Source: Caballeronia sp. NK8
GTDB taxonomy: Bacteria > Pseudomonadota > Gammaproteobacteria > Burkholderiales > Burkholderiaceae
Assembly: GCF_018408855.1 (NCBI RefSeq)
Contig: NZ_AP024327.1
Span: 186,001-250,000 of the forward strand
Direction: 5' to 3'
Length of the DNA: 64,000 nucleotides
Shown here: positions 1 to 64,000 of the stretch, one piece after another
How the letters are laid out: each line of letters begins with the position of its first letter
How positions within the stretch are numbered: the stretch's first letter is position 1
Made by a program: the position numbers and the translations under genes
Notes under the pieces: model-generated
Seen by the model: the letters and a program-made list of their open reading frames with translations, nothing else
Told to the model about the DNA's origin: nothing
Databases searched by the model: none

Positions 1-85
1 TCACGCACAGGTTTCGTCTGTCGAAACAATCAAGCGGAATCGATTGGCATTTTTGTAGATATGCTCTCGGCGCTTGAATATTCCG

Positions 86-111
86 GTACTGACGTTATGA
101 TGTACTGACGT
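86..111. repeat. 10-bp direct repeat, possible regulator site
   Basis: GTACTGACGT occurs at 86-95 and again at 102-111, a 16-bp period, in the 314-bp stretch before the first gene. Spaced direct repeats like this can be activator sites, but no partner is identified. I see no convincing gene elsewhere in 1-314; open frames there on the minus strand are antisense shadows of the lipoprotein gene. Confidence 0.3.
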
Positions 112-314
112 ATTTACGACAGGTATGCCGATTGCGTATTCACGCCGGCTACGAAATTCCGATCTTCATCAATTGCATCGAAGCGGGCAGCGTCCGCGTG
201 TAATCGGCCGCGGTGTCCGCATGCTTCCTGACGGCGCGTCGTTGCTCAAGCCGGCGTTTCTCTTTCAGCAATGAATCGCATGCCTGATGGCGAATTGAGT
301 ATTCCGATAGCGCC

Positions 315-1541
315 ATGGTTGAATTCATTTCAACTCTTTCCTCCGAGGCTCGCCGTTTCCTTTCTTCACGATGGCCCCCGATATTGCCTGCGCTCGCGGT
401 CGCCTTCGTACTAACGGCATGCGGCGGCGGTGGTGGCAGCGATGGTGGCACGGTAGCTTCCGGCGGGTCGCAGTCGAGTTCTTCGACGACACCTGCCACG
501 GGCACGTCGCCTGCGGCGACGCCGCCGGACGGCGGCGCGTCGGCGCCTGCCGCCGCATCGAGCCCGACCACGGCGAGTGGAACGGCCGCAGCCGACACCC
601 CAATTCCCGTGATCGCTCCTTCTGGCAGCATCTTCTACGGCATGAACGGCCATATCAACATAGCGGGCCCTTATGTAACCTCCACGCCCGAACAGCAGCT
701 TGCGCAACTGAAGGACCTCAACGTCACGCTGTATCGCAATGACGTGAACAGTGTGGCCGGCGCGCAAAAGCTCGCGAGCGTGGCGCAGATGATGGCGACG
801 TCAGGTGTGACGGTGTATCCCGTGATTCTGCAATCGCTCGTCTTTCCCGACGAGGACTCGGCCTATCAGGCCAGCTACACGCTCGCTCAGCAGATCGTCA
901 ACGTGCAGCATTACGCCTACTACGAAGTCTCCAACGAACTCGCGCCGCAATGCCTGGTCGGCTGGGTCGACGGAGTGCGCAGAACCGACTACAAGAACGA
1001 TTGCTTTCAGCAGGCGCGCGGCATCATTCGAGGTCTGATTGCGGGCATCAAGTCGGTCGATCCCGCCGGCAAGATCATCATCGGCGGCAATACTTGGATG
1101 CATTACGGCTTCGACGTGATGCTCGCGAATGGCACGCAGCCGGACGGCACGAGCGGCCATCCGGTCGTCACCTGGGACATCACCGCGTGGCACTGGTATT
1201 CGGAGCAGGGCGACATCCGTAACGCATGCGGCGGGACGGGTTGCTATAACGTGATCGGCGTGCTTCAGTCGTTCGGCAAGCCGATCTGGATCAACGAAGT
1301 GGGCATGCGTCCAAACTTCCCCGGCACGCCGGACCAAGCGGCCACATTCATGGCGAACAACATGATGGGCGCGCTGCTTGCGATCGCGCCGCAATACAAC
1401 ATTCAGTCGCTTCAAGTCTATGAGCTGTACGACGATCCGCCGACCGGGCAAGGTCCATACGGCGTCATGCTGGATGACGGCGTGACGAAGAAGCTTACCT
1501 ATGCGGCTGTCAAGAACTTCATCGCGGCCAATCCGCGCTGA
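315..1541 (+). CDS. Lipoprotein with glycoside-hydrolase-like TIM-barrel domain
   Basis: The 408-residue protein starts with a lipoprotein signal: a hydrophobic stretch ending in the lipobox LTAC, with Cys36 as the lipidation site. A low-complexity Gly/Ser/Thr/Ala/Pro linker follows to about residue 100. The rest resembles clan-A type glycosidases: Glu208 in VSNELAP fits the acid/base position and Glu328 in WINEVGM fits the nucleophile. An envelope-anchored enzyme acting on a polysaccharide or glycoconjugate is inferred; the substrate and exact GH family are unknown. The ATG at 315 lacks a strong ribosome site, but the signal peptide needs a start near here. It stands alone, with no operon partner. 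Confidence 0.7.
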   Translation: MVEFISTLSSEARRFLSSRWPPILPALAVAFVLTACGGGGGSDGGTVASGGSQSSSSTTPATGTSPAATPPDGGASAPAAASSPTTASGTAAADTPIPVIAPSGSIFYGMNGHINIAGPYVTSTPEQQLAQLKDLNVTLYRNDVNSVAGAQKLASVAQMMATSGVTVYPVILQSLVFPDEDSAYQASYTLAQQIVNVQHYAYYEVSNELAPQCLVGWVDGVRRTDYKNDCFQQARGIIRGLIAGIKSVDPAGKIIIGGNTWMHYGFDVMLANGTQPDGTSGHPVVTWDITAWHWYSEQGDIRNACGGTGCYNVIGVLQSFGKPIWINEVGMRPNFPGTPDQAATFMANNMMGALLAIAPQYNIQSLQVYELYDDPPTGQGPYGVMLDDGVTKKLTYAAVKNFIAANPR

Positions 1542-1720
1542 CCGATGGGGCCGCGTCCAGGCTCGACGTTTGCTACGCGTGCTTCAAACGAGCGGCATCT
1601 GAATAGGATTTGACGATGCAGTTCGTTCGGCGCTCGTAAAAGCATGGCGTCAGAGGCTTGGCTGAACGCCCTTTTATGACATATAAATTAAGGATCGTTC
1701 TGGCGAATTCGGGAGTGCAA

Positions 1721-1924
1721 ATGCTCATACGGTGTGCGGCATGCAACAAGCTCATTTACTCCGACGATGCGCTCGAAGACAACACCTGTCCCGCCTGTGG
1801 CTCCAGGAACACCGAGAACATCGCAATGGGCTTCATCTTCGATCAGACAGTCGCCGCGCCGGATCGGCCGGGCAAGCCGTTGGAACGAACTGCTCCGCCC
1901 GACATGATCCGCAGAAAGGCGTGA
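1721..1924 (+). CDS. Small zinc-ribbon hypothetical protein
   Basis: A 67-residue protein with two CxxC knuckles (CAAC near residue 5 and CPAC near residue 24) that should bind one structural zinc. The C-terminal half is rich in Pro and charged residues and looks disordered. I chose the ATG at 1721 because GGGAG lies six bases upstream; an in-frame TTG at 1658 would add 21 residues but has no ribosome site. It is followed by a good terminator, so it is probably its own transcript. The function is unknown; zinc ribbons of this size often bind nucleic acid or protein. Confidence 0.6.
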   Translation: MLIRCAACNKLIYSDDALEDNTCPACGSRNTENIAMGFIFDQTVAAPDRPGKPLERTAPPDMIRRKA

Positions 1925-2013
1925 CTGCCTGAGCGTGTGGTTGAATTATCGACTTCAACCGAAGTGAATTGTGTTGGAAGTGCGCTTCGATCCCCTCTCG
2001 TTAAGCGCAATTT

Positions 2014-2046
2014 GCCCGCCACCGCAACCGGCGGGCTTTTCTTTTT
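2014..2046 (+). terminator. Rho-independent terminator
   Basis: GCCCGCC at 2014-2020 pairs with GGCGGGC at 2030-2036, with a 9-nt loop, followed by a T-rich tail (TTTTCTTTTT). It closes the zinc-ribbon gene and lies just past the 3' end of the convergent membrane protein gene. Confidence 0.85.
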
Positions 2047-2065
2047 CCGCTTCCTTATTAAAGAA

Positions 2066-3589
2066 CTATGGCGCGCGTGAAACGGTCGCGAGGGCGTGGC
2101 TGGGAAGATCGCATGCGTGACTGGTCGCGGTCGGCGGCGTCAGCGCATAGACCTCGTATCCGTTCGGTTCCAACGGTGCGCGCAGTTCACGCAAGGTCCA
2201 GCCGGTGGCGTCGAGATCGTGTTTCAGCGCGTACCAGTAGCCTTGTGCGTCGTGAAGCACGACTGCATATCGAACACCTGAAGTCGTTGCAATCGCCGAA
2301 ACGGCCGATTGCCGGTCGCGGCCATTCGTCGGCGCCGTGCGCGCGCGATGAAAGGCCATGCTTTGCGGCGTTTTCAGGCCGACGACATCGACGAGCTGAA
2401 AGGGCGTCGCGTAAGCGAGATATCCGGCGTCATGGACCAGGATTTTCGAACGGGCGGGCAGATTCGTATTCAGCCATTGCGCGAGCGATGTCAGCTCGCC
2501 ATCGGTGAAGTGGTCGCCGGATTGATAGGCGCGCCATGCGCCCGGCAAGCTGAGCGCGAGCCAGCCCGTCAAGACGATCAACCATGGCACGGCTAGCCGC
2601 GATGTCCTCAGGTAATCGAGCGTCACGCACAGCAAGGCGGGCAACAAGACGTACAGATAACGCGAGAAATTGTGCGTGACGCCGCTCGGAAAGAATGCGA
2701 ACCATGCGACGAGCAGCGCGAAAATATAGACGCAGACCGGCTTCCACAGTTTCGACCGATGCGCAAGGCACGCAATGCCCACGAGCGGCAGCAATCCGGC
2801 CTGCGCGAAGCCGCCGAGCATCACGGCCGATTTCGCCTTCCAAGGCGCGCCCTGTTCGGCGAAGAACCATTGCTTGGCCGATGCGGTCTGCGAGATCGGC
2901 GATCCGATGGACCACCACATCCAGATGAGAAAGGGCATCGCGACGCACAGCGCTATCGCGCCATCGCGCGCCGCGTGCGCGCGTTCGCCGAGTCGAATGC
3001 GCAGCCATGTCTGTCGCGCGAGGAGGACGCAGGACAACGCGCCCAGTTCGGGGCGCACGAATGGAAGCAGCCCGCAAAGAATCGGCAGGCCGACAGACAG
3101 CGATGGATTCAACGCGAAGGACAAGGCCCACGTGACCGCTGCCATCGCGAGCCCTGTTTCCAGCCCGTTGAGAAGCTGATACGGCGCGTAGCCGGTCAGC
3201 AGGCCGAGCGCGACAAAGAGCGCCGCGACGAAATACGACGCGCCCAACTGAAACGCGATGCGCGCGAGCCCGACTGCATAAAGAAGCGCGGCTGCGATAT
3301 CGACGAGAAAGCTCGCGGCGAGCGGCTGGATCAGCGACATCATCGCCGTCACGAGCAGCAGATGAATTTCGCTCGTCGCTCCGACCAGCGGCGACACGCC
3401 GTAGTTCCGGTCCGTGCCGGACAGCAGCGCCTGCGCGTTGTGAATCGTGATGTAGGCGTCGTCGAGCGGGAAGGCGAGAGGCGTCGGCCTCACCACGATG
3501 ACGATGGCCACCAGCAGGATCATCGACGCGAAATAGAAGCGGTATCGGCCGACATCGGTGCTTGCATTCCAAAGACGGACATCGGGCAT
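2066..3589 (-). CDS. Polytopic membrane protein, GT-C glycosyltransferase-like
   Basis: A 507-residue protein with many hydrophobic helices (roughly 10 to 12). The first is at about residues 20-35 and is followed by FPLDDAYITIH in what should be the first periplasmic loop. An acidic DD/DE motif in that position is typical of GT-C enzymes that use polyprenyl-phosphate sugars, such as arabinosyl- and mannosyltransferase relatives. A soluble C-terminal part of about 120 residues follows the last helices. I infer transfer of a sugar onto an envelope component; donor and acceptor are unknown. It is a single gene with no polysaccharide cluster beside it. Confidence 0.6.
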   Translation of the reverse strand: MPDVRLWNASTDVGRYRFYFASMILLVAIVIVVRPTPLAFPLDDAYITIHNAQALLSGTDRNYGVSPLVGATSEIHLLLVTAMMSLIQPLAASFLVDIAAALLYAVGLARIAFQLGASYFVAALFVALGLLTGYAPYQLLNGLETGLAMAAVTWALSFALNPSLSVGLPILCGLLPFVRPELGALSCVLLARQTWLRIRLGERAHAARDGAIALCVAMPFLIWMWWSIGSPISQTASAKQWFFAEQGAPWKAKSAVMLGGFAQAGLLPLVGIACLAHRSKLWKPVCVYIFALLVAWFAFFPSGVTHNFSRYLYVLLPALLCVTLDYLRTSRLAVPWLIVLTGWLALSLPGAWRAYQSGDHFTDGELTSLAQWLNTNLPARSKILVHDAGYLAYATPFQLVDVVGLKTPQSMAFHRARTAPTNGRDRQSAVSAIATTSGVRYAVVLHDAQGYWYALKHDLDATGWTLRELRAPLEPNGYEVYALTPPTATSHACDLPSHALATVSRAP

Positions 3590-3689
3590 GGCTCACTCTT
3601 ACGTTACGTTGAATCGCGGCCGGGCCACCTTCGGCCCATCGACCTGATTCGATATAACGGCGGGAGCAAGCCAGACTTTAATGCCTTCG

Positions 3690-4097
3690 CTATTGCGACA
3701 TCACGACTTGCGCGATGACGCCCGACGCCACCGCGACCAGCAGATAATCCGCGCCGACGCCAACCCACTGATAACCGCGCGGCGGCTGGCGCAGGCCGTG
3801 GCCGTGCCAGTCGTCGACGACGTATTGACGATTGCGGTAATCGGACGAGAGACGCTCGCCCTTGCGCCAGTCCGGATGGCGCGATTCATCGTTTGCATGC
3901 TCGGGCGGGCGCGGGCCGTTGTGATCGTTCATCGCGGGGCCGTGGCCGGGGGCACCGGGACCGCCAGGGCCGCCGGGTCCGCGATTCGTGTCGTGATACG
4001 CGTCCGGGCCGCCCGGCGCGGGCTGTGCGAAGGCCGCACCGGCCATCAGTCCGATACTCGCACAAACAAGCGCGGCGACGATTCGACTCTTCTTCAT
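3690..4097 (-). CDS. RcnB-like periplasmic protein
   Basis: A 135-residue protein with a cleavable signal peptide (KKSR, hydrophobic core, AFA-QP), a Gly/Pro/His-rich middle, and a C-terminal region (YVVDDWHGHGL through PPRGYQWVGVGADYLLV) that matches the RcnB family. In E. coli, RcnB is a periplasmic factor that tunes nickel and cobalt efflux by RcnA; no rcnA is seen here, so a metal role is only an inference. The ATG at 4097 follows GAGG at good spacing; a TTG four codons upstream overlaps that ribosome site and is rejected. A perfect palindrome about 45 bp upstream may be its operator. Confidence 0.7.
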   Translation of the reverse strand: MKKSRIVAALVCASIGLMAGAAFAQPAPGGPDAYHDTNRGPGGPGGPGAPGHGPAMNDHNGPRPPEHANDESRHPDWRKGERLSSDYRNRQYVVDDWHGHGLRQPPRGYQWVGVGADYLLVAVASGVIAQVVMSQ

Positions 4098-4140
4098 GGG
4101 TTTCCTCAAAGGGTTAATTTCGTTGCCGGACTTTACGCAA

Positions 4141-4161
4141 TCACGTTATTAAATAACGTGA
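4141..4161. promoter_or_regulatory. Perfect 21-bp palindrome upstream of the rcnB-like gene
   Basis: Arms TCACGTTATT (4141-4150) and AATAACGTGA (4152-4161) pair perfectly around one central A. It lies 44-64 bp upstream of the RcnB-like start codon, where a repressor site would overlap the promoter. There is no T-tract, so it does not look like a terminator. The regulator is not encoded next to it. Confidence 0.55.
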
Positions 4162-4297
4162 GCATGTGTAAGCAACGCTTACCTTCGATTACCGATGAAA
4201 TGCGAGTGACGTCGGCGAATGGGAATGCGGCGAGGGATTTGATAGGGATTCCGTATCAAACCACTCGCCGCGCGAGCCAAGGCGGAGATGATAGTTT

Positions 4298-4311
4298 CGA
4301 ACGATCGTTCG
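4298..4311. repeat. 14-bp perfect palindrome
   Basis: CGAACGATCGTTCG is a perfect palindrome 18 bp beyond the 3' end of the GST gene. It has no loop or T-tract, so it is a protein-site candidate or a chance GC-rich palindrome. Otherwise I see nothing in 4098-4328 beyond the 21-bp palindrome upstream of the rcnB-like gene. Confidence 0.25.
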
Positions 4312-4328
4312 CGCGCCGCGTCATCCGA

Positions 4329-4913
4329 TCATTCGAGTCCTTCGTGCTCGAACGCGAGCTTTACGGCGGGCCGCTCGCGCATGCGCGCGTAGAACGCCTG
4401 AAGCTCGGCGGGGGTATCGACGCCCATCTTCCGCGCCCATGTAAGCATCGTGAAAAGATAAGCATCCGCGACGCTCATTTTGTCGCCGAACAGATAATCG
4501 CCGCGCATCATCTTCGCGATGAGCGCGAAGCGCTGGCCGATCTTCTCGCGAGCCGCCGTGGCTTCCGCATCGGAAGACGGCCTGAACACGCGGCCAAACT
4601 GCTTGTGGATCTCGGTCGAAATGAACGCGAGCGTTTCGAGCAGGCGCAGGCTGCCGTCTTCGCCCGATGGCGCGAGCGAAGGCGCATTCTGCGCGACCCA
4701 CGAAAGAATCGCGATGTTCTCGGTGAGGCGCTTGCCGTCGTCAAACTCGAGCACAGGCACATAGCCCTTCGGATTGATGTCGTCGAATGGCTTTCCGTCT
4801 TCGGTGAGCCGGGTCTTGAAATCGACCTTCACGCGATCGAAATTCATGCCTGCTTCATGCATCGCGATGTGATCGGCGAGACTGCACGCGCCGGGCGAGT
4901 AATAGAGTTTCAT
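4329..4913 (-). CDS. Glutathione S-transferase family protein
   Basis: A 194-residue cytosolic protein with the N-terminal thioredoxin-like domain of GST (MKLYYSPGACSLADHIAMHE at the start; the SPGACS region resembles the bacterial beta-class active site) and an all-helical C-terminal domain from about residue 90. It should conjugate glutathione to electrophiles or act in detoxification; the substrate is unknown. The ATG at 4913 follows AGGAG with a 9-base spacer. The reading frame is open much further upstream, but that part does not look like a GST. Confidence 0.85.
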   Translation of the reverse strand: MKLYYSPGACSLADHIAMHEAGMNFDRVKVDFKTRLTEDGKPFDDINPKGYVPVLEFDDGKRLTENIAILSWVAQNAPSLAPSGEDGSLRLLETLAFISTEIHKQFGRVFRPSSDAEATAAREKIGQRFALIAKMMRGDYLFGDKMSVADAYLFTMLTWARKMGVDTPAELQAFYARMRERPAVKLAFEHEGLE

Positions 4914-5114
4914 GATGCGTGGCTCCTTTCCGTTATGGCTGTGCGAATACTCCAACCGGCGAGCAAGGCGTATGCCGCACGGCGCGAGCGGAACTAAAGT
5001 TTTGGCGCGCCCGTGCCGATGACACAAGCGTGCCGTTTTCGCAGCCTTCGAAAGCGAAAGGTATGATACGGCCGTTTGTCGCCGATGCGCCGTGCGCCGT
5101 CGCGTACGCTTTCC

Positions 5115-6233
5115 ATGTTCCACACACCTGACACAGAAACACTTCGCCTTTGCAGCGTGCTCGCGAGCACCGCGTTCGGTCTGGTCTTCGCGCTGGTGCG
5201 CTTCGGCCGCCGAATCGAGCCGCATTTCATGCACTGGTCGGCGAGCGCGTTCCTGTATGCGGCCGTGCTGATCGGCTTCGAACTCGCCCGCGGCAATCTC
5301 GTGCTCGTCGCGTCGTTGCTCGGTGCGCTCGCGGCCACCAATATGCTGATCATTTCGGGTCTGCGATCATTCGACGGCAAGCCGCCGTGGCGCAGATGGA
5401 TGCTTGCGCCTGTCGCCGGCGGTGCGGCGTTGCATATTTTGCCGACATGGATCGGCGGTCATGGTCCGATCGTTTCGGCATTGACGCACGCGGGCGACAC
5501 GATTGGCGTCGCGATCTCGGCCGCGATCACCGGCCTCACGCTGTGGTCGAGCGGCGGGCGCGAGAACAGTCGCGCGCGACGCATCGCGGGCCTGGCGATG
5601 CTGGGCTATCTGCCAGGTTATGCGGTAACGCTCGCGGCCTATGCGTGGGCCGGACCAGGCATCAATTACCTTGCGCTGATTCCGATGCTCTCGGATCAGT
5701 TGCTGCTGGGCGTGCTCAATCTCGGCCTGCTCGCGATTCCCGCCGAGCGCGCGCAACGACGTCTGCGCGATGCTGCGCGGCGCGACCCGCTGACGGGCGT
5801 GTGGAACCGCGCCGGATTCAATCGCCACGCGATGCGCCTCGCCGCGCCGGGCGCGACCGTGCTCGCGATCGACCTCGATCACTTCAAGGAAATCAACGAC
5901 CGCCACGGTCACCTCGCGGGGGACAACGTGCTGATCGAACTGGCGCGGCTCGCGGGCGCGGAAGTCGAATCGCTGGGCGGCGAGTTCGGCCGGCTCGGCG
6001 GCGACGAGTTCGTCGCCATTCTCCCGGCGGCGCGCGCAGCGGATGCGCAGGTCTGCGCGAACCAGATCCACGCCGCTTGCCGCACCTACACGCAAGGCAT
6101 GCCGGAATGGACGACGAGCATCGGTGTGTCGCAGATCGCGGCGAACGAGACAGGCTTCCACGATGCGCTGCAACGCGCGGACGTCGCGCTGTATCGTGCG
6201 AAGCTCGCAGGCCGCAATACGCTGACCGTCTGA
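5115..6233 (+). CDS. Membrane-bound diguanylate cyclase (GGDEF)
   Basis: A 372-residue protein with an N-terminal membrane region of about six helices (residues about 10-205) and a C-terminal GGDEF domain beginning at RDPLTGVWNRAGF. The catalytic motif is intact (GRLGGDEFVAIL), so it should make cyclic-di-GMP from two GTP at the inner membrane. The inhibitory I-site RxxD, expected a few residues before GGDEF, reads LGGE here, so product feedback inhibition at the I-site is probably lost. No known sensor domain is recognised in the membrane part. Its 3' end lies 7 bp from the 3' end of the convergent metE. Confidence 0.88.
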   Translation: MFHTPDTETLRLCSVLASTAFGLVFALVRFGRRIEPHFMHWSASAFLYAAVLIGFELARGNLVLVASLLGALAATNMLIISGLRSFDGKPPWRRWMLAPVAGGAALHILPTWIGGHGPIVSALTHAGDTIGVAISAAITGLTLWSSGGRENSRARRIAGLAMLGYLPGYAVTLAAYAWAGPGINYLALIPMLSDQLLLGVLNLGLLAIPAERAQRRLRDAARRDPLTGVWNRAGFNRHAMRLAAPGATVLAIDLDHFKEINDRHGHLAGDNVLIELARLAGAEVESLGGEFGRLGGDEFVAILPAARAADAQVCANQIHAACRTYTQGMPEWTTSIGVSQIAANETGFHDALQRADVALYRAKLAGRNTLTV

Positions 6234-6240
6234 AACACCA

Positions 6241-8532
6241 TCACGTCGATGCGCGCAACGCGTGCGCCGCCGCGACCATGTTTCGAAGCGCGGGAATTAC
6301 TTCGTCCCATTGACGCGTCTTGAGTCCGCAGTCCGGATTCACCCACAGGCGCTCGCCCGGAATGCGCTGCGCCGCCTTCTTCATCAGATCGACGATATGC
6401 GCTTCGCTCGGGATATTGGGCGAATGGATGTCGTACACGCCCGGCCCGATCTGATTCGGATAGTTGAAATCGTCGAAGGCATCGAGCAGTTCCATGTCTG
6501 AGCGCGAGGTTTCGATCGTGATGACGTCGGCGTCCATATCCGCGATCGACGCGATGATGTCGTTGAATTCCGAGTAGCACATGTGCGTATGAATCTGCGT
6601 TTCGTCCTGTACACCGTTAGCGGTGATGCGGAACGATTCCACCGCCCAGCGCAGATAGTCGTTCCATTGCGAGCGGCGCAGCGGCAGGCCTTCGCGTAGC
6701 GCGGCTTCGTCGATCTGGATCACGCGCACGCCGGCCTTTTCCAGATCGAGCACTTCCTCGCGAATCGCGAGCGCGAGTTGCTGGCACGACACCGAACGCG
6801 GTTGATCGTCGCGTACGAAGGACCAGTTGAGGATCGTGACCGGACCCGTCAGCATGCCTTTCATCGGCTTCTTCGTTTGCGCCTGCGCGTAGCGGGTCCA
6901 TTCGACCGTCATCGCCTTCGGGCGGCTGATGTCGCCGAAGAGAATCGGCGGCTTCACGCAGCGCGAGCCGTACGACTGCACCCAGCCGAACTGACTGAAC
7001 GCGTAACCATCGAGTTGCTCGCCGAAGTATTCGACCATGTCGTTGCGTTCGGCTTCGCCATGCACGAGCACATCGAGTCCGAGCGCTTCCTGTTCCTTCA
7101 CGGCGCGCGTGATCTCGCGTTCCATCGCGGCCTTGTAGGCGGCTGCATCGAGTTCGCCTTTCCTGAACTGGCTGCGCGCCTGACGGATTTCGTTGGTTTG
7201 CGGGAACGAGCCGATCGTCGTTGTCGGATAAGCCGGCAGATCGAGCATCGCGGCCTGCTTGACCGCGCGTACTTCATAGGCGTTCGCGCGCTGGCCGAGC
7301 GCCGCGTCGAGCTCCGCTATCGCCGCCTTTACCGCAGGGTTATGCACGCGCGCTGAAGTGCGGCGGCTTTCGATGGCCGCCGCGTTGAGCGCAAGCGCGT
7401 CGGCGACGGCGGCGCGGCCCTCGTTCAATGCGCGCGCGAGCACGCTCAGTTCGTCGAGCTTTTGCAGCGCGAAGGCGAGCCACGATTTGATCTCGGCGTC
7501 GAGCTTGTCTTCGCTCGCCAGATCGACGGGCGTATGCAGCAACGAGCACGATGGCGCGATCCAGAGCCGCTCGCCCAGCGACGCATGCAGCGGTTCGAGC
7601 CAGTCGAGCGCGGCGTTCAGATCGGTCTTCCAGATATTGCGCCCGTTGATCGGCCCGACCGACAGCACCGACGTATCCGGCAACAGCGACGCCGCGGTGA
7701 CTGCTTCATCGCGCGCGTTGATCGCATCGATATGCAAGCCGTCCACCGGCAGCTTGCACGCGAAATCAAGGTTCTCCTGCAACGGGCCGAAGTAAGTCGC
7801 GAGCAGCAGGCGCACGCGGCGCGCCGAGAGCGCAGCGTAAGCGGTGATGAAGGCATCGCGCCATGGCATATCGAGTTCGGTGACGAGCGCGGGTTCATCG
7901 ATCTGTACCCACTCGATGCCGAGCGCCGCGAAGTGATCGAGTAACGCCGCATAAACGGGCAGCAGGCGCGGCAACAGCGCGAGCTTGTCCGAGTCGTCCT
8001 TCGTCTTGCCGAGCCACAGATACGTCACCGGCCCGATGATGACCGGCTTCGCGTTCACGCCGAGCGCGCGCGCTTCGCCGAGCTGCTCGATGAGACGCGA
8101 CGTATCGAGCCTGAACTGCGTCGCCGCGTCGAACTCGGGGACGATGTAGTGATAGTTGGTGTCGAACCACTTCGTCATCTCGCCCGCGGCCACGCCGCCG
8201 CAGCACGCCGCATGTTCTTCGGCGCTTCCCGCCGAGCGTCCGCGCGCGACGCGGAAATAATTGTCGAGCGCGTCGCCGTGAAAACCGCGCACGCGCTCGG
8301 GCAAATTGCCGAGCGTGAAGCTCATGTCGAGCACCTGATCGTAGAAGGCGAAATCGCCCGCCGGCACGAGATCGAGATGCGCCTGATCCTTCCAGTGCCG
8401 TTCGCGCAAGCGCGCGCCGGCGGCCTCGAGTTCATCGCGCGATGACTGGCTCTTCCAGTAGTTTTCGAGGGCGAACTTCAGTTCGCGTTGCGCGCCGATG
8501 CGCGGGAAACCCAGGTTATGTGTCGTGACCAT
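6241..8532 (-). CDS. metE: Cobalamin-independent methionine synthase
   Basis: The 763-residue enzyme moves a methyl group from 5-methyltetrahydropteroyltriglutamate to homocysteine, the last step of methionine synthesis, in the cytosol. The N-terminal half starts with the conserved [11 protein letters not shown]. The C-terminal half carries the zinc ligands (THMCYSEF with the HxC pair and NPDCGLKTR with the last Cys). The length is normal for MetE and the protein looks intact. It is transcribed away from metR, whose product should activate it when homocysteine accumulates. An 11-bp inverted repeat in the shared promoter region is the likely operator. Confidence 0.97.
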
Positions 8533-8583
8533 CGTGCGAGTTCTTGTAGAAATGAGAGTGAGTGACAGTGATGATAGAATTTT

Positions 8584-8620
8584 CGATGCATGAATAAAAA
8601 TGGTTTAATTTCATGCATCG
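8584..8620. promoter_or_regulatory. 11-bp inverted repeat between metE and metR (putative MetR site)
   Basis: CGATGCATGAA (8584-8594) and TTCATGCATCG (8610-8620) are perfect inverted repeats with a 15-bp AT-rich spacer, in the 113 bp between divergent metE and metR. The inner TGAA and TTCA match the half-sites of the enterobacterial MetR box, which has a 5-bp spacer; here they are 15 bp apart, so the arrangement differs from E. coli. Confidence 0.6.
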
Positions 8621-8645
8621 ATTAACTTTCTTCATGGAGAAGCCG

Positions 8646-9551
8646 ATGCTCGAACGCGCGCATCTGATGGTCGTGAGAGAAGTCGAGCGACAGGGCTCGC
8701 TGACCGCTGCCGCCGACGTGCTCAATCTCACGCAATCGGCGCTGAGTCATACCGTGAAGAAGCTGGAGCAGCAACTGGGCACGCCGGTCTGGACGCGCGA
8801 GGGGCGCAGCATGCGGCTCACGCAGGCCGGTCAGTATTTACTCGGTCTCGCGAACCGGATGCTGCCGCAATTCGAACTGGCCGAAGCGCGCATGAAGCAA
8901 TATGCCGAAGGCGAGCGCGGCACCTTGCGGATCGGCATGGAGTGTCACCCGTGCTATCAGTGGTTGCTCAAGGTCGTGTCGCCGTATCTCGCGCGCTGGC
9001 CCGATGTCGATGTCGACGTGAAGCAGCGCTTTCAGTTCGGCGGCATCGGCGCGCTGTTCGGCTACGACATCGATGTGCTCGTGACGCCCGATCCGCTGAA
9101 GAAGCCGGGCTTGCGTTTCACGCCCGTATTCGATTACGAGCAGGTGCTCGTCGTGCCCGAAGACCACGCGCTCGCGGCCGTTTCATACGTCACGCCCGCG
9201 CAGGTTTCGCAGGAAGTGCTCATCACGTATCCGGTCGAAACCGATCGCCTCGACATCTACACGCAGTTCCTGACGCCCGCGAACGTCGTGCCCAGGCGGC
9301 ACAAGGTGATCGAGACGACGGACATCATGATGCAGATGGTCGCGAGCGGGCGTGGCGTCGCGGCGCTGCCGCGCTGGCTCGCGGAAGAATACGCGGAGCG
9401 CATGCCGCTCGCCGTGCTCAAACTCGGCAGAAAGGGCATCGCAAAGCGGATCTTTCTCGGCACGCGCGAGGTCGATGCCGGTATCGACTATCTTGCGGCG
9501 TTCGTCACGCTGGCGCGCAAGGCTGATTGGGCGAAGGCGCGCGTGGAGTAA
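8646..9551 (+). CDS. metR: LysR-type regulator of methionine genes, MetR
   Basis: A 301-residue LysR regulator. The winged helix-turn-helix (GSLTAAADVLNLTQSALSHTV) lies near residues 17-37 and a homocysteine-binding-type periplasmic-protein fold follows. Divergence from metE, together with the MetR-like sequence through the effector domain, supports the MetR assignment. I chose ATG 8646 because GGAG lies seven bases upstream and MLERAHL aligns with the normal MetR start; ATGs at 8613 and 8634 are alternatives. It should activate metE with homocysteine as co-inducer and repress itself. Confidence 0.92.
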   Translation: MLERAHLMVVREVERQGSLTAAADVLNLTQSALSHTVKKLEQQLGTPVWTREGRSMRLTQAGQYLLGLANRMLPQFELAEARMKQYAEGERGTLRIGMECHPCYQWLLKVVSPYLARWPDVDVDVKQRFQFGGIGALFGYDIDVLVTPDPLKKPGLRFTPVFDYEQVLVVPEDHALAAVSYVTPAQVSQEVLITYPVETDRLDIYTQFLTPANVVPRRHKVIETTDIMMQMVASGRGVAALPRWLAEEYAERMPLAVLKLGRKGIAKRIFLGTREVDAGIDYLAAFVTLARKADWAKARVE

Positions 9552-9584
9552 AGTCATTGGCATCGACGAAATCGGGGGGCACCG

Positions 9585-10124
9585 ATGAAATGCATGCGTA
9601 TCGCAGCGGCCCTGCTGTTGCTTCTGGCGTGGACGGTTCGCGTGCAGGGGCAGGATCGGCCGTTGTCCGATGAACAGATGCTCGGCGTCGTGTTCGTCGC
9701 CAATCAGGCGGAAATCGCCGCGGGCAATCTGGCGTTGCGCAAGACGCGCTCCAAAAGTCTTCAGGTGTTCGCGAGGCGGCTCGTTTCAGAGCATGCGCAG
9801 GTCAATCAGGAAATCGCCGCGCTGACGCAGCGGGTCGGCACGCAGCCGCAACGCAGCGCGGCGAGCGATGCATTGACGAAGCAAGGCATCGATGACATCG
9901 CCAATCTCGAAGAAACCGGAACCTACGATTTCGATGAAGCGTACCTCGATCGCGAGGCCGCCTTTCTGCAGAAGCTGGTTAATACCGTCGACGACTACAT
10001 TCGCACGGCGCGCAGCGCGGAGGTGCGGACTTTGCTGATTCGCTCGCGACCGTCGTTCATCTTTCATCTGGATCAGGCTCATCGACTGCAACTCACGATA
10101 GGCAATCCGGGTCTCATGCGCTAG
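9585..10124 (+). CDS. DUF4142 exported protein
   Basis: A 179-residue protein with a signal peptide (hydrophobic core at about residues 5-18, cleavage near VQG-Q) and a helical domain typical of DUF4142, a ferritin-like periplasmic or outer-membrane family. The conserved pattern is A-N-x-A-E-I near residues 38-43, followed by the S-x-x-V-x-x-F-A-R-x-x-V-x-x-H type helix. Family members are mostly uncharacterised. It lies downstream of metR in the same direction but 33 bp away, and is probably independent of methionine control. Confidence 0.75.
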   Translation: MKCMRIAAALLLLLAWTVRVQGQDRPLSDEQMLGVVFVANQAEIAAGNLALRKTRSKSLQVFARRLVSEHAQVNQEIAALTQRVGTQPQRSAASDALTKQGIDDIANLEETGTYDFDEAYLDREAAFLQKLVNTVDDYIRTARSAEVRTLLIRSRPSFIFHLDQAHRLQLTIGNPGLMR

Positions 10125-10163
10125 ATTGTCGGCGCGGGAACGGAACCATAACGAGAGGACCAC

Positions 10164-10547
10164 ATGAACCCATCGGAACGAATCGACGCATTGATCGCGG
10201 GCATTGCGGACTGGCGCGGCGAGACCTTCGCCAATGTGCGCAAGATCATCCTCGCGGCGGATGATGGGATCGTCGAGGAGTGGAAGTACATGGGCAGTCC
10301 GGTGTGGTACCGCGATGGCATGATCGCGGTGGCCAATGCTCACAAGGGGAAAGTCAAGCTGACGTTCGCCTATGGCGCGAGCCTTCCCGATCCCGCCAAA
10401 CTCTTCAATGCTGGCCTCGAAGGCAATGCGCGGCGCGCGATCGATTTCTTCGAAGGCGACAAGATCGACGCGCGCGCGTTGAAGAATCTCGTGCGCGCGG
10501 CGATCGAATTCAATCAGGCGAAAGGGAAGAAGAAAGCGGCTGGCTAA
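10164..10547 (+). CDS. DUF1801 domain protein
   Basis: A 127-residue cytosolic protein with the DUF1801 (YdhG-like) pattern: an N-terminal helix, EEWKYMGSPVWYRDGMIAVANAHKGKVKLTF in the middle, and a Lys-rich C-terminal tail. The fold is a small alpha/beta domain of unknown biochemical role. A ribosome site (GAGAGGACCAC) precedes the ATG. Its last four bases overlap the end of the convergent methyltransferase gene. Confidence 0.75.
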   Translation: MNPSERIDALIAGIADWRGETFANVRKIILAADDGIVEEWKYMGSPVWYRDGMIAVANAHKGKVKLTFAYGASLPDPAKLFNAGLEGNARRAIDFFEGDKIDARALKNLVRAAIEFNQAKGKKKAAG

Positions 10548-11374
10548 ACCACTCGCACCCACGCGCCGATGAAAGCAGGCGGCTGAATGACGCCATCGAG
10601 CGCGACGATCTCATCGCGCAACCGCGCGGCCAGCGTATCGATGCCGACTTCATCCGCGCGCGCGACGCCAAACCGATCGGCGAGCGGCAACAGCGTGCGC
10701 AGCACTTCAGCCAGATACTGATACGCGAACGAGTCAGGCCCGCCTTCGATACGCGCGGAAAGCAGCATCTGCGGGCCGGGAAGTCCGGCGCGACGAAACG
10801 TCGAATACAGCTTCGATCCCATGTCGGTCTCGACGCCGGCGCGCGCAAACGTCTCCATGATCCAGCGCATGCCTTGCGCGCATAGCGGCGACTCGGGCAT
10901 CGAACGCGCGGTGCTCATGTCCATCTCATGGAACACGAAGAGCGTACCCGCGCCCGCCTGCGCGGCGAGGCGGCGCAACGTCGCGGCGGGATCGGGCAGA
11001 TGCAGCAGGATAAGACGGCCGATGACCGCATCGACGGGCAAGACGAGATCGAAATCCGCCATGCTCGCGACCTCGAAACGCACGTTGCCGATGCCCGCGC
11101 GCTCTGCTCGCTCGCGCGCCTTGTCGATGACGCCCGGCGCCTGATCGATGCCGAGCACCGAGCCGTCCGGCCCGACCAGCGACGCAGCCAGCAACGAGAC
11201 ATCGCCCGTGCCGCAGCCCAGATCGAGCACGCGCATACCGGGCGCGAGACCCGCGCGTCGCAGGATTTCCTCGGTCAGATCGCCGATGAAACGCGCCTGG
11301 TTTTCGAGGCGCTGCACTTCCAGATCGGCATGGCCGAGCACGTACGCGCCGGTGGAAGAAAGAGAAGAGTTCAT
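10544..11374 (-). CDS. Class I SAM-dependent methyltransferase
   Basis: A 276-residue methyltransferase with a Rossmann-like SAM domain. Motif I is VLDLGCGTGDVSLLAA at about residues 48-63, an acidic GIDQ motif follows, and a motif IV-like stretch is VDAVIGRLILLHLPDP. The C-terminal third is a helical cap whose substrate cannot be read from sequence. The ATG at 11374 has GAGGT seven bases upstream; an upstream in-frame start at 11419 is less well placed. No biosynthetic partner lies beside it. Confidence 0.8.
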   Translation of the reverse strand: MNSSLSSTGAYVLGHADLEVQRLENQARFIGDLTEEILRRAGLAPGMRVLDLGCGTGDVSLLAASLVGPDGSVLGIDQAPGVIDKARERAERAGIGNVRFEVASMADFDLVLPVDAVIGRLILLHLPDPAATLRRLAAQAGAGTLFVFHEMDMSTARSMPESPLCAQGMRWIMETFARAGVETDMGSKLYSTFRRAGLPGPQMLLSARIEGGPDSFAYQYLAEVLRTLLPLADRFGVARADEVGIDTLAARLRDEIVALDGVIQPPAFIGAWVRVV

Positions 11375-11578
11375 GGGTGTGACCTCGCGTGTGCGTTCCA
11401 TGTCGGAGCCGATGCTCACGGCGGCGACCCGCTTTCATGGTAGTCACTGCGCGCCCGCGCCACGTCGCGCCCCAATAAATTTCATTCTGCTTTCGGCGGA
11501 TTGTGTCGCTTTCGGACCAACACGCTCGAATCATTTCTTTACAAAGACAAAACGTCCGGTCACAATTCGCCCGCAAAT

Positions 11579-11597
11579 AATAACGATTCGCATTCAC
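11579..11597. promoter_or_regulatory. Possible Fur box
   Basis: AATAACGATTCGCATTCAC matches 12 of 19 positions of the Fur consensus by eye and sits about 30 bp before the TonB-dependent receptor start codon. Siderophore receptors are usually Fur-repressed, which fits, but the match is only moderate. Confidence 0.35.
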
Positions 11598-11627
11598 ACA
11601 CGCAACGACATCCAACGAGAATTGAGC

Positions 11628-13808
11628 ATGAAATCTGGAACGACGAGCCCGGTCGCGATGCGGCCCTTGAAACTGGCGACCCTGCTGCTGTTCGCGGTTG
11701 CGCCGCTCGCCTACGCGCAATCGACGGACTCCGCGCCGGCCGGTGCATCCGCATCGGCCGAAAGCACGCTGCCGGCCGTGAAGGTCACAGCGCAAAACGT
11801 CGACGAGCCTTATGGTCCGACGAAAGGCTATGTCGCGAAGGAATCGACCGCGCTGAAGAACACCGCTTCGCTGCTCGAAACGCCGCAGTCCGTCTCGGTC
11901 GTCACGCGTGACCAGATGGATCAGCAGAACGCGCAGACGCTTAACGCGGCGGTGCGCTACGTGTCGGGCGTGACGCCCGAGACGCGCGGCGGCATCGCGT
12001 CGCGTTATGACATGCTGAAGGTCCGCGGCTTCGACGCCGACAAATACTGGAACGGTCTCAAGCTGCTCGACAACGCGTGGTACGCGGTGCCGCAGCTCGA
12101 TCCGTTCATGATGGAGCGCATCGAAGTGCTGAAGGGCCCGGTTTCCGTGCTCTACGGTCAGGCGGCCGCAGGCGGCCTGCTCGATCAGGAAAGCAAGATG
12201 CCGACGGTCGTGCCGCTGCACGAAGTGGGCGTCGAGTTCGGCAACTACGCGCACAAGCAGGCGACCTTCGATTTCTCCGGGCCGATCGCGGGCGATGACC
12301 GCTATCTATATCGCATCACCGCGCTGGCGCGCTCCGAAGACGGACAGGTGCAATCGACGATGAACAAGCGCATCGCGATCGCGCCGTCGTTCACGTGGCG
12401 CCCGGACAACAAGACCTCGCTCACGCTCTATGGCCTGTATCAGCGCGATCCGCGCAGCACGTCCTACGGCAGCGTGCCGCCACAAGGCACGGTGCTCTAC
12501 AACCCGAACGGCAAGCTGCCCAGCGACTTCTACGACGGCGATCACAATTTCGAGAGCTTCAATCGCGTGCAGGAAGCGATCGGCTACAAGTTCGAACGCA
12601 AGCTCACCAACGCGTGGACGTTCCGCTCGAACGCCCGCCTGCTGCATCTCGCGCAGGACTACAAGAGCGTCTATGCAAGCAATCTCGAAGACGACCTGCG
12701 CACGCTCGACCGTGGCACGGCGGCGTCGAAGGACAACCTCAACACGATCAGCCTCGACAATCAACTCGAAGGCAACTTCTCGACCGGATCGATCGATCAC
12801 GCGGTGCTGTTCGGCTTCGACTACCAGCACTACGCGAGCAACTTCGACGCGGGCTTCGGCGTGGGACCGACGCTCGACATGTTCGCGCCGAATTACAACC
12901 AGGCGGTGACGCCGCCCGACCGGTATCACCAGACCGTGAGCGGCACGCAATACGGCGTCTATGCGCAGGACCAGGCGCGCTGGGGCAACGTGATCCTGAC
13001 GCTCGGCGCGCGCGGCGACTGGGCGAGCAGCGACTCGGACAACGAGACGTACAACATCGTGTCGCATCAGTTCGACCGCGCACTCACGTGGCGTGCCGGT
13101 CTGTCATACGTGTTCGACAGCGGCATCGCGCCGTACTTCAGCTACACCGAGTCGTTCACGCCGCAAGCGGGCACGGACATCAACGGCAATCAGTTCCAGC
13201 CGGAGCGTGGCCGTCAGTATGAGCTTGGCGTGAAGTTCGCGCCGAAGGGCTACAACGCGTTCTTCTCGGCGGCGATATTCGACCTGACGCGCAAGAACCT
13301 CCTGACCGTGAACGCGGACAACCCGGCGTTCTCGTCGGCGGTCGGTGAAGCGCGTTCGCTTGGCCTCGAACTCGAAGCGAAGGCGAGCCTCACGGATTCG
13401 CTGAACGTCACCGCGAGCTACACGTACCTGAACACGAAGTACACGAAGGACAACAGCGGTCTGGATGGCAAGTTCCTGCCGGCGGTTCCGTCGAATCAGG
13501 CTTCGTTGTGGGCGTATTACACGCTCAATCGCGGGCCGCTCGCCGGTCTCTCGATGGGCGCGGGCGGACGCTACACCGGCACGACGTATAACAGCGACAA
13601 CACGTTCAAGGTGTCGAGCTTCTTCCTCGTCGACGCCACGTTGCGCTACGACCTCGGCCGCGCGAATCCGCAGTTCAAGGGCGTGGAACTCTACGTGAAT
13701 GCGCAGAACCTCTTCAACAAGGAATATGTCGCGTCGTGCTATTACGGCAGCTGGTGCGCGTTCGGCTATGGACGTCAGGTGTTCGCCGGCATGAACTACC
13801 ACTGGTAA
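11628..13808 (+). CDS. TonB-dependent siderophore receptor
   Basis: A 726-residue outer-membrane receptor. It has a signal peptide ending in AYAQ at about residue 31, a plug domain from about residue 75 (ETPQSVSVVTRDQMDQQNA, characteristic of siderophore receptors), a 22-strand barrel, and a terminal aromatic residue (NYHW end) needed for assembly. It should import a ferric siderophore or another bulky ligand with energy from TonB-ExbBD, none of which is encoded here. The start was set at ATG 11628 because the signal peptide begins there; the open frame extends upstream without family character. The neighbouring binding protein and TauD-type gene leave open a sulfur-compound ligand. Confidence 0.88.
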   Translation: MKSGTTSPVAMRPLKLATLLLFAVAPLAYAQSTDSAPAGASASAESTLPAVKVTAQNVDEPYGPTKGYVAKESTALKNTASLLETPQSVSVVTRDQMDQQNAQTLNAAVRYVSGVTPETRGGIASRYDMLKVRGFDADKYWNGLKLLDNAWYAVPQLDPFMMERIEVLKGPVSVLYGQAAAGGLLDQESKMPTVVPLHEVGVEFGNYAHKQATFDFSGPIAGDDRYLYRITALARSEDGQVQSTMNKRIAIAPSFTWRPDNKTSLTLYGLYQRDPRSTSYGSVPPQGTVLYNPNGKLPSDFYDGDHNFESFNRVQEAIGYKFERKLTNAWTFRSNARLLHLAQDYKSVYASNLEDDLRTLDRGTAASKDNLNTISLDNQLEGNFSTGSIDHAVLFGFDYQHYASNFDAGFGVGPTLDMFAPNYNQAVTPPDRYHQTVSGTQYGVYAQDQARWGNVILTLGARGDWASSDSDNETYNIVSHQFDRALTWRAGLSYVFDSGIAPYFSYTESFTPQAGTDINGNQFQPERGRQYELGVKFAPKGYNAFFSAAIFDLTRKNLLTVNADNPAFSSAVGEARSLGLELEAKASLTDSLNVTASYTYLNTKYTKDNSGLDGKFLPAVPSNQASLWAYYTLNRGPLAGLSMGAGGRYTGTTYNSDNTFKVSSFFLVDATLRYDLGRANPQFKGVELYVNAQNLFNKEYVASCYYGSWCAFGYGRQVFAGMNYHW

Positions 13809-13820
13809 GCATGTTTTACC

Positions 13821-13849
13821 GCACTGCGCCTGGCGAGACGGCGCAGTGC
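13821..13849 (+). terminator. Strong stem-loop after the receptor gene
   Basis: GCACTGCGCC (13821-13830) and GGCGCAGTGC (13840-13849) form a perfect 10-bp stem with a 9-nt loop, 12 bp past the receptor stop codon. There is no T-tract, so it may stabilise the mRNA end or assist factor-dependent termination. Confidence 0.55.
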
Positions 13850-13981
13850 ATCGAATCGTCGTGAGCGCCTCCCGGCGCTTATCGCGAACCAAGCTATCCG
13901 TATCGGGATTTCTTCGTTCGCGTGTGAGGAAGCGGCTAGTACATTGATTGCCTGCTGCCGCTCTCCCCACGATATCCCCGC

Positions 13982-14998
13982 ATGACGACGACACCATCCT
14001 TGCAGCGCCTCTTCGCCGTGTTCGCGTTGATGGCGGCATTTGCCTTGCCAGTCCATCGCGCGCATGCGGAGGGCAAGGTGAAGATCGTCGATCAATACGG
14101 CATCGGCTCGCTTCTTCTGAAGGTGGCGAAGGATCAGAAGCTCATCGAGAAAGCGGGCGCGCGCTCGGGCCTCGATATCGACGTGCAATGGAATACGCTC
14201 TCGGGCGGCGCGGCGGTGAACGACGCGCTGCTGTCGGGCGCGGCGGATATCGCGACTATCGGCATCGGGCCTTTGATGACGATCTGGGACCGCACGCGCG
14301 GACGTCAGGATTTTCGCGCCATCGCGGCGCAAAGCGCGGTGCCGGTGTATCTCGTGACGAACGATCCGCGCATTCGCAACATCACGGATATCGGCGAGAA
14401 GGATCGCATCGCTGTAGTGTCGGTCGCGGTGTCGCAACAGGGGCGTCTGCTGCAGATGGCATCGGCGAGAGCGTTTGGTGACGCGAACTATGCGCGTCTC
14501 GACCGCTTCGAAGTCAACATGCCGCACGCCGATGCGACGACCGCGATGCTATCGGGCAACTCGGTCATCAACCTCCATTTCTCCAACGCGCCTTATCAGT
14601 ATCAGGAACTCGAAGACCCGAAGATTCACAAGGTGACCAGTTCCACCGAGATACTGGGCGGACCGTCGACGGGCAGCGTCGCCGTGACCTCGGACGCATG
14701 GCGCAAGGACAATCCGAAGACCTATGCGGCGGTGCGCGCGGCGCTCGAAGATGCGGCGAGACTCGTCGAAAAGGACAAGGCGCAGGCCGCGGCCATCTAC
14801 ATTCGTCAGGATGGCTCGAAGCTCTCGCCTGCGTTCGTCGAGCGTATTCTGAGCGATAAGGAAGCCAGCTTCGCGACGACGCCGCAAAACACGCTGCAAC
14901 TCGGCACGTTCCTGCACAAGGTCGGCGTGATTCGTCACGAGCCGAAATCGTGGCGCGATTACTTTTTCGCCGACGGTGCGAACGCGCAGGGCAGCTGA
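13982..14998 (+). CDS. ABC transporter substrate-binding protein, NitT/TauT (sulfonate) type
   Basis: A 338-residue periplasmic binding protein with a signal peptide (core about residues 10-22, cleavage near AHA-EG) and the two-lobed fold of the SsuA/TauA/NMT1 group; typical features are GGAAVNDALLSGAADIATIG and the later GSVAVTSDAWRKDNP. It should deliver a sulfonate or similar small anion to an inner-membrane importer. No permease or ATPase gene is adjacent, so it either serves a distant transporter or is an orphan. It lies 39 bp before the TauD-type dioxygenase and is probably co-transcribed with it. Confidence 0.82.
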   Translation: MTTTPSLQRLFAVFALMAAFALPVHRAHAEGKVKIVDQYGIGSLLLKVAKDQKLIEKAGARSGLDIDVQWNTLSGGAAVNDALLSGAADIATIGIGPLMTIWDRTRGRQDFRAIAAQSAVPVYLVTNDPRIRNITDIGEKDRIAVVSVAVSQQGRLLQMASARAFGDANYARLDRFEVNMPHADATTAMLSGNSVINLHFSNAPYQYQELEDPKIHKVTSSTEILGGPSTGSVAVTSDAWRKDNPKTYAAVRAALEDAARLVEKDKAQAAAIYIRQDGSKLSPAFVERILSDKEASFATTPQNTLQLGTFLHKVGVIRHEPKSWRDYFFADGANAQGS

Positions 14999-15037
14999 AT
15001 GTGCCTCTTATTTGATCCAAATATAAAGGAGTCCAGA

Positions 15038-15985
15038 GTGAACGCCGCAGCCATCGAAACCGAAGCAGAATTGACCATCAGTCCGCTTTCGGCGCATATC
15101 GGCGCGGAGATCGGCGGCGTCGATCTCACGCGTCCCTTGACTTCCGCACAGGTCGGCGCGATCCGTGCCGCGCTGCTCAAATGGCGCGTGGTCTTCTTTC
15201 GCGAGCAGTTTCTGAGTCACGAGCAGCACATCGCGTTCTCGGCGCAATTCGGCCAGCTCACGGTCGGGCATCCGGTGTTCGGTCATGTCGACGGGCATCC
15301 CGAGATCTATTCGATCTCGAAGTTCCGCAAGGCCACGCGCTTCGAAGGTCAGGCGCTGTTGCGTCCCTGGACCGGCTGGCACACGGATGTCACCGCGGCG
15401 GTGAATCCGCCGTTCGCATCGATTCTGCGCGGTGTGACGATTCCCCCTTATGGCGGCGACACGCAATGGACCAATCTGGTGATTGCGTACGAGAAGCTGT
15501 CCGCGCCGCTGCGCGCTTTCGTCGATGGTTTGCGCGGCGTGCATCGCTTCGCGCCGCCGCAAGGCGCGAGTGGCACCGATGCGTTCGCGAGAGCCGTGAA
15601 GGATCACACGCTCGTGAGCGAGCATCCGCTCGTGCGCGTGCATCCGGAGACCGGCGAGCGCGCACTGTATGTGAGTCCGGGCTTTCTCAAGCATATCGCG
15701 GGACTGGCGCCGCGCGAGAGCCAGGTCTTGCTCGAATTGCTGTGGGAGCATGTGACGCGGCCGGAATTCACGGTGCGCTTCAAGTGGGAGCCGGGCAGCA
15801 TCGCGTTCTGGGATAACCGTACGACCGCGCATCTCGCACCCACGGATATCTTCGATCTCGACTTCGACAGGCAGTTGTATCGCACGACGCTCGTCGGGGA
15901 TGTGCCGGTGGGTCCCGATGGGAAAGAGTCGGTGCAGATCGAAGGGTCGCCGGTGGGGGCGGCGGCTGCGGTGGCGTTGAACTGA
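15038..15985 (+). CDS. TauD/TfdA-family Fe(II)/2-oxoglutarate dioxygenase
   Basis: A 315-residue enzyme with the iron triad of the TauD family: His115 and Asp117 in WHTDVT and His265 in TTAHLAP, with Arg282 in LYRTTLVGD for 2-oxoglutarate. It should hydroxylate a sulfonate, sulfate ester or related substrate so that the product breaks down and releases sulfite or sulfate. GTG 15038 was chosen because AAAGGAG stands six bases upstream; an earlier ATG at 14999 has no ribosome site. The pairing with the binding protein suggests one sulfur-scavenging unit. The exact substrate is not decidable from sequence. Confidence 0.85.
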   Translation: MNAAAIETEAELTISPLSAHIGAEIGGVDLTRPLTSAQVGAIRAALLKWRVVFFREQFLSHEQHIAFSAQFGQLTVGHPVFGHVDGHPEIYSISKFRKATRFEGQALLRPWTGWHTDVTAAVNPPFASILRGVTIPPYGGDTQWTNLVIAYEKLSAPLRAFVDGLRGVHRFAPPQGASGTDAFARAVKDHTLVSEHPLVRVHPETGERALYVSPGFLKHIAGLAPRESQVLLELLWEHVTRPEFTVRFKWEPGSIAFWDNRTTAHLAPTDIFDLDFDRQLYRTTLVGDVPVGPDGKESVQIEGSPVGAAAAVALN

Positions 15986-16010
15986 GGCGCATCGATCGCG
16001 CTGATCGTCG

Positions 16011-16502
16011 TCAAGGACGCGATTCACCGCGCGACACGAAGATCAATATCACCAGGAAGGTCATGAAGAAGCGAAACGCGCTCTCCGTGCCGTTCCATTG
16101 CTGCGATTGCCACATGGCGAACCATTCGCCGCCGATCGTCATGAAGCAGACCTGCCAAGTGAGATAGCCAAGCGTAAGGCCCGCGATCGCCCAGCGCTTG
16201 GCGCGCGCGAACACTGCATTCTCCTCGCGCAGCGCGCGCCACATCGCGACGACGCCTGCCCAGCAAAGCAGAGCTGTGACCGTCTCGAGAAAAATGATCA
16301 CGTCATAGCCGAGATGCTGAAGCATCGGCGACGTGATCGCGCGATACATGTTGGCGTTGCCGGGAAAGGTCGTGTCCATCCTCAGGACGTGTTCGACGAA
16401 TTGCAGGTTGCTGCCGTAGTCCGTCAGATTGCCGAAACTGACGAGCGAGGCGAGCAGAGCCATCGAAGCCACGGCGAGAAGTTTGGCGATTCGTTCTGCC
16501 AT
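16011..16502 (-). CDS. DUF2165 membrane protein
   Basis: A 163-residue protein with four predicted membrane helices (about residues 8-25, 65-85, 100-120 and 135-155) and the DUF2165 signature around FGNLTDYGSNLQFVEHVLRMDTTFP. The family is small, integral and uncharacterised. ATG 16502 has GGAG six bases upstream. It converges with the dioxygenase gene, 25 bp apart. Confidence 0.8.
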   Translation of the reverse strand: MAERIAKLLAVASMALLASLVSFGNLTDYGSNLQFVEHVLRMDTTFPGNANMYRAITSPMLQHLGYDVIIFLETVTALLCWAGVVAMWRALREENAVFARAKRWAIAGLTLGYLTWQVCFMTIGGEWFAMWQSQQWNGTESAFRFFMTFLVILIFVSRGESRP

Positions 16503-16772
16503 CTCGTTCTCCAGTCGCGTTATGCACGAGATTGTGCGAGAAAAGAATGAGTTGAGCGTGACGTCGCATCGCAACTAACTGTCTTATTCGCCGACACCCG
16601 TTTCGGCTTCGCCATCGGCGATCAGGATGATGGCCGGTCCCGGAACCGTATAATCGCTGCCTCACTCGTTTCGTGCCCGCGCAGGCACGAGCACCAGCTT
16701 GAAAGAACGCTGGTTTCTTAACATTCCGAACGCCTGTTCGAAACAGGTCGAAGCAAGAAAGGAACGCCCCGC

Positions 16773-18359
16773 GTGGAAAGTCTCTTCCAATCCGTGAATG
16801 CATTGTTTGCCTTCATTGCACCCGTCTCGGATTTCTTGTGGGATTTCCCCACCAATTTCAAGGCCTATGCGCGCATTCCCGTGCTCGGGCAGTTCTCGTT
16901 CGCGATTCTTCTGCTCGTCGGCGTGGGCATTCACTTCACCATCCGAACGCGCTTCATCCAGACGATGAACGTCGGCAAGATCATACGCATCATGTTGCGG
17001 CGGCAGTCGTCGAATACCGGCGTCAGCGCGCTCGCGTCGTTCATGCTCGGGCTCGCGATGCGCGCGGGGCCGGGCAACATCGTCGGCATCACCGGCGCGA
17101 TTTCCGTCGGCGGGCCGGGCGCGTTGTTCTGGATGTGGGTCGCCGCGTTCTTCGGCATGGCCACCGCATTCATGGAATCCACGCTCGCGCAGCTCTTCAA
17201 GGAGAAGAAGCACGACGAGTTCGTCGGCGGCCTGCCTTTCTATGGACGGCGCATTCTCGGCGACAGGCGCATCGTCGGCACGTTTCTGTCGCTCGTGTTC
17301 ATCGTGTACGCGCTTTTCAACGTGCCGCCGCAAACGTTCAACGTGTTCACCGCGATCGGCACCATTGCCGACACCGTGAGCGGCACGCACCTCGCGCGTC
17401 AGTCGACGGTGTACTACGTCATCGCCGTTGCGCTCGTCGCGGCGTGCGCGTTCATCATCATGGGCGGCATTCGCCGCGTCACCGCCTATACCGATGTGCT
17501 CGTGCCCATCAAGGCGACGCTGTTCTGCCTGATGTCGTTCGTCATCATCCTGATCAATCTGCCGCTGATTCCGTACTTCTTTCATGAAGTGATCATCGGT
17601 GCGTTTGCGCCGCATGCGCTCTTCGGCGGCGCGATCGGCACCGCGCTTGCGCAAGGCGTCAAACGCGGGCTGATGTCGAACGAGGCGGGCCAGGGCACCA
17701 TCACGATGGCCGCCGCCATCGCCGACAACGATCATCCCTGCGAGCAGGGTTTCGTGCAGAGTCTCGGCGTGTTCTTCGACACGATGGTCATCTGCACGAT
17801 GACCGGCTTCATCGTCGTGATGGCGCACGTGTGGACCGGCACCGTCGACGGTCAGGCGTGGGAATCGGTCAGGGCATCGAAGATCACGGTCTATCTGGCT
17901 TCGGTCGAAACGCTCGTGCCGGTTTCGGTCGCGCATGTCGTCAAGATCGTGATGTGCGTGTGCTACGGGCTCTTCGCGTTCACCACGCTGCTCGGCATGA
18001 TCTCGTTCGCGGAGATATCGGCGAACTTCATTTCGCGCAGTCGCGGCTTCATCACCGGCATTCGCGTCGTGGGCTCGCTGGTGTTCGTGCCGTTCGGCGC
18101 GCTGACCGTGCTCGCGGGGCTCGAATTGCCGAACCTGTGGGCGCTGTCCGATCTGATGAACATCGTGATGGTGCTGCTCAACGTGCCGATTCTGCTGATC
18201 GGCCAACGTCTCGTGTACAAGGCGCTCGCGCACTACCGGTCGACGCGCGGCGGACCGTTCGTTTCTGAGGATATCGGCGTGCGGACGGATTATTGGACGG
18301 CGGCGGCTCGCGGCGTCGTGACGAAGCAGAACGAGGTTCGCGAGCGCGTCGAAAGCTAG
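16773..18359 (+). CDS. Sodium:alanine (AGCS) symporter
   Basis: A 528-residue inner-membrane symporter of the alanine/glycine:cation family. About 11 hydrophobic helices are visible, with the conserved RAGPGNIVGITGAISVGGPGALFWMW segment at about residues 107-132 and GLMSNEAGQGT in the middle. It should take up D- or L-alanine or glycine with Na+. GTG 16773 follows AAAGGAA with an 8-base spacer. Its last four bases overlap the 3' end of the convergent carbonic anhydrase gene. In the 270 bp upstream I see only a possible -10 (TATAAT at 16649-16654). Confidence 0.88.
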   Translation: MESLFQSVNALFAFIAPVSDFLWDFPTNFKAYARIPVLGQFSFAILLLVGVGIHFTIRTRFIQTMNVGKIIRIMLRRQSSNTGVSALASFMLGLAMRAGPGNIVGITGAISVGGPGALFWMWVAAFFGMATAFMESTLAQLFKEKKHDEFVGGLPFYGRRILGDRRIVGTFLSLVFIVYALFNVPPQTFNVFTAIGTIADTVSGTHLARQSTVYYVIAVALVAACAFIIMGGIRRVTAYTDVLVPIKATLFCLMSFVIILINLPLIPYFFHEVIIGAFAPHALFGGAIGTALAQGVKRGLMSNEAGQGTITMAAAIADNDHPCEQGFVQSLGVFFDTMVICTMTGFIVVMAHVWTGTVDGQAWESVRASKITVYLASVETLVPVSVAHVVKIVMCVCYGLFAFTTLLGMISFAEISANFISRSRGFITGIRVVGSLVFVPFGALTVLAGLELPNLWALSDLMNIVMVLLNVPILLIGQRLVYKALAHYRSTRGGPFVSEDIGVRTDYWTAAARGVVTKQNEVRERVES

Positions 18360-19105
18360 GCGCCGTAGAAGTCCACCGCGCCGGTGCCGAGGTTGTACAT
18401 CGCGCCGGCGATCTTGATCGTGTGCTGGCTTTCCATCTCGCTCAGCACGGCGCTGTCGCGGCGAATTTGCGCGATGGTCAGCTCGACGTTCTTGCGCGCT
18501 ACCTTATCGACGAATGTGTAGTTGGTCGCGGAGCGTTCGCCGTCGTATTGCGTTGCATCGACAGCGGGCTTGATGCGCGCGAGCAGGCCTGTGAGATGGC
18601 CTAACTCCGCATTGGCGATCGCGCCTTTGATCGCGCCGCACGACGTGTGTCCCATCACGAGCACGACCTTCGCGCCCATCAGTTTGCACGCGAATTCCAT
18701 GCTGCCGAGAATATCGTCGTTTTCGATATTGCCCGCGATGCGGCAATTGAAGATATCGCCGATACCCAGATCCATGATGACTTCGGCAGGCGCGCGCGAG
18801 TCGATGCAACTGAGCAGCACGGCCGCGGGATACTGGCCTTTCGCGCTCGCTTTCTGCTCGCGCAGATAATTGCGATCCTTGCGCTCGCCTTTCTGAAAGC
18901 GCTCGTTGCCGTGCTTCATCAACTGGATGATCTGCTCGGGCGTCATGCTGTCGCGCTGCGCGTGCGTCAACGCGTCGGCATGCGCGGACGCCATGAGCAA
19001 CGGCGGCGCGGCGAGCCCGGCGATCGTCGCGGATGCAATCGATTTGAGAAAACCCCGGCGGCACGCGGGCGTGCATTGCAGCGGATGCTTCAATTCTTCG
19101 CGCAT
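18356..19105 (-). CDS. Exported beta-class carbonic anhydrase
   Basis: A 249-residue carbonic anhydrase that interconverts CO2 and bicarbonate. The zinc site is intact: CIDSR (Cys plus the Asp/Arg dyad) at about residue 100 and HTSC (His and Cys) about 55 residues later. The N-terminus has CRRGFLKS followed by a hydrophobic core and AHA, a Tat-like signal peptide, so it probably acts in the periplasm. ATG 19105 follows GGAG at an 8-base spacer. Its 3' end overlaps that of the alanine symporter gene, so each transcript must run into the other gene. Confidence 0.88.
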   Translation of the reverse strand: MREELKHPLQCTPACRRGFLKSIASATIAGLAAPPLLMASAHADALTHAQRDSMTPEQIIQLMKHGNERFQKGERKDRNYLREQKASAKGQYPAAVLLSCIDSRAPAEVIMDLGIGDIFNCRIAGNIENDDILGSMEFACKLMGAKVVLVMGHTSCGAIKGAIANAELGHLTGLLARIKPAVDATQYDGERSATNYTFVDKVARKNVELTIAQIRRDSAVLSEMESQHTIKIAGAMYNLGTGAVDFYGA

Positions 19106-19216
19106 GACCTTGCTCCTCGATCTAACGGGATTCGGCCTTCTCGACGCTATTCTTGCGAACTGAAGTGTTGGACGAAAATGCGTCGAATGCAATGCGCGCT
19201 TGTTCTGATGACAATG

Positions 19217-20113
19217 TCACGCCGATGACGTAACGACTTGCCGCGCGATGTCGAGAAAGTTGGCGGTCTTGGCGGCAGTCGCGTCGATGCGCGAGGCAAG
19301 CGCCAGACGAATCGTGATGGCGCTGCCGAGGGCATCGGTGTAGGCGACGCCGTCGACCTGGATCTGACACACGGACGCCGGCACCAGCGATACCCCGAAC
19401 TCCGCCGCGACCAGATTCACGACTGAGGAAAGCTGCGGCGCCTGCTGCCCGGCGATCGGCTCGAATCCCGCTTCACGGCACGCGCCGATGATGACGTCGT
19501 GCAAGGTCGGGCTCGCTTCGCGCGGCAGCATCACGAAGGGATCGTCGGCCAGCGCCGCGAGCGGCACCTTGCGTTTTCGGCCGAGCGTGTGCGTGGCGGG
19601 CAGCACGATTTTCATTGGCTCGATCGCGATGTGATGAATCTGCACGCCGGCAGGCGACTGGCTGCCGAGGCGAACGAACGCAACGTCGACGCGGCCCGCG
19701 TCGAGATGGGCGAGCAGTTGCGCCGTGTTGCCTTCGGTGAGCGTGAGCGTGACGTTCGGATACGCCTGACGATACGAGCGGATGAGTTTCGACACGACCG
19801 GATTGAACGCCGCCGAACCCGTGAAGCCGATATTGAGCTGCCCGATCTCGCCGCGCCCCGCGCTCTGCGCCTTTTCGATGGCGAGGCGCGCGTCGGTCAT
19901 GAGGCGCTTGGCATCGACGGCGAACGCTTCGCCGGCTTCCGTCAGCACGACGCCGTGCCCGGTGCGCCGAAAGAGCCGCACGCCCAGTTCATCTTCGAGC
20001 GCGTGAATTTGCTGGCTCAACGGCGGCTGGCCGATACCGAGTCGCTCGGCCGCGCGCGTCACGTTGCGCTCTTCGGCGACGGCCAGAAAATAGCGGATAT
20101 GGCGCAGTTCCAT
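19217..20113 (-). CDS. LysR-family regulator
   Basis: A 298-residue LysR regulator. The N-terminal winged helix (NVTRAAERLGIGQPPLSQQIHALEDELG) lies near residues 17-44, and the effector domain from about residue 90 resembles the BenM/CatM group that senses aromatic acids or muconate. It is divergent from sdhC with about 220 bp between. A small T-N11-A type element (TCTG at 20120-20123 and CAGA at 20136-20139) lies just upstream of its own start. The target is unknown; sdh or the carbonic anhydrase gene are possible. Confidence 0.85.
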   Translation of the reverse strand: MELRHIRYFLAVAEERNVTRAAERLGIGQPPLSQQIHALEDELGVRLFRRTGHGVVLTEAGEAFAVDAKRLMTDARLAIEKAQSAGRGEIGQLNIGFTGSAAFNPVVSKLIRSYRQAYPNVTLTLTEGNTAQLLAHLDAGRVDVAFVRLGSQSPAGVQIHHIAIEPMKIVLPATHTLGRKRKVPLAALADDPFVMLPREASPTLHDVIIGACREAGFEPIAGQQAPQLSSVVNLVAAEFGVSLVPASVCQIQVDGVAYTDALGSAITIRLALASRIDATAAKTANFLDIARQVVTSSA

Positions 20114-20332
20114 GCGATATCTGTAAAAAATATTTCAGAAAGACGAGATAGATATTGGACAGTATATCAATCGCGCGACAAAATACCGCTATCGCGCAGT
20201 GCGCGGGTTAAAAACTTCTCCACAAAACCATCGCCGGGCGCTTTTCGAGGCGGATCAGGCTGGACGAGTCGCGCCCGTGTCGAGCATCGACGACGCGCGA
20301 AAATCGTCAATCAGATTGGGAAGGGGTCTAAC

Positions 20333-20743
20333 GTGGCTGAAGCAATGAAAAAACCCAGGCCGGAATACCGGAACATCGGAATCGGCCAACTCGCGAAGTA
20401 TCGCTTGCCGCTGGCAGGGAAAGTATCCATCCTGCATCGCGTGAGCGGCTTGCTGCTCTTCGTGTGTCTGCCGTTTATCCTGTATCTGCTCGATCAGAGC
20501 CTCACGTCGGAAATCTCCTTCGACGCGTTCAAGGGCTTTCTCGCCAACCCCATCGTCAAGATCATCACGCTCGTGCTGTCGTGGGCGTATCTGCATCACT
20601 TCTGCGCGGGCATTCGCTTTTTGCTGCTCGACACCCACGTCGCGGTGAACAAGGAAGGCGGCAGGCAGACCGCGCTCATCGTGCTGATCGTTTCGCTGTT
20701 GCTCACGCTCGCGATGGCTCTCAAGATCTTCGGAGTGTTCTAA
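20333..20743 (+). CDS. sdhC: Succinate dehydrogenase cytochrome b556 subunit
   Basis: A 136-residue membrane anchor with three helices. The haem-proximal segment SILHRVSGLLLF and HHFCAGIRFLLLDTH hold the conserved histidines. Together with SdhD it binds haem b and ubiquinone and fixes SdhAB to the inner membrane. GTG 20333 has AGGGG six bases upstream and gives the usual AEAMKKPRPEYRNI start; the in-frame ATG four codons later is less well spaced. It is the first gene of sdhCDAB, with 2 bp to sdhD. Confidence 0.95.
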   Translation: MAEAMKKPRPEYRNIGIGQLAKYRLPLAGKVSILHRVSGLLLFVCLPFILYLLDQSLTSEISFDAFKGFLANPIVKIITLVLSWAYLHHFCAGIRFLLLDTHVAVNKEGGRQTALIVLIVSLLLTLAMALKIFGVF

Positions 20744-20745
20744 AC

Positions 20746-21114
20746 ATGGCAACGCAAAATCGAGTTGGTCCGAAGCGCCTGGTCGTCGGCGCCCACTACG
20801 GTCTGCGCGACTGGCTCGCGCAACGCGTCACCGCGGTCGTGATGGCCATCTATACCGTCATTCTGCTGTTCTGGTTCTTCGGCGCGCATAACTTCTCCTA
20901 TGAAGGCTGGGCCGGCATTTTCGCGACCCAGTGGATGAAGCTTGCGACTTTCGTGGCCCTGCTTTGCCTCTTCTATCACGCGTGGGTCGGCATTCGCGAC
21001 ATCTGGATGGACTACGTGAAGCCCATGGGCGTGCGCCTGCTGCTGCAGGTGCTGACCATCCTGTGGCTGATCGGATGCGCCGGCTACGCCGCACAGATTC
21101 TCTGGAGAGTGTAA
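20746..21114 (+). CDS. sdhD: Succinate dehydrogenase hydrophobic anchor subunit
   Basis: A 122-residue three-helix membrane subunit of complex II. The FYHAWVGIRDIWMDYVKP segment carries the conserved His and Asp near the haem and quinone site, and LVVGAHYGLRDWLAQRVTAV is the typical N-terminal helix. It pairs with SdhC. It sits 2 bp after sdhC and 5 bp before sdhA, so the four subunits are translated from one message. Confidence 0.95.
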   Translation: MATQNRVGPKRLVVGAHYGLRDWLAQRVTAVVMAIYTVILLFWFFGAHNFSYEGWAGIFATQWMKLATFVALLCLFYHAWVGIRDIWMDYVKPMGVRLLLQVLTILWLIGCAGYAAQILWRV

Positions 21115-21119
21115 AGAAC

Positions 21120-22895
21120 ATGGCTGCAATCAAGACTTCCCTGCCGCGTCGTCGCTTTGACGTGGTCATCGTCGGTGCGGGCGGATCGGGCATGCGCGCA
21201 TCGCTGCAGCTCGCGCGCGCGGGGCTTTCCGTCGCGGTGCTCTCGAAGGTGTTTCCGACGCGCTCGCATACGGTGGCTGCACAAGGCGGCATCGGCGCTT
21301 CGCTTGGCAACATGAGCGAGGACAACTGGCACTATCACTTCTACGACACCATCAAGGGCTCCGACTGGCTCGGCGACCAGGATGCGATCGAGTTCATGTG
21401 CCGTGAAGCGCCCAATGCGGTGTACGAGCTCGAGCACATGGGCATGCCGTTCGACCGCAACGCCGATGGCACGATCTATCAGCGTCCGTTCGGCGGTCAC
21501 ACCGCGAACTACGGCGAGAAGCCGGTGCAGCGCGCCTGTGCTGCTGCCGACCGTACCGGCCACGCCTTGCTGCACACGCTGTATCAGCAGAACGTCGCGG
21601 CTAAAACGCACTTCTTCGTCGAATGGATGGCGCTGGATCTGATCCGCGACGCCGATGGCGACGTGCTCGGCGTCACCGCGCTCGAAATGGAAACGGGCGA
21701 GGTCTATATCCTCGAAGGCAAGACCACGCTGTTCGCCACGGGCGGCGCGGGCCGTATCTTCGCGGCATCGACGAATGCGTTCATCAATACGGGCGATGGC
21801 CTCGGCATGGCCGCGCGCTCGGGCATCGCGCTGCAGGACATGGAGTTCTGGCAGTTCCACCCGACGGGCGTGGCGGGCGCGGGCGTGCTGATCACCGAAG
21901 GCGTGCGCGGCGAAGGCGGCATTCTGCGCAACTCCAACGGCGATCGTTTCATGGAACGCTACGCGCCGACGCTGAAGGATCTCGCGCCGCGCGACTTCGT
22001 TTCGCGCTCGATGGACCAGGAGATCAAGGAAGGCCGCGGCGTGGGTCCGAACAAGGATCACGTGCTGCTGGACCTGTCGCACATCGGCGCGGAGACGATC
22101 ATGAAGCGTCTGCCGTCGATTCGCGAGATCGCGCTGAAGTTCGCCAACGTCGACTGCATCAAGGAGCCGATTCCGGTGGTGCCGACCATCCACTATCAGA
22201 TGGGCGGTATTCCGACGAACATGCATGGTCAGGTCGTGGGCACCGCGAAGGGCTACGACGATCCGGTCAACGGTTTCTACGCAGTGGGCGAATGTTCGTG
22301 CGTTTCGGTGCACGGCGCGAACCGTCTGGGCACGAACTCGCTGCTTGATCTGGTGGTGTTCGGGCGCGCCGCGGGCAATCACATCATCAAGCACGCGAAG
22401 GAACTGAAGGAGCACAAGCCCTTGCCGGCCGATGCCGCCGACTTCGCGATGGAACGTCTCGCGGTGCTGGAGAAGTCCACCTCGGGCGAATACACGCAGG
22501 ACATCGCGGGCGACATCCGCGCGTCGATGCAGGCGCACGCGGGCGTGTTCCGCACCTCGAAGCTGCTGGAAGAGGGCGTGGGCAAGATCGCGGAACTGGC
22601 CGAGCGCGTGAAGCACGTGCATCTGAAGGACAAGTCGAAGGTGTTCAACACGGCCAAGGTCGAGGCGCTGGAGCTGGCGAACCTGATCGAAGTGGCGCGC
22701 GCGACGATGGTGTCGGCCGAAGCGCGCAAGGAAAGCCGTGGCGCGCACGCGCACAGCGACTACGAGCATCGCGACGACGAGAACTGGATGCGTCACACGC
22801 TGTGGTTCAGCGAGGGCGATCGGCTGGATTACAAACCGGTGCAGATGAAGCCGCTGACGGTCGAATCGGTGCCGCCGAAGGCGCGTACCTTCTAA
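21120..22895 (+). CDS. sdhA: Succinate dehydrogenase flavoprotein subunit
   Basis: A 591-residue catalytic subunit that oxidises succinate to fumarate. It has the FAD dinucleotide fold (VIVGAGGSGMRASLQLARAG), SHTVAAQGGI with the histidine that binds FAD covalently, and HPTGVAGAGVLITEGVRGEGG at the active site. Length and motifs are normal. The start is ATG 21120, set by the FAD fold beginning about 15 residues in; the frame stays open far upstream inside sdhD without family content. Confidence 0.97.
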   Translation: MAAIKTSLPRRRFDVVIVGAGGSGMRASLQLARAGLSVAVLSKVFPTRSHTVAAQGGIGASLGNMSEDNWHYHFYDTIKGSDWLGDQDAIEFMCREAPNAVYELEHMGMPFDRNADGTIYQRPFGGHTANYGEKPVQRACAAADRTGHALLHTLYQQNVAAKTHFFVEWMALDLIRDADGDVLGVTALEMETGEVYILEGKTTLFATGGAGRIFAASTNAFINTGDGLGMAARSGIALQDMEFWQFHPTGVAGAGVLITEGVRGEGGILRNSNGDRFMERYAPTLKDLAPRDFVSRSMDQEIKEGRGVGPNKDHVLLDLSHIGAETIMKRLPSIREIALKFANVDCIKEPIPVVPTIHYQMGGIPTNMHGQVVGTAKGYDDPVNGFYAVGECSCVSVHGANRLGTNSLLDLVVFGRAAGNHIIKHAKELKEHKPLPADAADFAMERLAVLEKSTSGEYTQDIAGDIRASMQAHAGVFRTSKLLEEGVGKIAELAERVKHVHLKDKSKVFNTAKVEALELANLIEVARATMVSAEARKESRGAHAHSDYEHRDDENWMRHTLWFSEGDRLDYKPVQMKPLTVESVPPKARTF

Positions 22896-22913
22896 GCGCA
22901 CGAGGATAGAGAA

Positions 22914-23615
22914 ATGGCAAAGAGAATTTTTGAAGTCTATCGCTACGATCCGGACAAGGACGCGGCGCCGCGCATGCAGACCTATGAGCTCGAACTCGAG
23001 CACGAGCGCATGTTGCTGGACGCGCTGGTGAAGCTGAAGTCGGTGGATGAGACGCTGTCGTTCCGTCGTTCGTGCCGTGAAGGCGTGTGCGGTTCGGACG
23101 CGATGAACATCAACGGCAAGAACGGCCTCGCGTGCCTGACGAACCTGAATGAACTGCCGCAGAAGATCGTGCTGCGTCCGCTGCCGGGGCTGCCGGTGGT
23201 GCGCGACCTGATCTGCGATTTCACGCAGTTCTTCAACCAGTATCATTCGATCAAGCCGTACCTGATCAACGATACGCCGCCGCCCGAGAAAGAGCGCCTG
23301 CAGTCGCCGGTGGAGCGCGATGAACTCGATGGTCTCTACGAGTGCATTCTGTGCGCGAGCTGCTCGACGTCGTGCCCGAGCTTCTGGTGGAACCCGGACA
23401 AGTTCGTGGGACCGGCGGGCCTGCTGCAAGCCTATCGCTTCATCGCGGACAGCCGCGATCAGGCGACGGGCGAACGGCTCGACAACCTGGAAGATCCGTA
23501 TCGTCTGTTCCGTTGCCATACGATCATGAATTGCGTCGACGTGTGCCCCAAGGGGCTCAATCCGACCAAGGCGATCGGCAAGATCAAGGAATTGATGGTG
23601 CGGCGGGCTGTCTGA
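22914..23615 (+). CDS. sdhB: Succinate dehydrogenase iron-sulfur subunit
   Basis: A 233-residue subunit carrying three Fe-S centres: a plant-type [2Fe-2S] site ([21 protein letters not shown]), and the C-terminal ferredoxin part with [12 protein letters not shown] and [17 protein letters not shown] for the [4Fe-4S] and [3Fe-4S] clusters. It passes electrons from SdhA to quinone at SdhCD. A strong terminator follows, so the operon ends here. sdhE and gltA, which follow sdhB in many Burkholderia, are absent. Confidence 0.97.
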
Positions 23616-23633
23616 TACCCGGATCGAATGAAG

Positions 23634-23671
23634 AAATGGCGCGGCCTCGAAAGAGACCGCGCCATTTTTTT
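23634..23671 (+). terminator. Rho-independent terminator of sdhCDAB
   Basis: AAATGGCGCGG (23634-23644) pairs perfectly with CCGCGCCATTT (23657-23667), an 11-bp stem with a 12-nt loop, running into a T-tract. It stands 18 bp past the sdhB stop codon. Confidence 0.93.
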
Positions 23672-23750
23672 ATCCATGAAGATTCGCCGCGCAGTGAAGT
23701 GATTGCATAGCTAAGCATTAGCCTCGGATTCCGATATTCTGATCTTGTAA

Positions 23751-23766
23751 TGAGACTGTTGTCTCA
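23751..23766. promoter_or_regulatory. 16-bp palindrome, probable TetR operator
   Basis: TGAGAC-TGTT-GTCTCA is an inverted repeat with 6-bp arms, 42 bp before the start of the SnoaL-like gene that is co-transcribed with a TetR gene. Site size and position fit autoregulation by that TetR protein. Confidence 0.55.
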
Positions 23767-23808
23767 CTAAAATGAATCGGAAAGGATGGCGCACGCAAGG
23801 AGGCAATC

Positions 23809-24231
23809 ATGACGCTGACTCGAGTGGAGATGGACCGGAAGATCGACGAGCACTTCGGCTTCGAGCGACGCGATGATGTCGAGGGCGTGCTCGCGACGCT
23901 TACGGAGGATGTCGAGCACGATGTCGTCGGCTGGCCGGTTGGTCCCGCGCATGGACGCGAGGGCGCGCGGCCGTTCTACGAGGCGTTGTTCGCCGATCTG
24001 TCGGAGAGCCGGGTCGAGTGCTTGCGCCGTCTTTATGGCGATGGCTTCGTCATCGACGAATCATTGTGGCGCGGCAAGGCGCCGGGCAGGCCGTTCGGTC
24101 TCGAAGGCCGTGGGCGTCCGCTGGAATTCCGCATGCTGCATGTCGTCGAATTCGGCGAGGGCGGGCAGATCAGACGAGAGAACGTATGGGTCGATCTCGC
24201 GGCGATCATCGGTCAGTTACCGCAAGTCTGA
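23809..24231 (+). CDS. SnoaL-like (NTF2-fold) protein
   Basis: A 140-residue protein with a cone-shaped SnoaL/NTF2 fold pattern: an N-terminal helix (MDRKIDEHFGFERRDDVEGVLATLTEDVEHDVVG), a middle helix (GREGARPFYEALFADL) and C-terminal strands. This fold serves in ketosteroid-isomerase-like enzymes, cyclases and binding proteins, so the function is open. It lies 1 bp before a TetR gene and the two should be co-transcribed, which suggests the TetR protein senses something this protein acts on. Confidence 0.7.
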   Translation: MTLTRVEMDRKIDEHFGFERRDDVEGVLATLTEDVEHDVVGWPVGPAHGREGARPFYEALFADLSESRVECLRRLYGDGFVIDESLWRGKAPGRPFGLEGRGRPLEFRMLHVVEFGEGGQIRRENVWVDLAAIIGQLPQV

Positions 24232-24232
24232 C

Positions 24233-24865
24233 ATGGCAGATCCGGTGACGAGAACGCGCGGCAATCAGAAGCAGCGCACGCGCAAGGATCTGCTGCAGGC
24301 GGCATCGCGGCTCATGAAGCAAGGGCACAAGCCGAGTCTGGAGGAGGTTGCTGCTGAAGCGATGGTGTCGCGTGCGACGGCGTATCGGCATTTCCCGAGT
24401 GTCGATGCGCTCCTGCTGGAAGCATCGCTCGACGTCGCTACGCCCGATGCCGGCAAGCTCTTTTCTGCGCGCGCTTCGAGTGATCCCGTCGCGCGTTTGC
24501 TGCGGGTCGATGCAGCACTTCACGACATGATTCTCGCCAACGAAGTGCCGCTGCGCATGATGCTCGCGAATTCGCTGGAGCGCGTGGCGAAGGGCGAAGC
24601 CGGAGACGACATTCCGTTGCGGCAGAATCGCCGCACGCCGCTGATCGAGGCGGCACTGGAGCCCGCGCACGATCAGTTCAAGCCCGCTGCGCTCGACACG
24701 CTGACTCAGGCGCTCGCCCTCGTGATCGGCACCGAGGCGATGCTGGTCTGCAAGGACGTGTTGCAACTCGACGACGCCCGCACGCGCAAGGTGAAGCGCT
24801 GGGCCATTCGCGCATTGGTGGATGCGGCGCGGCGAAGCGGATTGGACGAAACAGTTATGGGATAA
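24233..24865 (+). CDS. TetR/AcrR-family regulator
   Basis: A 210-residue regulator. The N-terminal helix-turn-helix (PSLEEVAAEAMVSRATAYRHFPSVDALL) lies at about residues 34-61 and an all-helical ligand-binding domain follows. The DNA-binding part is canonical; the ligand cannot be inferred. It begins 1 bp after the SnoaL-like stop codon, so the two genes are one unit. A palindrome at 23751-23766 is the likely self-operator. Short hairpins at 24858-24870 and 24896-24912 lie at and just past its stop codon and may separate it from ilvD. Confidence 0.85.
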   Translation: MADPVTRTRGNQKQRTRKDLLQAASRLMKQGHKPSLEEVAAEAMVSRATAYRHFPSVDALLLEASLDVATPDAGKLFSARASSDPVARLLRVDAALHDMILANEVPLRMMLANSLERVAKGEAGDDIPLRQNRRTPLIEAALEPAHDQFKPAALDTLTQALALVIGTEAMLVCKDVLQLDDARTRKVKRWAIRALVDAARRSGLDETVMG

Positions 24866-24983
24866 TCCCAAAATTCGCGCCTTCCCGACTCAAAAGCGAC
24901 CCAAAAGGTCGCCGATCCCGGCGCGCAAGGGCCGTTACCCTCGTGGCCCGCTCTGACCCCGCGACATTTCAACAGCAACCACG

Positions 24984-26843
24984 ATGCCCACATACCGTTC
25001 CAAAACCTCCACCGCCGGCCGCAACATGGCAGGGGCGCGCTCGCTCTGGCGCGCCACCGGCATGAAAGACGAAGACTTCTCGAAGCCGATCATCGCCGTC
25101 GTCAATTCGTTCACCCAGTTCGTGCCGGGACACGTGCACCTGAAGGACCTGGGACAGCTCGTCGCGCGCGAGATCGAGGCTGCGGGCGGCGTGGCGAAGG
25201 AATTCAACACGATCGCCGTCGATGACGGCATCGCGATGGGTCACGACGGCATGCTGTATTCGCTGCCGAGCCGCGACATCATCGCGGATTCGGTCGAATA
25301 CATGGTCAACGCGCATTGCGCCGACGCCATGGTCTGCATCTCGAACTGCGACAAGATCACGCCCGGCATGCTGATGGCCGCGATGCGCCTGAACATCCCC
25401 GTGATCTTTGTGTCCGGCGGTCCGATGGAAGCGGGCAAGACGCGGCTCGCCAATCCGAAGACCAAGGCGATCGAACTGAAGAAGCTCGATCTCGTCGATG
25501 CGATGGTGATCGCCGCCGATGCGTCCTACTCCGACGCCGAAGTGGCCGAAGTGGAACGCTCCGCGTGCCCGACCTGTGGCTCGTGCTCGGGCATGTTCAC
25601 GGCCAACTCGATGAACTGCCTCACCGAAGCGCTCGGCCTTTCGCTGCCCGGCAACGGCACCGTCGTCGCCACGCACGCCGATCGCGAGCAGCTGTTCAAG
25701 CGCGCGGGACGCGGCATCGTCGAGCTGGCGCGCCGTTACTACGAGCAGGAAGAGGCGCGCGTGCTGCCGCGCTCGGTCGGCTTCAAGGCGTTCGAGAATG
25801 CGATGACGCTCGATATCGCGATGGGCGGCTCGACCAACACGATCCTGCACCTGCTGGCCATCGCGCGCGAAGCCGAGATCGACTTCTCGATGACGGACAT
25901 CGATCGCCTGTCGCGCACCGTGCCGCAGTTGTGCAAGGTCGCGCCGAACACGAACAAGTATCACATCGAGGACGTGCATCGCGCGGGCGGCATCATGGCG
26001 ATCCTGGGCGAACTGGATCGCGCGGGCAAGCTGCATACCGACGTGCCGACCGTGCACGCGCCCACGCTCAAGGACGCGCTCGATCAGTGGGACGTCAAGC
26101 GCACCGAGGACGCAGCGGTGCGGACCTTCTACATGGCCGGCCCCGCGGGTATTCCGACGCAAACGGCGTTCAGCCAGAACACGCGCTGGCCGAGCCTCGA
26201 CACGGACCGTGCGGAAGGCTGCATCCGTTCGTATGAGCATGCGTTTTCGAAGGAAGGCGGTCTCGCGGTGCTGCGGGGCAATATCGCGCTGGATGGCTGC
26301 GTCGTGAAGACCGCGGGCGTCGATGAAAGCATCCTCGTGTTCGAAGGCACGGCGCATGTCACGGAATCGCAGGATGAGGCCGTCGAGAACATTCTCAACG
26401 ACAAGGTCAAGGCTGGCGATGTCGTCATCGTCCGTTATGAAGGTCCGAAGGGCGGCCCCGGCATGCAGGAAATGCTGTACCCGACGAGCTATATCAAGTC
26501 GAAGGGTCTCGGCAAGGCGTGCGCGCTCCTGACCGACGGACGTTTTTCGGGCGGTACCTCGGGCCTGTCGATCGGCCATTGTTCGCCCGAAGCGGCGGCG
26601 GGCGGCGCGATCGGTCTCGTGCGCGATGGCGACAAGATTCGTATCGACATTCCCAATCGCACGATCGACGTGCTGCTGTCGGATGAGGAACTCGCGCGTC
26701 GTCGCGAGGAGCAGAATGCGAAGGGCTGGAAGCCTGTGAAGGCGCGTCCGCGTAAGGTGTCGGCGGCGCTGAAGGCGTATGCGAAGCTGGTGATGTCGGC
26801 GGACAAGGGCGCGGTGAGGGATTTGTCGTTGCTTGATGACTGA
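24984..26843 (+). CDS. ilvD: Dihydroxy-acid dehydratase
   Basis: A 619-residue Fe-S dehydratase that converts 2,3-dihydroxy-3-methylbutanoate (and the methylpentanoate analogue) to the 2-oxo acids, step three of valine and isoleucine synthesis. Cluster cysteines are visible in [14 protein letters not shown] and [19 protein letters not shown], and the C-terminal [15 protein letters not shown] motif is intact. The length matches the long E. coli-type enzyme. It is a single-gene unit followed directly by a terminator and then an insertion sequence. Confidence 0.96.
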
Positions 26844-26866
26844 CGGGGCGTTAGCCGCAGGTGTCG

Positions 26867-26890
26867 AAAGCCGCTCCCTGGAGCGGCTTT
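26867..26890 (+). terminator. Stem-loop terminator of ilvD
   Basis: AAAGCCGCTC (26867-26876) pairs with GAGCGGCTTT (26881-26890) around a 4-nt loop, 24 bp past the ilvD stop codon. The T-run is short (TTT). The IS1111-type element begins within about 10 bp of this hairpin. Confidence 0.75.
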
Positions 26891-26896
26891 AATGAG

Positions 26897-26908
26897 ATGG
26901 TCAGCCTG
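26897..26908 (+). repeat. IS left sub-terminal inverted repeat
   Basis: ATGGTCAGCCTG matches the reverse complement of 28222-28233 over 12 of 12 bases. It begins 6 bp past the ilvD terminator hairpin. Confidence 0.75.
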
Positions 26909-26911
26909 ACC

Positions 26912-26949
26912 GAAATGGCCCGATCGGCTTACGCTAATCGGGCCATTTC
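26912..26949 (+). repeat. 13-bp stem-loop in the IS left end
   Basis: GAAATGGCCCGAT (26912-26924) pairs perfectly with ATCGGGCCATTTC (26937-26949) around a 12-nt loop and runs into CTTTTCT before the transposase ribosome site. It may shield the transposase from outside transcription, as terminators near IS ends often do, or be part of a structured leader. Confidence 0.55.
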
Positions 26950-26967
26950 CTTTTCTGGGAGGCCATC

Positions 26968-27992
26968 ATGGCGAACGCTACGCTTATCGGCATCGACCTG
27001 GGCAAGCACTGTTTCTTCGTACATGCGCAGGACGCACGCGGCGCGCAGGTTTGGCGCAAGAAGATGACCCGCAAGCAGCTCTATGCGTATTTGGCCACCT
27101 GTCCCGTGGCCGTGTTGGCGATGGAAGCTTGTGCTGGCGCGCATTGGTTGGCGCGTAAATGTCAGTTGTATGGGCATCGGGTCCGCTTGATTGCGCCGCA
27201 GTTCGTCAGGCCGTTCGTAAAAGGCAATAAGACCGACTTCGCCGACGCCGAAGCAATCTGCGAAGCCGCCTCTCGCCCCTCCATGCGTTTGGTCACAGTC
27301 AAGACAGCCGAACAGCAGACGCTGCTCGCGCTACATCGGGTGCGCGAATCGCTTGTCGGCGAACGCACGCAACCAGCAATCAGATTCACGCTTTCCTGCT
27401 CGAATTCGGTATCGACTTGCCAATTGGTGCGCTGGCCATTACGCGCCTGCCGGTGCTTCTTGATGATCCCAGACACGCATTGCCGCCCACGATGGTGGCC
27501 TTGTTGCTGCGTTTGCATCAGCGCTACGCGCAGTTGAGTCGGGAAATCGTCGAGCTTGAGACACAAATCAAGCAGCAGACGTTGGAAGATGAAGCCGGCC
27601 AGCGCCTGCTCACGATTCCGGGAATCGGCCCGATCACCGCCAGCAGCTTGCTGGCAATGGCTGGCGACGCGCGCGCGTCCAAATGTGGCCGTGACTTCGC
27701 CGCATCCCTCGGTCTGGTTCCTCGCCAGCATTCGACCGGAGGCCGAGCGACTCTTCTAGGGATATCCAAGCGCGGCAACAAGCAGTTGCGCAGCCTGCTG
27801 GTGCAAGGAGCGCGTGCGGTGATGCGTTACGCCGAGCGGAGAACAGATGCGCTCGGGCGCTGGCTACAAGCTCTGCTGCGACGCCGTCACAGCAACGTGG
27901 TTGCCTGCGCACTGGCCAACAAAATGGCCAGAATCGTTTGGGCGATTCTGGCCAAGGGTGGCGAGTACCGGGCGCAACCGGCTATCGCTTGA
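26968..27992 (+). pseudogene. IS1111/IS110 transposase, frameshifted
   Basis: The first part (26968 to about 27370) holds the RuvC-like DEDD domain: Asp in GIDLGKH, Glu in MEACAGAHW, and Asp-Asp in KTDFADAEA. The second part, in another frame from about 27375, resumes with NQIHAFLLEFGIDLP and holds the C-terminal domain (IPGIGPITASSLL, HSTGGRATLLGISKRGNKQLR). The frames join if one base is restored near 27370, so a single-base deletion best explains the break. At the 3' end, GGCCAGAATCG (27926-27936) and CGATTCTGGCC (27943-27953) form a perfect 11-bp hairpin inside the coding region. It should recombine circular IS DNA with target DNA under guidance of the element's RNA. Confidence 0.85.
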
Positions 27993-28221
27993 ACAACTTT
28001 CCTGCCTGCTTTTGCGACCACTGACCTGTGATGAAGATAAACGGCTCACTGCCCAGTTGAAAACCTGACATGAAATCCAGTCTTGCAGACTGAGGCTTTT
28101 TTGAGGACAACTGGGCGCGGCTTCTCATCGAGGGCCGGGCGCTCTGATCCGCGCCCATTTCGAGCCCGGATACATTTGCGCAAGCCCTTTTATCGTAGGT
28201 CACAGTTGAGGTTGCAAAGAC
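27993..28221 (+). ncRNA. Candidate guide (bridge/seek) RNA region of the IS
   Basis: About 230 bp of non-coding DNA between the transposase stop and the right inverted repeat, where IS1111 elements encode the guide RNA. It is rich in secondary structure: GCCCAGTTG (28051-28059) pairs with CAACTGGGC (28108-28116) around the inner hairpin CAGTCT-TGC-AGACTG (28078-28092), followed by GGGCGC (28137-28142) with GCGCCC (28151-28156). Guide loops were not matched to target sequence by eye. Transcription is inferred from the family, not seen. Confidence 0.5.
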
Positions 28222-28233
28222 CAGGCTGACCAT
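28222..28233 (-). repeat. IS right sub-terminal inverted repeat
   Basis: CAGGCTGACCAT is the exact reverse complement of 26897-26908. It lies 27 bp before the 3' end of the LacI-family gene, so the element sits between ilvD and the catabolic island. Confidence 0.75.
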
Positions 28234-28259
28234 ACATTTTTATGGGGTCGCAGTAGCGC

Positions 28260-29354
28260 TCAAGTACGCTTCCTCGGGGCTTTCGGAGGTGCGCCCGATG
28301 ACGCTCGTACGATTAACTCGGCCTCCAATTCAACGCTTCGAGCGGTACCCGGCTCTGAAAGCTCAGAAAGAATCATCCTTGCAGCATTTCTTCCGATTGC
28401 GGCGCTCGGGACACGGACGGTAGTAATCGGTATGGGTAGCTCGGACATAAGCTCAAAATCGTCGAATCCGACAACGCTTAGTTCGCTGGGAATCTTGTAG
28501 CCTTGATCCATCGCTTCGAGCATTGCGCCCATTGCAAACGAACCGTTGCCGCAAATCACCACGGTCGGCGGCTGCGGCGTGTTCATCACTTTCGAAAAGA
28601 GCTGTCGTCCGACGCGCGCGCCCCACACGCCGTCGACCATGTGAGCGGCGGATATTCCCAAACCGTGCTCTCCAAGCGCATCGCGCACTCCTTCACGTCG
28701 GGCCTGCGCACGATCGTTGGTATCGGTGTGCTGCGACAGCATCGCAAACCGGCGATGCCCCAGACCAACGAGATAAGTCGTGTAGTCGAAGAATGCGCGG
28801 TGGTTATCTATACCCACACAAAGCGAGTCGCTGTTTTCTCGATAAACGAATGTGTTGACGAACGGAATCTGGCGCTGCAAAAGAAGGGGTTGGAGATCTT
28901 GATGATGAGCTTCGCCTACCAGTACGACAGCATCGACTCCGCGTTCGAGCATCGTCCTGACTTGCCGATATTCGCGATCGAGGTCGTACTCCGAGCAGCC
29001 GAGCAGAAGCGTGTATCCAGCCTGTTCGAGTGACTCCTGGAGCGCCTGTATGGCTGAAGCGAAATGCTCATTGGCCAACGTTGGGAAAACTGCCCCGATT
29101 GTTCCGGTCCGCTGCGTTGCCAGTGCTCGTGCTGCGGCGTGCGGCACCCAGCCGAGATGATCGATCGCGACCTTGATGCGGGAGCGCAACTCGTCCGAGA
29201 CGACCGTCGGATTGTTCATCACTCTGGAAACGGTCGCCGATGACACACCGGCAAAGCGAGCGACGTCCCGCAAGGTCACACCCGCGGTGCGCGACCGTTT
29301 TCCGGCCGCGCGCGGTTCGGCCGCTTCTACTGATACTGGTTTGCTCTTCGCCAT
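28260..29354 (-). CDS. LacI-family transcriptional regulator
   Basis: A 364-residue regulator. The helix-turn-helix VTLRDVARFAGVSSATVSRVMNNP lies at about residues 25-48, after a basic N-terminal tail, and a periplasmic-binding-protein-like effector domain follows (FPTLANEHFASAIQ, then DAVVLVGE and FVNTFVYRENSDSLCVGIDN). LacI proteins usually repress and release DNA on binding a small ligand. ATG 29354 was chosen as the start because the helix-turn-helix then lies at a normal distance; an upstream start at 29522 gives a long unrelated tail. It diverges from the ABC importer operon. ACCGGT-centred palindromes at 41.6 and 42.9 kb have the form of LacI-family operators. Confidence 0.85.
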   Translation of the reverse strand: MAKSKPVSVEAAEPRAAGKRSRTAGVTLRDVARFAGVSSATVSRVMNNPTVVSDELRSRIKVAIDHLGWVPHAAARALATQRTGTIGAVFPTLANEHFASAIQALQESLEQAGYTLLLGCSEYDLDREYRQVRTMLERGVDAVVLVGEAHHQDLQPLLLQRQIPFVNTFVYRENSDSLCVGIDNHRAFFDYTTYLVGLGHRRFAMLSQHTDTNDRAQARREGVRDALGEHGLGISAAHMVDGVWGARVGRQLFSKVMNTPQPPTVVICGNGSFAMGAMLEAMDQGYKIPSELSVVGFDDFELMSELPIPITTVRVPSAAIGRNAARMILSELSEPGTARSVELEAELIVRASSGAPPKAPRKRT

Positions 29355-30037
29355 GCGTGGGGATGGTCGGGTTCGCGCGAGATGATCGATTATATCAACG
29401 CCTTTCCTCGTCACTCCGCCCGTCAGCGAATGCCATCGGCGGGACGGGATTGTTTGTCGAACACATGCTCGCGGTGCCTTCGATCGTTGTTCGTGGCGTA
29501 CGACCGAAAGCGCGACCTGCATCGATGGACCAAGAACTCGACTCAGGCGCAGACCTGCCGTGGTCAGAATGGATCGTGAGCGTTTGATGCAACGAAATGC
29601 ATTCGTCGATTTATATGTAGTACACCTGTCGAAACATTTGCATTGATCTGAAGAGGCAATGACTCACGAAACCCGTGAAACATCTGATCAGCCGCATTGC
29701 GACAAACAAAACAGAAATAGCGGAATGTAGGCGTCGTTCGCGTCTACCGAAGATTCCCATTGCACGCGCGTTGCCTCTTTCACATGGATCCAAACAGCGG
29801 GTTTAGCCCACGGGTATACCCGAATAAAGCACGCCAATTCCCGTGCTCGCGCGGCCTCCGCCCCCGATTCGGGAAATTCCCTACATAGCTTTCTATCAAG
29901 ATTGAATACAGTTCAATCAACGAACGTCGTCATATCTTGATGCTTTATCGGGCGCCAGACGCCGATCAGAGCGGCCCGCCCGGGCGTCCAAAAATGCTTG
30001 AACGATCGCTGCACTTCACTCGCGGAAGGAGACACAG
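29355..30037. other. 683-bp intergenic control region
   Basis: No convincing gene lies here. Two palindromes stand out: CGGGTATACCCG at 29811-29822, perfect over 12 bp, and GATTGAA-TACAG-TTCAATC at 29900-29918, with 7-bp perfect arms. Both are within about 230 bp of the permease start and are candidate sites for the LacI regulator next door or the IclR regulator at the far end of the operon. A short open frame at 29611-29793 has no family features and is not called. Confidence 0.45.
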
Positions 30038-30904
30038 ATGTCAATGAAGTTATCGTCGCGCCAGGTCGACGGCCTGCAAAGCGGAAACGGAGAGCAATCG
30101 GGCGCGGCCGAACGCCCCAAAGCACGTACGTCTGCCGGAATGCGCAAAGTCAAGCGGCTCGGCTGGAATCTGCTTCCACCGTTGACCTTCGTGGCCATCA
30201 TCGCAATCTGGGCGGCGGCGGTGCGCCTCTTCGACATCCCCGCGTACGTGATGCCGGGTCCCGGGCTGGTCTTCTCACGGCTCGTCGAGGAATATCCGCA
30301 GCTCTGGAGCAACTCGATCGTCACAGTGACGGAGATTGTCTGGGGCTTCGGACTGACGATTGTCACCGCAATCCCGGTAGGGCTCGTCATCGCGCTGTCG
30401 CCGCTTGCAAAGCAGGTGGTTTATCCGCCGCTCATGTTTCTCCAACTGGTCCCGAAGATTGCAGTGGCGCCGCTGTTCCTGGTCTGGCTTGGCTTCGGAA
30501 TCGAGTCGAAGGTGCTGCTCACCGTCCTGATGACCTTCTTCCCGTTGCTGCTGGCCAGCGTCAGCGGCTTTCAGATTCTGGACAATCGTCTGCTCTATCT
30601 GACGCAATCCATGGGCGCGAGCTCGTGGCAAACCTTTCGCTATCTGCGCCTGCCCGCAGCGCTTCCGGTCATCTTCTCCGGCATCAAGACGTCCGCCACC
30701 ATCGCCGCCACGGCTGCGATCGTCGCCGAGTTCGTCGGAGCGAACAAGGGGTTGGGCTACGTGCTGCTCCGAGGGACCAGCACGATGGACATCGGCCTGA
30801 CCTTCGCGGTAATTGCCGTGCTGACTTTCATCGGCATTGCTATCAACTACATCGTCGAATTCGCCGAATGGGCGATGACACCTTGGCAGCGCGATAAAAA
30901 CTAA
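30038..30904 (+). CDS. ABC importer permease, NitT/TauT type
   Basis: A 288-residue inner-membrane permease with about six helices after a basic N-terminal tail of about 45 residues. The EAA-loop region (LTQSMGASSWQTFRYLRLPAALP) that contacts the ATPase is near residues 185-208. It belongs to the SsuC/TauC group, which imports small anions such as sulfonates, nitrate, pyrimidine precursors or aromatic acids. AAGGAG precedes the ATG. It is the first gene of a run that also holds the binding protein and ATPase, so the importer set is complete. Confidence 0.88.
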   Translation: MSMKLSSRQVDGLQSGNGEQSGAAERPKARTSAGMRKVKRLGWNLLPPLTFVAIIAIWAAAVRLFDIPAYVMPGPGLVFSRLVEEYPQLWSNSIVTVTEIVWGFGLTIVTAIPVGLVIALSPLAKQVVYPPLMFLQLVPKIAVAPLFLVWLGFGIESKVLLTVLMTFFPLLLASVSGFQILDNRLLYLTQSMGASSWQTFRYLRLPAALPVIFSGIKTSATIAATAAIVAEFVGANKGLGYVLLRGTSTMDIGLTFAVIAVLTFIGIAINYIVEFAEWAMTPWQRDKN

Positions 30905-30974
30905 CGTCGAGCACAAAAGAGCGATTGGCCCGATGTCGCCGTGGCCGATACCAACACCTTTGGAGACTAAGAAG

Positions 30975-31982
30975 ATGCTTCGTTTTATCAGCCGTACGCT
31001 GGCCGCGAGCGCTGTGTCGTCAGCGTTGGTTTTTGGAGTGAGTGCCACCGCCGTCGCAGCGACGCCTGTCACATTCCAGCTGAATTGGGTCGCGGGGGGC
31101 TCGAATGCGGGATTTGCCGCGGCGCTGACCGAGGGTTACTACAAGGAAGCAGGCCTTGACGTCACGTTGATCGAAGGCAATGGATCGGGCAATACGGCTC
31201 AACTCGTGGCCGCGAATCGCGTGCAGCTGGCCTACGCCGATGCCGTGGCGGTGAGTCAGCTCATCGCGAAGGGCGCGCCGATGAAGGTCATCTCGACAGT
31301 CTATCAATCCAATCCCAACGAAGTCTCGGCGTTGAAGAAGACGAATATCAACTCGATCAACGACCTCAAAGGCAAGAAGGTGGGCGTTCCGTCCGGGTCG
31401 TCTCAAACGACGATGCTTCCGCTTTTCCTGAAGGCGAATGGCCTGAAGGAATCGGAGGTGAACCTGATCAACATGCCGCTGACGTCCATGGTCCCGACCT
31501 TGTTGCAGGGACAAGTCGACGCGATCCTCGGATCGATCGATTCATATCAGATCCAGCTTGAGGCTCAAGGCGCGCAACTGACCAACTTTCGGTTCGCGGA
31601 CTACGGTGTGCCGACCGTCAGCACGTCGATCTTCGCGAACGATACCTATCTCAAGGAAAACAGCGATGTGGTCAGGAAGTTCGTTGCCGCGAGCCTGAAA
31701 GGCTGGAGCTTCGCGCTCGATAACCCGGCCAAGGCAATCAAGGATCTGAAGGCGGTCTTCCCGAATCTGTCGGAGAAGACGGCGACGGCGGAGCTTGCGG
31801 CCATCACGCCGCTCTTCTGCAGCGGCGGCGCGAAGTACGTAGGCAAAGCGGAAGACGCGCAATGGGTGAAGACGCAGGATCTGTTGTCGCAAGTCGGTCT
31901 GTTGCCCGCCGGTCGCGACCCGAAGTCGTATTACACGAACGACTTCCTTCCGCCGACGTCGGCCATGCGCGCGTGCAAGTGA
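30975..31982 (+). CDS. ABC importer substrate-binding protein, NMT1/THI5-like
   Basis: A 335-residue periplasmic protein with a signal peptide (cleavage near AVAA-TPVT) and the NMT1/THI5-type fold: FQLNWVAGGSNAGFAAALTEGYYKEAGLDV at the start of the mature part and KKVGVPSGSSQTTMLPLFLKANGL in the second lobe. It binds the imported substrate. ATG 30975 lies at a normal distance from the signal core; the open frame runs 14 codons further upstream. Its place between permease and enzymes means it probably recognises the compound the island degrades. Confidence 0.87.
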   Translation: MLRFISRTLAASAVSSALVFGVSATAVAATPVTFQLNWVAGGSNAGFAAALTEGYYKEAGLDVTLIEGNGSGNTAQLVAANRVQLAYADAVAVSQLIAKGAPMKVISTVYQSNPNEVSALKKTNINSINDLKGKKVGVPSGSSQTTMLPLFLKANGLKESEVNLINMPLTSMVPTLLQGQVDAILGSIDSYQIQLEAQGAQLTNFRFADYGVPTVSTSIFANDTYLKENSDVVRKFVAASLKGWSFALDNPAKAIKDLKAVFPNLSEKTATAELAAITPLFCSGGAKYVGKAEDAQWVKTQDLLSQVGLLPAGRDPKSYYTNDFLPPTSAMRACK

Positions 31983-32007
31983 CCAAAGAAGTAACTAAAG
32001 GATCGTC

Positions 32008-32532
32008 ATGACTGAACAGCGAAACATGGGACTGCGTTACTCGGACCTCGAAGTCGGATTGAAATTTCGCAGCCCCGGACGAACGATCACCGACGCGGAC
32101 CTGGTTGGTTTCGCAGGTCTCACAGGTGACTTCTCCGAACTTCATACGAGCGATGTGTACGCGAAAGCCAGCCAGTTCGGCCGCCGAGTCGCGCACGGCA
32201 TGCTCGGGCTCGCCTATGCGCACGGCCTGATGTGGGCGCGCACGGGCGAGTTGCGCGAGACCGCGATCGCGTTTCTCGGTATCAACGAATGGAAGTTTCT
32301 CAACCCCATATTTGTCGGCGACACGATCTTCGTCGACTACGAGATCAGTGAGCTTCGCGAGAGCAAGTCCAGGCCGACACAAGCCATCGCGACCTTTGAT
32401 GTCTCGGTCGTGGATCAGGACAACCGCGTCGTTCAGAAAGGCAAAAAAGCTTTGCTGGTGTCCAAGGTTCCCCTTTCTGCTGTCGCAGCAAGTAGTTCGT
32501 CCGCCGCGAGCGGCGAGGAGCGGAAGTCATGA
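32008..32532 (+). CDS. MaoC-family (hotdog-fold) hydratase
   Basis: A 174-residue protein with the MaoC/R-hydratase pattern: the catalytic Asp41 and His46 in GDFSELHTSD, followed by RVAHGMLGLAYAHGL. It should add water to, or remove it from, an enoyl-CoA. The C-terminal 20 residues are a Ser/Ala-rich tail. AAGGA precedes the ATG. It sits inside the transporter operon, its last four bases overlapping the ATPase start, so a CoA-bound intermediate is implied. Confidence 0.85.
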   Translation: MTEQRNMGLRYSDLEVGLKFRSPGRTITDADLVGFAGLTGDFSELHTSDVYAKASQFGRRVAHGMLGLAYAHGLMWARTGELRETAIAFLGINEWKFLNPIFVGDTIFVDYEISELRESKSRPTQAIATFDVSVVDQDNRVVQKGKKALLVSKVPLSAVAASSSSAASGEERKS

Positions 32533-33380
32533 GTAGTCAGGTTGCGGAACAGCGGGACGCTGCGACGAAGTCCGGCGTACCGATCAGTATTCGACGCGTC
32601 GCCAAGACCTTCGGCGAAGACAGCGACAAGCCGTTTCAGGCGCTCAAGGAAGTCAATATCGACATCCAGCCGGGCGAGTTCGTCTCCATCGTCGGAGCTT
32701 CCGGATGCGGCAAGAGCACCTTGATGTTGATGGTCGCGGGTCTGCTCAAGCAGAGTCAGGGCGAGATTCTGGTCAACGGCAAGCCGGTGACGAAGCCGAT
32801 CACCGATGTCGGGATCGCGTTTCAGGACCACTTGCTGCTCGAGTTCAGAACAGCGCTCGAAAACGTGATGCTGCAGGCCGACATTCGCGGCCTGCCGAAG
32901 AAGAAGATCGAGGCACGTGCAAAGGAACTGTTCGAGCAATTGCGTCTGACGCATGCGATGCAGAAGTATCCGCGGCAGTTGTCGGGCGGTATGCGGCAGC
33001 GCGTCTCGCTCGTCAGAACGCTGGTTCACGATCCGTCCGTCATTCTGATGGATGAACCGTTCGGCGCACTGGATGCATTGACCCGGCTTCAGGTCCGGAT
33101 GGACCTCGAGGCGCTGTGGCTGCGTCGCCGCCCGACCGTCGTATTCATCACGCACAGCGTGGAAGAAGCGGTGGGATTGTCGGACCGCATCTTCGTGATG
33201 AGCCCGAATCCCGGTGAGGTGGTCGATGAAATCAAGGTCGATCTGCCGCGTCCGCGCCCCATTGTGCTCGGCGACGCGCCGGAATTTTCGGCCTACGTCG
33301 ACCGCATCTATGGGCATTTCGAACGCATGGGCGTGCTGCATGGCATAGAGGTGCCTAAGGCTACGTCCGCTGCATCGTAA
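32529..33380 (+). CDS. ABC importer ATPase, NitT/TauT type
   Basis: A 283-residue ATPase with Walker A GASGCGKST at about residues 57-65, the Q-loop near FQDHLLLEF, signature LSGGMRQR and Walker B VILMDEPFGALD. It powers the permease at 30038. The stretch VIFITHSVEEAVGLSDRIFVMSPNPGEVVDEIKVDLPRPR-like ending is typical of the SsuB/TauB group. It overlaps the MaoC gene by four bases, showing tight co-translation. Confidence 0.9.
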   Translation: MSSQVAEQRDAATKSGVPISIRRVAKTFGEDSDKPFQALKEVNIDIQPGEFVSIVGASGCGKSTLMLMVAGLLKQSQGEILVNGKPVTKPITDVGIAFQDHLLLEFRTALENVMLQADIRGLPKKKIEARAKELFEQLRLTHAMQKYPRQLSGGMRQRVSLVRTLVHDPSVILMDEPFGALDALTRLQVRMDLEALWLRRRPTVVFITHSVEEAVGLSDRIFVMSPNPGEVVDEIKVDLPRPRPIVLGDAPEFSAYVDRIYGHFERMGVLHGIEVPKATSAAS

Positions 33381-33413
33381 ATCTGGCAATCGAAGGAAAA
33401 GCGACAGGACGAC

Positions 33414-34208
33414 ATGAGCACAGCAACGGAACACTCTAGCCGCTTGGTCACGACAGAGGTGAACGGTTTTATCGCCACCGTGGGGATCTGTCACGGGCCG
33501 CTGAATCTGGTCACGACCGACTTGTTGCGCGAGTTGAACGAGGCGTTCTCGGCAGTGTCCGCGATGAGCGATATCCGTTGCGTGGTTCTGCATGGAAGTC
33601 AGTCGCGCGCCTTTTGCGCGGGCAGCGACATCAAGGAATTCGCCCGAATTCGCGAGCAGGCCAGCGAAAAGAAGATCCTTTTCGAAGATATGGTGCTTCG
33701 CCAACTGGCGCGCCTGCCGATGCCGACCATCGCGGCGATCGACGGCGCAGCGCTCGGCGGTGGTCTCGAACTCGCCCTGGCTTGCGATCTGCGCGTGGCG
33801 CGACACGGCGTGGCGATGGGCCTGACCGAATCGCGTCTGGGCGGGCTTGCCGGTAGCGGTTCGCTGAGACTCACGCGCCTCGTCGGCCCTGCGCGAGCCA
33901 AGCTGATGTTGTTCACCGGCGAGACCATCGATTGCGATCAGGCGCTGTCGTGGGGTCTGGTCGATCGCGTGACACATGACGGAACCGCGCTGGATGCTGC
34001 GCTCGAACTCGCCGGAACCATCGCGGCGCGAGGACCGGTGTCGAACCGCCTCGCCAAGGAACTCGTCGATGCCGCGCAGGATTTCCCGCTCGATGCGGGC
34101 TTGTCGATGTCGACCGTGGCGCTCCAGAAGATATTCGACAGCAGAGACCTGCATGAAGGTGTGGATGCGTTCTTCGCCAAGCGCCCACCGTCGTTCAAGG
34201 GCCATTGA
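33414..34208 (+). CDS. Enoyl-CoA hydratase/isomerase (crotonase) family protein
   Basis: A 264-residue crotonase-fold protein. The oxyanion-hole stretches CAGSDIKEFARI and GAALGGGLELALACDLRV are clear, and LTESRLGGLAGSGSL carries the conserved Glu. It should act on an acyl-CoA made in this island (hydration, isomerisation or hydrolysis). Together with the MaoC protein the operon has two possible hydratases. Confidence 0.85.
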   Translation: MSTATEHSSRLVTTEVNGFIATVGICHGPLNLVTTDLLRELNEAFSAVSAMSDIRCVVLHGSQSRAFCAGSDIKEFARIREQASEKKILFEDMVLRQLARLPMPTIAAIDGAALGGGLELALACDLRVARHGVAMGLTESRLGGLAGSGSLRLTRLVGPARAKLMLFTGETIDCDQALSWGLVDRVTHDGTALDAALELAGTIAARGPVSNRLAKELVDAAQDFPLDAGLSMSTVALQKIFDSRDLHEGVDAFFAKRPPSFKGH

Positions 34209-34223
34209 GGCCAGGCAAAGATC

Positions 34224-34964
34224 ATGAGTGAAATGAATCTGGAAATCGGCATGACCGAAAACGCGCAAGCGGCTGACTCGGCCTTGCTCGGCGACGGCGC
34301 GGTTCTCGTCTGGAACGATGTGGTATCCGAAGGCCGCGAGCAGTTTTATGAGTGGCATGACAAGGAGCACATCCCCGAAAGGCTTTCGATTCCTGGCTTC
34401 CGACGCGGACGCCGGTATGTCCGCTCGGGTCACTCGCCCGAGTGGCTGACCATGTACGAGGCGGTCGATCTGGACGTGGTGGTGTCGCCGGCTTATCTCG
34501 AACGCCTGAACGCGCCGACGCCCGCAACGGTCGATACGCTGCGCTACTTCCGCAACACATCGAGAGCGGTATGCCGAATCGTGCACTCGGTCGGGTCGAG
34601 TAGCGGCGGTCACGTGCTCGCGTTGCGTCTGGATGTACCCGCGGCGCGGGCCGAAGCGATGAAGACATTTCTGTGCACGGACGTGTTTCCGCGTGCCGCT
34701 GCGTTGACGAGTGTCGTCGCCTGCCATCTCTATATGGCCGATCAATCCGGCAGCCATATCGACACCGCCGAGTCGAGCACGCGTGAGTTCGATGTGCCCG
34801 CCTGGGTCGTACTCGTCGAAACCACCACACCGGAAGCGGCCGAAAGCGCCCGTGATCTGCTCGACGCCCGCACGCTCGAATCGCTCGGTGTGACGGTGCG
34901 CCCCGACGGCACAACTTATTCGATGGAAATCTGCCGGCTGGCAAATGCTCCGGCAGACATTTGA
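34224..34964 (+). CDS. DUF4286-like dimeric alpha/beta-barrel protein
   Basis: A 246-residue protein with a characteristic segment near residues 40-58 (REQFYEWHDKEHIPERLSI) followed by PGFRRGRRY, seen in DUF4286-type proteins related to dimeric alpha/beta barrels such as EthD and the antibiotic monooxygenases. A second, weaker half from about residue 130 may be a repeat of the fold. No catalytic residues can be assigned. It is translated 15 bp after the crotonase gene, inside the operon, so a role in handling the island's substrate is likely. Confidence 0.6.
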   Translation: MSEMNLEIGMTENAQAADSALLGDGAVLVWNDVVSEGREQFYEWHDKEHIPERLSIPGFRRGRRYVRSGHSPEWLTMYEAVDLDVVVSPAYLERLNAPTPATVDTLRYFRNTSRAVCRIVHSVGSSSGGHVLALRLDVPAARAEAMKTFLCTDVFPRAAALTSVVACHLYMADQSGSHIDTAESSTREFDVPAWVVLVETTTPEAAESARDLLDARTLESLGVTVRPDGTTYSMEICRLANAPADI

Positions 34965-34992
34965 ACGCTGGACCACTCAAGAGAGACTGCGA

Positions 34993-35844
34993 ATGAAACT
35001 CGTAAGACACGGGCAACCCGGCCAGGAGCGCCCGGGCATCATCGACGCACAAGGTCAGATTCGCGACCTAAGCGACCATTGCAAGGATTTCGATCCCGCG
35101 TTTTTCGCGGGCGATGGCCTGCGGCAATTGGCGACCATCAATCTGCAGAGCCTTCCGGTCGTCGCAGCCGATACGCGTCTTGGGCCGTGCGTCGCGCAAC
35201 CCGGGACTTTCCTGGCCATCGGCCTGAACTACGTTCAGCATGCCATCGAAACGAACGCGCCGATCCCAACGGATCCCATCATCTTCAGCAAGGCGCCGTC
35301 CTGCGTGTCCGGTCCGAACGATCCGGTGCTGCTTCCCAAAGGCTCGACGAAGACCGACTGGGAAGTGGAGCTTGCCTTCGTCGTCGGGAAGCGCGCTCAT
35401 TATGTCGAGGAGTCCGATGCGCTCGATTACATCGCGGGCTATTTCATCTGCAACGATGTGTCCGAGCGCGAGTTCCAGCTCGAACGAAGCGGCCAGTGGC
35501 AGAAAGGAAAGATGTTTCCTACCTTCGGCCCTATCGGTCCGTGGCTCGTCACATCCGATGAAATCGCTGACGTGCAGAACCTCGGGCTCTGGCTCGAACT
35601 GAACGGCAAGCGCATCCAGAACTCGTCGACCAGCGACATGATTTTTTCGATCGCGAAAATTCTTTCCGACGTGAGTCAGTACGTGGCCCTGCTGCCGGGC
35701 GACATCATTACCACCGGCACGCCGCCGGGCGTCGGTCTGGGCATGAAGCCCGAGGCCTATCTGAAGCCCGGCGATGTCATGCGGCTCGGCGTGGACGGGC
35801 TCGGTGTGCAGGAACAGCGCGTTCTGCGTTGGGGCGAACAGTGA
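34993..35844 (+). CDS. Fumarylacetoacetate-hydrolase-family protein
   Basis: A 283-residue enzyme of the FAH family. The metal-binding and catalytic stretch is FLAIGLNYVQHA, with DWEVELAFVVGKRA and TTGTPPGVGLG later. Relatives hydrolyse C-C bonds of acylpyruvates or isomerise and decarboxylate dioic acids with Mg2+. It is the best clue to a ring- or chain-cleavage step in this island. ATG 34993 overlaps no upstream gene and has a GAGAG element; the frame is open from 34945 inside the previous gene. Confidence 0.85.
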   Translation: MKLVRHGQPGQERPGIIDAQGQIRDLSDHCKDFDPAFFAGDGLRQLATINLQSLPVVAADTRLGPCVAQPGTFLAIGLNYVQHAIETNAPIPTDPIIFSKAPSCVSGPNDPVLLPKGSTKTDWEVELAFVVGKRAHYVEESDALDYIAGYFICNDVSEREFQLERSGQWQKGKMFPTFGPIGPWLVTSDEIADVQNLGLWLELNGKRIQNSSTSDMIFSIAKILSDVSQYVALLPGDIITTGTPPGVGLGMKPEAYLKPGDVMRLGVDGLGVQEQRVLRWGEQ

Positions 35845-35869
35845 GCGACCACGAACGACTGAGCGGATC

Positions 35870-37492
35870 ATGGAAAGAATAACTGCAGACGAAGCGGCGA
35901 AGCTGATCGAGGACGGAGACGCGATCCTCATCAGCGGATCGGGCGGGGGGCATTCGGTGCCGGAAGCGTTGCTTGCGGCGGTGGAGCGGCGCTTTCTCGA
36001 CGAAAGCAAGCCACAGGGACTCACGTCGGTCAGCGTAGTGGGCGTGGGAGACCGCGCGGCGCTGGGCGCAAGCCATCTGGCGCACGAGGGCTTGTTGCGA
36101 CGTGCGATCACCAGCGCGCTGGTCGACTCGCCCGGTCTGGTGCGTTTGGCCGCCGAAAACAAGATCGAAGCCTACACGTTTCCTCAAGGCGTCCTTTCGC
36201 AGTTGATGCGCGACATGGCCGCCGGACGCCCCGGTCTCCTGACCAAGACGGGACTCCATACGTTTGTCGATCCGCGCCAGCAAGGTGCGCGACAGAGCCC
36301 GTGTACGCCGGAGGACTTCGTCGAAGTCGTCGATCTCGCGGGCGAGGAGTGGCTCTTCTTCAAGCCCGTGCCGGCCAACGTCGCATTCCTGCGCGGGACG
36401 ACGGCAGATGAAGACGGCAATGTCACGATGGAGGAGGAAGCGGTCCTGGGCGAAATGCTCGCCATGGCGCAGGCGACGCGCCGCGCGGGCGGCATCGTCG
36501 TGGTTCAGGTCAAGCGGATGGCCAGACGCGGAACCTTGCCCGCCAAGCAGGTGAAGATTCCCGGCATTCTGGTGGATTTCGTGGTGGTGGATGCCGAGCA
36601 GCGGCAGACCTACGCGACGTACTATGACCCGAGCTACTCCGGCGAACTGCGGATTCCGGTGGAAGGCATCAAGCCTTTGCCATTCGGCGCCCGCAAGGTC
36701 ATTGTCAGACGCGCAGCGATGGAGCTTTTTCCCGGCGCGATCTGCAACCTCGGCGCGGGGATTTCCACGGGCTTGTCCACCATAGCCGCCGAGGAAGGTT
36801 TGCTCGACGCGGTTTATCTGACCAACGAACAGGGGATCATCGGCGGCGCGCCGATCACCGGAAGGGATTCCGGGGGCGGCCAGAATTTCGCCGCCATGAT
36901 CGAGCAGCCCGCGCAGTTCGATTTCTACGATGGCGGCGGACTCGACGTCGCGTTCCTTTCGTTTGCAGAGGTCGACGCGCAGGGCAATGTCAACGTGTCC
37001 CGATTCGGCGACAAGATCATCGGTGTAGGCGGCTTCATCAATATCAGCGCGAACGCCCGATGCATGGTCTTCAGCGGCACCTTGACCGCAGGAGATCTCG
37101 ACGTGGGTTGGGAGCAGGGCCGCACGATCATCAGGCAAGAGGGGCGGCATCAGAAATTCGTGCCGAAGCTCGAGCAGATCTGCTACAGCGCGTCGATGGC
37201 GCGTGCAAAGGGGCAAACTGCTTTCTTCGTCACCGAACGCGCGGTATTCACGATCGGCGAGCACGGGCTCGAGCTGATCGAGATTGCACCGGGCGTCGAT
37301 GTTGAACGCGACGTGATTGCGCACATGGGATTCAGACCGGCTGTGTCGAAGGTGCTCAAGGAGATGGATGCGCGAATCTTCGATCCTGCTCTCATGAGGC
37401 TTGGCGCGGACGTACATGGCAAGGCAAGGCGCTACCGATCCGAGCGCGTTGCGAAATGGCATAATTCCCGCGATCGAGGCGCACAGCGATGA
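35870..37492 (+). CDS. Acyl-CoA:carboxylate CoA-transferase (copy 1)
   Basis: A 540-residue fused alpha-beta CoA-transferase of family I (YdiF/propionate CoA-transferase type). The N-terminal half has SGSGGGHSVPEALL and the C-terminal half has NEQGIIGGAPITGRDSGG, in which Glu320 fits the catalytic glutamate that forms the glutamyl-CoA thioester. It should activate the imported acid with CoA from acetyl- or another acyl-CoA. A close paralogue lies on the other strand at 39977-41587. The shikimate-dehydrogenase-like gene overlaps its end by four bases. Confidence 0.88.
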   Translation: MERITADEAAKLIEDGDAILISGSGGGHSVPEALLAAVERRFLDESKPQGLTSVSVVGVGDRAALGASHLAHEGLLRRAITSALVDSPGLVRLAAENKIEAYTFPQGVLSQLMRDMAAGRPGLLTKTGLHTFVDPRQQGARQSPCTPEDFVEVVDLAGEEWLFFKPVPANVAFLRGTTADEDGNVTMEEEAVLGEMLAMAQATRRAGGIVVVQVKRMARRGTLPAKQVKIPGILVDFVVVDAEQRQTYATYYDPSYSGELRIPVEGIKPLPFGARKVIVRRAAMELFPGAICNLGAGISTGLSTIAAEEGLLDAVYLTNEQGIIGGAPITGRDSGGGQNFAAMIEQPAQFDFYDGGGLDVAFLSFAEVDAQGNVNVSRFGDKIIGVGGFINISANARCMVFSGTLTAGDLDVGWEQGRTIIRQEGRHQKFVPKLEQICYSASMARAKGQTAFFVTERAVFTIGEHGLELIEIAPGVDVERDVIAHMGFRPAVSKVLKEMDARIFDPALMRLGADVHGKARRYRSERVAKWHNSRDRGAQR

Positions 37493-38292
37493 GCGCGCCT
37501 ACCATCACGGGAAAGACCCGGTTGTTTTGCATCGTCGGGGACCCGATTGTTCAGGTGCGCTCGCCGCAGGTGTACACCGAGCAGTTCGCGGCCGCCGGCA
37601 TCGACGCCGTTCTGGTCCCGATGCAAGTGCCCGCTGATCGATGTGCGGAGATCATTCCGGCGCTGATGGCCTTGGGCAACCTCGATGGCTTGCTTGTCAC
37701 GGCGCCCTTGAAAGCGCGCGTGGCGGCATTCGCGGATCGCCTCGGCCCCACGGCCTCCTGCATTGGCGCCGTCAATGCGTTGCGCCGCGAGGCCGACGGT
37801 TCCTGGACAGGCGACATGTTCGACGGCGAAGGCTTCGTTCGCGGTCTTCTTGCAAAAGGCGCGCGTGTTCGCGGCCGGCGCGTGCTGCAGTTTGGCGCGG
37901 GCGGGGCGGGAAGCGCTATCGCCTGCGCGCTCGCAAACGCCGGCGTGCAATCGATTCGAATCGTCAATCCGAACCTGCGGCAGACACAATCGCTCGTTGC
38001 GTCGCTGGCGAAGGTTTTTCCCGAGTGCGATGTGCAGGCCGCAAGCGACGATCGTGGCGATATCGACATGATCGTGAATGCGTCGCCCGTGGGAATGCGT
38101 TCAGGCGACGGCCTGCCGGGCGATCTGGGTGCGGTGACTTCAGACACTTTGTTCGGCGATGTCGTCCTGTCTTCCTCGCCGACCGCCTTCACTCAAGCGG
38201 CGCTCGATCATGGCTGTCAGTGGGCGGATGGCCGGGATATGCATTCCGGCCAGATCGACGCCATCATGAACTTCTTCGTCGCACGCACGTAG
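37489..38292 (+). CDS. Shikimate-dehydrogenase-like oxidoreductase
   Basis: A 267-residue protein of the AroE fold. The catalytic pair is kept: Lys75 in TAPLKARV and Asp112 in MFDGEGF. The nucleotide-binding loop is FGAGGAGSAIACALANAG. The substrate-binding SxS of true AroE (near residue 15) is not clear: the region reads VQVRSPQVY. In a CoA-type catabolic operon with no other aromatic-pathway genes, a role on shikimate, quinate or another cyclic hydroxy acid is more likely than aromatic amino-acid synthesis. The start overlaps the CoA-transferase stop by four bases. Confidence 0.8.
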   Translation: MSAPTITGKTRLFCIVGDPIVQVRSPQVYTEQFAAAGIDAVLVPMQVPADRCAEIIPALMALGNLDGLLVTAPLKARVAAFADRLGPTASCIGAVNALRREADGSWTGDMFDGEGFVRGLLAKGARVRGRRVLQFGAGGAGSAIACALANAGVQSIRIVNPNLRQTQSLVASLAKVFPECDVQAASDDRGDIDMIVNASPVGMRSGDGLPGDLGAVTSDTLFGDVVLSSSPTAFTQAALDHGCQWADGRDMHSGQIDAIMNFFVART

Positions 38293-38316
38293 TTACTTTT
38301 TTTGACCGGTAATCTT

Positions 38317-39132
38317 ATGGCTCATATTCCCGCAGAGCGCTGCCTTGACATCATCGAATTGCTCGCGGACGGTGCTGTTACGATGCCGCTCGGTGAGATC
38401 GCAACGCGACTGGATCTGCCGAAGAGTGGTGCCCATCGATTGCTCGCGACTCTGGTCGATCTCGGATGGGCCGAACAGGACGCGGAGACCGGTTTTTATC
38501 GACTCTCGATGCGGCTGGCCATCCTGGGGCAGCGATTTTTCGTCGCCACGGGCATCCCGGATATATGCCAGCCGCTGGTCGATCGTCTGGCGGGCCAGTC
38601 GCGCGAGTTTGTCCGACTGGCGGTGGTCGACGGATCGTCGTTGACATGGGTCGCGCATGCGCAGGGCGCAACGGGCGGGCTGCTTTATCAACCCACGCTG
38701 GGAAGCAACACCGTTCCGCTGCACGCGACGGCCACGGGCAAGGCGTGGCTCGCTACCTTGGCCACCGAACAAGCGGCGGAGAACGTGTTGCGTGTCGGAT
38801 TCGGCGATGCCGAGAAGTACGGTCCGAACGTCATCCGTTCGCTGGACGCGCTTCTGCAAGAAATCGAGGCGACCAGGAATCGCGGATACGGAATCGCGAT
38901 GAACGAAGGCGAGCCCGGCGTGAGCGCAATAGCGGCAGCCATTCGTCCACCGAGCGGCGGCCCGGCGCTGGGCGTCGTCAGCGTGGCGGGGCCGAGCGCG
39001 CGCATGACGGAAAGCCGTATCGCCGAGATGGCGCCGTTGGTCACGCAGGCCGCGACGGAACTGGCGTCTTTCTGGCCGCTGCGTACCCGTCCCAGCAAGT
39101 TGGCGACCGCGAGCAATATGATCGCTGCGTGA
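38317..39132 (+). CDS. IclR-family transcriptional regulator
   Basis: A 271-residue regulator. The winged helix (MPLGEIATRLDLPKSGAHRLLATLVDLGW) lies at about residues 24-52 and the IclR effector domain follows (PLHATATGKAWLA and GYGIAMNEGEPGVSAIAAAIRPP are typical). IclR proteins often activate catabolic operons for aromatic or organic acids. It follows the shikimate-dehydrogenase-like gene by 24 bp and probably reports on the island's substrate. An ACCGGT core (38305-38310) lies just upstream of the start. Confidence 0.87.
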   Translation: MAHIPAERCLDIIELLADGAVTMPLGEIATRLDLPKSGAHRLLATLVDLGWAEQDAETGFYRLSMRLAILGQRFFVATGIPDICQPLVDRLAGQSREFVRLAVVDGSSLTWVAHAQGATGGLLYQPTLGSNTVPLHATATGKAWLATLATEQAAENVLRVGFGDAEKYGPNVIRSLDALLQEIEATRNRGYGIAMNEGEPGVSAIAAAIRPPSGGPALGVVSVAGPSARMTESRIAEMAPLVTQAATELASFWPLRTRPSKLATASNMIAA

Positions 39133-39177
39133 GGTAGCGGAAGCTCGGGGGTCTCGGCCAGGAAGCCGCCAATCCGG

Positions 39178-39987
39178 TCATGCCGCGAACAAGTCAGACG
39201 CGATGGATATGAAGCCCGCCATCGATATGAATGGCTTCTCCTGTACTGATGGAAGACAGCCCGTTGCCAATGACACGACGGCCTTCGCGAGTTCTTCCTC
39301 GCGCCCCCATCTCGCGATGGGCGAGAAACCCCGTTCGATCTTTTGGTCGTAATCGCTCTTCGCCACTTCGGTCATTTTCGTTTGGAAAATGCCGGGGCGA
39401 ACTTCGTACACGGGAATCTCGAACTCCGCGAGCCTCGCGGCGAACAGCTTGGTCAAAGTCGTGATCGCAGCTTTCGATATGCAGTATTCGGCCCGGTTGG
39501 TCGCGACCAGAAACGCATTGGCCGATGAAATGTTGATGATCGAGCGAAAGCAAGTGCGCGCCGCATTTTCTTGAGCGAAACGACGCGCCAGTTTCTGCGA
39601 CAGGAAAAATGTCCCGCGAAGATTGACATCGATGAGCCTGTCGAAGCTTGCCGGCGTCACGTCCAGCAGATCGCCCCGGGTTTCCACGCTGATTCCGGCG
39701 TTGTTGACGAGGCATGCAACGGCACCCAAGGACGTCTGCACCTGATCCAGCAATGCATCGTGCTGATCGATATCCGCGATATCGGCTTCAAAAAAGGCGG
39801 CTCGTCGCCCTTCGGATTGAATTGTCTCGAGCGTTTCGTTTGCATCGTCATCGCACACGAGGTCCGCAATCGCGACATCGAACCCGGCCGCGCCTAATGC
39901 CCGGGCCATGGCCGCGCCGAGTCCGCGTCTCCCGCCGGTCACGATCGCAACGCGTGAGGGCTCATCTTTAAACGGCTCAATGATCAT
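39178..39987 (-). CDS. SDR-family oxidoreductase, C-terminus frameshifted
   Basis: A 269-residue frame with the SDR fold: VTGGRRGLGAAMARALG near the N-terminus, NNAG in the middle, and the catalytic YCISK. The last 25 or so residues (GCLPSVQEKPFISM onward) do not look like an SDR. In the next frame the same DNA encodes SSISTGEAIHIDGGLHIHRV and stops at 39194, the normal SDR ending. A single-base deletion near 39258-39264 in this gene, or in the assembly, explains it. It overlaps the start of the upstream CoA-transferase's end by 11 bp, so the two are one operon. Confidence 0.75.
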   Translation of the reverse strand: MIIEPFKDEPSRVAIVTGGRRGLGAAMARALGAAGFDVAIADLVCDDDANETLETIQSEGRRAAFFEADIADIDQHDALLDQVQTSLGAVACLVNNAGISVETRGDLLDVTPASFDRLIDVNLRGTFFLSQKLARRFAQENAARTCFRSIINISSANAFLVATNRAEYCISKAAITTLTKLFAARLAEFEIPVYEVRPGIFQTKMTEVAKSDYDQKIERGFSPIARWGREEELAKAVVSLATGCLPSVQEKPFISMAGFISIASDLFAA

Positions 39988-41587
39988 GCGTGCGGGACCA
40001 TTCGGCGACCCGCTCGGAGCGATAGCGTCGTTCCTTACGTGACATGTCCTCGGCGAGACCCATGAGGCCCGTGCCGAAGAGTCGGACGTCCATCTCCCGC
40101 ACATCGGAAGCAACGGGCGTCCTGAATGCCATTTGCCCGAAGATATCGCGCTCGAGATCGATGCCCGGCGCGATCTCGATCAGTTCAAGGCCCGCCTCTC
40201 CAGCCCGGAACACGGCCCGCTCCGTCACGAACAAGGCGGAGTTTCCGCGTTGTCTAGCGAATGCAGCGCTATAGGAAATTTGCTCGAGTGCGCTGACGAA
40301 CTTGCGGTGCTGTCCTTCACGAACGACAGTCGCGCGGCCATGCATCCATTGCACGTCCAGACCGCCGGCGGTGAAGGTGCCGCTGAAAATCACGCGTTTC
40401 GCGTTTTGACTGATATTGACGAAGCCTCCGACCCCGACGATCTTGTCGCCGAAGCGGCTGATATTGACGTTGCCTTGCGCGTCGACTTCCGCAAAGGAGA
40501 GAAAGGCGAGGTCGAGGCCACCGCCATCGTAGAAATCGAACTGTGATGCCTGCTCGATCATGGCGGCGAAGTTCTGCGCGCCGCCCGAGTCACGGCCCGT
40601 GATGGGCGCGCCTCCAATCAGCCCTTGTTCATTCGTCAGCACGACGGCATCGAGCAATCCTTCTTCGGCCGCGACGGTCGATAAGCCGGTCGAGACTCCG
40701 GCGCCGAGATTGCAGATAGCGCACGGATACAGTTCCATCGCCGCCCGTCTCACGATCACTTTGCGCGGGCCGAACGCAATCGGCTTGATCTCGGCAACCG
40801 GCACGCGCAATTCGCCCGAATAACTCGGATCGTAGTAGGTGGCGTAGGTCTGCCGCTGTTCCGCCTCGACCACGACGAAATCCACCAGAATGCCCGGGAT
40901 CCTGACTTGTTTGGGCGGCAACGTGCCGCTGCGCGCCATTCGTTTCACCTGCACGACGACCACGCCTCCGGCACGGCGCGTTGCCTGTGCCATGGCGAGC
41001 ATTTCGCCCAGCACGGCCTCTTGTTCCATGGTGATATTGCCGTCCTCGTCGGCTGTCGTGCCACGGAGAAACGCAACATCGATGTGAAGCGGCTTGAAGC
41101 GAAGCCACTCTTCGCCGTCGAGGTGAATGAGTTCGACGAGTTGCTCTTCCGTCCTCGGACTTTGCCGGCCACCTCGCTGGCGAGGATCGATGAAGGTATG
41201 CAAGCCCGTCTTCGTGATCAATCCAGGCCGTCCCCCGGCCATTTCGCGCATGAGCTGCGAGAGGACGCCCTGCGGCAGCGTGTAGGCCTCGATCAGATCG
41301 CTTGCAGCCATCTTCAGCAGGCCGGGCGAATCGATGAGCGCGCCCGATATGGCGCGCCTGATCAGCCCGACCTGTGCGAGATGATCGGCACCCAGCGAGA
41401 TGCGGTCTCCGATTCCTACTACGCTGATCGATGTCAGATCGCGCGGCTGTTGTTCGTTCCGGAATCGCTGTCCGACTGCCGCGAGCAATGCCTCGGGTAC
41501 GGCATGCCCTGCGCCCGATCCGCTGATCAGGAGAGTGTCGCCCGTATGCACAAGGCTCGCGGCTTCGTCAGGGGTGATTCGTTGCAT
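39977..41587 (-). CDS. Acyl-CoA:carboxylate CoA-transferase (copy 2)
   Basis: A 536-residue paralogue of the copy at 35870, matching at most positions by eye across its whole length. The catalytic Glu320 in TNEQGLIGGAPI is conserved, as is RGTTADEDGNITMEQEAVLGEM. The genes are on opposite strands about 2.5 kb apart, so this is not a tandem duplicate. It is followed by the SDR gene. A LacI-type palindrome lies 48-65 bp upstream of its start, a position suited to repression. Confidence 0.88.
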   Translation of the reverse strand: MQRITPDEAASLVHTGDTLLISGSGAGHAVPEALLAAVGQRFRNEQQPRDLTSISVVGIGDRISLGADHLAQVGLIRRAISGALIDSPGLLKMAASDLIEAYTLPQGVLSQLMREMAGGRPGLITKTGLHTFIDPRQRGGRQSPRTEEQLVELIHLDGEEWLRFKPLHIDVAFLRGTTADEDGNITMEQEAVLGEMLAMAQATRRAGGVVVVQVKRMARSGTLPPKQVRIPGILVDFVVVEAEQRQTYATYYDPSYSGELRVPVAEIKPIAFGPRKVIVRRAAMELYPCAICNLGAGVSTGLSTVAAEEGLLDAVVLTNEQGLIGGAPITGRDSGGAQNFAAMIEQASQFDFYDGGGLDLAFLSFAEVDAQGNVNISRFGDKIVGVGGFVNISQNAKRVIFSGTFTAGGLDVQWMHGRATVVREGQHRKFVSALEQISYSAAFARQRGNSALFVTERAVFRAGEAGLELIEIAPGIDLERDIFGQMAFRTPVASDVREMDVRLFGTGLMGLAEDMSRKERRYRSERVAEWSRTHDH

Positions 41588-41634
41588 CGCGTTTCTCGGT
41601 TCCGGACTAAAGGCAGGGCGCTCTCGCCCGATAC

Positions 41635-41652
41635 AATGTAACCGGTATCATT
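41635..41652. promoter_or_regulatory. LacI-type operator upstream of CoA-transferase copy 2
   Basis: AATGTAACCGGTATCATT is an imperfect palindrome centred on CCGG, 48 bp before the start codon of the CoA-transferase gene on the minus strand. Read on the other strand it differs by one base from the site at 42855-42872. Nothing else is recognised in 41588-41796. Confidence 0.6.
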
Positions 41653-41796
41653 ATGATGATCTCGCTGTTGGAGACGCTCCATCAGGGTAATCTCGGACAC
41701 GATGATTTTTCAACGATTTGAGATTCGGCAAGGCGCTGGTGACGTGTCAGGCGTGTAACCGCTTTCTAACGACCGGGCACACCGCGCACCGATGTC

Positions 41797-42723
41797 TTAT
41801 GGAACAGATTTCCCGCGCGCGGCTTCGAGGATTGCGTACCAGTCTTCGCGACTCAACCTGATGCGAAGACCCTCGAGTGCCTGCTGCAACGACTCCACGC
41901 GCCGGCTACCCACGAGCAGGTAGGGCGCACAGGGAAGCGTGAAGATCCACGCATAGACGATCGAAACCAGAGACGATGCATTGTATTTTTCTGCCAGCGT
42001 AATTAACTCGCGGCGAAGCAGGAGCGCGAGTTCGTCGGTCTCGGAGAAGAGACGTCCGCCTCCGAGAGCAGACCAGATCATCGGCGACACCGCTGCCGAC
42101 GACAGCGCGGTGAAAACATCATCGTCCAGTGCCTGAAGTTCAAAAGGGGAGAACTCGATCTGGTTGGTCGCGAGCGCAACTTTGGCGCGAAGGGATTCGA
42201 ACTGTCGCGTCGTAAAATTCGAAACGCCGAACGCGCGAATTTTGCCCTGCCGTATCAGGCTTTCTGCGGCGTCGGCGATCTCGTCGTTGTCCGCAAGATA
42301 ATCCGGGCGATGAATGAGAAACAGATCGAGATGATCCGTCTTCAGACGCTGCAATGAGCGCTCGACGGCCGCTTGCAGATAGGCGCGACTCGTATCGTAG
42401 TGTTTGACTCCGACGGCACCCGCAGATGAACCGCGCGGCCTGATTCCCGCTTTGCTGACGATCTGCATCCTGTCGCGTAACGACGGCGTCTGAGTCAGCG
42501 CATCGCCGAAAAGCGCTTCGACCTCGCCGCCGCCGTAGATGTCGGCGTGATCGAACGTCGTGACGCCCAACGCCATGCTTTCCTGCACGTAGCGATTGAG
42601 CTCTGCGGCGGAGATGTTCCACTCGCGAACCCGCCACATTCCGGCTACCACCTTCGAGCAGCCGATCGCGGCTAGTGTGTCCAGGCTTCGCTTCTCGGCA
42701 GGTGCGTGTGCATCTTCATTCAT
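41797..42723 (-). CDS. Aldo/keto reductase
   Basis: A 308-residue NAD(P)H-dependent reductase of the AKR superfamily (YdhF-like). The catalytic tetrad is visible: Asp in TFDHADIYGGGEVE and its Tyr, Lys in VSKAGI, and His in LIHRPDYL. GSRRVESLQQALEG near the C-terminus binds the cofactor phosphate. It probably reduces a carbonyl from the island's pathway. It diverges from the truncated MFS gene, with a shared LacI-type operator between them. Confidence 0.87.
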   Translation of the reverse strand: MNEDAHAPAEKRSLDTLAAIGCSKVVAGMWRVREWNISAAELNRYVQESMALGVTTFDHADIYGGGEVEALFGDALTQTPSLRDRMQIVSKAGIRPRGSSAGAVGVKHYDTSRAYLQAAVERSLQRLKTDHLDLFLIHRPDYLADNDEIADAAESLIRQGKIRAFGVSNFTTRQFESLRAKVALATNQIEFSPFELQALDDDVFTALSSAAVSPMIWSALGGGRLFSETDELALLLRRELITLAEKYNASSLVSIVYAWIFTLPCAPYLLVGSRRVESLQQALEGLRIRLSREDWYAILEAARGKSVP

Positions 42724-42854
42724 ACAAGCCTCTTGTGTATGCGGTTTCAGGATGAAACTGAATAAGACGTTACTCTAATGTTGCTCACGTAGTGAAGGAG
42801 CAGCAGCAGTGTAGGGAGATTCCCTGAGAACAGACGCTTCATATTGTGTCGTGA

Positions 42855-42872
42855 AATGACACCGGTTACATT
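42855..42872. promoter_or_regulatory. LacI-type operator between AKR and MFS genes
   Basis: AATGACACCGGTTACATT matches the reverse complement of the 41635-41652 site at 17 of 18 bases and is nearly palindromic. It lies in the 184-bp gap between divergent genes and is flanked by a second inverted repeat, ACAGACG (42830-42836) and CGTCTGT (42877-42883). Confidence 0.6.
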
Positions 42873-42907
42873 TAGCCGTCTGTTGTGTCAGATATAAGGT
42901 AGAGAAC

Positions 42908-43230
42908 ATGCATTCTGAAGTTGTCAGATCCTCCGACTCCGCTGGGCCATGGTATCGAGACATCACGGAATCACAATGGCGGGTGCTCGTGGCGGCGTGG
43001 GGCGTCTGGGTGAACGACGCGCTGGATTTTTTGGCGATCACGTTCGTCCTCGGTGATATTGCACGCACATTCGGTGTGGCGCTCGATACGGCATCCTTGC
43101 TGCTCCTCGCGACGTACGGCGTTCGCTGGATCGGCGGCCTTGCATTCGGCGGACTGAGCGACAGAATCGGACGCAAGATACCGCTGCTCATTACGTTGAC
43201 GTGGTTCACAGCCGGGGCGGTCGCTACCGG
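42908..43230 (+). pseudogene. MFS transporter, truncated (N-terminal part only)
   Basis: The first 105 residues or so match an MFS carboxylate/sialate-type transporter: ITESQWRVLVAAWGVWVNDALDF forms helix 1, and GGLSDRIGRKIPLL is the loop 2-3 signature. The frame then runs into DNA that is the reverse strand of an IS110 transposase remnant, which removes the rest of the transporter. An MFS protein needs 12 helices, so it is non-functional. Its place beside the LacI-type operator implies it once imported a substrate of this island; the ABC system may have replaced it. Confidence 0.72.
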
Positions 43231-43540
43231 CTTCTTTTCGATCCGGTCGGAAATGCGGCGACAAGCCTCGTCATTGCGCCGCCAGTCCCGAATGCGACGT
43301 TCGAGCCGTTCGATCTGTTCGTCGAGCGTGCGAAGTCGCGAGAGTTGATCTTGCAGACTGTCGGTCAGCTCGCAGGAAGCTGATCATCCAGTGACGCAAG
43401 CGCGGCTTTTGCAGCTTCAATCGAAGGGCGACGGCCTTGCGGCAGTACGATGCCGAATTCGTAGAGTAATCCGCGAAGCTGATTGATCTGCATGACGCGA
43501 ATCCGGAACACGTCAATGCGGTAGGCGACCATTTCATCTA
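43231..43540 (-). mobile_element. IS110-family transposase remnant
   Basis: On the minus strand the DNA encodes an internal IS110 transposase segment: QINQLRGLLYEFGIVLPQGRR is diagnostic, and a second frame gives LTDSLQDQLSRLRTLDEQIERLERRIRDWRRNDEAC and RRISDRIE. A frameshift separates the two pieces and both ends of the gene are missing. It differs in sequence from the element at 26.9 kb, so it is an independent, older insertion. Exact borders are not resolvable by eye. Confidence 0.68.
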
Positions 43541-43611
43541 ACTAGCCGCTTCTGTTCCGGACCCGTCGTGCTCTTCGAACGAGACATCCCTACAGTGATG
43601 GCGGGCTGGAC

Positions 43612-45048
43612 TCAACGAGGCGCCGCCCTTGCAGCGGCATGGATGCTCGATCTTGAAGCGACGATAGACAGGACGGCGGAAACGGTCAGACTGCCGCCGA
43701 CGCACATCATTGCGACCACCAGTGCCCTGGCAAGGGTCAACGGATCCGGTGAAGTCCCTGCGACACTGAAGAAGACGCCGCCGATGACCGCGACACCCAG
43801 TGCTGCGCTGATTTGCAACGCCGAATTCGTGATGCCCGCGATCATCCCGGAACCGGTCGTCGGTGCGCGATTGATAACCGAGCGCACCAGCGTTGGCAGC
43901 GCCCAGCCCTGACCGAATCCCAGGAGTGCTACCGCCCCGATCAGCGGAAACTGAGCAGGCATCTGTCCGGGCGCGCCGGCCACGAGGGCGGCGAGGAGTA
44001 TGCAGCCGGCGACCTCAAGCATCATGCCGATGGCGGGGACGCGGTCGCCGAAGAGGCGGATGGCGAGCGGCGTCGTCAGCGGCCCGATGAAGGCGCCGAC
44101 CCCGAACGGCAGGAAAACCAGCCCTGTCTCGAATGGGCTCATGCCAAGCGCCCCCTGGAGGTAGACGGAGAACGTCAGGAAGAAAGCAGAGACGACGTAG
44201 AAGAAGAGGACGCCCGTAAGCCCGCTCATCAGGCCAGGCCTCCGGATCAGCTCCACGCTGATCAGGGGCACGCCGCCTCGGCGGGCGTAGGCGATCTCAT
44301 ATCGGCAGAAGCCTACGCCAGCGACGGGGCACGCAATCAGCATCGCGCAGGCCCACCAGGGCCAATCCAGCTCCCGCCCTTCGACCAGGGGCACGATGAG
44401 CAAGCCCAGCGTGAGCGCGCAAAGCAGCACCCCGATGCGGTCTACAGGTGCCGGGCTGTCACCGCGGACGTCGGGTAGCAACGGCAGCCCGAAGATCAGG
44501 ACGGCGGCGACGACGGGCAAGTTGATGAGAAAGACGACGCGCCACTCCAGGTGAAAGATGTCCGCAGAGATCAACGCACCGCCGAGCGCCTGCGCAGCTA
44601 CAGCGGCCAGTCCCACCGCGGCGCCGTAGAGGCCCAAAGCACGCGCGCGCTCCTTCTCAGGGAACAGGGCGTGAATGGAGGCCAGTCCTTGCGGCGCCAT
44701 GGCGGCGGCGCTCAGGCCCTGCAGCACACGCCCGAGTATCAGCATGGCGGGTGACGATGCGAGGCCGCAGATCACCGATGTCAGTCCGAAGCCCGTGACG
44801 CCGATAAGGAAGATCCTCCGCCGGCCGAAGAGATCGCCTAGCCGTCCTCCTGTGATAAGGAAGACCGCGTAAGCCGCGGCGTATCCGGAAATGACGAGTT
44901 GCAGCTCTGCGGCGCTCGTGTGGAGGGTGCTTTGGATGGATGGCAGGGCGACGTTCACGATGAAGAAGTCCAGCGGAGGCAGAAATGCTCCCACCAGCAA
45001 CACCGCGAACGCCGACCATCGACGCGTGGAAGAGGTTGTCGTATGCAT
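43612..45048 (-). CDS. DHA2 (EmrB/QacA) MFS efflux transporter
   Basis: A 478-residue drug:H+ antiporter with 14 predicted helices. FLPPLDFFIVNVALPSIQ at helix 1 carries the Asp typical of DHA2 proteins, and GRLGDLFGRRRIFLIG is the MFS loop signature. It should export a toxic small molecule. It is followed upstream on the same strand by a SnoaL-like gene (25 bp apart) and diverges from a TetR gene, which makes a compact sense-modify-export module. Confidence 0.88.
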   Translation of the reverse strand: MHTTTSSTRRWSAFAVLLVGAFLPPLDFFIVNVALPSIQSTLHTSAAELQLVISGYAAAYAVFLITGGRLGDLFGRRRIFLIGVTGFGLTSVICGLASSPAMLILGRVLQGLSAAAMAPQGLASIHALFPEKERARALGLYGAAVGLAAVAAQALGGALISADIFHLEWRVVFLINLPVVAAVLIFGLPLLPDVRGDSPAPVDRIGVLLCALTLGLLIVPLVEGRELDWPWWACAMLIACPVAGVGFCRYEIAYARRGGVPLISVELIRRPGLMSGLTGVLFFYVVSAFFLTFSVYLQGALGMSPFETGLVFLPFGVGAFIGPLTTPLAIRLFGDRVPAIGMMLEVAGCILLAALVAGAPGQMPAQFPLIGAVALLGFGQGWALPTLVRSVINRAPTTGSGMIAGITNSALQISAALGVAVIGGVFFSVAGTSPDPLTLARALVVAMMCVGGSLTVSAVLSIVASRSSIHAAARAAPR

Positions 45049-45072
45049 AGATTTAGGCGTCCGGGGGCCGCC

Positions 45073-45546
45073 TCAGGCCGGGCGGCCGAAACGTTCTGTT
45101 CCCGTGATGGGGTGCCAGTTTTGGAGCGGCGTAGCGTAGTGCATGGTGAAGGTGCGCTCCAGGAATGCCCAACGGCCTTCGCGTCGCTGATAGAGGTCGC
45201 GGTATTGGCCGCTCACTTGAAGCGTGCCCTGATCGACGTCGTAAAAAAGACAGTCCGCCGCCACCAGCCCGTGGCCGTTGTCACCGTCCACCGTGATCAG
45301 GGCATTCGCCATCCAATGATGCATGTGGGGCATGCGCTTCATGTTGATCCGTGCTTGCGCGAGGATGGCCTCCAGGCCGTCGGAGTTGCCGTTTGCACCC
45401 AGAAGCAGTCGCGATTCGGGATGCCAGAGAGTGGCCAGCAGCTCGATGTTCATGGTGTCGAACGCCTCGGCGTAGTTGGCGATCAGCGCATCGATGGCGA
45501 AGCGGCTTTCGATGGCGTCAAGGCGTGCTTCAAGTTCTTTGGACAT
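45073..45546 (-). CDS. SnoaL-like (NTF2-fold) protein
   Basis: A 157-residue protein of the SnoaL-like polyketide-cyclase superfamily: RFAIDALIANYAEAFDTMNIELLATLWHPES at the N-terminus, GLVAADCLFYDVDQGTLQVSGQYRDLYQRREGRWAFLERTF on the strands. Some relatives modify aromatic or steroid compounds; others bind ligands only. It is the first gene of the efflux operon and may act on the exported compound. Repressor sites lie 12-100 bp upstream. Confidence 0.8.
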   Translation of the reverse strand: MSKELEARLDAIESRFAIDALIANYAEAFDTMNIELLATLWHPESRLLLGANGNSDGLEAILAQARINMKRMPHMHHWMANALITVDGDNGHGLVAADCLFYDVDQGTLQVSGQYRDLYQRREGRWAFLERTFTMHYATPLQNWHPITGTERFGRPA

Positions 45547-45557
45547 GGGTTATTTTC

Positions 45558-45571
45558 GTACCGATTGGTAC
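45558..45571. promoter_or_regulatory. TetR-type operator 1
   Basis: GTACC-GATT-GGTAC has perfect 5-bp arms. It begins 12 bp before the SnoaL-like start codon (minus strand), so binding would block the efflux operon. Confidence 0.7.
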
Positions 45572-45629
45572 ATAAATAGTGAAAAAAATGCGGGGTTCGT
45601 GTGATGACCCCGCGCTGCTCATGATTTAC

Positions 45630-45643
45630 GTACCGAGTGGTAT
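45630..45643. promoter_or_regulatory. TetR-type operator 2
   Basis: GTACC-GAGT-GGTAT differs from operator 1 at two positions. Three near-identical palindromes in one intergenic region argue for a cooperative repressor. Confidence 0.65.
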
Positions 45644-45740
45644 AAATATAAGGGAACTTGGAAGGCCGCGTCAACAGCCTTCTTGAACGACCCGCTGCCA
45701 TGCGCGGGAGGCTGTACGTCGCGACTTGTTCAAAGATTGT

Positions 45741-45754
45741 GTATCGATTAGTAT
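45741..45754. promoter_or_regulatory. TetR-type operator 3
   Basis: GTATC-GATT-AGTAT is the most degenerate copy, 27 bp before the TetR start codon, and may serve autoregulation. Confidence 0.6.
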
Positions 45755-45780
45755 ATATATTTTGACTGACGGAGATGTTC

Positions 45781-46413
45781 ATGGTTCAGCGGGGTCGGCC
45801 ACGTGCGTTCGACCGTGATGCGGCGATCATTTCGGCGATGCACCTGTTCTGGGAACATGGCTATGAGTCGACGTCTTTGTCGCAGTTAAAGGCGGCGATC
45901 GGCGGGGGCATCTCCGCGCCTAGCTTCTATGCGGCCTTTGAGTCCAAGGAGGCGCTGTACAAGGAGGCGTTGGAGCGATACATGGAGATTTACGGCAAGG
46001 TGACCCGTAGTCTCCATGACACATCGCTTCCGCCACGGGAGGGCGTGTTTTTAGCGCTGCTCCGGTCGGCAAGGATGCAGATTGAGAGCGGCCACCCGAA
46101 AGGCTGTATGGTCGCGCTGGGCGTTGTCGGGGCCAGTTCCACCGGCAGCGAAGCGGTCACCCAGTTGCTTCGTGAGGTGCGCAGTCGCACGCGCGCCGGC
46201 TTCCGCGCCTGCGTAGTACGGGGCATTGAGAGTGGGGAACTGCGCAGCAGCACGGATCCGGCATCGCTGTCCACCGCGTTCGACTGCTTTTTCCAGGGAC
46301 TGTCTGTGCTCGCCCGCGATCGTGTCCGGCATGCCGTCATCGAGAAGGCCGTGACCGACGCGATGGGGATGTGGGATGCCGCAGTGGGGCAGCCGATGCC
46401 TAAGAAGGTCTGA
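45781..46413 (+). CDS. TetR/AcrR-family regulator
   Basis: A 210-residue repressor with an N-terminal helix-turn-helix (STSLSQLKAAIGGGISAPSFYAAFESKEALYKEAL) that fits the TetR family; the loop between the two helices is longer than usual. The ligand domain is all-helical. ATG 45781 has GGAG six bases upstream; the ATG two codons earlier lies inside that spacer. It diverges from the efflux operon, and three palindromic sites in the gap give a clear regulatory model. Confidence 0.87.
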   Translation: MVQRGRPRAFDRDAAIISAMHLFWEHGYESTSLSQLKAAIGGGISAPSFYAAFESKEALYKEALERYMEIYGKVTRSLHDTSLPPREGVFLALLRSARMQIESGHPKGCMVALGVVGASSTGSEAVTQLLREVRSRTRAGFRACVVRGIESGELRSSTDPASLSTAFDCFFQGLSVLARDRVRHAVIEKAVTDAMGMWDAAVGQPMPKKV

Positions 46414-46470
46414 AAAACCCAGTACGCACCCTCGTCGCCTGAGGACACCTGAGCCGCGAACATTGAGCCC

Positions 46471-46790
46471 ATGAAGCAGATGAGCGCGGGATTGAACCTG
46501 TCGACAAAGACGACGCAAGCGCGCGTTCCTCGACGAGATGGAGCGCGTGAGGCCGTGGAACGCACTGGCGCAGATCATCGGGCCGCAATGGCCCAGGAGC
46601 AAGACCGGGCGGCCGCCGTTCCCCAAATCGGCGAACGTGGCCGCCATCAATGTTGCTGGGCGCCTGCTGTACGACGATGAAGAGGGTCGCCTTCGGCTAC
46701 TCGGGCTACCGCGGCGTGGACAGACGCCCCGAGGCGCAACTCATCGCGATGATGCCCGGCAAGCGCCGGATGCTGAACATGACCGTTCCA
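46471..46790 (+). pseudogene. IS5-family transposase remnant
   Basis: Three pieces in different frames read like an IS5 transposase. MKQMSAGLNLSTKTT and then KREFLDEMERVRPWNALAQII-type text with KTGRPPFP are from the N-terminus, and VAFGYSGYRGVDRRPEAQ with MPGKRRMLN is from the C-terminal catalytic part. The middle is deleted and at least two frameshifts are present, so it is inactive. It shows that this zone has been a landing site more than once. Confidence 0.6.
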
Positions 46791-46967
46791 CGTTTCGTTG
46801 CTGCCATTCGATTTACTACGGTGGGACCGTCTGCTATAGGTCGAAGGACTAAACCGCTCGCGCGGTAGGGGCTACGGTCCGACGCTGGTGGTCAGGGAGA
46901 GGCCGGTCACCCGGCTTTATGTTGGCGAATGAGGCAATCCGCCTCGTTCTTCAACAGGAGCCGAATC

Positions 46968-47843
46968 ATGACCTCCTTACCGACAAACGCCAGCCCACTG
47001 CGCCAGCGCATGATCGACGATATGCGCATGCGCCAGCTTGCCCCCAAGACGCAGGACATCTACCTGCACATCGTGCGTGAGTTCGCCCGTTTTCTCGGGC
47101 GCTCGCCTGACACGGCCACCGTCGAGGACCTGCGCCGCTACCAGCTCTATCTGGTCGACCACGGCACATCGGCCGTGTCGCTGAACCACGCGATCACCGG
47201 CCTGAAGTTCTTCTTCAAAGTCACGCTCGACCGGCCCGAGCTGATGGTCAGGATGCAACCGGTGCGCGTGCCCCGCATATTGCCCGTCGTGCTCAGCCCC
47301 GACGAAGTGCGGCGGCTCATCGAGGCCGCCGGTAACCTGAAGCACCAAACCGCGCTGTCGGTCGCGTACGGCGCGGGGCTACGCGCCAGCGAAGTGGTGG
47401 CGCTGAAGGTCACCGACGTCGACAGCGAGCGCATGACACTGCGTATCGAGCAGGGCAAGGGCCGCCGTGACCGCTACGCGATGCTCTCGCCGGTGCTGCT
47501 CGAACGTCTGCGTGTGTGGTGGCGCGTGGCCCGTGCGCAGGGCAAGATGCTCGATGGTGGGTGGCTGTTTCCCGGACTCGATCCGCTCGATCAGTTAAGC
47601 ACGCGACAGTTGAACCGTGCCATTCATGCCGCCGCCGAGACTGCGAACATCGACAAACGTGTGTCCATGCACACGCTACGCCATAGCTTTGCGACACATC
47701 TCCTCGAACAGAAGGTGGATATCCGCGTGATCCAGGTGCTGCTCGGCCATGCAAAGCTCGAGAACACCGCGCTCTACGTCCAGGTGGCCACCGACCTGCT
47801 GCACGAGGTCACCAGTCCGCTGGACCGTCTGCCCTCAGAGTAG
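46968..47843 (+). CDS. Tyrosine recombinase (phage-integrase family)
   Basis: A 291-residue recombinase. The N-terminal SAM-like core-binding domain (RMIDDMRMRQLAPKTQDIYLHIVREFARFLG) is followed by the catalytic domain with Arg in GAGLRASEV, Lys near GKGRRDR, HTLRHSFATH, GHAKLENTALYVQ with the second His and the nucleophile Tyr. It looks intact. CAGGAG eight bases before ATG 46968 sets the start. Recombinases of this type accompany some IS91-like transposases and probably help resolve or insert the element. Confidence 0.88.
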   Translation: MTSLPTNASPLRQRMIDDMRMRQLAPKTQDIYLHIVREFARFLGRSPDTATVEDLRRYQLYLVDHGTSAVSLNHAITGLKFFFKVTLDRPELMVRMQPVRVPRILPVVLSPDEVRRLIEAAGNLKHQTALSVAYGAGLRASEVVALKVTDVDSERMTLRIEQGKGRRDRYAMLSPVLLERLRVWWRVARAQGKMLDGGWLFPGLDPLDQLSTRQLNRAIHAAAETANIDKRVSMHTLRHSFATHLLEQKVDIRVIQVLLGHAKLENTALYVQVATDLLHEVTSPLDRLPSE

Positions 47844-47864
47844 ACCCGCGGGCTGTAACGCCTC

Positions 47865-49034
47865 ATGCTGGAGGTTGCGGACATCTTCCGCAGCCACGGG
47901 CCAGCGTGGCGAGCCACGACACACTTGAGCCTGGGGCAGCTGAAGGTCATGTCGGCCATCGAACGGTGCCGCACGGCGGCACTGGGCGGACATGTGCTGC
48001 GCTGTTCAGGCTGCACAAGGACCGAGGTGTCCTTCAACTCGTGCCGAGACCGGCATTGCCCGAAGTGCCAGGCCAGCGCCGCACACCGCTGGCTAGAGGC
48101 GCGTCAGGCCGATCTGCTACCCGTCGAGTACTTCCACGTCGTCTTCACGCTGCCCGCGCAAATCAGCGCGATCGCCTGGTACAACAAGCGGGTCATCTAC
48201 GGGCTGCTGTTCGACATCGCCGCCGACACGCTGCGCACGATCGCCGAGGATCCCAGGCATCTCGGCGCCCAGATCGGCGCCACGCTCGTACTGCACACTT
48301 GGGGATCGGCGCTCACGCATCACCCGCATGTGCACGGCATCGTCCCCGGTGGCGGGCTGTCGCCTGACGGTGAACGCTGGATCGCCTGCCGGCCCGGCTA
48401 CTTCCTGCCCGTGCGCGTCCTCTCACGCCTGTTCCGACGCCGCTTCCTCGAGGCACTCCAGTCGGTTCACCACCGTGGCGACCTGCAGTTCTTCGGCGAG
48501 TACACCGGGCTCGCCGACCCCGCCACCTTCGCCCGATGGCTTGCGCCCCTACGTACTTGCGAATGGGTGGTCTACGCCAAGCGCCCGTTCGCCGGACCGA
48601 AGGCGGTGCTCGAGTACCTCTCACGCTACACGCACCGCGTCGCCATCTCCAACCAGCGCCTGGTCGCCGTCGATGAGCGTGGCGTGACGTTCCGCTGGAA
48701 GGACTACCGTGCGAAGGGACGCACCCGCTACAAGACCATGACCCTCGAAACCGGCGAATTCATGCGCCGCTTCCTGCTCCATGTGCTGCCCGGTGGTTTC
48801 CATCGGATCCGCCACTTCGGGCTGCTCGCCAACCCGGTGCGCCGCGCCAATCTCGCAAAGGTGCGCGAACTGCTGCACGTCGAACCCGAGATCAGCCCGT
48901 CGCCGGACGACGCCATCATCGAAACCCGCCCCGTCTTCATCTGTCGGCACTGCGGCGCACCGATGGTCGTCATCGAAATCCTCGCGCGCAGCGCCCCGAT
49001 CCGCGCACCGCCAATGCGCCGGGATCCGACATGA
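47865..49034 (+). CDS. IS91-family transposase
   Basis: A 389-residue rolling-circle transposase. The N-terminal zinc finger is CSGCTRTEVSFNSCRDRHCPKCQ, the HUH motif is HHPHVHGIVPGGG, and the catalytic tyrosine region is YLSRYTHRVAIS near residue 260. It nicks one strand at the origin end and moves it by replication. The gene appears full length, so the element may be active. It starts 21 bp after the recombinase gene. Confidence 0.88.
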   Translation: MLEVADIFRSHGPAWRATTHLSLGQLKVMSAIERCRTAALGGHVLRCSGCTRTEVSFNSCRDRHCPKCQASAAHRWLEARQADLLPVEYFHVVFTLPAQISAIAWYNKRVIYGLLFDIAADTLRTIAEDPRHLGAQIGATLVLHTWGSALTHHPHVHGIVPGGGLSPDGERWIACRPGYFLPVRVLSRLFRRRFLEALQSVHHRGDLQFFGEYTGLADPATFARWLAPLRTCEWVVYAKRPFAGPKAVLEYLSRYTHRVAISNQRLVAVDERGVTFRWKDYRAKGRTRYKTMTLETGEFMRRFLLHVLPGGFHRIRHFGLLANPVRRANLAKVRELLHVEPEISPSPDDAIIETRPVFICRHCGAPMVVIEILARSAPIRAPPMRRDPT

Positions 49035-49272
49035 ACCCCACGGTTCCTCGACCTGCCTGTCGAACGTTGGCTCCGCGGCAACGCGGCCCAAGGATGGAAG
49101 CCTGCGCGTGTCGCTACGCGAAGCGCTTTGCCCGGCCGCCTCATCATCGCGAATGCACGACTAAACCACTTCGCTACGGCGTCAGCGTCCCTCCGGCACC
49201 CCGCCTGAGCGTGCCGCATCCGGCACCACTGACCATTCCGGTCTATCAATCGCCATAGCCGCGAACCCTCCA

Positions 49273-49295
49273 ACCGCAGTGGGGCACTCCGCGGT
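49273..49295 (+). repeat. Hairpin near the right end of the IS91-type element
   Basis: ACCGCAGTG (49273-49281) pairs with CACT (49285-49288) and GCGGT (49291-49295) around GGG, with a two-base bulge. IS91 origins end in a stem-loop like this, so it is a candidate oriIS. Confidence 0.4.
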
Positions 49296-49309
49296 TTCCT
49301 CCATCGGGC

Positions 49310-49377
49310 TTATTCGACGCCTGCCGACATGCGCGGCGGCACGCACATTTCTGCGGCCGATGGCAGGCATCGAATAA
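49310..49377. repeat. 16-bp inverted repeat with 36-nt loop
   Basis: TTATTCGACGCCTGCC (49310-49325) and GGCAGGCATCGAATAA (49362-49377) match at 15 of 16 positions. Long arms like these in a mobile zone suggest the ends of a vanished element, a MITE or a site-specific recombination core. Confidence 0.5.
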
Positions 49378-49881
49378 ACCTTAACGGGTACGGTCGTTCG
49401 TGGTGGGCGGCTCATGGCAAGTCCGGGTATCCGCGTCCGGAAGAAATCGTCTGGCATGACGACGCGCCGCGCGGCAAGCTCGATCTGCACGCCACACTGG
49501 AGCGAACATTCGTGCGCCGATCGACGGCGTGACAGCCTGCGCACGCTAATTTGTGGTCCAGCAGAAGGACGACATCCTCCTTGCCGTGCCGCGGAATCGT
49601 GCATATAACCTTTGGACGGCGGTCTCGAATCAACTTCCCATCTCCCGATCCATCGTACTCGGTTCGCAGACCTCTTCTCATTTTTGTGCCCGTATTCTTC
49701 GGGTGCTCGGCAGACCGCATCATTGACTTGCAGATGAGGCGGTCGCCCCATCGAGGCGATACTGATCCGAACCAGTGACTAGCAGCGACGCGCTATCGCA
49801 TTCCGAGCACGAACGCTCGATATCTCCCGGGGTTGCTGGCAAAAGACTCAACAGAACTCGTCATGAATTTGGAGGCTGACA

Positions 49882-50526
49882 ATGGAATTCAGCAAGGACG
49901 ACACTGGTGTGGTTTTCATCGATCCGCAAAATGATGTGTTAAGTGAAGGCGGAGTCAACTGGGACGCGGTCGGGGCCAGCGTCAAGGAGAATGGAACCGT
50001 CGAGAATATGGAGCGAATCTTTCAGGCTTCGAAGGGCAAGGGCTATGACGTCTTTATCTCCCCGCACTACTTCTATCCAACTGATGTGACTTGGAAAATG
50101 AACGGACCGCTCGAGGCGATCGAGGCGGAGAATCGCAGCTTCGCAAGGGCGGGCGTGCTGAATCTGAAGGGATTCGAAGGTTCGGGCGCGGACTGGCTCG
50201 CGCGCTTCAAGCCGTACATTGAAGACGGCATTACGGTGATCGCCAGCCCGCACAAGGTGTTCGGTCCGCAGACCAACGATCTGGTTCTGCAGATGAGAAA
50301 GCGGAAGATCTCGAAAGTGATTCTCGGCGGAATGCTCGCCAACATGTGTGTCGAATCGCACTTGCGACACCTTGTCGAGGAGGGCTTCGAGGTCGCGGTG
50401 TTGAAGGATGCCGTCGCGGGTCCCCGACACCCGGTTTGGGGCGACGGATACACAGCAGCACTGATCAACTATCAGTTCCTCGCGCACGAGGTGCTGACAA
50501 CGGAAGAAGTCGTCGCTGCCATGTGA
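49882..50526 (+). CDS. Isochorismatase-family cysteine hydrolase
   Basis: A 214-residue hydrolase of the isochorismatase-like superfamily. The catalytic triad is Asp14 (FIDPQND), Lys125 (SPHKVFGP) and Cys156 (ANMCVESH). Members hydrolyse isochorismate, nicotinamide, N-carbamoyl compounds or other amides. It is a single gene in its direction; the SRPBCC and AKR genes converge on it. No siderophore genes are near, so an amidohydrolase role on a xenobiotic is as likely as isochorismatase activity. Confidence 0.83.
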   Translation: MEFSKDDTGVVFIDPQNDVLSEGGVNWDAVGASVKENGTVENMERIFQASKGKGYDVFISPHYFYPTDVTWKMNGPLEAIEAENRSFARAGVLNLKGFEGSGADWLARFKPYIEDGITVIASPHKVFGPQTNDLVLQMRKRKISKVILGGMLANMCVESHLRHLVEEGFEVAVLKDAVAGPRHPVWGDGYTAALINYQFLAHEVLTTEEVVAAM

Positions 50527-50556
50527 GCGGACTTGGCCGGACCCGAAGCGCGGAGT

Positions 50557-50985
50557 TCAGGTGAGGAGCTTTTTGGCGAACGCCGCCGCCAGTGCCTGCA
50601 GACCGTCCCGATAGATGCCTTCGAAGAGGCTGGATGCTTCTTCGTCGCTCACGCCATCGGGAGTGAACTCGCCCGACCAGTCGACCTGCGATGCACCGCC
50701 CGCCTCGAGTTCCCGCACGTGCAACGTCGAGCGGTAGCCTGTGACTGGAAACGGCGCTTCCAGAATCGAATAGGTGTAGCTGCGCGCGCGATTGTCAAAC
50801 GCTTCCAGACGTTCGACGATCACCTCGCCGCCCGGATTGGCGAGGCGCCGCACGCGGCCGCCTTCGCTCAATTCGCTGGACGGGATATAAGGCAACCAGT
50901 CTGGCAGCGAGTTGAAGCCACCGATCAGTTGCCACACCGCGTCGGGCGAAGCGGGAATCCGGATGGATGAGCTGGCTTGAGCCAT
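50557..50985 (-). CDS. SRPBCC-family protein (polyketide-cyclase-like)
   Basis: A 142-residue protein with the Bet v 1-like/SRPBCC pattern: SSIRIPASPDAVWQLIGGFNSLPDWLPY at the N-terminus and a long C-terminal helix (ASSLFEGIYRDGLQALAAAFA). The hydrophobic cavity binds lipids, sterols or aromatics; enzymatic function is not evident. It sits 12 bp downstream of the aldo/keto reductase on the same strand, and the two should be co-transcribed. Confidence 0.78.
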   Translation of the reverse strand: MAQASSSIRIPASPDAVWQLIGGFNSLPDWLPYIPSSELSEGGRVRRLANPGGEVIVERLEAFDNRARSYTYSILEAPFPVTGYRSTLHVRELEAGGASQVDWSGEFTPDGVSDEEASSLFEGIYRDGLQALAAAFAKKLLT

Positions 50986-50997
50986 GTCGATCTCTCC

Positions 50998-52017
50998 TTA
51001 TGCGTTGGCGGGCAGCGGTGCACTTGCGGCAACGAGATGTTGCTCGCGCAGCTCGCGCCAGAAGTCCGCCGGAATGACTTCCCTGACGGCAGTGTGGTCT
51101 TCCGCGATGCGTTCGGGCTTGCTCGCGCCCGGAATCACCGCGGCAACGACCGGATTGGCCAGCACGAACTGCAGCGCTGCGGCCTTGACACTCACGTTGT
51201 GGCGATCGGCGATGACCTTGATACGCGCGACCTTCTCGAGGATCTCGGGCGATGCCTTCTGGTATTCGAAGTTCGCGCCTCCCGCCAGCACGCCCGAGCT
51301 ATAGGGGCCGCCGGCGACGATCTCGACGTTTTGCGCGGCAGCGGCCGGCATCAGGCGCTGCAATGCCCGGTCGTGATCGAGCAGCGAATAACGGCCCGCG
51401 AGCAGGAAGCCGTCCGGTTTCGTTTCGGAGAGATCGAGCAGCAGTTCGCATGGCTCGACGCGGTTCACGCCAAGTCCCCAAGCCTTGATGACGCCTTCTT
51501 CGCGCAGACGGGTCAGTGCGCGGAAAGCGCCCTTGCGGGCCGATTCGAAGACAGAGAGCCATTCGTCGCCGTAGAAGTCCTGCGCAACATCGTGGACCCA
51601 GACAATATCCAGCCGGTCGGTCTTCAATCTCTGAAGGCTGTCTTCGATGGAGCGCAGCGTTGCGTCGGCCGAATAGTCGTTGACGATCTTGTTCGGGCGG
51701 CCAAATGCGAACACGCCCCCTTTCTCGCCCAGATCGCGCGAGCCGGCGTCCTCGATTTCGTCGAGGATCACGCGGCCGACTTTCGTGCTCAGCACGTATT
51801 CGTCGCGTTGGTGGCCCCCGAGTGCTTCGCCGAGACGGATTTCGGACAGGCCGGCGCCATACAGGGGGGCTGTATCGAAGTAGCGTACGCCTTGTTTCCA
51901 CGCGGCCTCGACCGTTGCGAGCGCTTCCGGCTCCGGAATGTTGCGGAACATGTTGCCCAGGGGTGCCGCGCCGAAACCGAGAAGAGTACCGGCAGGCAAT
52001 TTATCCTTGATGCTCAT
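50998..52017 (-). CDS. Aldo/keto reductase
   Basis: A 339-residue AKR of the YqhE/pyridoxal-dehydrogenase-like type. The N-terminal GFGAAPLGNM leads the barrel; RYFDTAPLYGAGLSEIRLGEAL holds the catalytic Asp and Tyr, STKVGR the Lys and VHDV the His. Proteins with this layout oxidise or reduce sugars and aldehydes; L-fucose and pyridoxal are known substrates in relatives, but this one is not assigned. ATG 52017 has AAGGAG seven bases upstream. It diverges from a LysR gene that probably controls it. Confidence 0.84.
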   Translation of the reverse strand: MSIKDKLPAGTLLGFGAAPLGNMFRNIPEPEALATVEAAWKQGVRYFDTAPLYGAGLSEIRLGEALGGHQRDEYVLSTKVGRVILDEIEDAGSRDLGEKGGVFAFGRPNKIVNDYSADATLRSIEDSLQRLKTDRLDIVWVHDVAQDFYGDEWLSVFESARKGAFRALTRLREEGVIKAWGLGVNRVEPCELLLDLSETKPDGFLLAGRYSLLDHDRALQRLMPAAAAQNVEIVAGGPYSSGVLAGGANFEYQKASPEILEKVARIKVIADRHNVSVKAAALQFVLANPVVAAVIPGASKPERIAEDHTAVREVIPADFWRELREQHLVAASAPLPANA

Positions 52018-52067
52018 CGACTTGCTCCTTGTGTTGAGTTGGTAGCGCAAGTCTAGGATGGCGAGTT

Positions 52068-52098
52068 AAGTCTGTCCAAGATAGAATTTGGCAGACTT
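52068..52098. promoter_or_regulatory. LysR-type inverted repeat in the divergent promoter
   Basis: AAGTCTG (52068-52074) and CAGACTT (52092-52098) flank a 17-bp spacer that itself contains CCAA and TTGG in mirror positions. It lies between the divergent aldo/keto reductase and LysR genes, where the LysR protein should bind. Confidence 0.6.
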
Positions 52099-52117
52099 GA
52101 GTCCTCGGAGGTCTTAA

Positions 52118-53023
52118 ATGCTGGATATTCGGCAGTTGCACTACTTCGTGGCAGTCGCGGAAGAAGAGCACGTCGGCCGGGCCGCCGAACGGTTGCATAT
52201 TTCGCAGTCGCCGCTCAGCCGGCAGATCGCCCAGCTAGAAGAAAACCTCGGCCTGACGCTGTTCGAGCGCTCGCAGCAGCGCATTCGTCTGACGACGGAC
52301 GGGCGGACCTTTCTTGCCGAAACCCAGGCGTTTCTCACGCATGCCAAGCGCCTCGAATCGCTCGCGCGGCGGCTCGGGCGCGGCGACGAAGGCGGCCTGT
52401 GTATCGGGTACCTCGAAAACGCGATGCATTCGGGCGTCCTGCCCGACGCGCTCCGGGATCTTCGGGCGGCAAGGCCTGACGTGCACATCGCGCTCTACAA
52501 CTATCACTCGGGCGAGCAACTCACGGGTCTGCGTCAGCGCAGCCTCGACATCGCGCTCGTCTGCGAACCTCCGCCGTCTGACGACTCCGATCTCGACGCT
52601 GCGCAGGTGCTCGACGATCCCATGCTGCTCGCGATTCCCGAGGATCATCCGCTCGCCAGCGCAGAGCACATCACGCCCGATGACCTTGCGGCACAGAAGT
52701 GGATTGGCGTGACGCATACGGAGGGTGTTCTGCGGCACGACAACTTCGTGGCCGCGTGCGCGAAGGCGGGCTTCACACCCGACATCGCGTTGGAGGCGAC
52801 AGAGCCGCTCGCCGCGCTCGGACTCGTTGCGGCCGGTCTCGGGCTCACCATGATCCAGCAGAGCCTGCGCCATCAGGCACCGGCCGGCGTCGTGCTCCGC
52901 GAGCTTTCGTGGTTCAGCTATCGCACCGCGCTGTGGGCCGCATGGCACAGGGTCAACCTGAGACCCCTTGTAGAACATTTCCGCACGACGTTGCTGCGTT
53001 CAAGCGACGCGCGGCGGATATGA
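52118..53023 (+). CDS. LysR-family regulator
   Basis: A 301-residue regulator. The helix-turn-helix HVGRAAERLHISQSPLSRQIAQLEENLG lies at about residues 17-44, with an effector domain beginning near residue 90 (EGGLCIGYLENAMHSG). It is divergent from the aldo/keto reductase/SRPBCC pair, the usual arrangement for a LysR regulator and its target. The inducer is unknown. Confidence 0.87.
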   Translation: MLDIRQLHYFVAVAEEEHVGRAAERLHISQSPLSRQIAQLEENLGLTLFERSQQRIRLTTDGRTFLAETQAFLTHAKRLESLARRLGRGDEGGLCIGYLENAMHSGVLPDALRDLRAARPDVHIALYNYHSGEQLTGLRQRSLDIALVCEPPPSDDSDLDAAQVLDDPMLLAIPEDHPLASAEHITPDDLAAQKWIGVTHTEGVLRHDNFVAACAKAGFTPDIALEATEPLAALGLVAAGLGLTMIQQSLRHQAPAGVVLRELSWFSYRTALWAAWHRVNLRPLVEHFRTTLLRSSDARRI

Positions 53024-53233
53024 GCGGTCAGATGAATCGCGGATGCTCGCAGACGATTACTATGACCGTGCGGATATAGCGCCATAGCCAGCTTGGTATT
53101 TTCCCGAGTCGCAAAATCAGACTCACGGGTAACTCACCGGAATTCCGGGTAAGCATGATGTCGTCAAGGCGCCGATACTTGAGCCGTGGTTCACCCAGGC
53201 CAGTTCAGGAATCGATCACCGAAGGATATTTTC

Positions 53234-54037
53234 ATGACTCTTGCTCACCCAGCTCATTCGCTGCTCGCCGAACTCGACGGCTTTCACGTCGAATTCAATC
53301 TCGCGGATTCGCGCGCCGATATCGTGCTGGACCGACCGCCGTTCAATATCGTGTCGATGTATCAGCGCGAGCAACTGCGTCTGACGTTCGAAGCGCTCGA
53401 CGCCAACGACGACGTGCGCGTGATCGTCGTGCGCGCGAAAGGCGAGCACTTTTCCAGCGGCGGCGATATCAAGGGCTTCATCGAGGCATCGCCGGAACAT
53501 GTGGCGAAGCTCGCGTGGAATATCGCGTCGCCCGCGCGTTGCAGCAAGCCGGTCATCGCGGCGAATCGCGGCTATTGCTTCGGCGTCGGCTTCGAACTGT
53601 CGCTCGCGTGCGATTTCCGCATTGCAACGGAAACCTCGCTGTACGCGTTGCCGGAGCAAAAGCTCGGACAGATTCCCGGTTCGGGCGGCTCCGCGCGACT
53701 TCAAAAGATGGTCGGTATCGGGCGCACGAAGGACATCGTGATGCGCTCGCGTCGCATCACCGGATTGCAGGCTTACGAGTGGGGCATCGCGACCGAGTTC
53801 GTAGCGGATGCCGAGCTGGAAAGCGCAACGGATTCACTGGTGCGCGAGTTGCTCGCGTTCTCTCCGCTCGCGCAGCGCACCGCGAAGAAGCTCTTGAATG
53901 ATACGGAAGATGCACCGCTTTCCGTCGCCATCGAACTGGAGGGGCTCAATTACAGCCGCCTGCGCAGCTCCGACGATTTCCGCGAGGGCGTGGAAGCGTT
54001 TCATCAAAAGCGCAAGGCCGCATTCAGGGGTTCCTGA
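53234..54037 (+). CDS. hmfE: 2-oxoglutaroyl-CoA hydrolase (HmfE-like), crotonase family
   Basis: A 267-residue crotonase-fold protein that closely resembles HmfE of the furoate pathway as I remember it: RADIVLDRPPFNIVSM, then GEHFSSGGDIKGFIEASPEHV and YCFGVGFELSLACDFRIA. In that pathway it opens the 5-hydroxyfuroyl-CoA lactone and releases 2-oxoglutarate and CoA. ATG 53234 was chosen because the family start is MTLAHPA-like; the frame is open for 16 codons upstream. It is separated from hmfABCD by the AraC gene. Confidence 0.78.
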   Translation: MTLAHPAHSLLAELDGFHVEFNLADSRADIVLDRPPFNIVSMYQREQLRLTFEALDANDDVRVIVVRAKGEHFSSGGDIKGFIEASPEHVAKLAWNIASPARCSKPVIAANRGYCFGVGFELSLACDFRIATETSLYALPEQKLGQIPGSGGSARLQKMVGIGRTKDIVMRSRRITGLQAYEWGIATEFVADAELESATDSLVRELLAFSPLAQRTAKKLLNDTEDAPLSVAIELEGLNYSRLRSSDDFREGVEAFHQKRKAAFRGS

Positions 54038-54107
54038 GCAAGAGGGAATTCGACGTTCTTCATAATAAGCCGTGGAAAGCGGCAGCAGCATGGAGTGAGG
54101 CGAACGC

Positions 54108-54980
54108 GTGTCGACTGCGATCAAGATCTATCAAGGACGTTTTGGGCGAGTGGCGCTGCTCGACATGGATGCGCCGCTGGTTCAGCACGCGCATCATCAT
54201 TGCCATCTGTTGATCAAGGCGGCAGGACCCGACACGTTCTTTTCCGTTCACGATGAACTCCAGCCGCTGACCGGCGACACCGCGGTGCTGATCAATCCGT
54301 GGGAACCGCATGCGTATCGTCATGTTGAACATGTCGAGCAGCGCACGGTGATTCTCGCGATGTATATCGAGCCTGACTGGCTGACCACGATCCAGCATCC
54401 GCTCGTGAGCGGCGGTCATCCGCGCTTCTTTCCGGAGTCGTGCGTGCGCATGTCGAGCCACGCGAAGAAGCGCGCCGAAGAGCTTGCAATGGAAATGTGG
54501 TGGGCCGACAGCGTCGCTGCCGAGCGTCTGGAAGGACTGCTCTTCGAGCTGATGCTTTCGGTGATCGATCCGAGCCGAAGCTGGCACGAGCTGTCGCGGC
54601 AAATGGAGTTGTCAGGCCGGCGTCCGAGCGATCCGCGCATCCGCAAGGCGATTGCGTATCTGCGCGAGAACACGGGCGCCGAGCCGGACATGAATCGTCT
54701 CGCGGAACATTGCGGGCTGTCGCGCGCACATTTCTTCGCGCTCTTTCATCGCTGCACGGGCGTGACGCCCAATGTGTATTTGAACGTGCTGCGCATGGAA
54801 ACGGCAATCAACGATTTATCCTCGAGCGCGTATTCGCTCACGGATATTTCATACGGTCTGGGATTTTCGGCACCCGCGCATTTCTCGCGTTTCTTCAAGC
54901 AGAACCTGGGCATCACGCCAAGCGAGTATCGCCGCGTGGTGCAGTTGTACGAAGCGGATTCCAAACTGGTGCAGATCTGA
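54108..54980 (+). CDS. AraC-family regulator of the furoate cluster
   Basis: A 290-residue regulator. The N-terminal cupin-like ligand domain has LVQHAHHHCHLLIKAAGPDTF and a DTAVLINPWEPHAYRHV strand; the C-terminal double helix-turn-helix (PDMNRLAEHCGLSRAHFFALFHRCTG and TDISYGLGFSAPAHFSRFFKQNLG) binds DNA. It sits between hmfE and hmfA in the same direction and most likely activates the hmf genes when furoate or its CoA ester is present. GTG 54108 follows GAGG at a 7-base spacer. Confidence 0.83.
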   Translation: MSTAIKIYQGRFGRVALLDMDAPLVQHAHHHCHLLIKAAGPDTFFSVHDELQPLTGDTAVLINPWEPHAYRHVEHVEQRTVILAMYIEPDWLTTIQHPLVSGGHPRFFPESCVRMSSHAKKRAEELAMEMWWADSVAAERLEGLLFELMLSVIDPSRSWHELSRQMELSGRRPSDPRIRKAIAYLRENTGAEPDMNRLAEHCGLSRAHFFALFHRCTGVTPNVYLNVLRMETAINDLSSSAYSLTDISYGLGFSAPAHFSRFFKQNLGITPSEYRRVVQLYEADSKLVQI

Positions 54981-54996
54981 GTAAGGCAGATGAGTG

Positions 54997-55018
54997 CGCA
55001 CGCGATGTCACGCGTGCG
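54997..55018 (+). repeat. Perfect 8-bp stem-loop after the AraC gene
   Basis: CGCACGCG (54997-55004) pairs with CGCGTGCG (55011-55018) around a 6-nt loop, 16 bp past the AraC stop codon and about 190 bp before hmfA. There is no T-tract. It could end the hmfE-AraC transcript in a Rho-dependent way, or protect an mRNA end. The rest of 54981-55210 should hold the hmfA promoter. Confidence 0.5.
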
Positions 55019-55210
55019 TTGGATCGTCACGTCCGTCACAAACGCTTGCTTTGCGAAAAAGCATCAGACCGTAAGGTAATTCGCGCGACTGCTTGGTAAG
55101 CGAGTTGGCGCGTTCAAGCAGTACATTGAATCGACCATGCGATACGTCTCGTTTTGCACGCGAGTCACGTTGATTTTGAATATCGCACACAGCACAGGCA
55201 GGAGACACGC

Positions 55211-58200
55211 GTGAGCGACACCGACACCGACACCGCGCTGAAGGAACATCAGGCGCCGCCGATCGCTTCCGATCGCAACGAAACACAAGTGACGCATCGC
55301 CGGCATGTGGGCCGCCCGATGCAACGTCTCGAAGACCCCGCCATCCTGACCGGCCGCGGCCGCTACGGCGACGATATCGCCATCAAGACGGGCACGCTGC
55401 ATGCTGCGGTGCTGCGCTCGCCTTACGCGCACGCTGAAGTCCGCAGCATCGACGCAAGCGCGGCGCTCGCGCACAAGGGCGTTCGCGCGGTGCTGACGCG
55501 CGACGATGTGCGCGCGTGGTCACAACCGTTCGTCGTCGGTGTGAAGTCGCCGATGGAGCACTGGGCGCTCGCGATGGATCGCGTGCGTTATAGCGGCGAG
55601 CCGGTCGCGGTGGTGATCGCCGAGTCGCGCGCCATTGCAGAAGACGGGCTCGATCTCGTCAAGGTGGACTATGCACCGCTGCAGCCGGTCGTGTCGATCG
55701 AAGCGGCCATCGCCGATGATGCGCCGGTGCTTCACGAGAAGATCGGCAGCAATGTGGTGAGCGACCGCCGCTTTCGCTATGGCGATCCTGAAGCGGCGTT
55801 CGAGAGCGCGCCGCATCGCGTGTCGATCACCACGCACTATCCGCGCAACACGTGTGCGCCGATCGAATGCGGCGTCGTGATCGCGGAGTGTCTGCCGGGC
55901 AACGAAGGCTATGACGTGACCTCGAACTTCATGGGCCCGTTCTCGCTGCATGCGGTCATGTCGATGGCGCTGAAAGTGCCCGCCAATCGTCTGCGACATA
56001 AGGCGCCGCGCGATTCGGGCGGCAGCTTCGGCGTGAAGCAGGCGGTGTTCCCGTATGTCGTGCTGATGTGCCTCGCATCGAGAAAATGCGGCTCGCCGGT
56101 GAAGTGGGTCGAGGACCGGCTGGAGCACCTGAGCGCGGCGACCTCGGCGACGGCGCGCCTGGCGACGCTCGAAGCCGCCGTCGAACGTGATGGCCGCATC
56201 ACCGCACTGTCCTACGATCAGATCGAGGATTGCGGGGGCTATCTGCGCGCACCGGAGCCTGCCACGTTCTATCGCATGCACGGGTGTCTGACGGGTGCAT
56301 ACGACATTGCGAATCTGCTCGTGCGCAATCGTGTCGCGTTGACGACGAAGACCCCGACCGGGCTGGTACGCGGTTTCGGTGGTCCACAGGTTTACTTTTC
56401 GCTGGAGCGCTTGGTTCAACGCATCGCCGAAGAATTGAAGCTCGATGTGCTCGATGTCTATCGCCGCAACTTCATCAAGGCCGATGCGTTCCCGTATCGG
56501 GCAGCAGCGGGCGCTTTGCTCGATTCCGGCAACTATCAGGAAGCACTGGCGCGCGCATTGTCGCAAGGCGGATACGAGGAGCTGAAGGAGCGCCGCGATA
56601 CCGCGCGCGGGGAGGGGCGTCTGTACGGAATTGGCTTTGCGGCGATCGTCGAGCCGTCCGTGTCGAACATGGGCTACATCACGACCGTGATGCCCGCCGA
56701 AGCGCGTCGCAAGGCGGGCCCGAAGAGCGGAGCGATCGCGAGTGCGACTGTGAGCGTCGATCTGATGGGCGGCGTGATCGTCACCATTGCTTCGACGCCG
56801 GCGGGACAAGGGCACATGACGGTGTGCGCGCAGGTGGTCGCGGATGTGCTCGGCCTCGATCCGGCGGATATCGTCGTGAATGTCGAGTTCGATACGCAGA
56901 AGGACGCGTGGTCAGTCGCGGCCGGCAACTATTCGAGCCGCTTCGCGGGGGCGGTTGCGGGCACGGTTCATCTCGCCGCGACGCGCGTAAAGGACAAGCT
57001 TGCGCGCATTCTTGCGAAGCAGTTCGCCTGCACGGAGCAGGATGTGTGCTTCGAAGGCGGACGCGTGTTCATGAGGCAAGCGCCCGATCGAGCATTGCCG
57101 TTCGCGCGCGCCGCGAGCAACGCGCCGCACTGGGCGCCCGCGCTTCTGCCCGAAGGCGAGGCGCCGGGCCTTCGTGAAACCGTGTTCTGGAACCCGCCGA
57201 ACATGACCGCGCCGGACGACGAGGATCGCATCAATACGTCCGCTTGCTACGGATTCGCATTCGACATGTGCGGCGTCGACATTGATCGCGCGACGGGGCG
57301 CGTGCGCATCGACCGCTATGTGACCGCGCACGATGCGGGCACGTTGCTCAATCCCGCGCTCGCAGACGGCCAGATTCGCGGCGCGTTCGCGCAAGGGCTG
57401 GGTGCGGCCCTGATGGAAGAGTTTCGCTATGGTGCGGACGGCAGCTTCCAGTCGGGCACGCTCGCCGACTATCTGATGCCGACGACATGCGAAGTGCCGG
57501 ATCCGGTCATCGTGCATCTGGAAACACCTTCGCCTTTCACGCCGCTCGGCGCGAAGGGACTCGGCGAAGGCAACAACATGAGTACGCCGCCTTGCGTGGC
57601 CAATGCCGTGGCCGACGCGATCGGCGTGACGGACATTCGCCTCCCGCTCACGCCAGCGAAGGTGATGGCGATGATCGGCATCGACGATCCGCCGCCATCG
57701 CGGCCCGAGTATCGCGAAGCAGCGCCCGCGAAGAAGCCCGTAAGCGCAGGCAAGGCGCTCACCGCGCAAGGCAAGGTCGAGCTCGAAGCAACACCCGAAG
57801 CCATCTTCGCCGTGTTGATGAACCCCGACGCGCTCGCGAAAGTCGTGCCGGGATGTCATGCGCTGGAGACCATCGGGCCGAATCAGTATCGCGCCGATGT
57901 GACCCTCGGCGTCGGGATGATCAAGGCGCGCTTCGAAGCGAAGATCGGTCTTTCCGACATTGATGCGCCGCGTCGCTTGCGTCTTGCGGGCGCGGGCATT
58001 TCGCCGCTCGGCAGCGCGAAAGGCGAAGGGCTCGTCGAACTGGAGCCGACAGCGAAGGGCACCTTGCTCGCGTACGACTATGAAGCGCAAGTATCGGGCA
58101 AGGTCGCTGCAGTCGGCGCGCGCATGCTCGAGGGCGCGGCGCAGGTGGTATTGCGGCAACTCTTCGAATCGCTCGGAAGACAGGCATCGGGCAAGGCTGT

Positions 58201-58258
58201 ACGCGCGAATTCGTCGTGGTTCCAGCGCCTGCTCGCCAAGTTGCGGAGGTCGTCATGA
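55211..58258 (+). CDS. hmfA: Furoyl-CoA dehydrogenase molybdenum subunit, HmfA-like, fused to CoxG domain
   Basis: A 1015-residue protein. Residues about 40-835 form a xanthine-dehydrogenase-family molybdopterin subunit: the a/b hammerhead (GRGRYGDDIAI), the active-site RGFGGPQ loop and the C-terminal GAKGLGEGNN with the catalytic Glu. The loop is of XDH type, not the AYRCSFR of CO dehydrogenase. Residues about 852-1000 are a CoxG-like SRPBCC domain (GKVELEATPEAIFAVLMNPDALAKVVPGCH). It should hydroxylate furoyl-CoA at C5. GTG 55211 follows AGGAGA. Its stop overlaps the start of hmfB by four bases. Confidence 0.83.
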   Translation: MSDTDTDTALKEHQAPPIASDRNETQVTHRRHVGRPMQRLEDPAILTGRGRYGDDIAIKTGTLHAAVLRSPYAHAEVRSIDASAALAHKGVRAVLTRDDVRAWSQPFVVGVKSPMEHWALAMDRVRYSGEPVAVVIAESRAIAEDGLDLVKVDYAPLQPVVSIEAAIADDAPVLHEKIGSNVVSDRRFRYGDPEAAFESAPHRVSITTHYPRNTCAPIECGVVIAECLPGNEGYDVTSNFMGPFSLHAVMSMALKVPANRLRHKAPRDSGGSFGVKQAVFPYVVLMCLASRKCGSPVKWVEDRLEHLSAATSATARLATLEAAVERDGRITALSYDQIEDCGGYLRAPEPATFYRMHGCLTGAYDIANLLVRNRVALTTKTPTGLVRGFGGPQVYFSLERLVQRIAEELKLDVLDVYRRNFIKADAFPYRAAAGALLDSGNYQEALARALSQGGYEELKERRDTARGEGRLYGIGFAAIVEPSVSNMGYITTVMPAEARRKAGPKSGAIASATVSVDLMGGVIVTIASTPAGQGHMTVCAQVVADVLGLDPADIVVNVEFDTQKDAWSVAAGNYSSRFAGAVAGTVHLAATRVKDKLARILAKQFACTEQDVCFEGGRVFMRQAPDRALPFARAASNAPHWAPALLPEGEAPGLRETVFWNPPNMTAPDDEDRINTSACYGFAFDMCGVDIDRATGRVRIDRYVTAHDAGTLLNPALADGQIRGAFAQGLGAALMEEFRYGADGSFQSGTLADYLMPTTCEVPDPVIVHLETPSPFTPLGAKGLGEGNNMSTPPCVANAVADAIGVTDIRLPLTPAKVMAMIGIDDPPPSRPEYREAAPAKKPVSAGKALTAQGKVELEATPEAIFAVLMNPDALAKVVPGCHALETIGPNQYRADVTLGVGMIKARFEAKIGLSDIDAPRRLRLAGAGISPLGSAKGEGLVELEPTAKGTLLAYDYEAQVSGKVAAVGARMLEGAAQVVLRQLFESLGRQASGKAVRANSSWFQRLLAKLRRSS

Positions 58259-59070
58259 AGCCAGCACCATTTGCCTATCTGCGCGCGCAAGACACGCGCC
58301 ATGCGCTCGACGCGCTCGCGCAGGCCGGCGCCGATGCCCGCGTGCTCGCGGGCGGCCAGTCACTCATGGCCGTGCTCAACATGCGGCTCGCGCAGCCGCG
58401 CTGGCTCATCGATATCTCGCGCACGGCAGAGCTGGATAGCGTGCGCGTGGAATCGGGACATCTCGTCGTAGGCGCGGCTGCGACGCAGGGCAGCGTCGAG
58501 TGGCGCGAGACGCTTCGCGCCGAAGTGCCGCTTTTGCGCATGACGTTTCCGCACATTTCGCATTTTCAGATCAGGAACCGCGGCACGGTGTGCGGTTCCA
58601 TCGCGCATGCCGACCCGAGCGCGGAACTGCCGCTCGCGCTGCTCACGTTAGGCGGCGATGTCACGCTGCGCTCCGCGAAACGCAGGCGCACGCTGAGCGC
58701 AGCCGATTTCTTTCAGGGCATGTTGATGACCGCGCGCGAGCCGGATGAACTCGTCGAGTCGGTGCGCTTTCCGCTTAAGGCACCAGGACAGCGCTTCGCC
58801 TTCACCGAATTCTCGGCGCGTCATGGCGATTTCGCGCTGGTCTCGTGCGCGGCGGTCGTAACGGACGATGCGATTCGCATCGGCGTGGGCGGCGTTGCCG
58901 ACAGACCCGTGCTCGAGTGCCTGCCACGCCTCGAAGGCGACGATCTGCGTAGTGCATTGAACGATTTCAGTTGGAAGCTGGGCGCACGCGACGACGCGAA
59001 TGTCAGTGCGGCATATCGACGGCACCTCGTGCGTCAGCTCGGGTGGCGAGTCATCAAGGAGGCGAAGTGA
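58255..59070 (+). CDS. hmfB: Furoyl-CoA dehydrogenase FAD subunit, HmfB-like
   Basis: A 271-residue FAD-binding subunit of the XDH family (CoxM type). AGGQSLMAVLNMRLAQP and RNRGTVCGSIAHADPSAELP are the two FAD-binding motifs. It carries electrons from the Fe-S subunit to an external acceptor. It overlaps hmfA by four bases (ATGA) and its stop codon overlaps the hmfC GTG start, so the three subunits are translationally coupled. Confidence 0.83.
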   Translation: MKPAPFAYLRAQDTRHALDALAQAGADARVLAGGQSLMAVLNMRLAQPRWLIDISRTAELDSVRVESGHLVVGAAATQGSVEWRETLRAEVPLLRMTFPHISHFQIRNRGTVCGSIAHADPSAELPLALLTLGGDVTLRSAKRRRTLSAADFFQGMLMTAREPDELVESVRFPLKAPGQRFAFTEFSARHGDFALVSCAAVVTDDAIRIGVGGVADRPVLECLPRLEGDDLRSALNDFSWKLGARDDANVSAAYRRHLVRQLGWRVIKEAK

Positions 59071-59630
59071 GAACGACCAGAAACACAGGTTCCGGCGACG
59101 CATTCAGCGTCGCGCTTGCGGAAGATGCGCCATGCAGCGTGGCGCTGGAGCTCAACGGCGTCACGCGTAGCGGCGCATGCGAAACGCGCGAGCTGCTGTC
59201 CGATTTTCTGCGTCATGAGCTGGGCGCGACCGGTACGCACGTCGGCTGCGAGCACGGCGTATGCGGAGCATGTACCGTGCTCGTCGATGGCGTGGCGGCG
59301 CGTTCCTGCCTGATGCTCGCGGTGCAGACGCATGGACGGCGCGTCGACACGGTGGAGGGACTCTCGTCGTCCGCGCAGACGCTCGGCGATCTTCAGGAAG
59401 CGTTCGCACGTCATCACGCGTTGCAGTGCGGCTTTTGCACGGCGGGCATCCTGATGTCATGCACGGATTTTCTGCGGCGCGTGCCGAACCCCGATGAAGA
59501 CGCGGTGCGCGAGATGCTGTCCGGGCACTTGTGCCGCTGTACGGGTTATACGCCGATCGTCGCCGCGGTCCTTGACGTGGCGAAGCTGCGGCAGGCGCAA
59601 TCGTGTGAACAGGAGGCGAGCCATGTTTGA
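59067..59630 (+). CDS. hmfC: Furoyl-CoA dehydrogenase [2Fe-2S] subunit, HmfC-like
   Basis: A 187-residue iron-sulfur subunit (CoxS type) with two [2Fe-2S] sites: CEHGVCGACTVL near residue 65 and CGFCTAGI with CRCTGY in the C-terminal half. Compared with most CoxS proteins it has an N-terminal extension of about 25 residues (RTTRNTGSGDAFSVA). GTG 59067 follows AAGGAGG. Its stop overlaps the hmfD start by eight bases. Confidence 0.83.
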   Translation: MRTTRNTGSGDAFSVALAEDAPCSVALELNGVTRSGACETRELLSDFLRHELGATGTHVGCEHGVCGACTVLVDGVAARSCLMLAVQTHGRRVDTVEGLSSSAQTLGDLQEAFARHHALQCGFCTAGILMSCTDFLRRVPNPDEDAVREMLSGHLCRCTGYTPIVAAVLDVAKLRQAQSCEQEASHV

Positions 59631-61146
59631 TCTCGGCCGCACGTTCATGCAAACGGTGGAGCGCAGCCCGCATGCGCTCGCGCTCGTCGATGGCGCTATC
59701 GCGTTCACTTACGCACAATGGTTCCCTGAAGTCGCCCGGGTCGCGACCGGCCTCGAGGCGCTCGGCCTCGCGCGCGGGGACCGCCTGGTCGTCGCGTTGC
59801 AGAATCGCTGGGAAATGGCGACGCTGCACTGGGCTTGTCAGTTCACGGGCGTCGTGATCGTGCCGTTGAACTGGCGCATCAAGCCCGAAGAACTCGACTA
59901 CAGCCTGACCGACGCGGGTGCGAAAGCCATCGTCTATGAGAGCGTTTCCGACGAAGCCGTGACGCACAGCGCGGCTGCGCAGGATATCGTACGCATCGGG
60001 CTCGACGGCGTCGAGGGCGCAACGCATGCCTTCGATGTCCTTCGGGCAGCGACGCCAGCGCAACTTGCGACCGAAGCATCGGCCGACGATTACTCCGTGA
60101 TGCTCTACACCTCCGGCACGACGGGCATGGGCAAGGGCGTGCCGCGCAGGCATCGTCATGAGCGGGCCGCGGCTCTGGCGCATGTTGCGCAGAATCTCTA
60201 TCGGCGCGGCGAACGCACGCTCGGCGTGATGCCGCTCTATCACACGATGGGCGTGCGCTCGTTGCTCTCGATGGCGCTCGTCGATGGACTCTTCGTCTGT
60301 GTGCGGCGGTGGAATGCGAAGCTCGCGCTCGATTCGATCGAAGCGCACGCATTGACCTGCCTGTATCTCGTGCCGACGCTCTATCACGACCTGCTCGGCG
60401 CCCCCGAATTTTCGAAAGCGCGCATCCGTTCGGTCACGAAGCTGGGCTTTGCGGGCGCGCCGATGAACGACGGCCTGCTCAGGCGCTGCTCGGCCGCATT
60501 CGAACCGAGCCTCTTCGTGAATCACTACGGTTCGTCAGAGGTATATACGTTCAGCATCGACCAGGACGCGACGAAGAAGCCGGGCAGCGCGGGGCGTGCG
60601 GGCCTTAACACGCGTTTGCGCGTCGTCAAGCTCGATGCAACATCGCCCGGAGAGATTGCGGAAAGCGGCGAGGAAGGCCAGATCATCGTCGAGTTGCTCG
60701 GGGACGAAGCGTTCGAAGGCTACTGGAACCGTCCCGATGCGAACGCGAAGTCCTTGCGCGACGGCTGGTACTTCACCGGCGATACCGGTTATCTCGATTC
60801 GGACGGCGATATCTACGTCACCGGCCGCGTCGACGACATGATCATCAGCGGCGGCGAGAACATTTCCCCTGTCGATATCGAATCGGTGCTGTCGCTGCAT
60901 CCGGCCGTGGATGAAGTCGCCGTCGCGGGCGTCAAGGATGAACGCTGGGGCCAGAAAGTAGTCGCGTTCGTCAAGCGATCCCAGCACGTGGACGAAAGCG
61001 CACTGGACGAGTTCTGCCGCAATTCCGACCTCGTCAACTTCAAGCGCCCGCGCGAATACGTGTTCGTCGATCAGATTCCGAAATCCCCCGTCGGAAAGAT
61101 CCTGCGGCGCAAGCTTTCGAGCGGCGAATACGAACCCGAGCGTTAG
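59623..61146 (+). CDS. hmfD: Furoyl-CoA synthetase, HmfD-like
   Basis: A 507-residue acyl-adenylate-forming enzyme. YTSGTTGMGKGVPRRH is the ATP-binding P-loop motif, YGSSEVYTF is motif A5-like, GWYFTGDTGYLDSDGDIYVTGRVDD is motif A7-A8, and the catalytic Lys is in PKSPVGKILRRK. It should turn 2-furoate plus CoA and ATP into 2-furoyl-CoA, the first step of the pathway. AGGAGGCGAGCC stands before ATG 59623. It overlaps hmfC and precedes an MFS transporter. Confidence 0.85.
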   Translation: MFDLGRTFMQTVERSPHALALVDGAIAFTYAQWFPEVARVATGLEALGLARGDRLVVALQNRWEMATLHWACQFTGVVIVPLNWRIKPEELDYSLTDAGAKAIVYESVSDEAVTHSAAAQDIVRIGLDGVEGATHAFDVLRAATPAQLATEASADDYSVMLYTSGTTGMGKGVPRRHRHERAAALAHVAQNLYRRGERTLGVMPLYHTMGVRSLLSMALVDGLFVCVRRWNAKLALDSIEAHALTCLYLVPTLYHDLLGAPEFSKARIRSVTKLGFAGAPMNDGLLRRCSAAFEPSLFVNHYGSSEVYTFSIDQDATKKPGSAGRAGLNTRLRVVKLDATSPGEIAESGEEGQIIVELLGDEAFEGYWNRPDANAKSLRDGWYFTGDTGYLDSDGDIYVTGRVDDMIISGGENISPVDIESVLSLHPAVDEVAVAGVKDERWGQKVVAFVKRSQHVDESALDEFCRNSDLVNFKRPREYVFVDQIPKSPVGKILRRKLSSGEYEPER

Positions 61147-61236
61147 GAAGAGCCCAGCTTAAGGCGCTCAACAGGATGAGTCATCTATCTCGTATGAATA
61201 GGTATGCGAAGTAATAACTATATTTGGAGATCGGCA

Positions 61237-62595
61237 ATGGACGAAGTATTTCGGCGCGATGACGTCGCGCAAGGCGTGAAGGGAAGTCAGGTGGTCGTCG
61301 CGGTCATGGCCTCGTGCCTCGGATGGGCGCTCGATCTGTTCGACCTGTTCGTTGTCCTGTTCGTGGCGCCTGTGATCGGGCATCTGTTCTTTCCGTCGTC
61401 CAATCCCATGCTTTCGCTTGCGGCTGTCTATGCGTCGTTCGCCGTTACGCTGTTGATGAGACCGCTCGGCTCGGCAATCTTCGGCTCGTTCGCCGATCAG
61501 CAGGGACGCAAGCGCGCGATGGTGGTGTCCGTCGTTGGCGTAGGGGTTTCGACGGCCGCGTTCGGCATGTTGCCGACCGTCGCGCAGGTGGGCGTGATGG
61601 CACCGGTGCTCTTTCTCTTGTTGCGGCTCGTACAGGGCGTGTTCGTCGGGGGTGTGGTTGCATCGACGCATACGATCGGCACGGAAACCGTCAGTCTCAA
61701 ATGGCGCGGCGCGGTGTCCGGGTTCGTGGGTGGCGGTGGCGCGGGGCTCGGCGCGTTGCTCGCTTCGCTCGTCTATCTGGCAACGACCGCCATCTTTCCG
61801 GGCGCTGCGTTCGAAGTGTGGGGCTGGCGCTGCATGTTCTTCGCGGGCATCGTGAGCTCGGTACTCGGGGTGTTCGTCTTCAATCGGCTCGAAGAATCGC
61901 CGCTCTGGGCCGAACTTGCGGCGCGCAAGCAGGCGGCGGCGCGCGCGAAGGGCGTCACGAATGTAGCGCCGGTTGCGTCGCCGCTGCGCGTGCTGTTCTC
62001 GAAGAAGTATCGCTCGATTCTGCTCGTGAATCTGATGCTGACCATCGGTGGCGGCAGCGGCTATTACCTCACGTCGGGATACTTGCCGACTTTCCTCAAA
62101 GTCGTCACGCATACGTCGGCGTCGAGCGCGGGCTGGATTCTGATGTGGTCGAGTGTCGCGGTGGTGATCGCATCGACAGCGGCGGGTCATCTGAGCACGA
62201 TGATCGGCCGCAAGCGCAGTTTCATCTGGCTCGGCATTGTGCGTCTGATCTGCTTTCCGCTGCTCTATCTCGCCCTGCCACATGCGGACGACGTGTGGCT
62301 CATCGGCTTCTTCGCAATCTTGCTCAGCGCGCTCGGCAGCGCGGGCTATGCGCCGATCCTCATCTTCCTCAACGAACGCTTTCCGACGGCGATCCGCGCA
62401 TCGGGAACAGGCTTGTCGTGGAATCTGGGCTTCGCGGTGGGCGGCATCATGCCGACGGTCGTTTCGGTGATCGCGGGATCGCCAGCCGATCTGCCGATGG
62501 TGCTTGCGGTCGCTCTCGTCGCGATCAGTGTGATATTTCTCGTTGGCGCGTTCATCGTGCCTGAAACAATGGGCCGTCTGAACGACGAGGACTGA
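61237..62595 (+). CDS. MFS transporter, carboxylate type, probable furoate importer
   Basis: A 452-residue 12-helix MFS protein: helix 1 is SCLGWALDLFDLFVV with the Asp pair of the carboxylate/aromatic-acid MFS group, followed by GSFADQQGRKRAMV. A location 90 bp after hmfD in the same direction suggests it imports furoate or a related furan acid. ATG 61237 has TGGAGA upstream; the in-frame ATG at 61204 has weaker spacing. It may be on the hmf transcript or have its own promoter in the 90-bp gap. Confidence 0.85.
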   Translation: MDEVFRRDDVAQGVKGSQVVVAVMASCLGWALDLFDLFVVLFVAPVIGHLFFPSSNPMLSLAAVYASFAVTLLMRPLGSAIFGSFADQQGRKRAMVVSVVGVGVSTAAFGMLPTVAQVGVMAPVLFLLLRLVQGVFVGGVVASTHTIGTETVSLKWRGAVSGFVGGGGAGLGALLASLVYLATTAIFPGAAFEVWGWRCMFFAGIVSSVLGVFVFNRLEESPLWAELAARKQAAARAKGVTNVAPVASPLRVLFSKKYRSILLVNLMLTIGGGSGYYLTSGYLPTFLKVVTHTSASSAGWILMWSSVAVVIASTAAGHLSTMIGRKRSFIWLGIVRLICFPLLYLALPHADDVWLIGFFAILLSALGSAGYAPILIFLNERFPTAIRASGTGLSWNLGFAVGGIMPTVVSVIAGSPADLPMVLAVALVAISVIFLVGAFIVPETMGRLNDED

Positions 62596-62616
62596 GGGTC
62601 CGTTCTGTGGCTGCGC

Positions 62617-63192
62617 ATGTCGGCACGCGTGGGAAGGCAAATCGACAACTACACGGAAAACACGCTCGACCATTTGCTGCCGCTCATGCAGCGCCGCGAA
62701 CTCGATATGGTTGTGTGCCGCCTCGAATCGGTGGTGCTGACCGCAGGCTTTACCGTCACCGAGTTATATAGCGATGAGATTCTGGTCGTCGCGCCAAAAA
62801 ATCATCCACTGCATCGGCACAGTCACGTCACCTGGCGCGACGCGGCGGCCTGGCCGTGGATCATGCCGTCGATGGGCTCGCCCATGCGAACCGCTCTCGA
62901 AGTCGAATTCGCCACTGCGGGCGTCGCTGCGCCGCACGTGTTGATGGAGTCGACGTCGCATCTGACCAACTGCGCGGTGGCGCGCCGCGTGCCGTGCCTG
63001 TTCGTCTCGACTCGCTTGCGGCGCGGTGAAACGGATCTGAATGGAGAGTTGCGGCAGCTACCATTGAAGGTGTCGACCGCGGTGCAGCGCGTCGGTGCGT
63101 TGACCGCCGAGCCGAGAAGCACGGCGGTGTCCGTGGTGCTGGCCGCGCTGCAGGCGGCTGGACGGGATTCGTTGTCCGCAGAAGCGAAATGA
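62617..63192 (+). pseudogene. 5'-truncated LysR regulator (effector domain only)
   Basis: The 191 codons give a LysR substrate-binding domain (YTENTLDHLLPLMQRRELDMVVCRLES and VTELYSDEILVVAPKNHPLHR), but no DNA-binding domain lies before it: the intact hmf MFS gene ends 21 bp upstream. It is probably a remnant of a furoate-cluster LysR regulator whose 5' part was deleted by recombination. A stand-alone effector domain that binds ligand is a formal alternative but has no precedent I can name here. Confidence 0.7.
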
Positions 63193-63219
63193 CAGGCTGG
63201 CGCGCTCTGAGACCGGTCG

Positions 63220-63828
63220 TCAGCTCATGGGCTTCTCGATGTTCCCAGTCCCCGAGATCGGCTCGCCGCGATTGCGGGTCGTTGGTCCAATTCCCGCGAA
63301 CAACGCCGACGAGTCCATTCGCGCCAACAGTTCCGTCGGCGTCAGCCACGGATAGCTGAGCGTGTCTTGCAAGGACCGAAGCGTGGCCGAGCCCGGATCG
63401 TCGATCGTATCCATGCGCTCGATGGCGATGTGCAGCCCGACGATTCTGTCGGACCCATCGCCCATGCGCGCGATGCGCCACCGATATTCGCCTCGTCCAA
63501 GCCGCAGCGCGCCGTTGTCCTTCTGTCGCATCGCGACGAGCCAGGGCATCGTGCAGATGCCGTCGGCATCCACTTGCGGCGCGGCACAGACGTAATAAGT
63601 CCGGCAACTTTCGAACCGCTCGCCGAAGTCGGCGACCAGCGTCCTGGCGATCGCCGCGGCGCCGGTCACGCTGCGGGGAAAATCGATTGCATCTGTCGCA
63701 ATTTCGAACGTCAGTTCGGCGTCGGCAGCGAAGCAGTCCAAGATCAGTTCGGGCCGGTTCCGATCCTTCGCGCGGACGTAACATTCGAGCAACGATCGGG
63801 CAGAAGAGGCCGATATCGCAGCGTTCAT
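63220..63828 (-). CDS. SnoaL-like (NTF2-fold) protein
   Basis: A 202-residue protein with the NTF2/SnoaL pattern: AISASSARSLLECYVRAKDRNRPELILDCFAADAELTF, then RFESCRTYYVCAAPQVDADGICTMPWLVAMRQKDNG and YRWRIARMGDGSDRIVGLHIAIE on the strands. The C-terminal 50 residues are an extension beyond the usual fold. Function is unknown. It diverges from the gene that starts at 63909; a palindrome between them is a candidate operator. Confidence 0.72.
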   Translation of the reverse strand: MNAAISASSARSLLECYVRAKDRNRPELILDCFAADAELTFEIATDAIDFPRSVTGAAAIARTLVADFGERFESCRTYYVCAAPQVDADGICTMPWLVAMRQKDNGALRLGRGEYRWRIARMGDGSDRIVGLHIAIERMDTIDDPGSATLRSLQDTLSYPWLTPTELLARMDSSALFAGIGPTTRNRGEPISGTGNIEKPMS

Positions 63829-63862
63829 GGCTAAAATCTCCTTTTCAAGCTTTGACGTATAA

Positions 63863-63879
63863 TTATCTTACAAAGGTAA
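63863..63879. promoter_or_regulatory. MarR-type imperfect palindrome
   Basis: TTATCTTACAAAGGTAA has 7-bp arms matching at six of seven positions around a 3-bp centre. It lies in the 80-bp gap between divergent genes, 30 bp before the start codon at 63909. Short AT-rich sites like this are typical for MarR repressors. Confidence 0.45.
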
Positions 63880-63908
63880 ATGGATTAGCATCCGGGAGTT
63901 TGAGTGTC

Positions 63909-64000
63909 ATGCCGAAGCAGAACGACGAATCCGCTCTGACGATTACCAATCCAGCGTGTCTCGTCGACGGGGCGGACACGGAATTCCGCCATTTGATCAA
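63909..64000 (+). CDS. Partial gene, probable MarR-family regulator (5' end only)
   Basis: The first 30 codons are MPKQNDESALTITNPAC followed by LVDGADTEFRHLI before the window ends. That start resembles MarR-family regulators of Burkholderiaceae in which NPxxLxDG...FRxLI leads into the first helix. The palindrome at 63863-63879 supports a self-regulated repressor facing the SnoaL-like gene. The rest of the gene is outside the window, so the assignment is tentative. Confidence 0.45.
   Translation, partial: MPKQNDESALTITNPACLVDGADTEFRHLI

What the first reader, a model, noticed from the sequence alone, without database searches (positions are those of the whole stretch)
28260..42723. Catabolic island for an unidentified acid with ABC uptake and two CoA-transferases
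A complete NitT/TauT importer is fused in operon structure to a MaoC hydratase, a crotonase, a DUF4286-like protein, an FAA-hydrolase-family protein, a CoA-transferase and a shikimate-dehydrogenase-like protein. A second CoA-transferase with an SDR, and an aldo/keto reductase, lie on the other strand, and LacI and IclR regulators flank the core. CoA activation by transferase, ring or chain opening by an FAH-type enzyme and a cyclic-hydroxy-acid dehydrogenase do not match any pathway I know as a set. It is the best candidate for an undescribed system in this window.
Basis: partly seen in the sequence, partly recalled or inferred. Interest (0 to 1): 0.75.

Follow-up and report, generated by a model that had tools for sequence, protein, structure and literature searches.

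The report
Undescribed CoA-dependent acid catabolism operon
A Caballeronia-like bacterium carries a conserved set of uptake, CoA-transfer, dehydrating, oxidising and carbon-bond-cleaving enzymes that looks like an undescribed way of eating a hydroxylated, probably sugar-like, acid; the genes travel together in related bacteria, but the food molecule is still unknown.

Summary
In detail: 28260-42723 encodes LacI, a complete NitT/TauT importer with MaoC between its binding-protein and ATPase genes, crotonase, a DUF4286-like protein, an FAH protein, a YdiF-type CoA-transferase, a shikimate-dehydrogenase-like (SDH) protein, IclR and, on the other strand, SDR, a second CoA-transferase and AKR. The set co-occurs: 25 of 35 loci found with the DUF4286-like protein also hold CoA-transferase and SDH, and 16 of 35 keep permease-SBP-MaoC-ATPase-ECH-DUF in one order; Rhizobium relatives have it too. 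Ten open-library searches gave no paper on it. SDH, CoA-transferase and MaoC recur together in four further cluster types. The FAH aligns end to end with L-2,4-diketo-3-deoxyrhamnonate hydrolase, and D-erythronate/L-threonate genes lie in 5 of 32 DUF-SDH-CoA-transferase loci, so I read it as a CoA-thioester variant of the diketo-hydrolase sugar-acid pathway, ending in pyruvate plus a short hydroxy acid, perhaps a tetronate. Substrate, order and products are inferred. The second CoA-transferase belongs to the clade of a sister cluster. New variant of a known kind; moderate interest.

The parts
28260..29522 (-). LacI-family regulator (DNA-binding part starts near residue 80; true start probably internal)
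   Evidence: Pfam LacI + Peripla_BP_3; 83-93% conserved beside the operon in L040-L043
29870..29881 (+). Palindrome GGGAAATTCCC, possible operator
   Evidence: 15 of 100 shuffles also gave a match with up to 1 mismatch; found upstream of the permease in L041-L043 with at most one change, not in L040; function inferred
29901..29917 (+). Inverted repeat ATTGAA-TACAG-TTCAAT, possible operator
   Evidence: 0 of 100 shuffles; TTGAA-N5-TTCAA also roughly 90-150 bases upstream of the permease in L040-L042, L050, L054, not in L043; pattern chosen after looking at the alignment; function inferred
30038..30904 (+). NitT/TauT-type ABC permease
   Evidence: Pfam BPD_transp_1
30933..31982 (+). NMT1-type substrate-binding protein
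   Evidence: Pfam NMT1 188.3 bits; SsuA_fam 95.6 bits, under its cut-off 163.5
32008..32532 (+). MaoC-type enoyl-CoA hydratase/dehydratase
   Evidence: Pfam MaoC_dehydratas 74.8 bits; best structure 1q6w
32529..33380 (+). NitT/TauT-type ABC ATPase
   Evidence: Pfam ABC_tran
33414..34208 (+). Crotonase (enoyl-CoA hydratase type)
   Evidence: Pfam ECH_1 155.7 bits; both catalytic Glu positions present (recalled motif, sequence)
34224..34964 (+). DUF4286-like protein, tandem ferredoxin-like (alpha+beta barrel) fold; proposed isomerase/tautomerase
34993..35844 (+). FAH-superfamily hydrolase, 2,4-diketo-3-deoxy sugar-acid hydrolase type
   Evidence: 8gsr E 7.9e-89 over residues 2-281 of 283; NF053535 399.6 bits, under its cut-off 500
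35870..37492 (+). CoA-transferase 1, single-chain YdiF type
   Evidence: YdiF 2ahu E 7.6e-132, Glu column kept
37489..38292 (+). Shikimate-dehydrogenase-like NAD(P) dehydrogenase
   Evidence: Pfam Shikimate_dh_N; best structure 4k28; Lys/Asp pair kept
38317..39132 (+). IclR-family regulator
   Evidence: Pfam IclR_C, HTH_IclR
39178..39987 (-). SDR oxidoreductase
   Evidence: Pfam adh_short; NF009386 309.8 bits over its cut-off 250
39977..41587 (-). CoA-transferase 2, 73% identical to CoA-transferase 1
   Evidence: in the clade of the sister (LacI/AKR) cluster
41797..42723 (-). Aldo/keto reductase, YdhF type
   Evidence: Pfam Aldo_ket_red; best structures 4r9o and YdhF 1og6

Best explanation
An inducible operon for uptake and breakdown of a polyhydroxylated, probably acid-sugar-like, carboxylic acid, using a CoA-thioester variant of the diketo-hydrolase sugar-acid pathway. 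Steps, all inferred from family: (1) the NitT/TauT importer takes up the acid; (2) the YdiF-type CoA-transferase moves CoA onto it (or off a later acyl-CoA); (3) MaoC and crotonase remove or re-add water on the CoA ester, doing what GarD/IlvD-type dehydratases do on free sugar acids; (4) the SDH-like enzyme (or the SDR) oxidises a hydroxyl, giving a 2,4-diketo-3-deoxy acid; (5) the DUF4286-like protein isomerises or tautomerises it; (6) the FAH enzyme hydrolyses it to pyruvate and a short hydroxy acid, perhaps a tetronate, which DenD/OtnI/OtnK-type enzymes (DenD and OtnK are elsewhere in this genome; in some relatives in the cluster) carry to central metabolism. IclR and LacI regulate. The second CoA-transferase, AKR and LacI derive from a sister cluster for a related compound.
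For: Conserved gene set and order (Rhizobium and other relatives). FAH matches L-2,4-diketo-3-deoxyrhamnonate hydrolase over its whole length, E 7.9e-89. Published sugar-acid routes split into aldolase (route 1) or 4-dehydrogenase + hydrolase (route 3) (PMC11199699, passages); the clusters here split alike: DHDPS-type protein in type B (L117-L119, L127, L142), DUF+FAH in type A and its sister, around the same SDH-CoA-transferase-MaoC core. DenD/Otn/LtnD genes lie in 5 of the 32 distinct loci, window not counted, that hold DUF, SDH and CoA-transferase: L051, L053, L059, L123, L124. DUF relatives sit with a GarD-like dehydratase and Gfo/Idh in L071-L074 and L106, with CUT1 sugar importers in L071-L074. 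Acyl-CoA variants of an acid-sugar route have precedent (PMC6365646, passages).
Against: No substrate evidence. FAH is missing in 5 of the 25 CoA-transferase+SDH loci (L046, L051, L053, L055, L056), two of which have tetronate genes, so FAH may not be what makes the tetronate. DenD and OtnK are each over the family cut-off in 22 of 23 genomes searched, with a copy seen in the cluster only in G406, so the link is weak for this window. NF053535 is under its cut-off. No step explains why CoA activation should replace an ordinary sugar-acid dehydratase. DHQ-dehydratase-like genes near DUF or the core (L132, L133, L145; the L145 one at 130.6 bits just over a subfamily cut-off of 130) point to cyclic compounds. 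DUF relatives in L065 and L130 have no such partners in view.
Confidence: 0.38

Rival explanations
1. Hydroaromatic route: the substrate is a shikimate/quinate-like ring acid. CoA-transferase makes the CoA ester, MaoC hydrates the ring double bond, SDH oxidises the new hydroxyl, crotonase or the DUF4286-like protein opens the ring, FAH finishes: a polyhydroxy counterpart of the BadK-BadH-BadI sequence (recalled).
For: SDH accompanies the core in each of the five cluster types; L145 has MaoC, CoA-transferase, crotonase, a type II DHQ-dehydratase-like gene (130.6 bits, one subfamily cut-off of 130 met, TIGR01088 not met) and SDH in a row; DUF relatives neighbour DHQ dehydratases in Cupriavidus and Mesorhizobium; Foldseek's first hit for the DUF model is bacterial chalcone isomerase, which closes and opens a ring (reaction recalled).
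Against: SDH lacks the first of two serines seen in 3o8q, as do the other rows readable there, 51 of 51; scores are under the AroE cut-offs; ring carbons would not directly give a tetronate with a CH2OH end (chemistry, inference); FAH is of the sugar-acid type.
Confidence: 0.2
2. Deoxy-aldonate route: a 2-deoxy (C6) acid is activated by CoA transfer, oxidised at C3 by SDH or SDR, and split to acetyl units and a tetronate; the CoA-transferase returns CoA from tetronyl-CoA to fresh substrate. MaoC and crotonase invert or shift a 3-hydroxyl.
For: Klebsiella michiganensis is proposed to use an acyl-CoA deoxyribonate route with a CoA-transferase (PMC6365646, passages); tetronate genes in some relatives; L044 has a 3-hydroxyacyl-CoA dehydrogenase about 2 kb before the operon.
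Against: No thiolase or beta-keto acid cleavage enzyme among the genes of 28260-42723; FAH would be unexplained.
Confidence: 0.15
3. CoA module downstream of FAH: FAH releases a hydroxy acid, the CoA-transferase activates it and MaoC plus crotonase epimerise the 3-hydroxyacyl-CoA for ordinary beta-oxidation.
For: MaoC and crotonase are hydratases of opposite stereochemistry in their families (recalled); this CoA-transferase family includes enzymes that accept short hydroxy acids (recalled).
Against: CoA-transferase and SDH overlap by 4 bases and recur together in clusters without FAH (types B, C, D), so SDH seems to belong with the CoA step.
Confidence: 0.12
4. A pathway already described in literature that I could not search (subscription papers).
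For: The library holds only open-licence papers, and several listings were capped at 12 rows.
Against: Ten searches, each on part of the set and seen as listings, showed no paper on it; no NCBIfam cut-off was reached by the ten proteins.
Confidence: 0.12

Closest known systems
Non-phosphorylative L-rhamnose/L-fucose route 3 (LRA5/LRA6, FucF/FucG)
   Same: FAH hydrolase of the same type (8gsr E 7.9e-89); an alcohol dehydrogenase of the SDR or SDH kind available; pyruvate plus hydroxy acid as proposed products
   Different: CoA-transferase, MaoC and crotonase in the operon; no sugar-acid dehydratase or lactonase there; FAH under the equivalog cut-off
Acyl-CoA deoxyribonate pathway proposed for Klebsiella michiganensis (PMC6365646)
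   Same: Sugar acid handled as CoA ester; a CoA-transferase in the cluster
   Different: Klebsiella has CoA-synthetase, thiolase and glycerate kinase; here MaoC, SDH-like enzyme, DUF4286-like protein and FAH
Four-carbon acid sugar pathway (DenD/LtnD-OtnI-OtnK-OtnC)
   Same: Shares loci with the core in L051, L053, L059, L123 and L124
   Different: Not among the genes of 28260-42723; the best OtnK and DenD of this genome are at C2:109036-112744
Cyclohexanecarboxyl-CoA ring cleavage (BadK, BadH, BadI; recalled)
   Same: Order hydratase, dehydrogenase, crotonase on a CoA ester is possible here
   Different: CoA ligase and SDR there; CoA-transferase, SDH-like enzyme, FAH and DUF here

Membership tests
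L-2,4-diketo-3-deoxyrhamnonate hydrolase (NF053535) | Score over the curated equivalog cut-off | tested here: not met
   399.6 of 500 bits
FAH acylpyruvate-type hydrolases | Full-length alignment with the His-Glu lid motif and acidic metal-binding motifs kept | tested here: met
   alignment to 8gsr; the roles of these motifs are recalled
Non-phosphorylative L-rhamnose/L-fucose pathway | Sugar-acid dehydratase and lactonase in the operon | tested here: not met
   genes of 28260-42723; an IlvD at 24984-26843 outside the island is a dihydroxy-acid dehydratase, 1179.8 bits against a cut-off of 710
Shikimate dehydrogenase AroE (TIGR00507) | Score over cut-off | tested here: not met
   126.3 of 200.2 bits
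Shikimate dehydrogenase AroE | Catalytic Lys-Asp pair | tested here: met
   present in all 52 rows; aligned; role recalled
Shikimate dehydrogenase AroE | Ser-x-Ser substrate site | tested here: not met
   Val-Arg-Ser here against Ser-Lys-Ser in 3o8q; role recalled
YdiF-type CoA-transferase (family I) | Single chain with catalytic Glu | tested here: met
   2ahu alignment; role of the Glu recalled
FadX equivalog (NF052271) | Score over cut-off | tested here: not met
   411.7 and 419.5 of 750 bits
Itaconyl-CoA hydratase RipB/Ich (NF038241) | Score over cut-off | tested here: not met
   72.8 of 340 bits
Taurine/aliphatic sulfonate importers | SBP over taurine or SsuA family cut-offs | tested here: not met
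   47.3 of 304.25 and 95.6 of 163.5 bits
D-erythronate/L-threonate pathway | DenD or LtnD, OtnI, OtnK in the operon | tested here: not met
   absent from the genes of 28260-42723; DenD and OtnK present elsewhere in the genome; LtnD and OtnI not searched there
Acyl-CoA deoxyribonate pathway | Thiolase and beta-hydroxyacyl-CoA dehydrogenase in the operon | tested here: not met
Bacterial chalcone isomerase fold | Same fold and same catalytic His | tested here: inconclusive

The most novel reading that the evidence does not exclude
SDH-like dehydrogenase + YdiF-type CoA-transferase + MaoC form a reusable, undescribed core for CoA-dependent breakdown of polyhydroxylated (acid-sugar or hydroaromatic) acids in Proteobacteria, completed by interchangeable modules (DUF4286-like + FAH, DHDPS-type aldolase + sugar isomerase, acyl-CoA dehydrogenase, or DHQ-dehydratase-like + crotonase), with the DUF4286-like protein as a new isomerase or ring-opening enzyme.
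Probability: 0.35. Interest if true: 0.68.

Novelty: new variant of a known kind. Interest (0 to 1): 0.45.

Why it matters
If right, it adds a CoA-thioester branch to the known sugar-acid pathways and gives a first function to a widespread DUF4286-like family (1901 relatives at E <= 0.001) and to part of a paralogous family of shikimate-dehydrogenase-like enzymes (up to 12 matches per genome, true AroE probably among them). It also gives a concrete growth-phenotype test.

Tried and rejected
Taurine/sulfonate uptake: SBP far under the cut-offs. Itaconate pathway (RipB/Ich): MaoC far under the cut-off and no CitE-type lyase among the genes. True shikimate dehydrogenase: rejected on cut-offs and on the Ser-x-Ser site. 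That the second CoA-transferase is a recent tandem duplicate: rejected, the two copies fall in two starred clades that each hold other species. Type B sugar isomerase as a named enzyme: best structures are uncharacterised or 'Xylose isomerase', no NCBIfam hit. Profile search of the DUF alignment against PDB sequences: one chain at E 0.37, not meaningful. PF01796 in the own genome told nothing on this locus beyond the genome's size and the window's place. The two palindrome patterns were chosen after seeing the alignment, so the shuffle counts are not a fair test. Contig lengths shared by the DUF and SDH hit lists (14 of 120 each, 13 of them at least 4 kb; 0.19 expected after jitter) are a proxy only. 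More distant CoA-transferases (51% or less) in L105, L107, L134 and L135 lack one or more of the trio in view, and no MaoC was scored in L156; so the trio is a rule for the closer copies only. Of the 70 plasmid hits listed I opened 13 regions. Rows dropped: the tree and the alignment left out 13 loci (12 repeats of genomes already held, 1 partial), hits covering 90% or less of the query and translations with stops; so broken copies (L047, parts of L124) are not in them. Rows of VIA-align beyond the 50 shown are unknown; nothing is concluded from that.


Full report
What is there. The window lies in a 9.2-Mb genome in 7 contigs whose closest named relatives at this locus are Caballeronia turbans and C. 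calidae. I moved four starts by inference: FAH 34993, CoA-transferase 1 35870, IclR 38317, SDR 39987. The ten genes from the permease to IclR are spaced by -4 to +33 bases on one strand, with MaoC and the ATPase, and CoA-transferase 1 and SDH, overlapping by four bases. LacI diverges upstream; SDR, CoA-transferase 2 and AKR run the other way downstream.

Is it a unit? I built an alignment of the DUF4286-like protein and scanned one genome per species: 35 loci. Of these, 25 hold both a CoA-transferase and an SDH; the other ten are L044 (neither within the 10 kb), L048 (contig ends inside FAH) and eight with a more distant DUF protein (L064, L065, L067, L068, L071-L074). Permease-SBP-MaoC-ATPase-ECH-DUF stand in this order and strand in 16 of 35 (L040-L046, L048, L050-L057). 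FAH is present in 20 of the 25 and absent in L046, L051, L053, L055 and L056. As a proxy in metagenomes, 14 contig lengths are shared between the 120 best DUF hits and the 120 best SDH hits.

Distribution is patchy. In a sample of 399 genomes of the order, 59 have some DUF match but apart from the own genome the best (lowest E-value) is 41% identical. Among 101 relatives, SDH of 88% or more over the full length is in four other genomes (G450, G438, G435, G418; G448 partial) and 60% in G454. In 398 genomes of the phylum no listed CoA-transferase outside the own genome exceeds 52% at E <= 1e-140; in 397 genomes of another order (centre G490) eight have one of 60-65%.

Cluster types. Type A is the window's. 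A sister arrangement in Caballeronia and Paraburkholderia has LacI and a different MaoC (67-69% to the Rhizobium WL3 one) divergent from CoA-transferase-SDH-DUF-FAH, next to an MFS whose best NCBIfam hit is the sialate type (243 bits, under the cut-off 604) and in some a CUT1 sugar importer or AKR (L058-L063, L069, L070, L128). The tree of 52 CoA-transferases puts window copy 1 with the importer-linked type and copy 2 with the LacI/AKR type. So LacI, AKR and CoA-transferase 2 in the window go with the sister cluster (inference), and hybrids such as L045, L050 and L054 hold genes of both. Type B (L117-L119, L127, L142) has CoA-transferase-SDH-MaoC with a DHDPS-family protein and a sugar isomerase instead of DUF and FAH (no isomerase was scored in L118); L126 mixes A and B. 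Type C (L138-L140, L143, L144) adds an acyl-CoA dehydrogenase. Type D (L145, one locus) has MaoC, CoA-transferase, crotonase, a type II DHQ-dehydratase-like gene and SDH. The shared trio is SDH, CoA-transferase and MaoC. It does not hold for the more distant CoA-transferases in L105, L107, L134 and L135, and no MaoC was scored in L156.

Link to acid sugars. Of 32 distinct loci with DUF, SDH and CoA-transferase (the 25 above plus L113, L123, L124, L126, L128, L137, L141; window and repeats not counted), five carry tetronate genes: L051 (D-erythronate dehydrogenase inside the operon, 3-oxo-tetronate kinase and 2-oxo-tetronate isomerase behind it, all three over their cut-offs), L053 (kinase by similarity), L059/L148 (DenD by similarity, a second copy in that genome), L123 (denD, ltnD, otnI, otnK as annotated) and L124 (DenD as annotated, OtnI and OtnK by similarity). 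Against this, DenD and OtnK each pass their cut-off in 22 of 23 genomes searched; only in G406 was a copy seen in the cluster, in G1004 and G1077 a DenD lies some 22-26 kb away on the same contig, so the ability is common and the link is suggestive only. DUF relatives without CoA-transferase sit with a GarD-like dehydratase, Gfo/Idh, SDR and CUT1 importers (L071-L074), with GarD-like, FAH, 2-keto-4-pentenoate hydratase, SDH and Gfo/Idh (L106 in this genome), or without recognised partners (L065, L130).

How it most likely works. In the published routes for L-2-keto-3-deoxyfuconate, one branch uses an aldolase and another a 4-dehydrogenase plus hydrolase (PMC11199699, passages). Type B and type A clusters look like the same split around one CoA-dependent core. 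I therefore propose uptake, CoA transfer, dehydration/hydration on the CoA ester, oxidation, isomerisation and hydrolysis to pyruvate plus a hydroxy acid. Shown: gene content, conservation, enzyme families, active-site columns, tree. Inferred: order, substrate, products, roles of DUF, MaoC and crotonase. Precedent for acid sugars as CoA esters is the proposed Klebsiella deoxyribonate route (PMC6365646, passages and outline). Rivals (hydroaromatic acid; 2-deoxyaldonate; CoA module after FAH; already known) are given with their tests.

Regulation. Two palindromes lie between LacI and the permease, at 29870-29881 and 29901-29917. TTGAA-N5-TTCAA recurs roughly 90-150 bases upstream of the permease in L040-L042, L050 and L054 but not in L043, and GGGAAA-N-TCCC in L041-L043 but not in L040 (repeats of the same genomes not counted). 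They are candidate operators of IclR or LacI.

Literature. Ten searches of the open-licence library, each on part of the set, gave no paper on it in the rows listed; lists were capped at 12 rows of 47, 36 and 18. PMC10580937 on erythronate was seen only in a listing. I cannot speak for subscription papers.

Verdict. A real, conserved catabolic operon without a description that I could find, a new variant of a known kind.

Noticed in passing
window 26968-27534: IS110-type transposase fragment (189 aa, matching positions 2-139 of a 343-position model) between ilvD (24984-26843) and the LacI gene.
   Followed up: no
window 43612-46413: DHA2-type MFS exporter (best hits, under their cut-offs) with a TetR regulator just downstream of the island.
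   Followed up: no
window 46929-47843: XerC/integron-like tyrosine recombinase about 4 kb beyond the island; possible mark of a mobile region.
   Followed up: no
own genome C3:605001-660000 (L108-L110): A second, more distant island with two CoA-transferases (39-44%), two DHDPS-type proteins, two sugar isomerases, acyl-CoA dehydrogenase, SDRs, MaoC and SDH.
   Followed up: partly
own genome C5:662001-682000 (L106): GarD-like dehydratase, DUF4286-like, FAH and 2-keto-4-pentenoate hydratase genes with IclR, two MFS, cupin, SDH and Gfo/Idh: a related acid-sugar-like cluster.
   Followed up: partly
L131 7162-17199 (Aminobacter plasmid pUSP3): DUF4286-like gene between a TPP-dependent protein and Gfo/Idh, isomerase, second TPP-dependent protein, ALDH, cupin and IclR genes, looking like a cyclitol pathway.
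   Followed up: no
L126 4960-14614 (Paraburkholderia sp. PREW-6R): Another island with two CoA-transferases (66% and 78%) and two MaoC genes around DUF, FAH, SDH and a sugar isomerase.
   Followed up: partly
L046 9035-11660: tcuA and tcuB (tricarballylate dehydrogenase, over cut-off) directly behind an FAH-less version of the operon.
   Followed up: no
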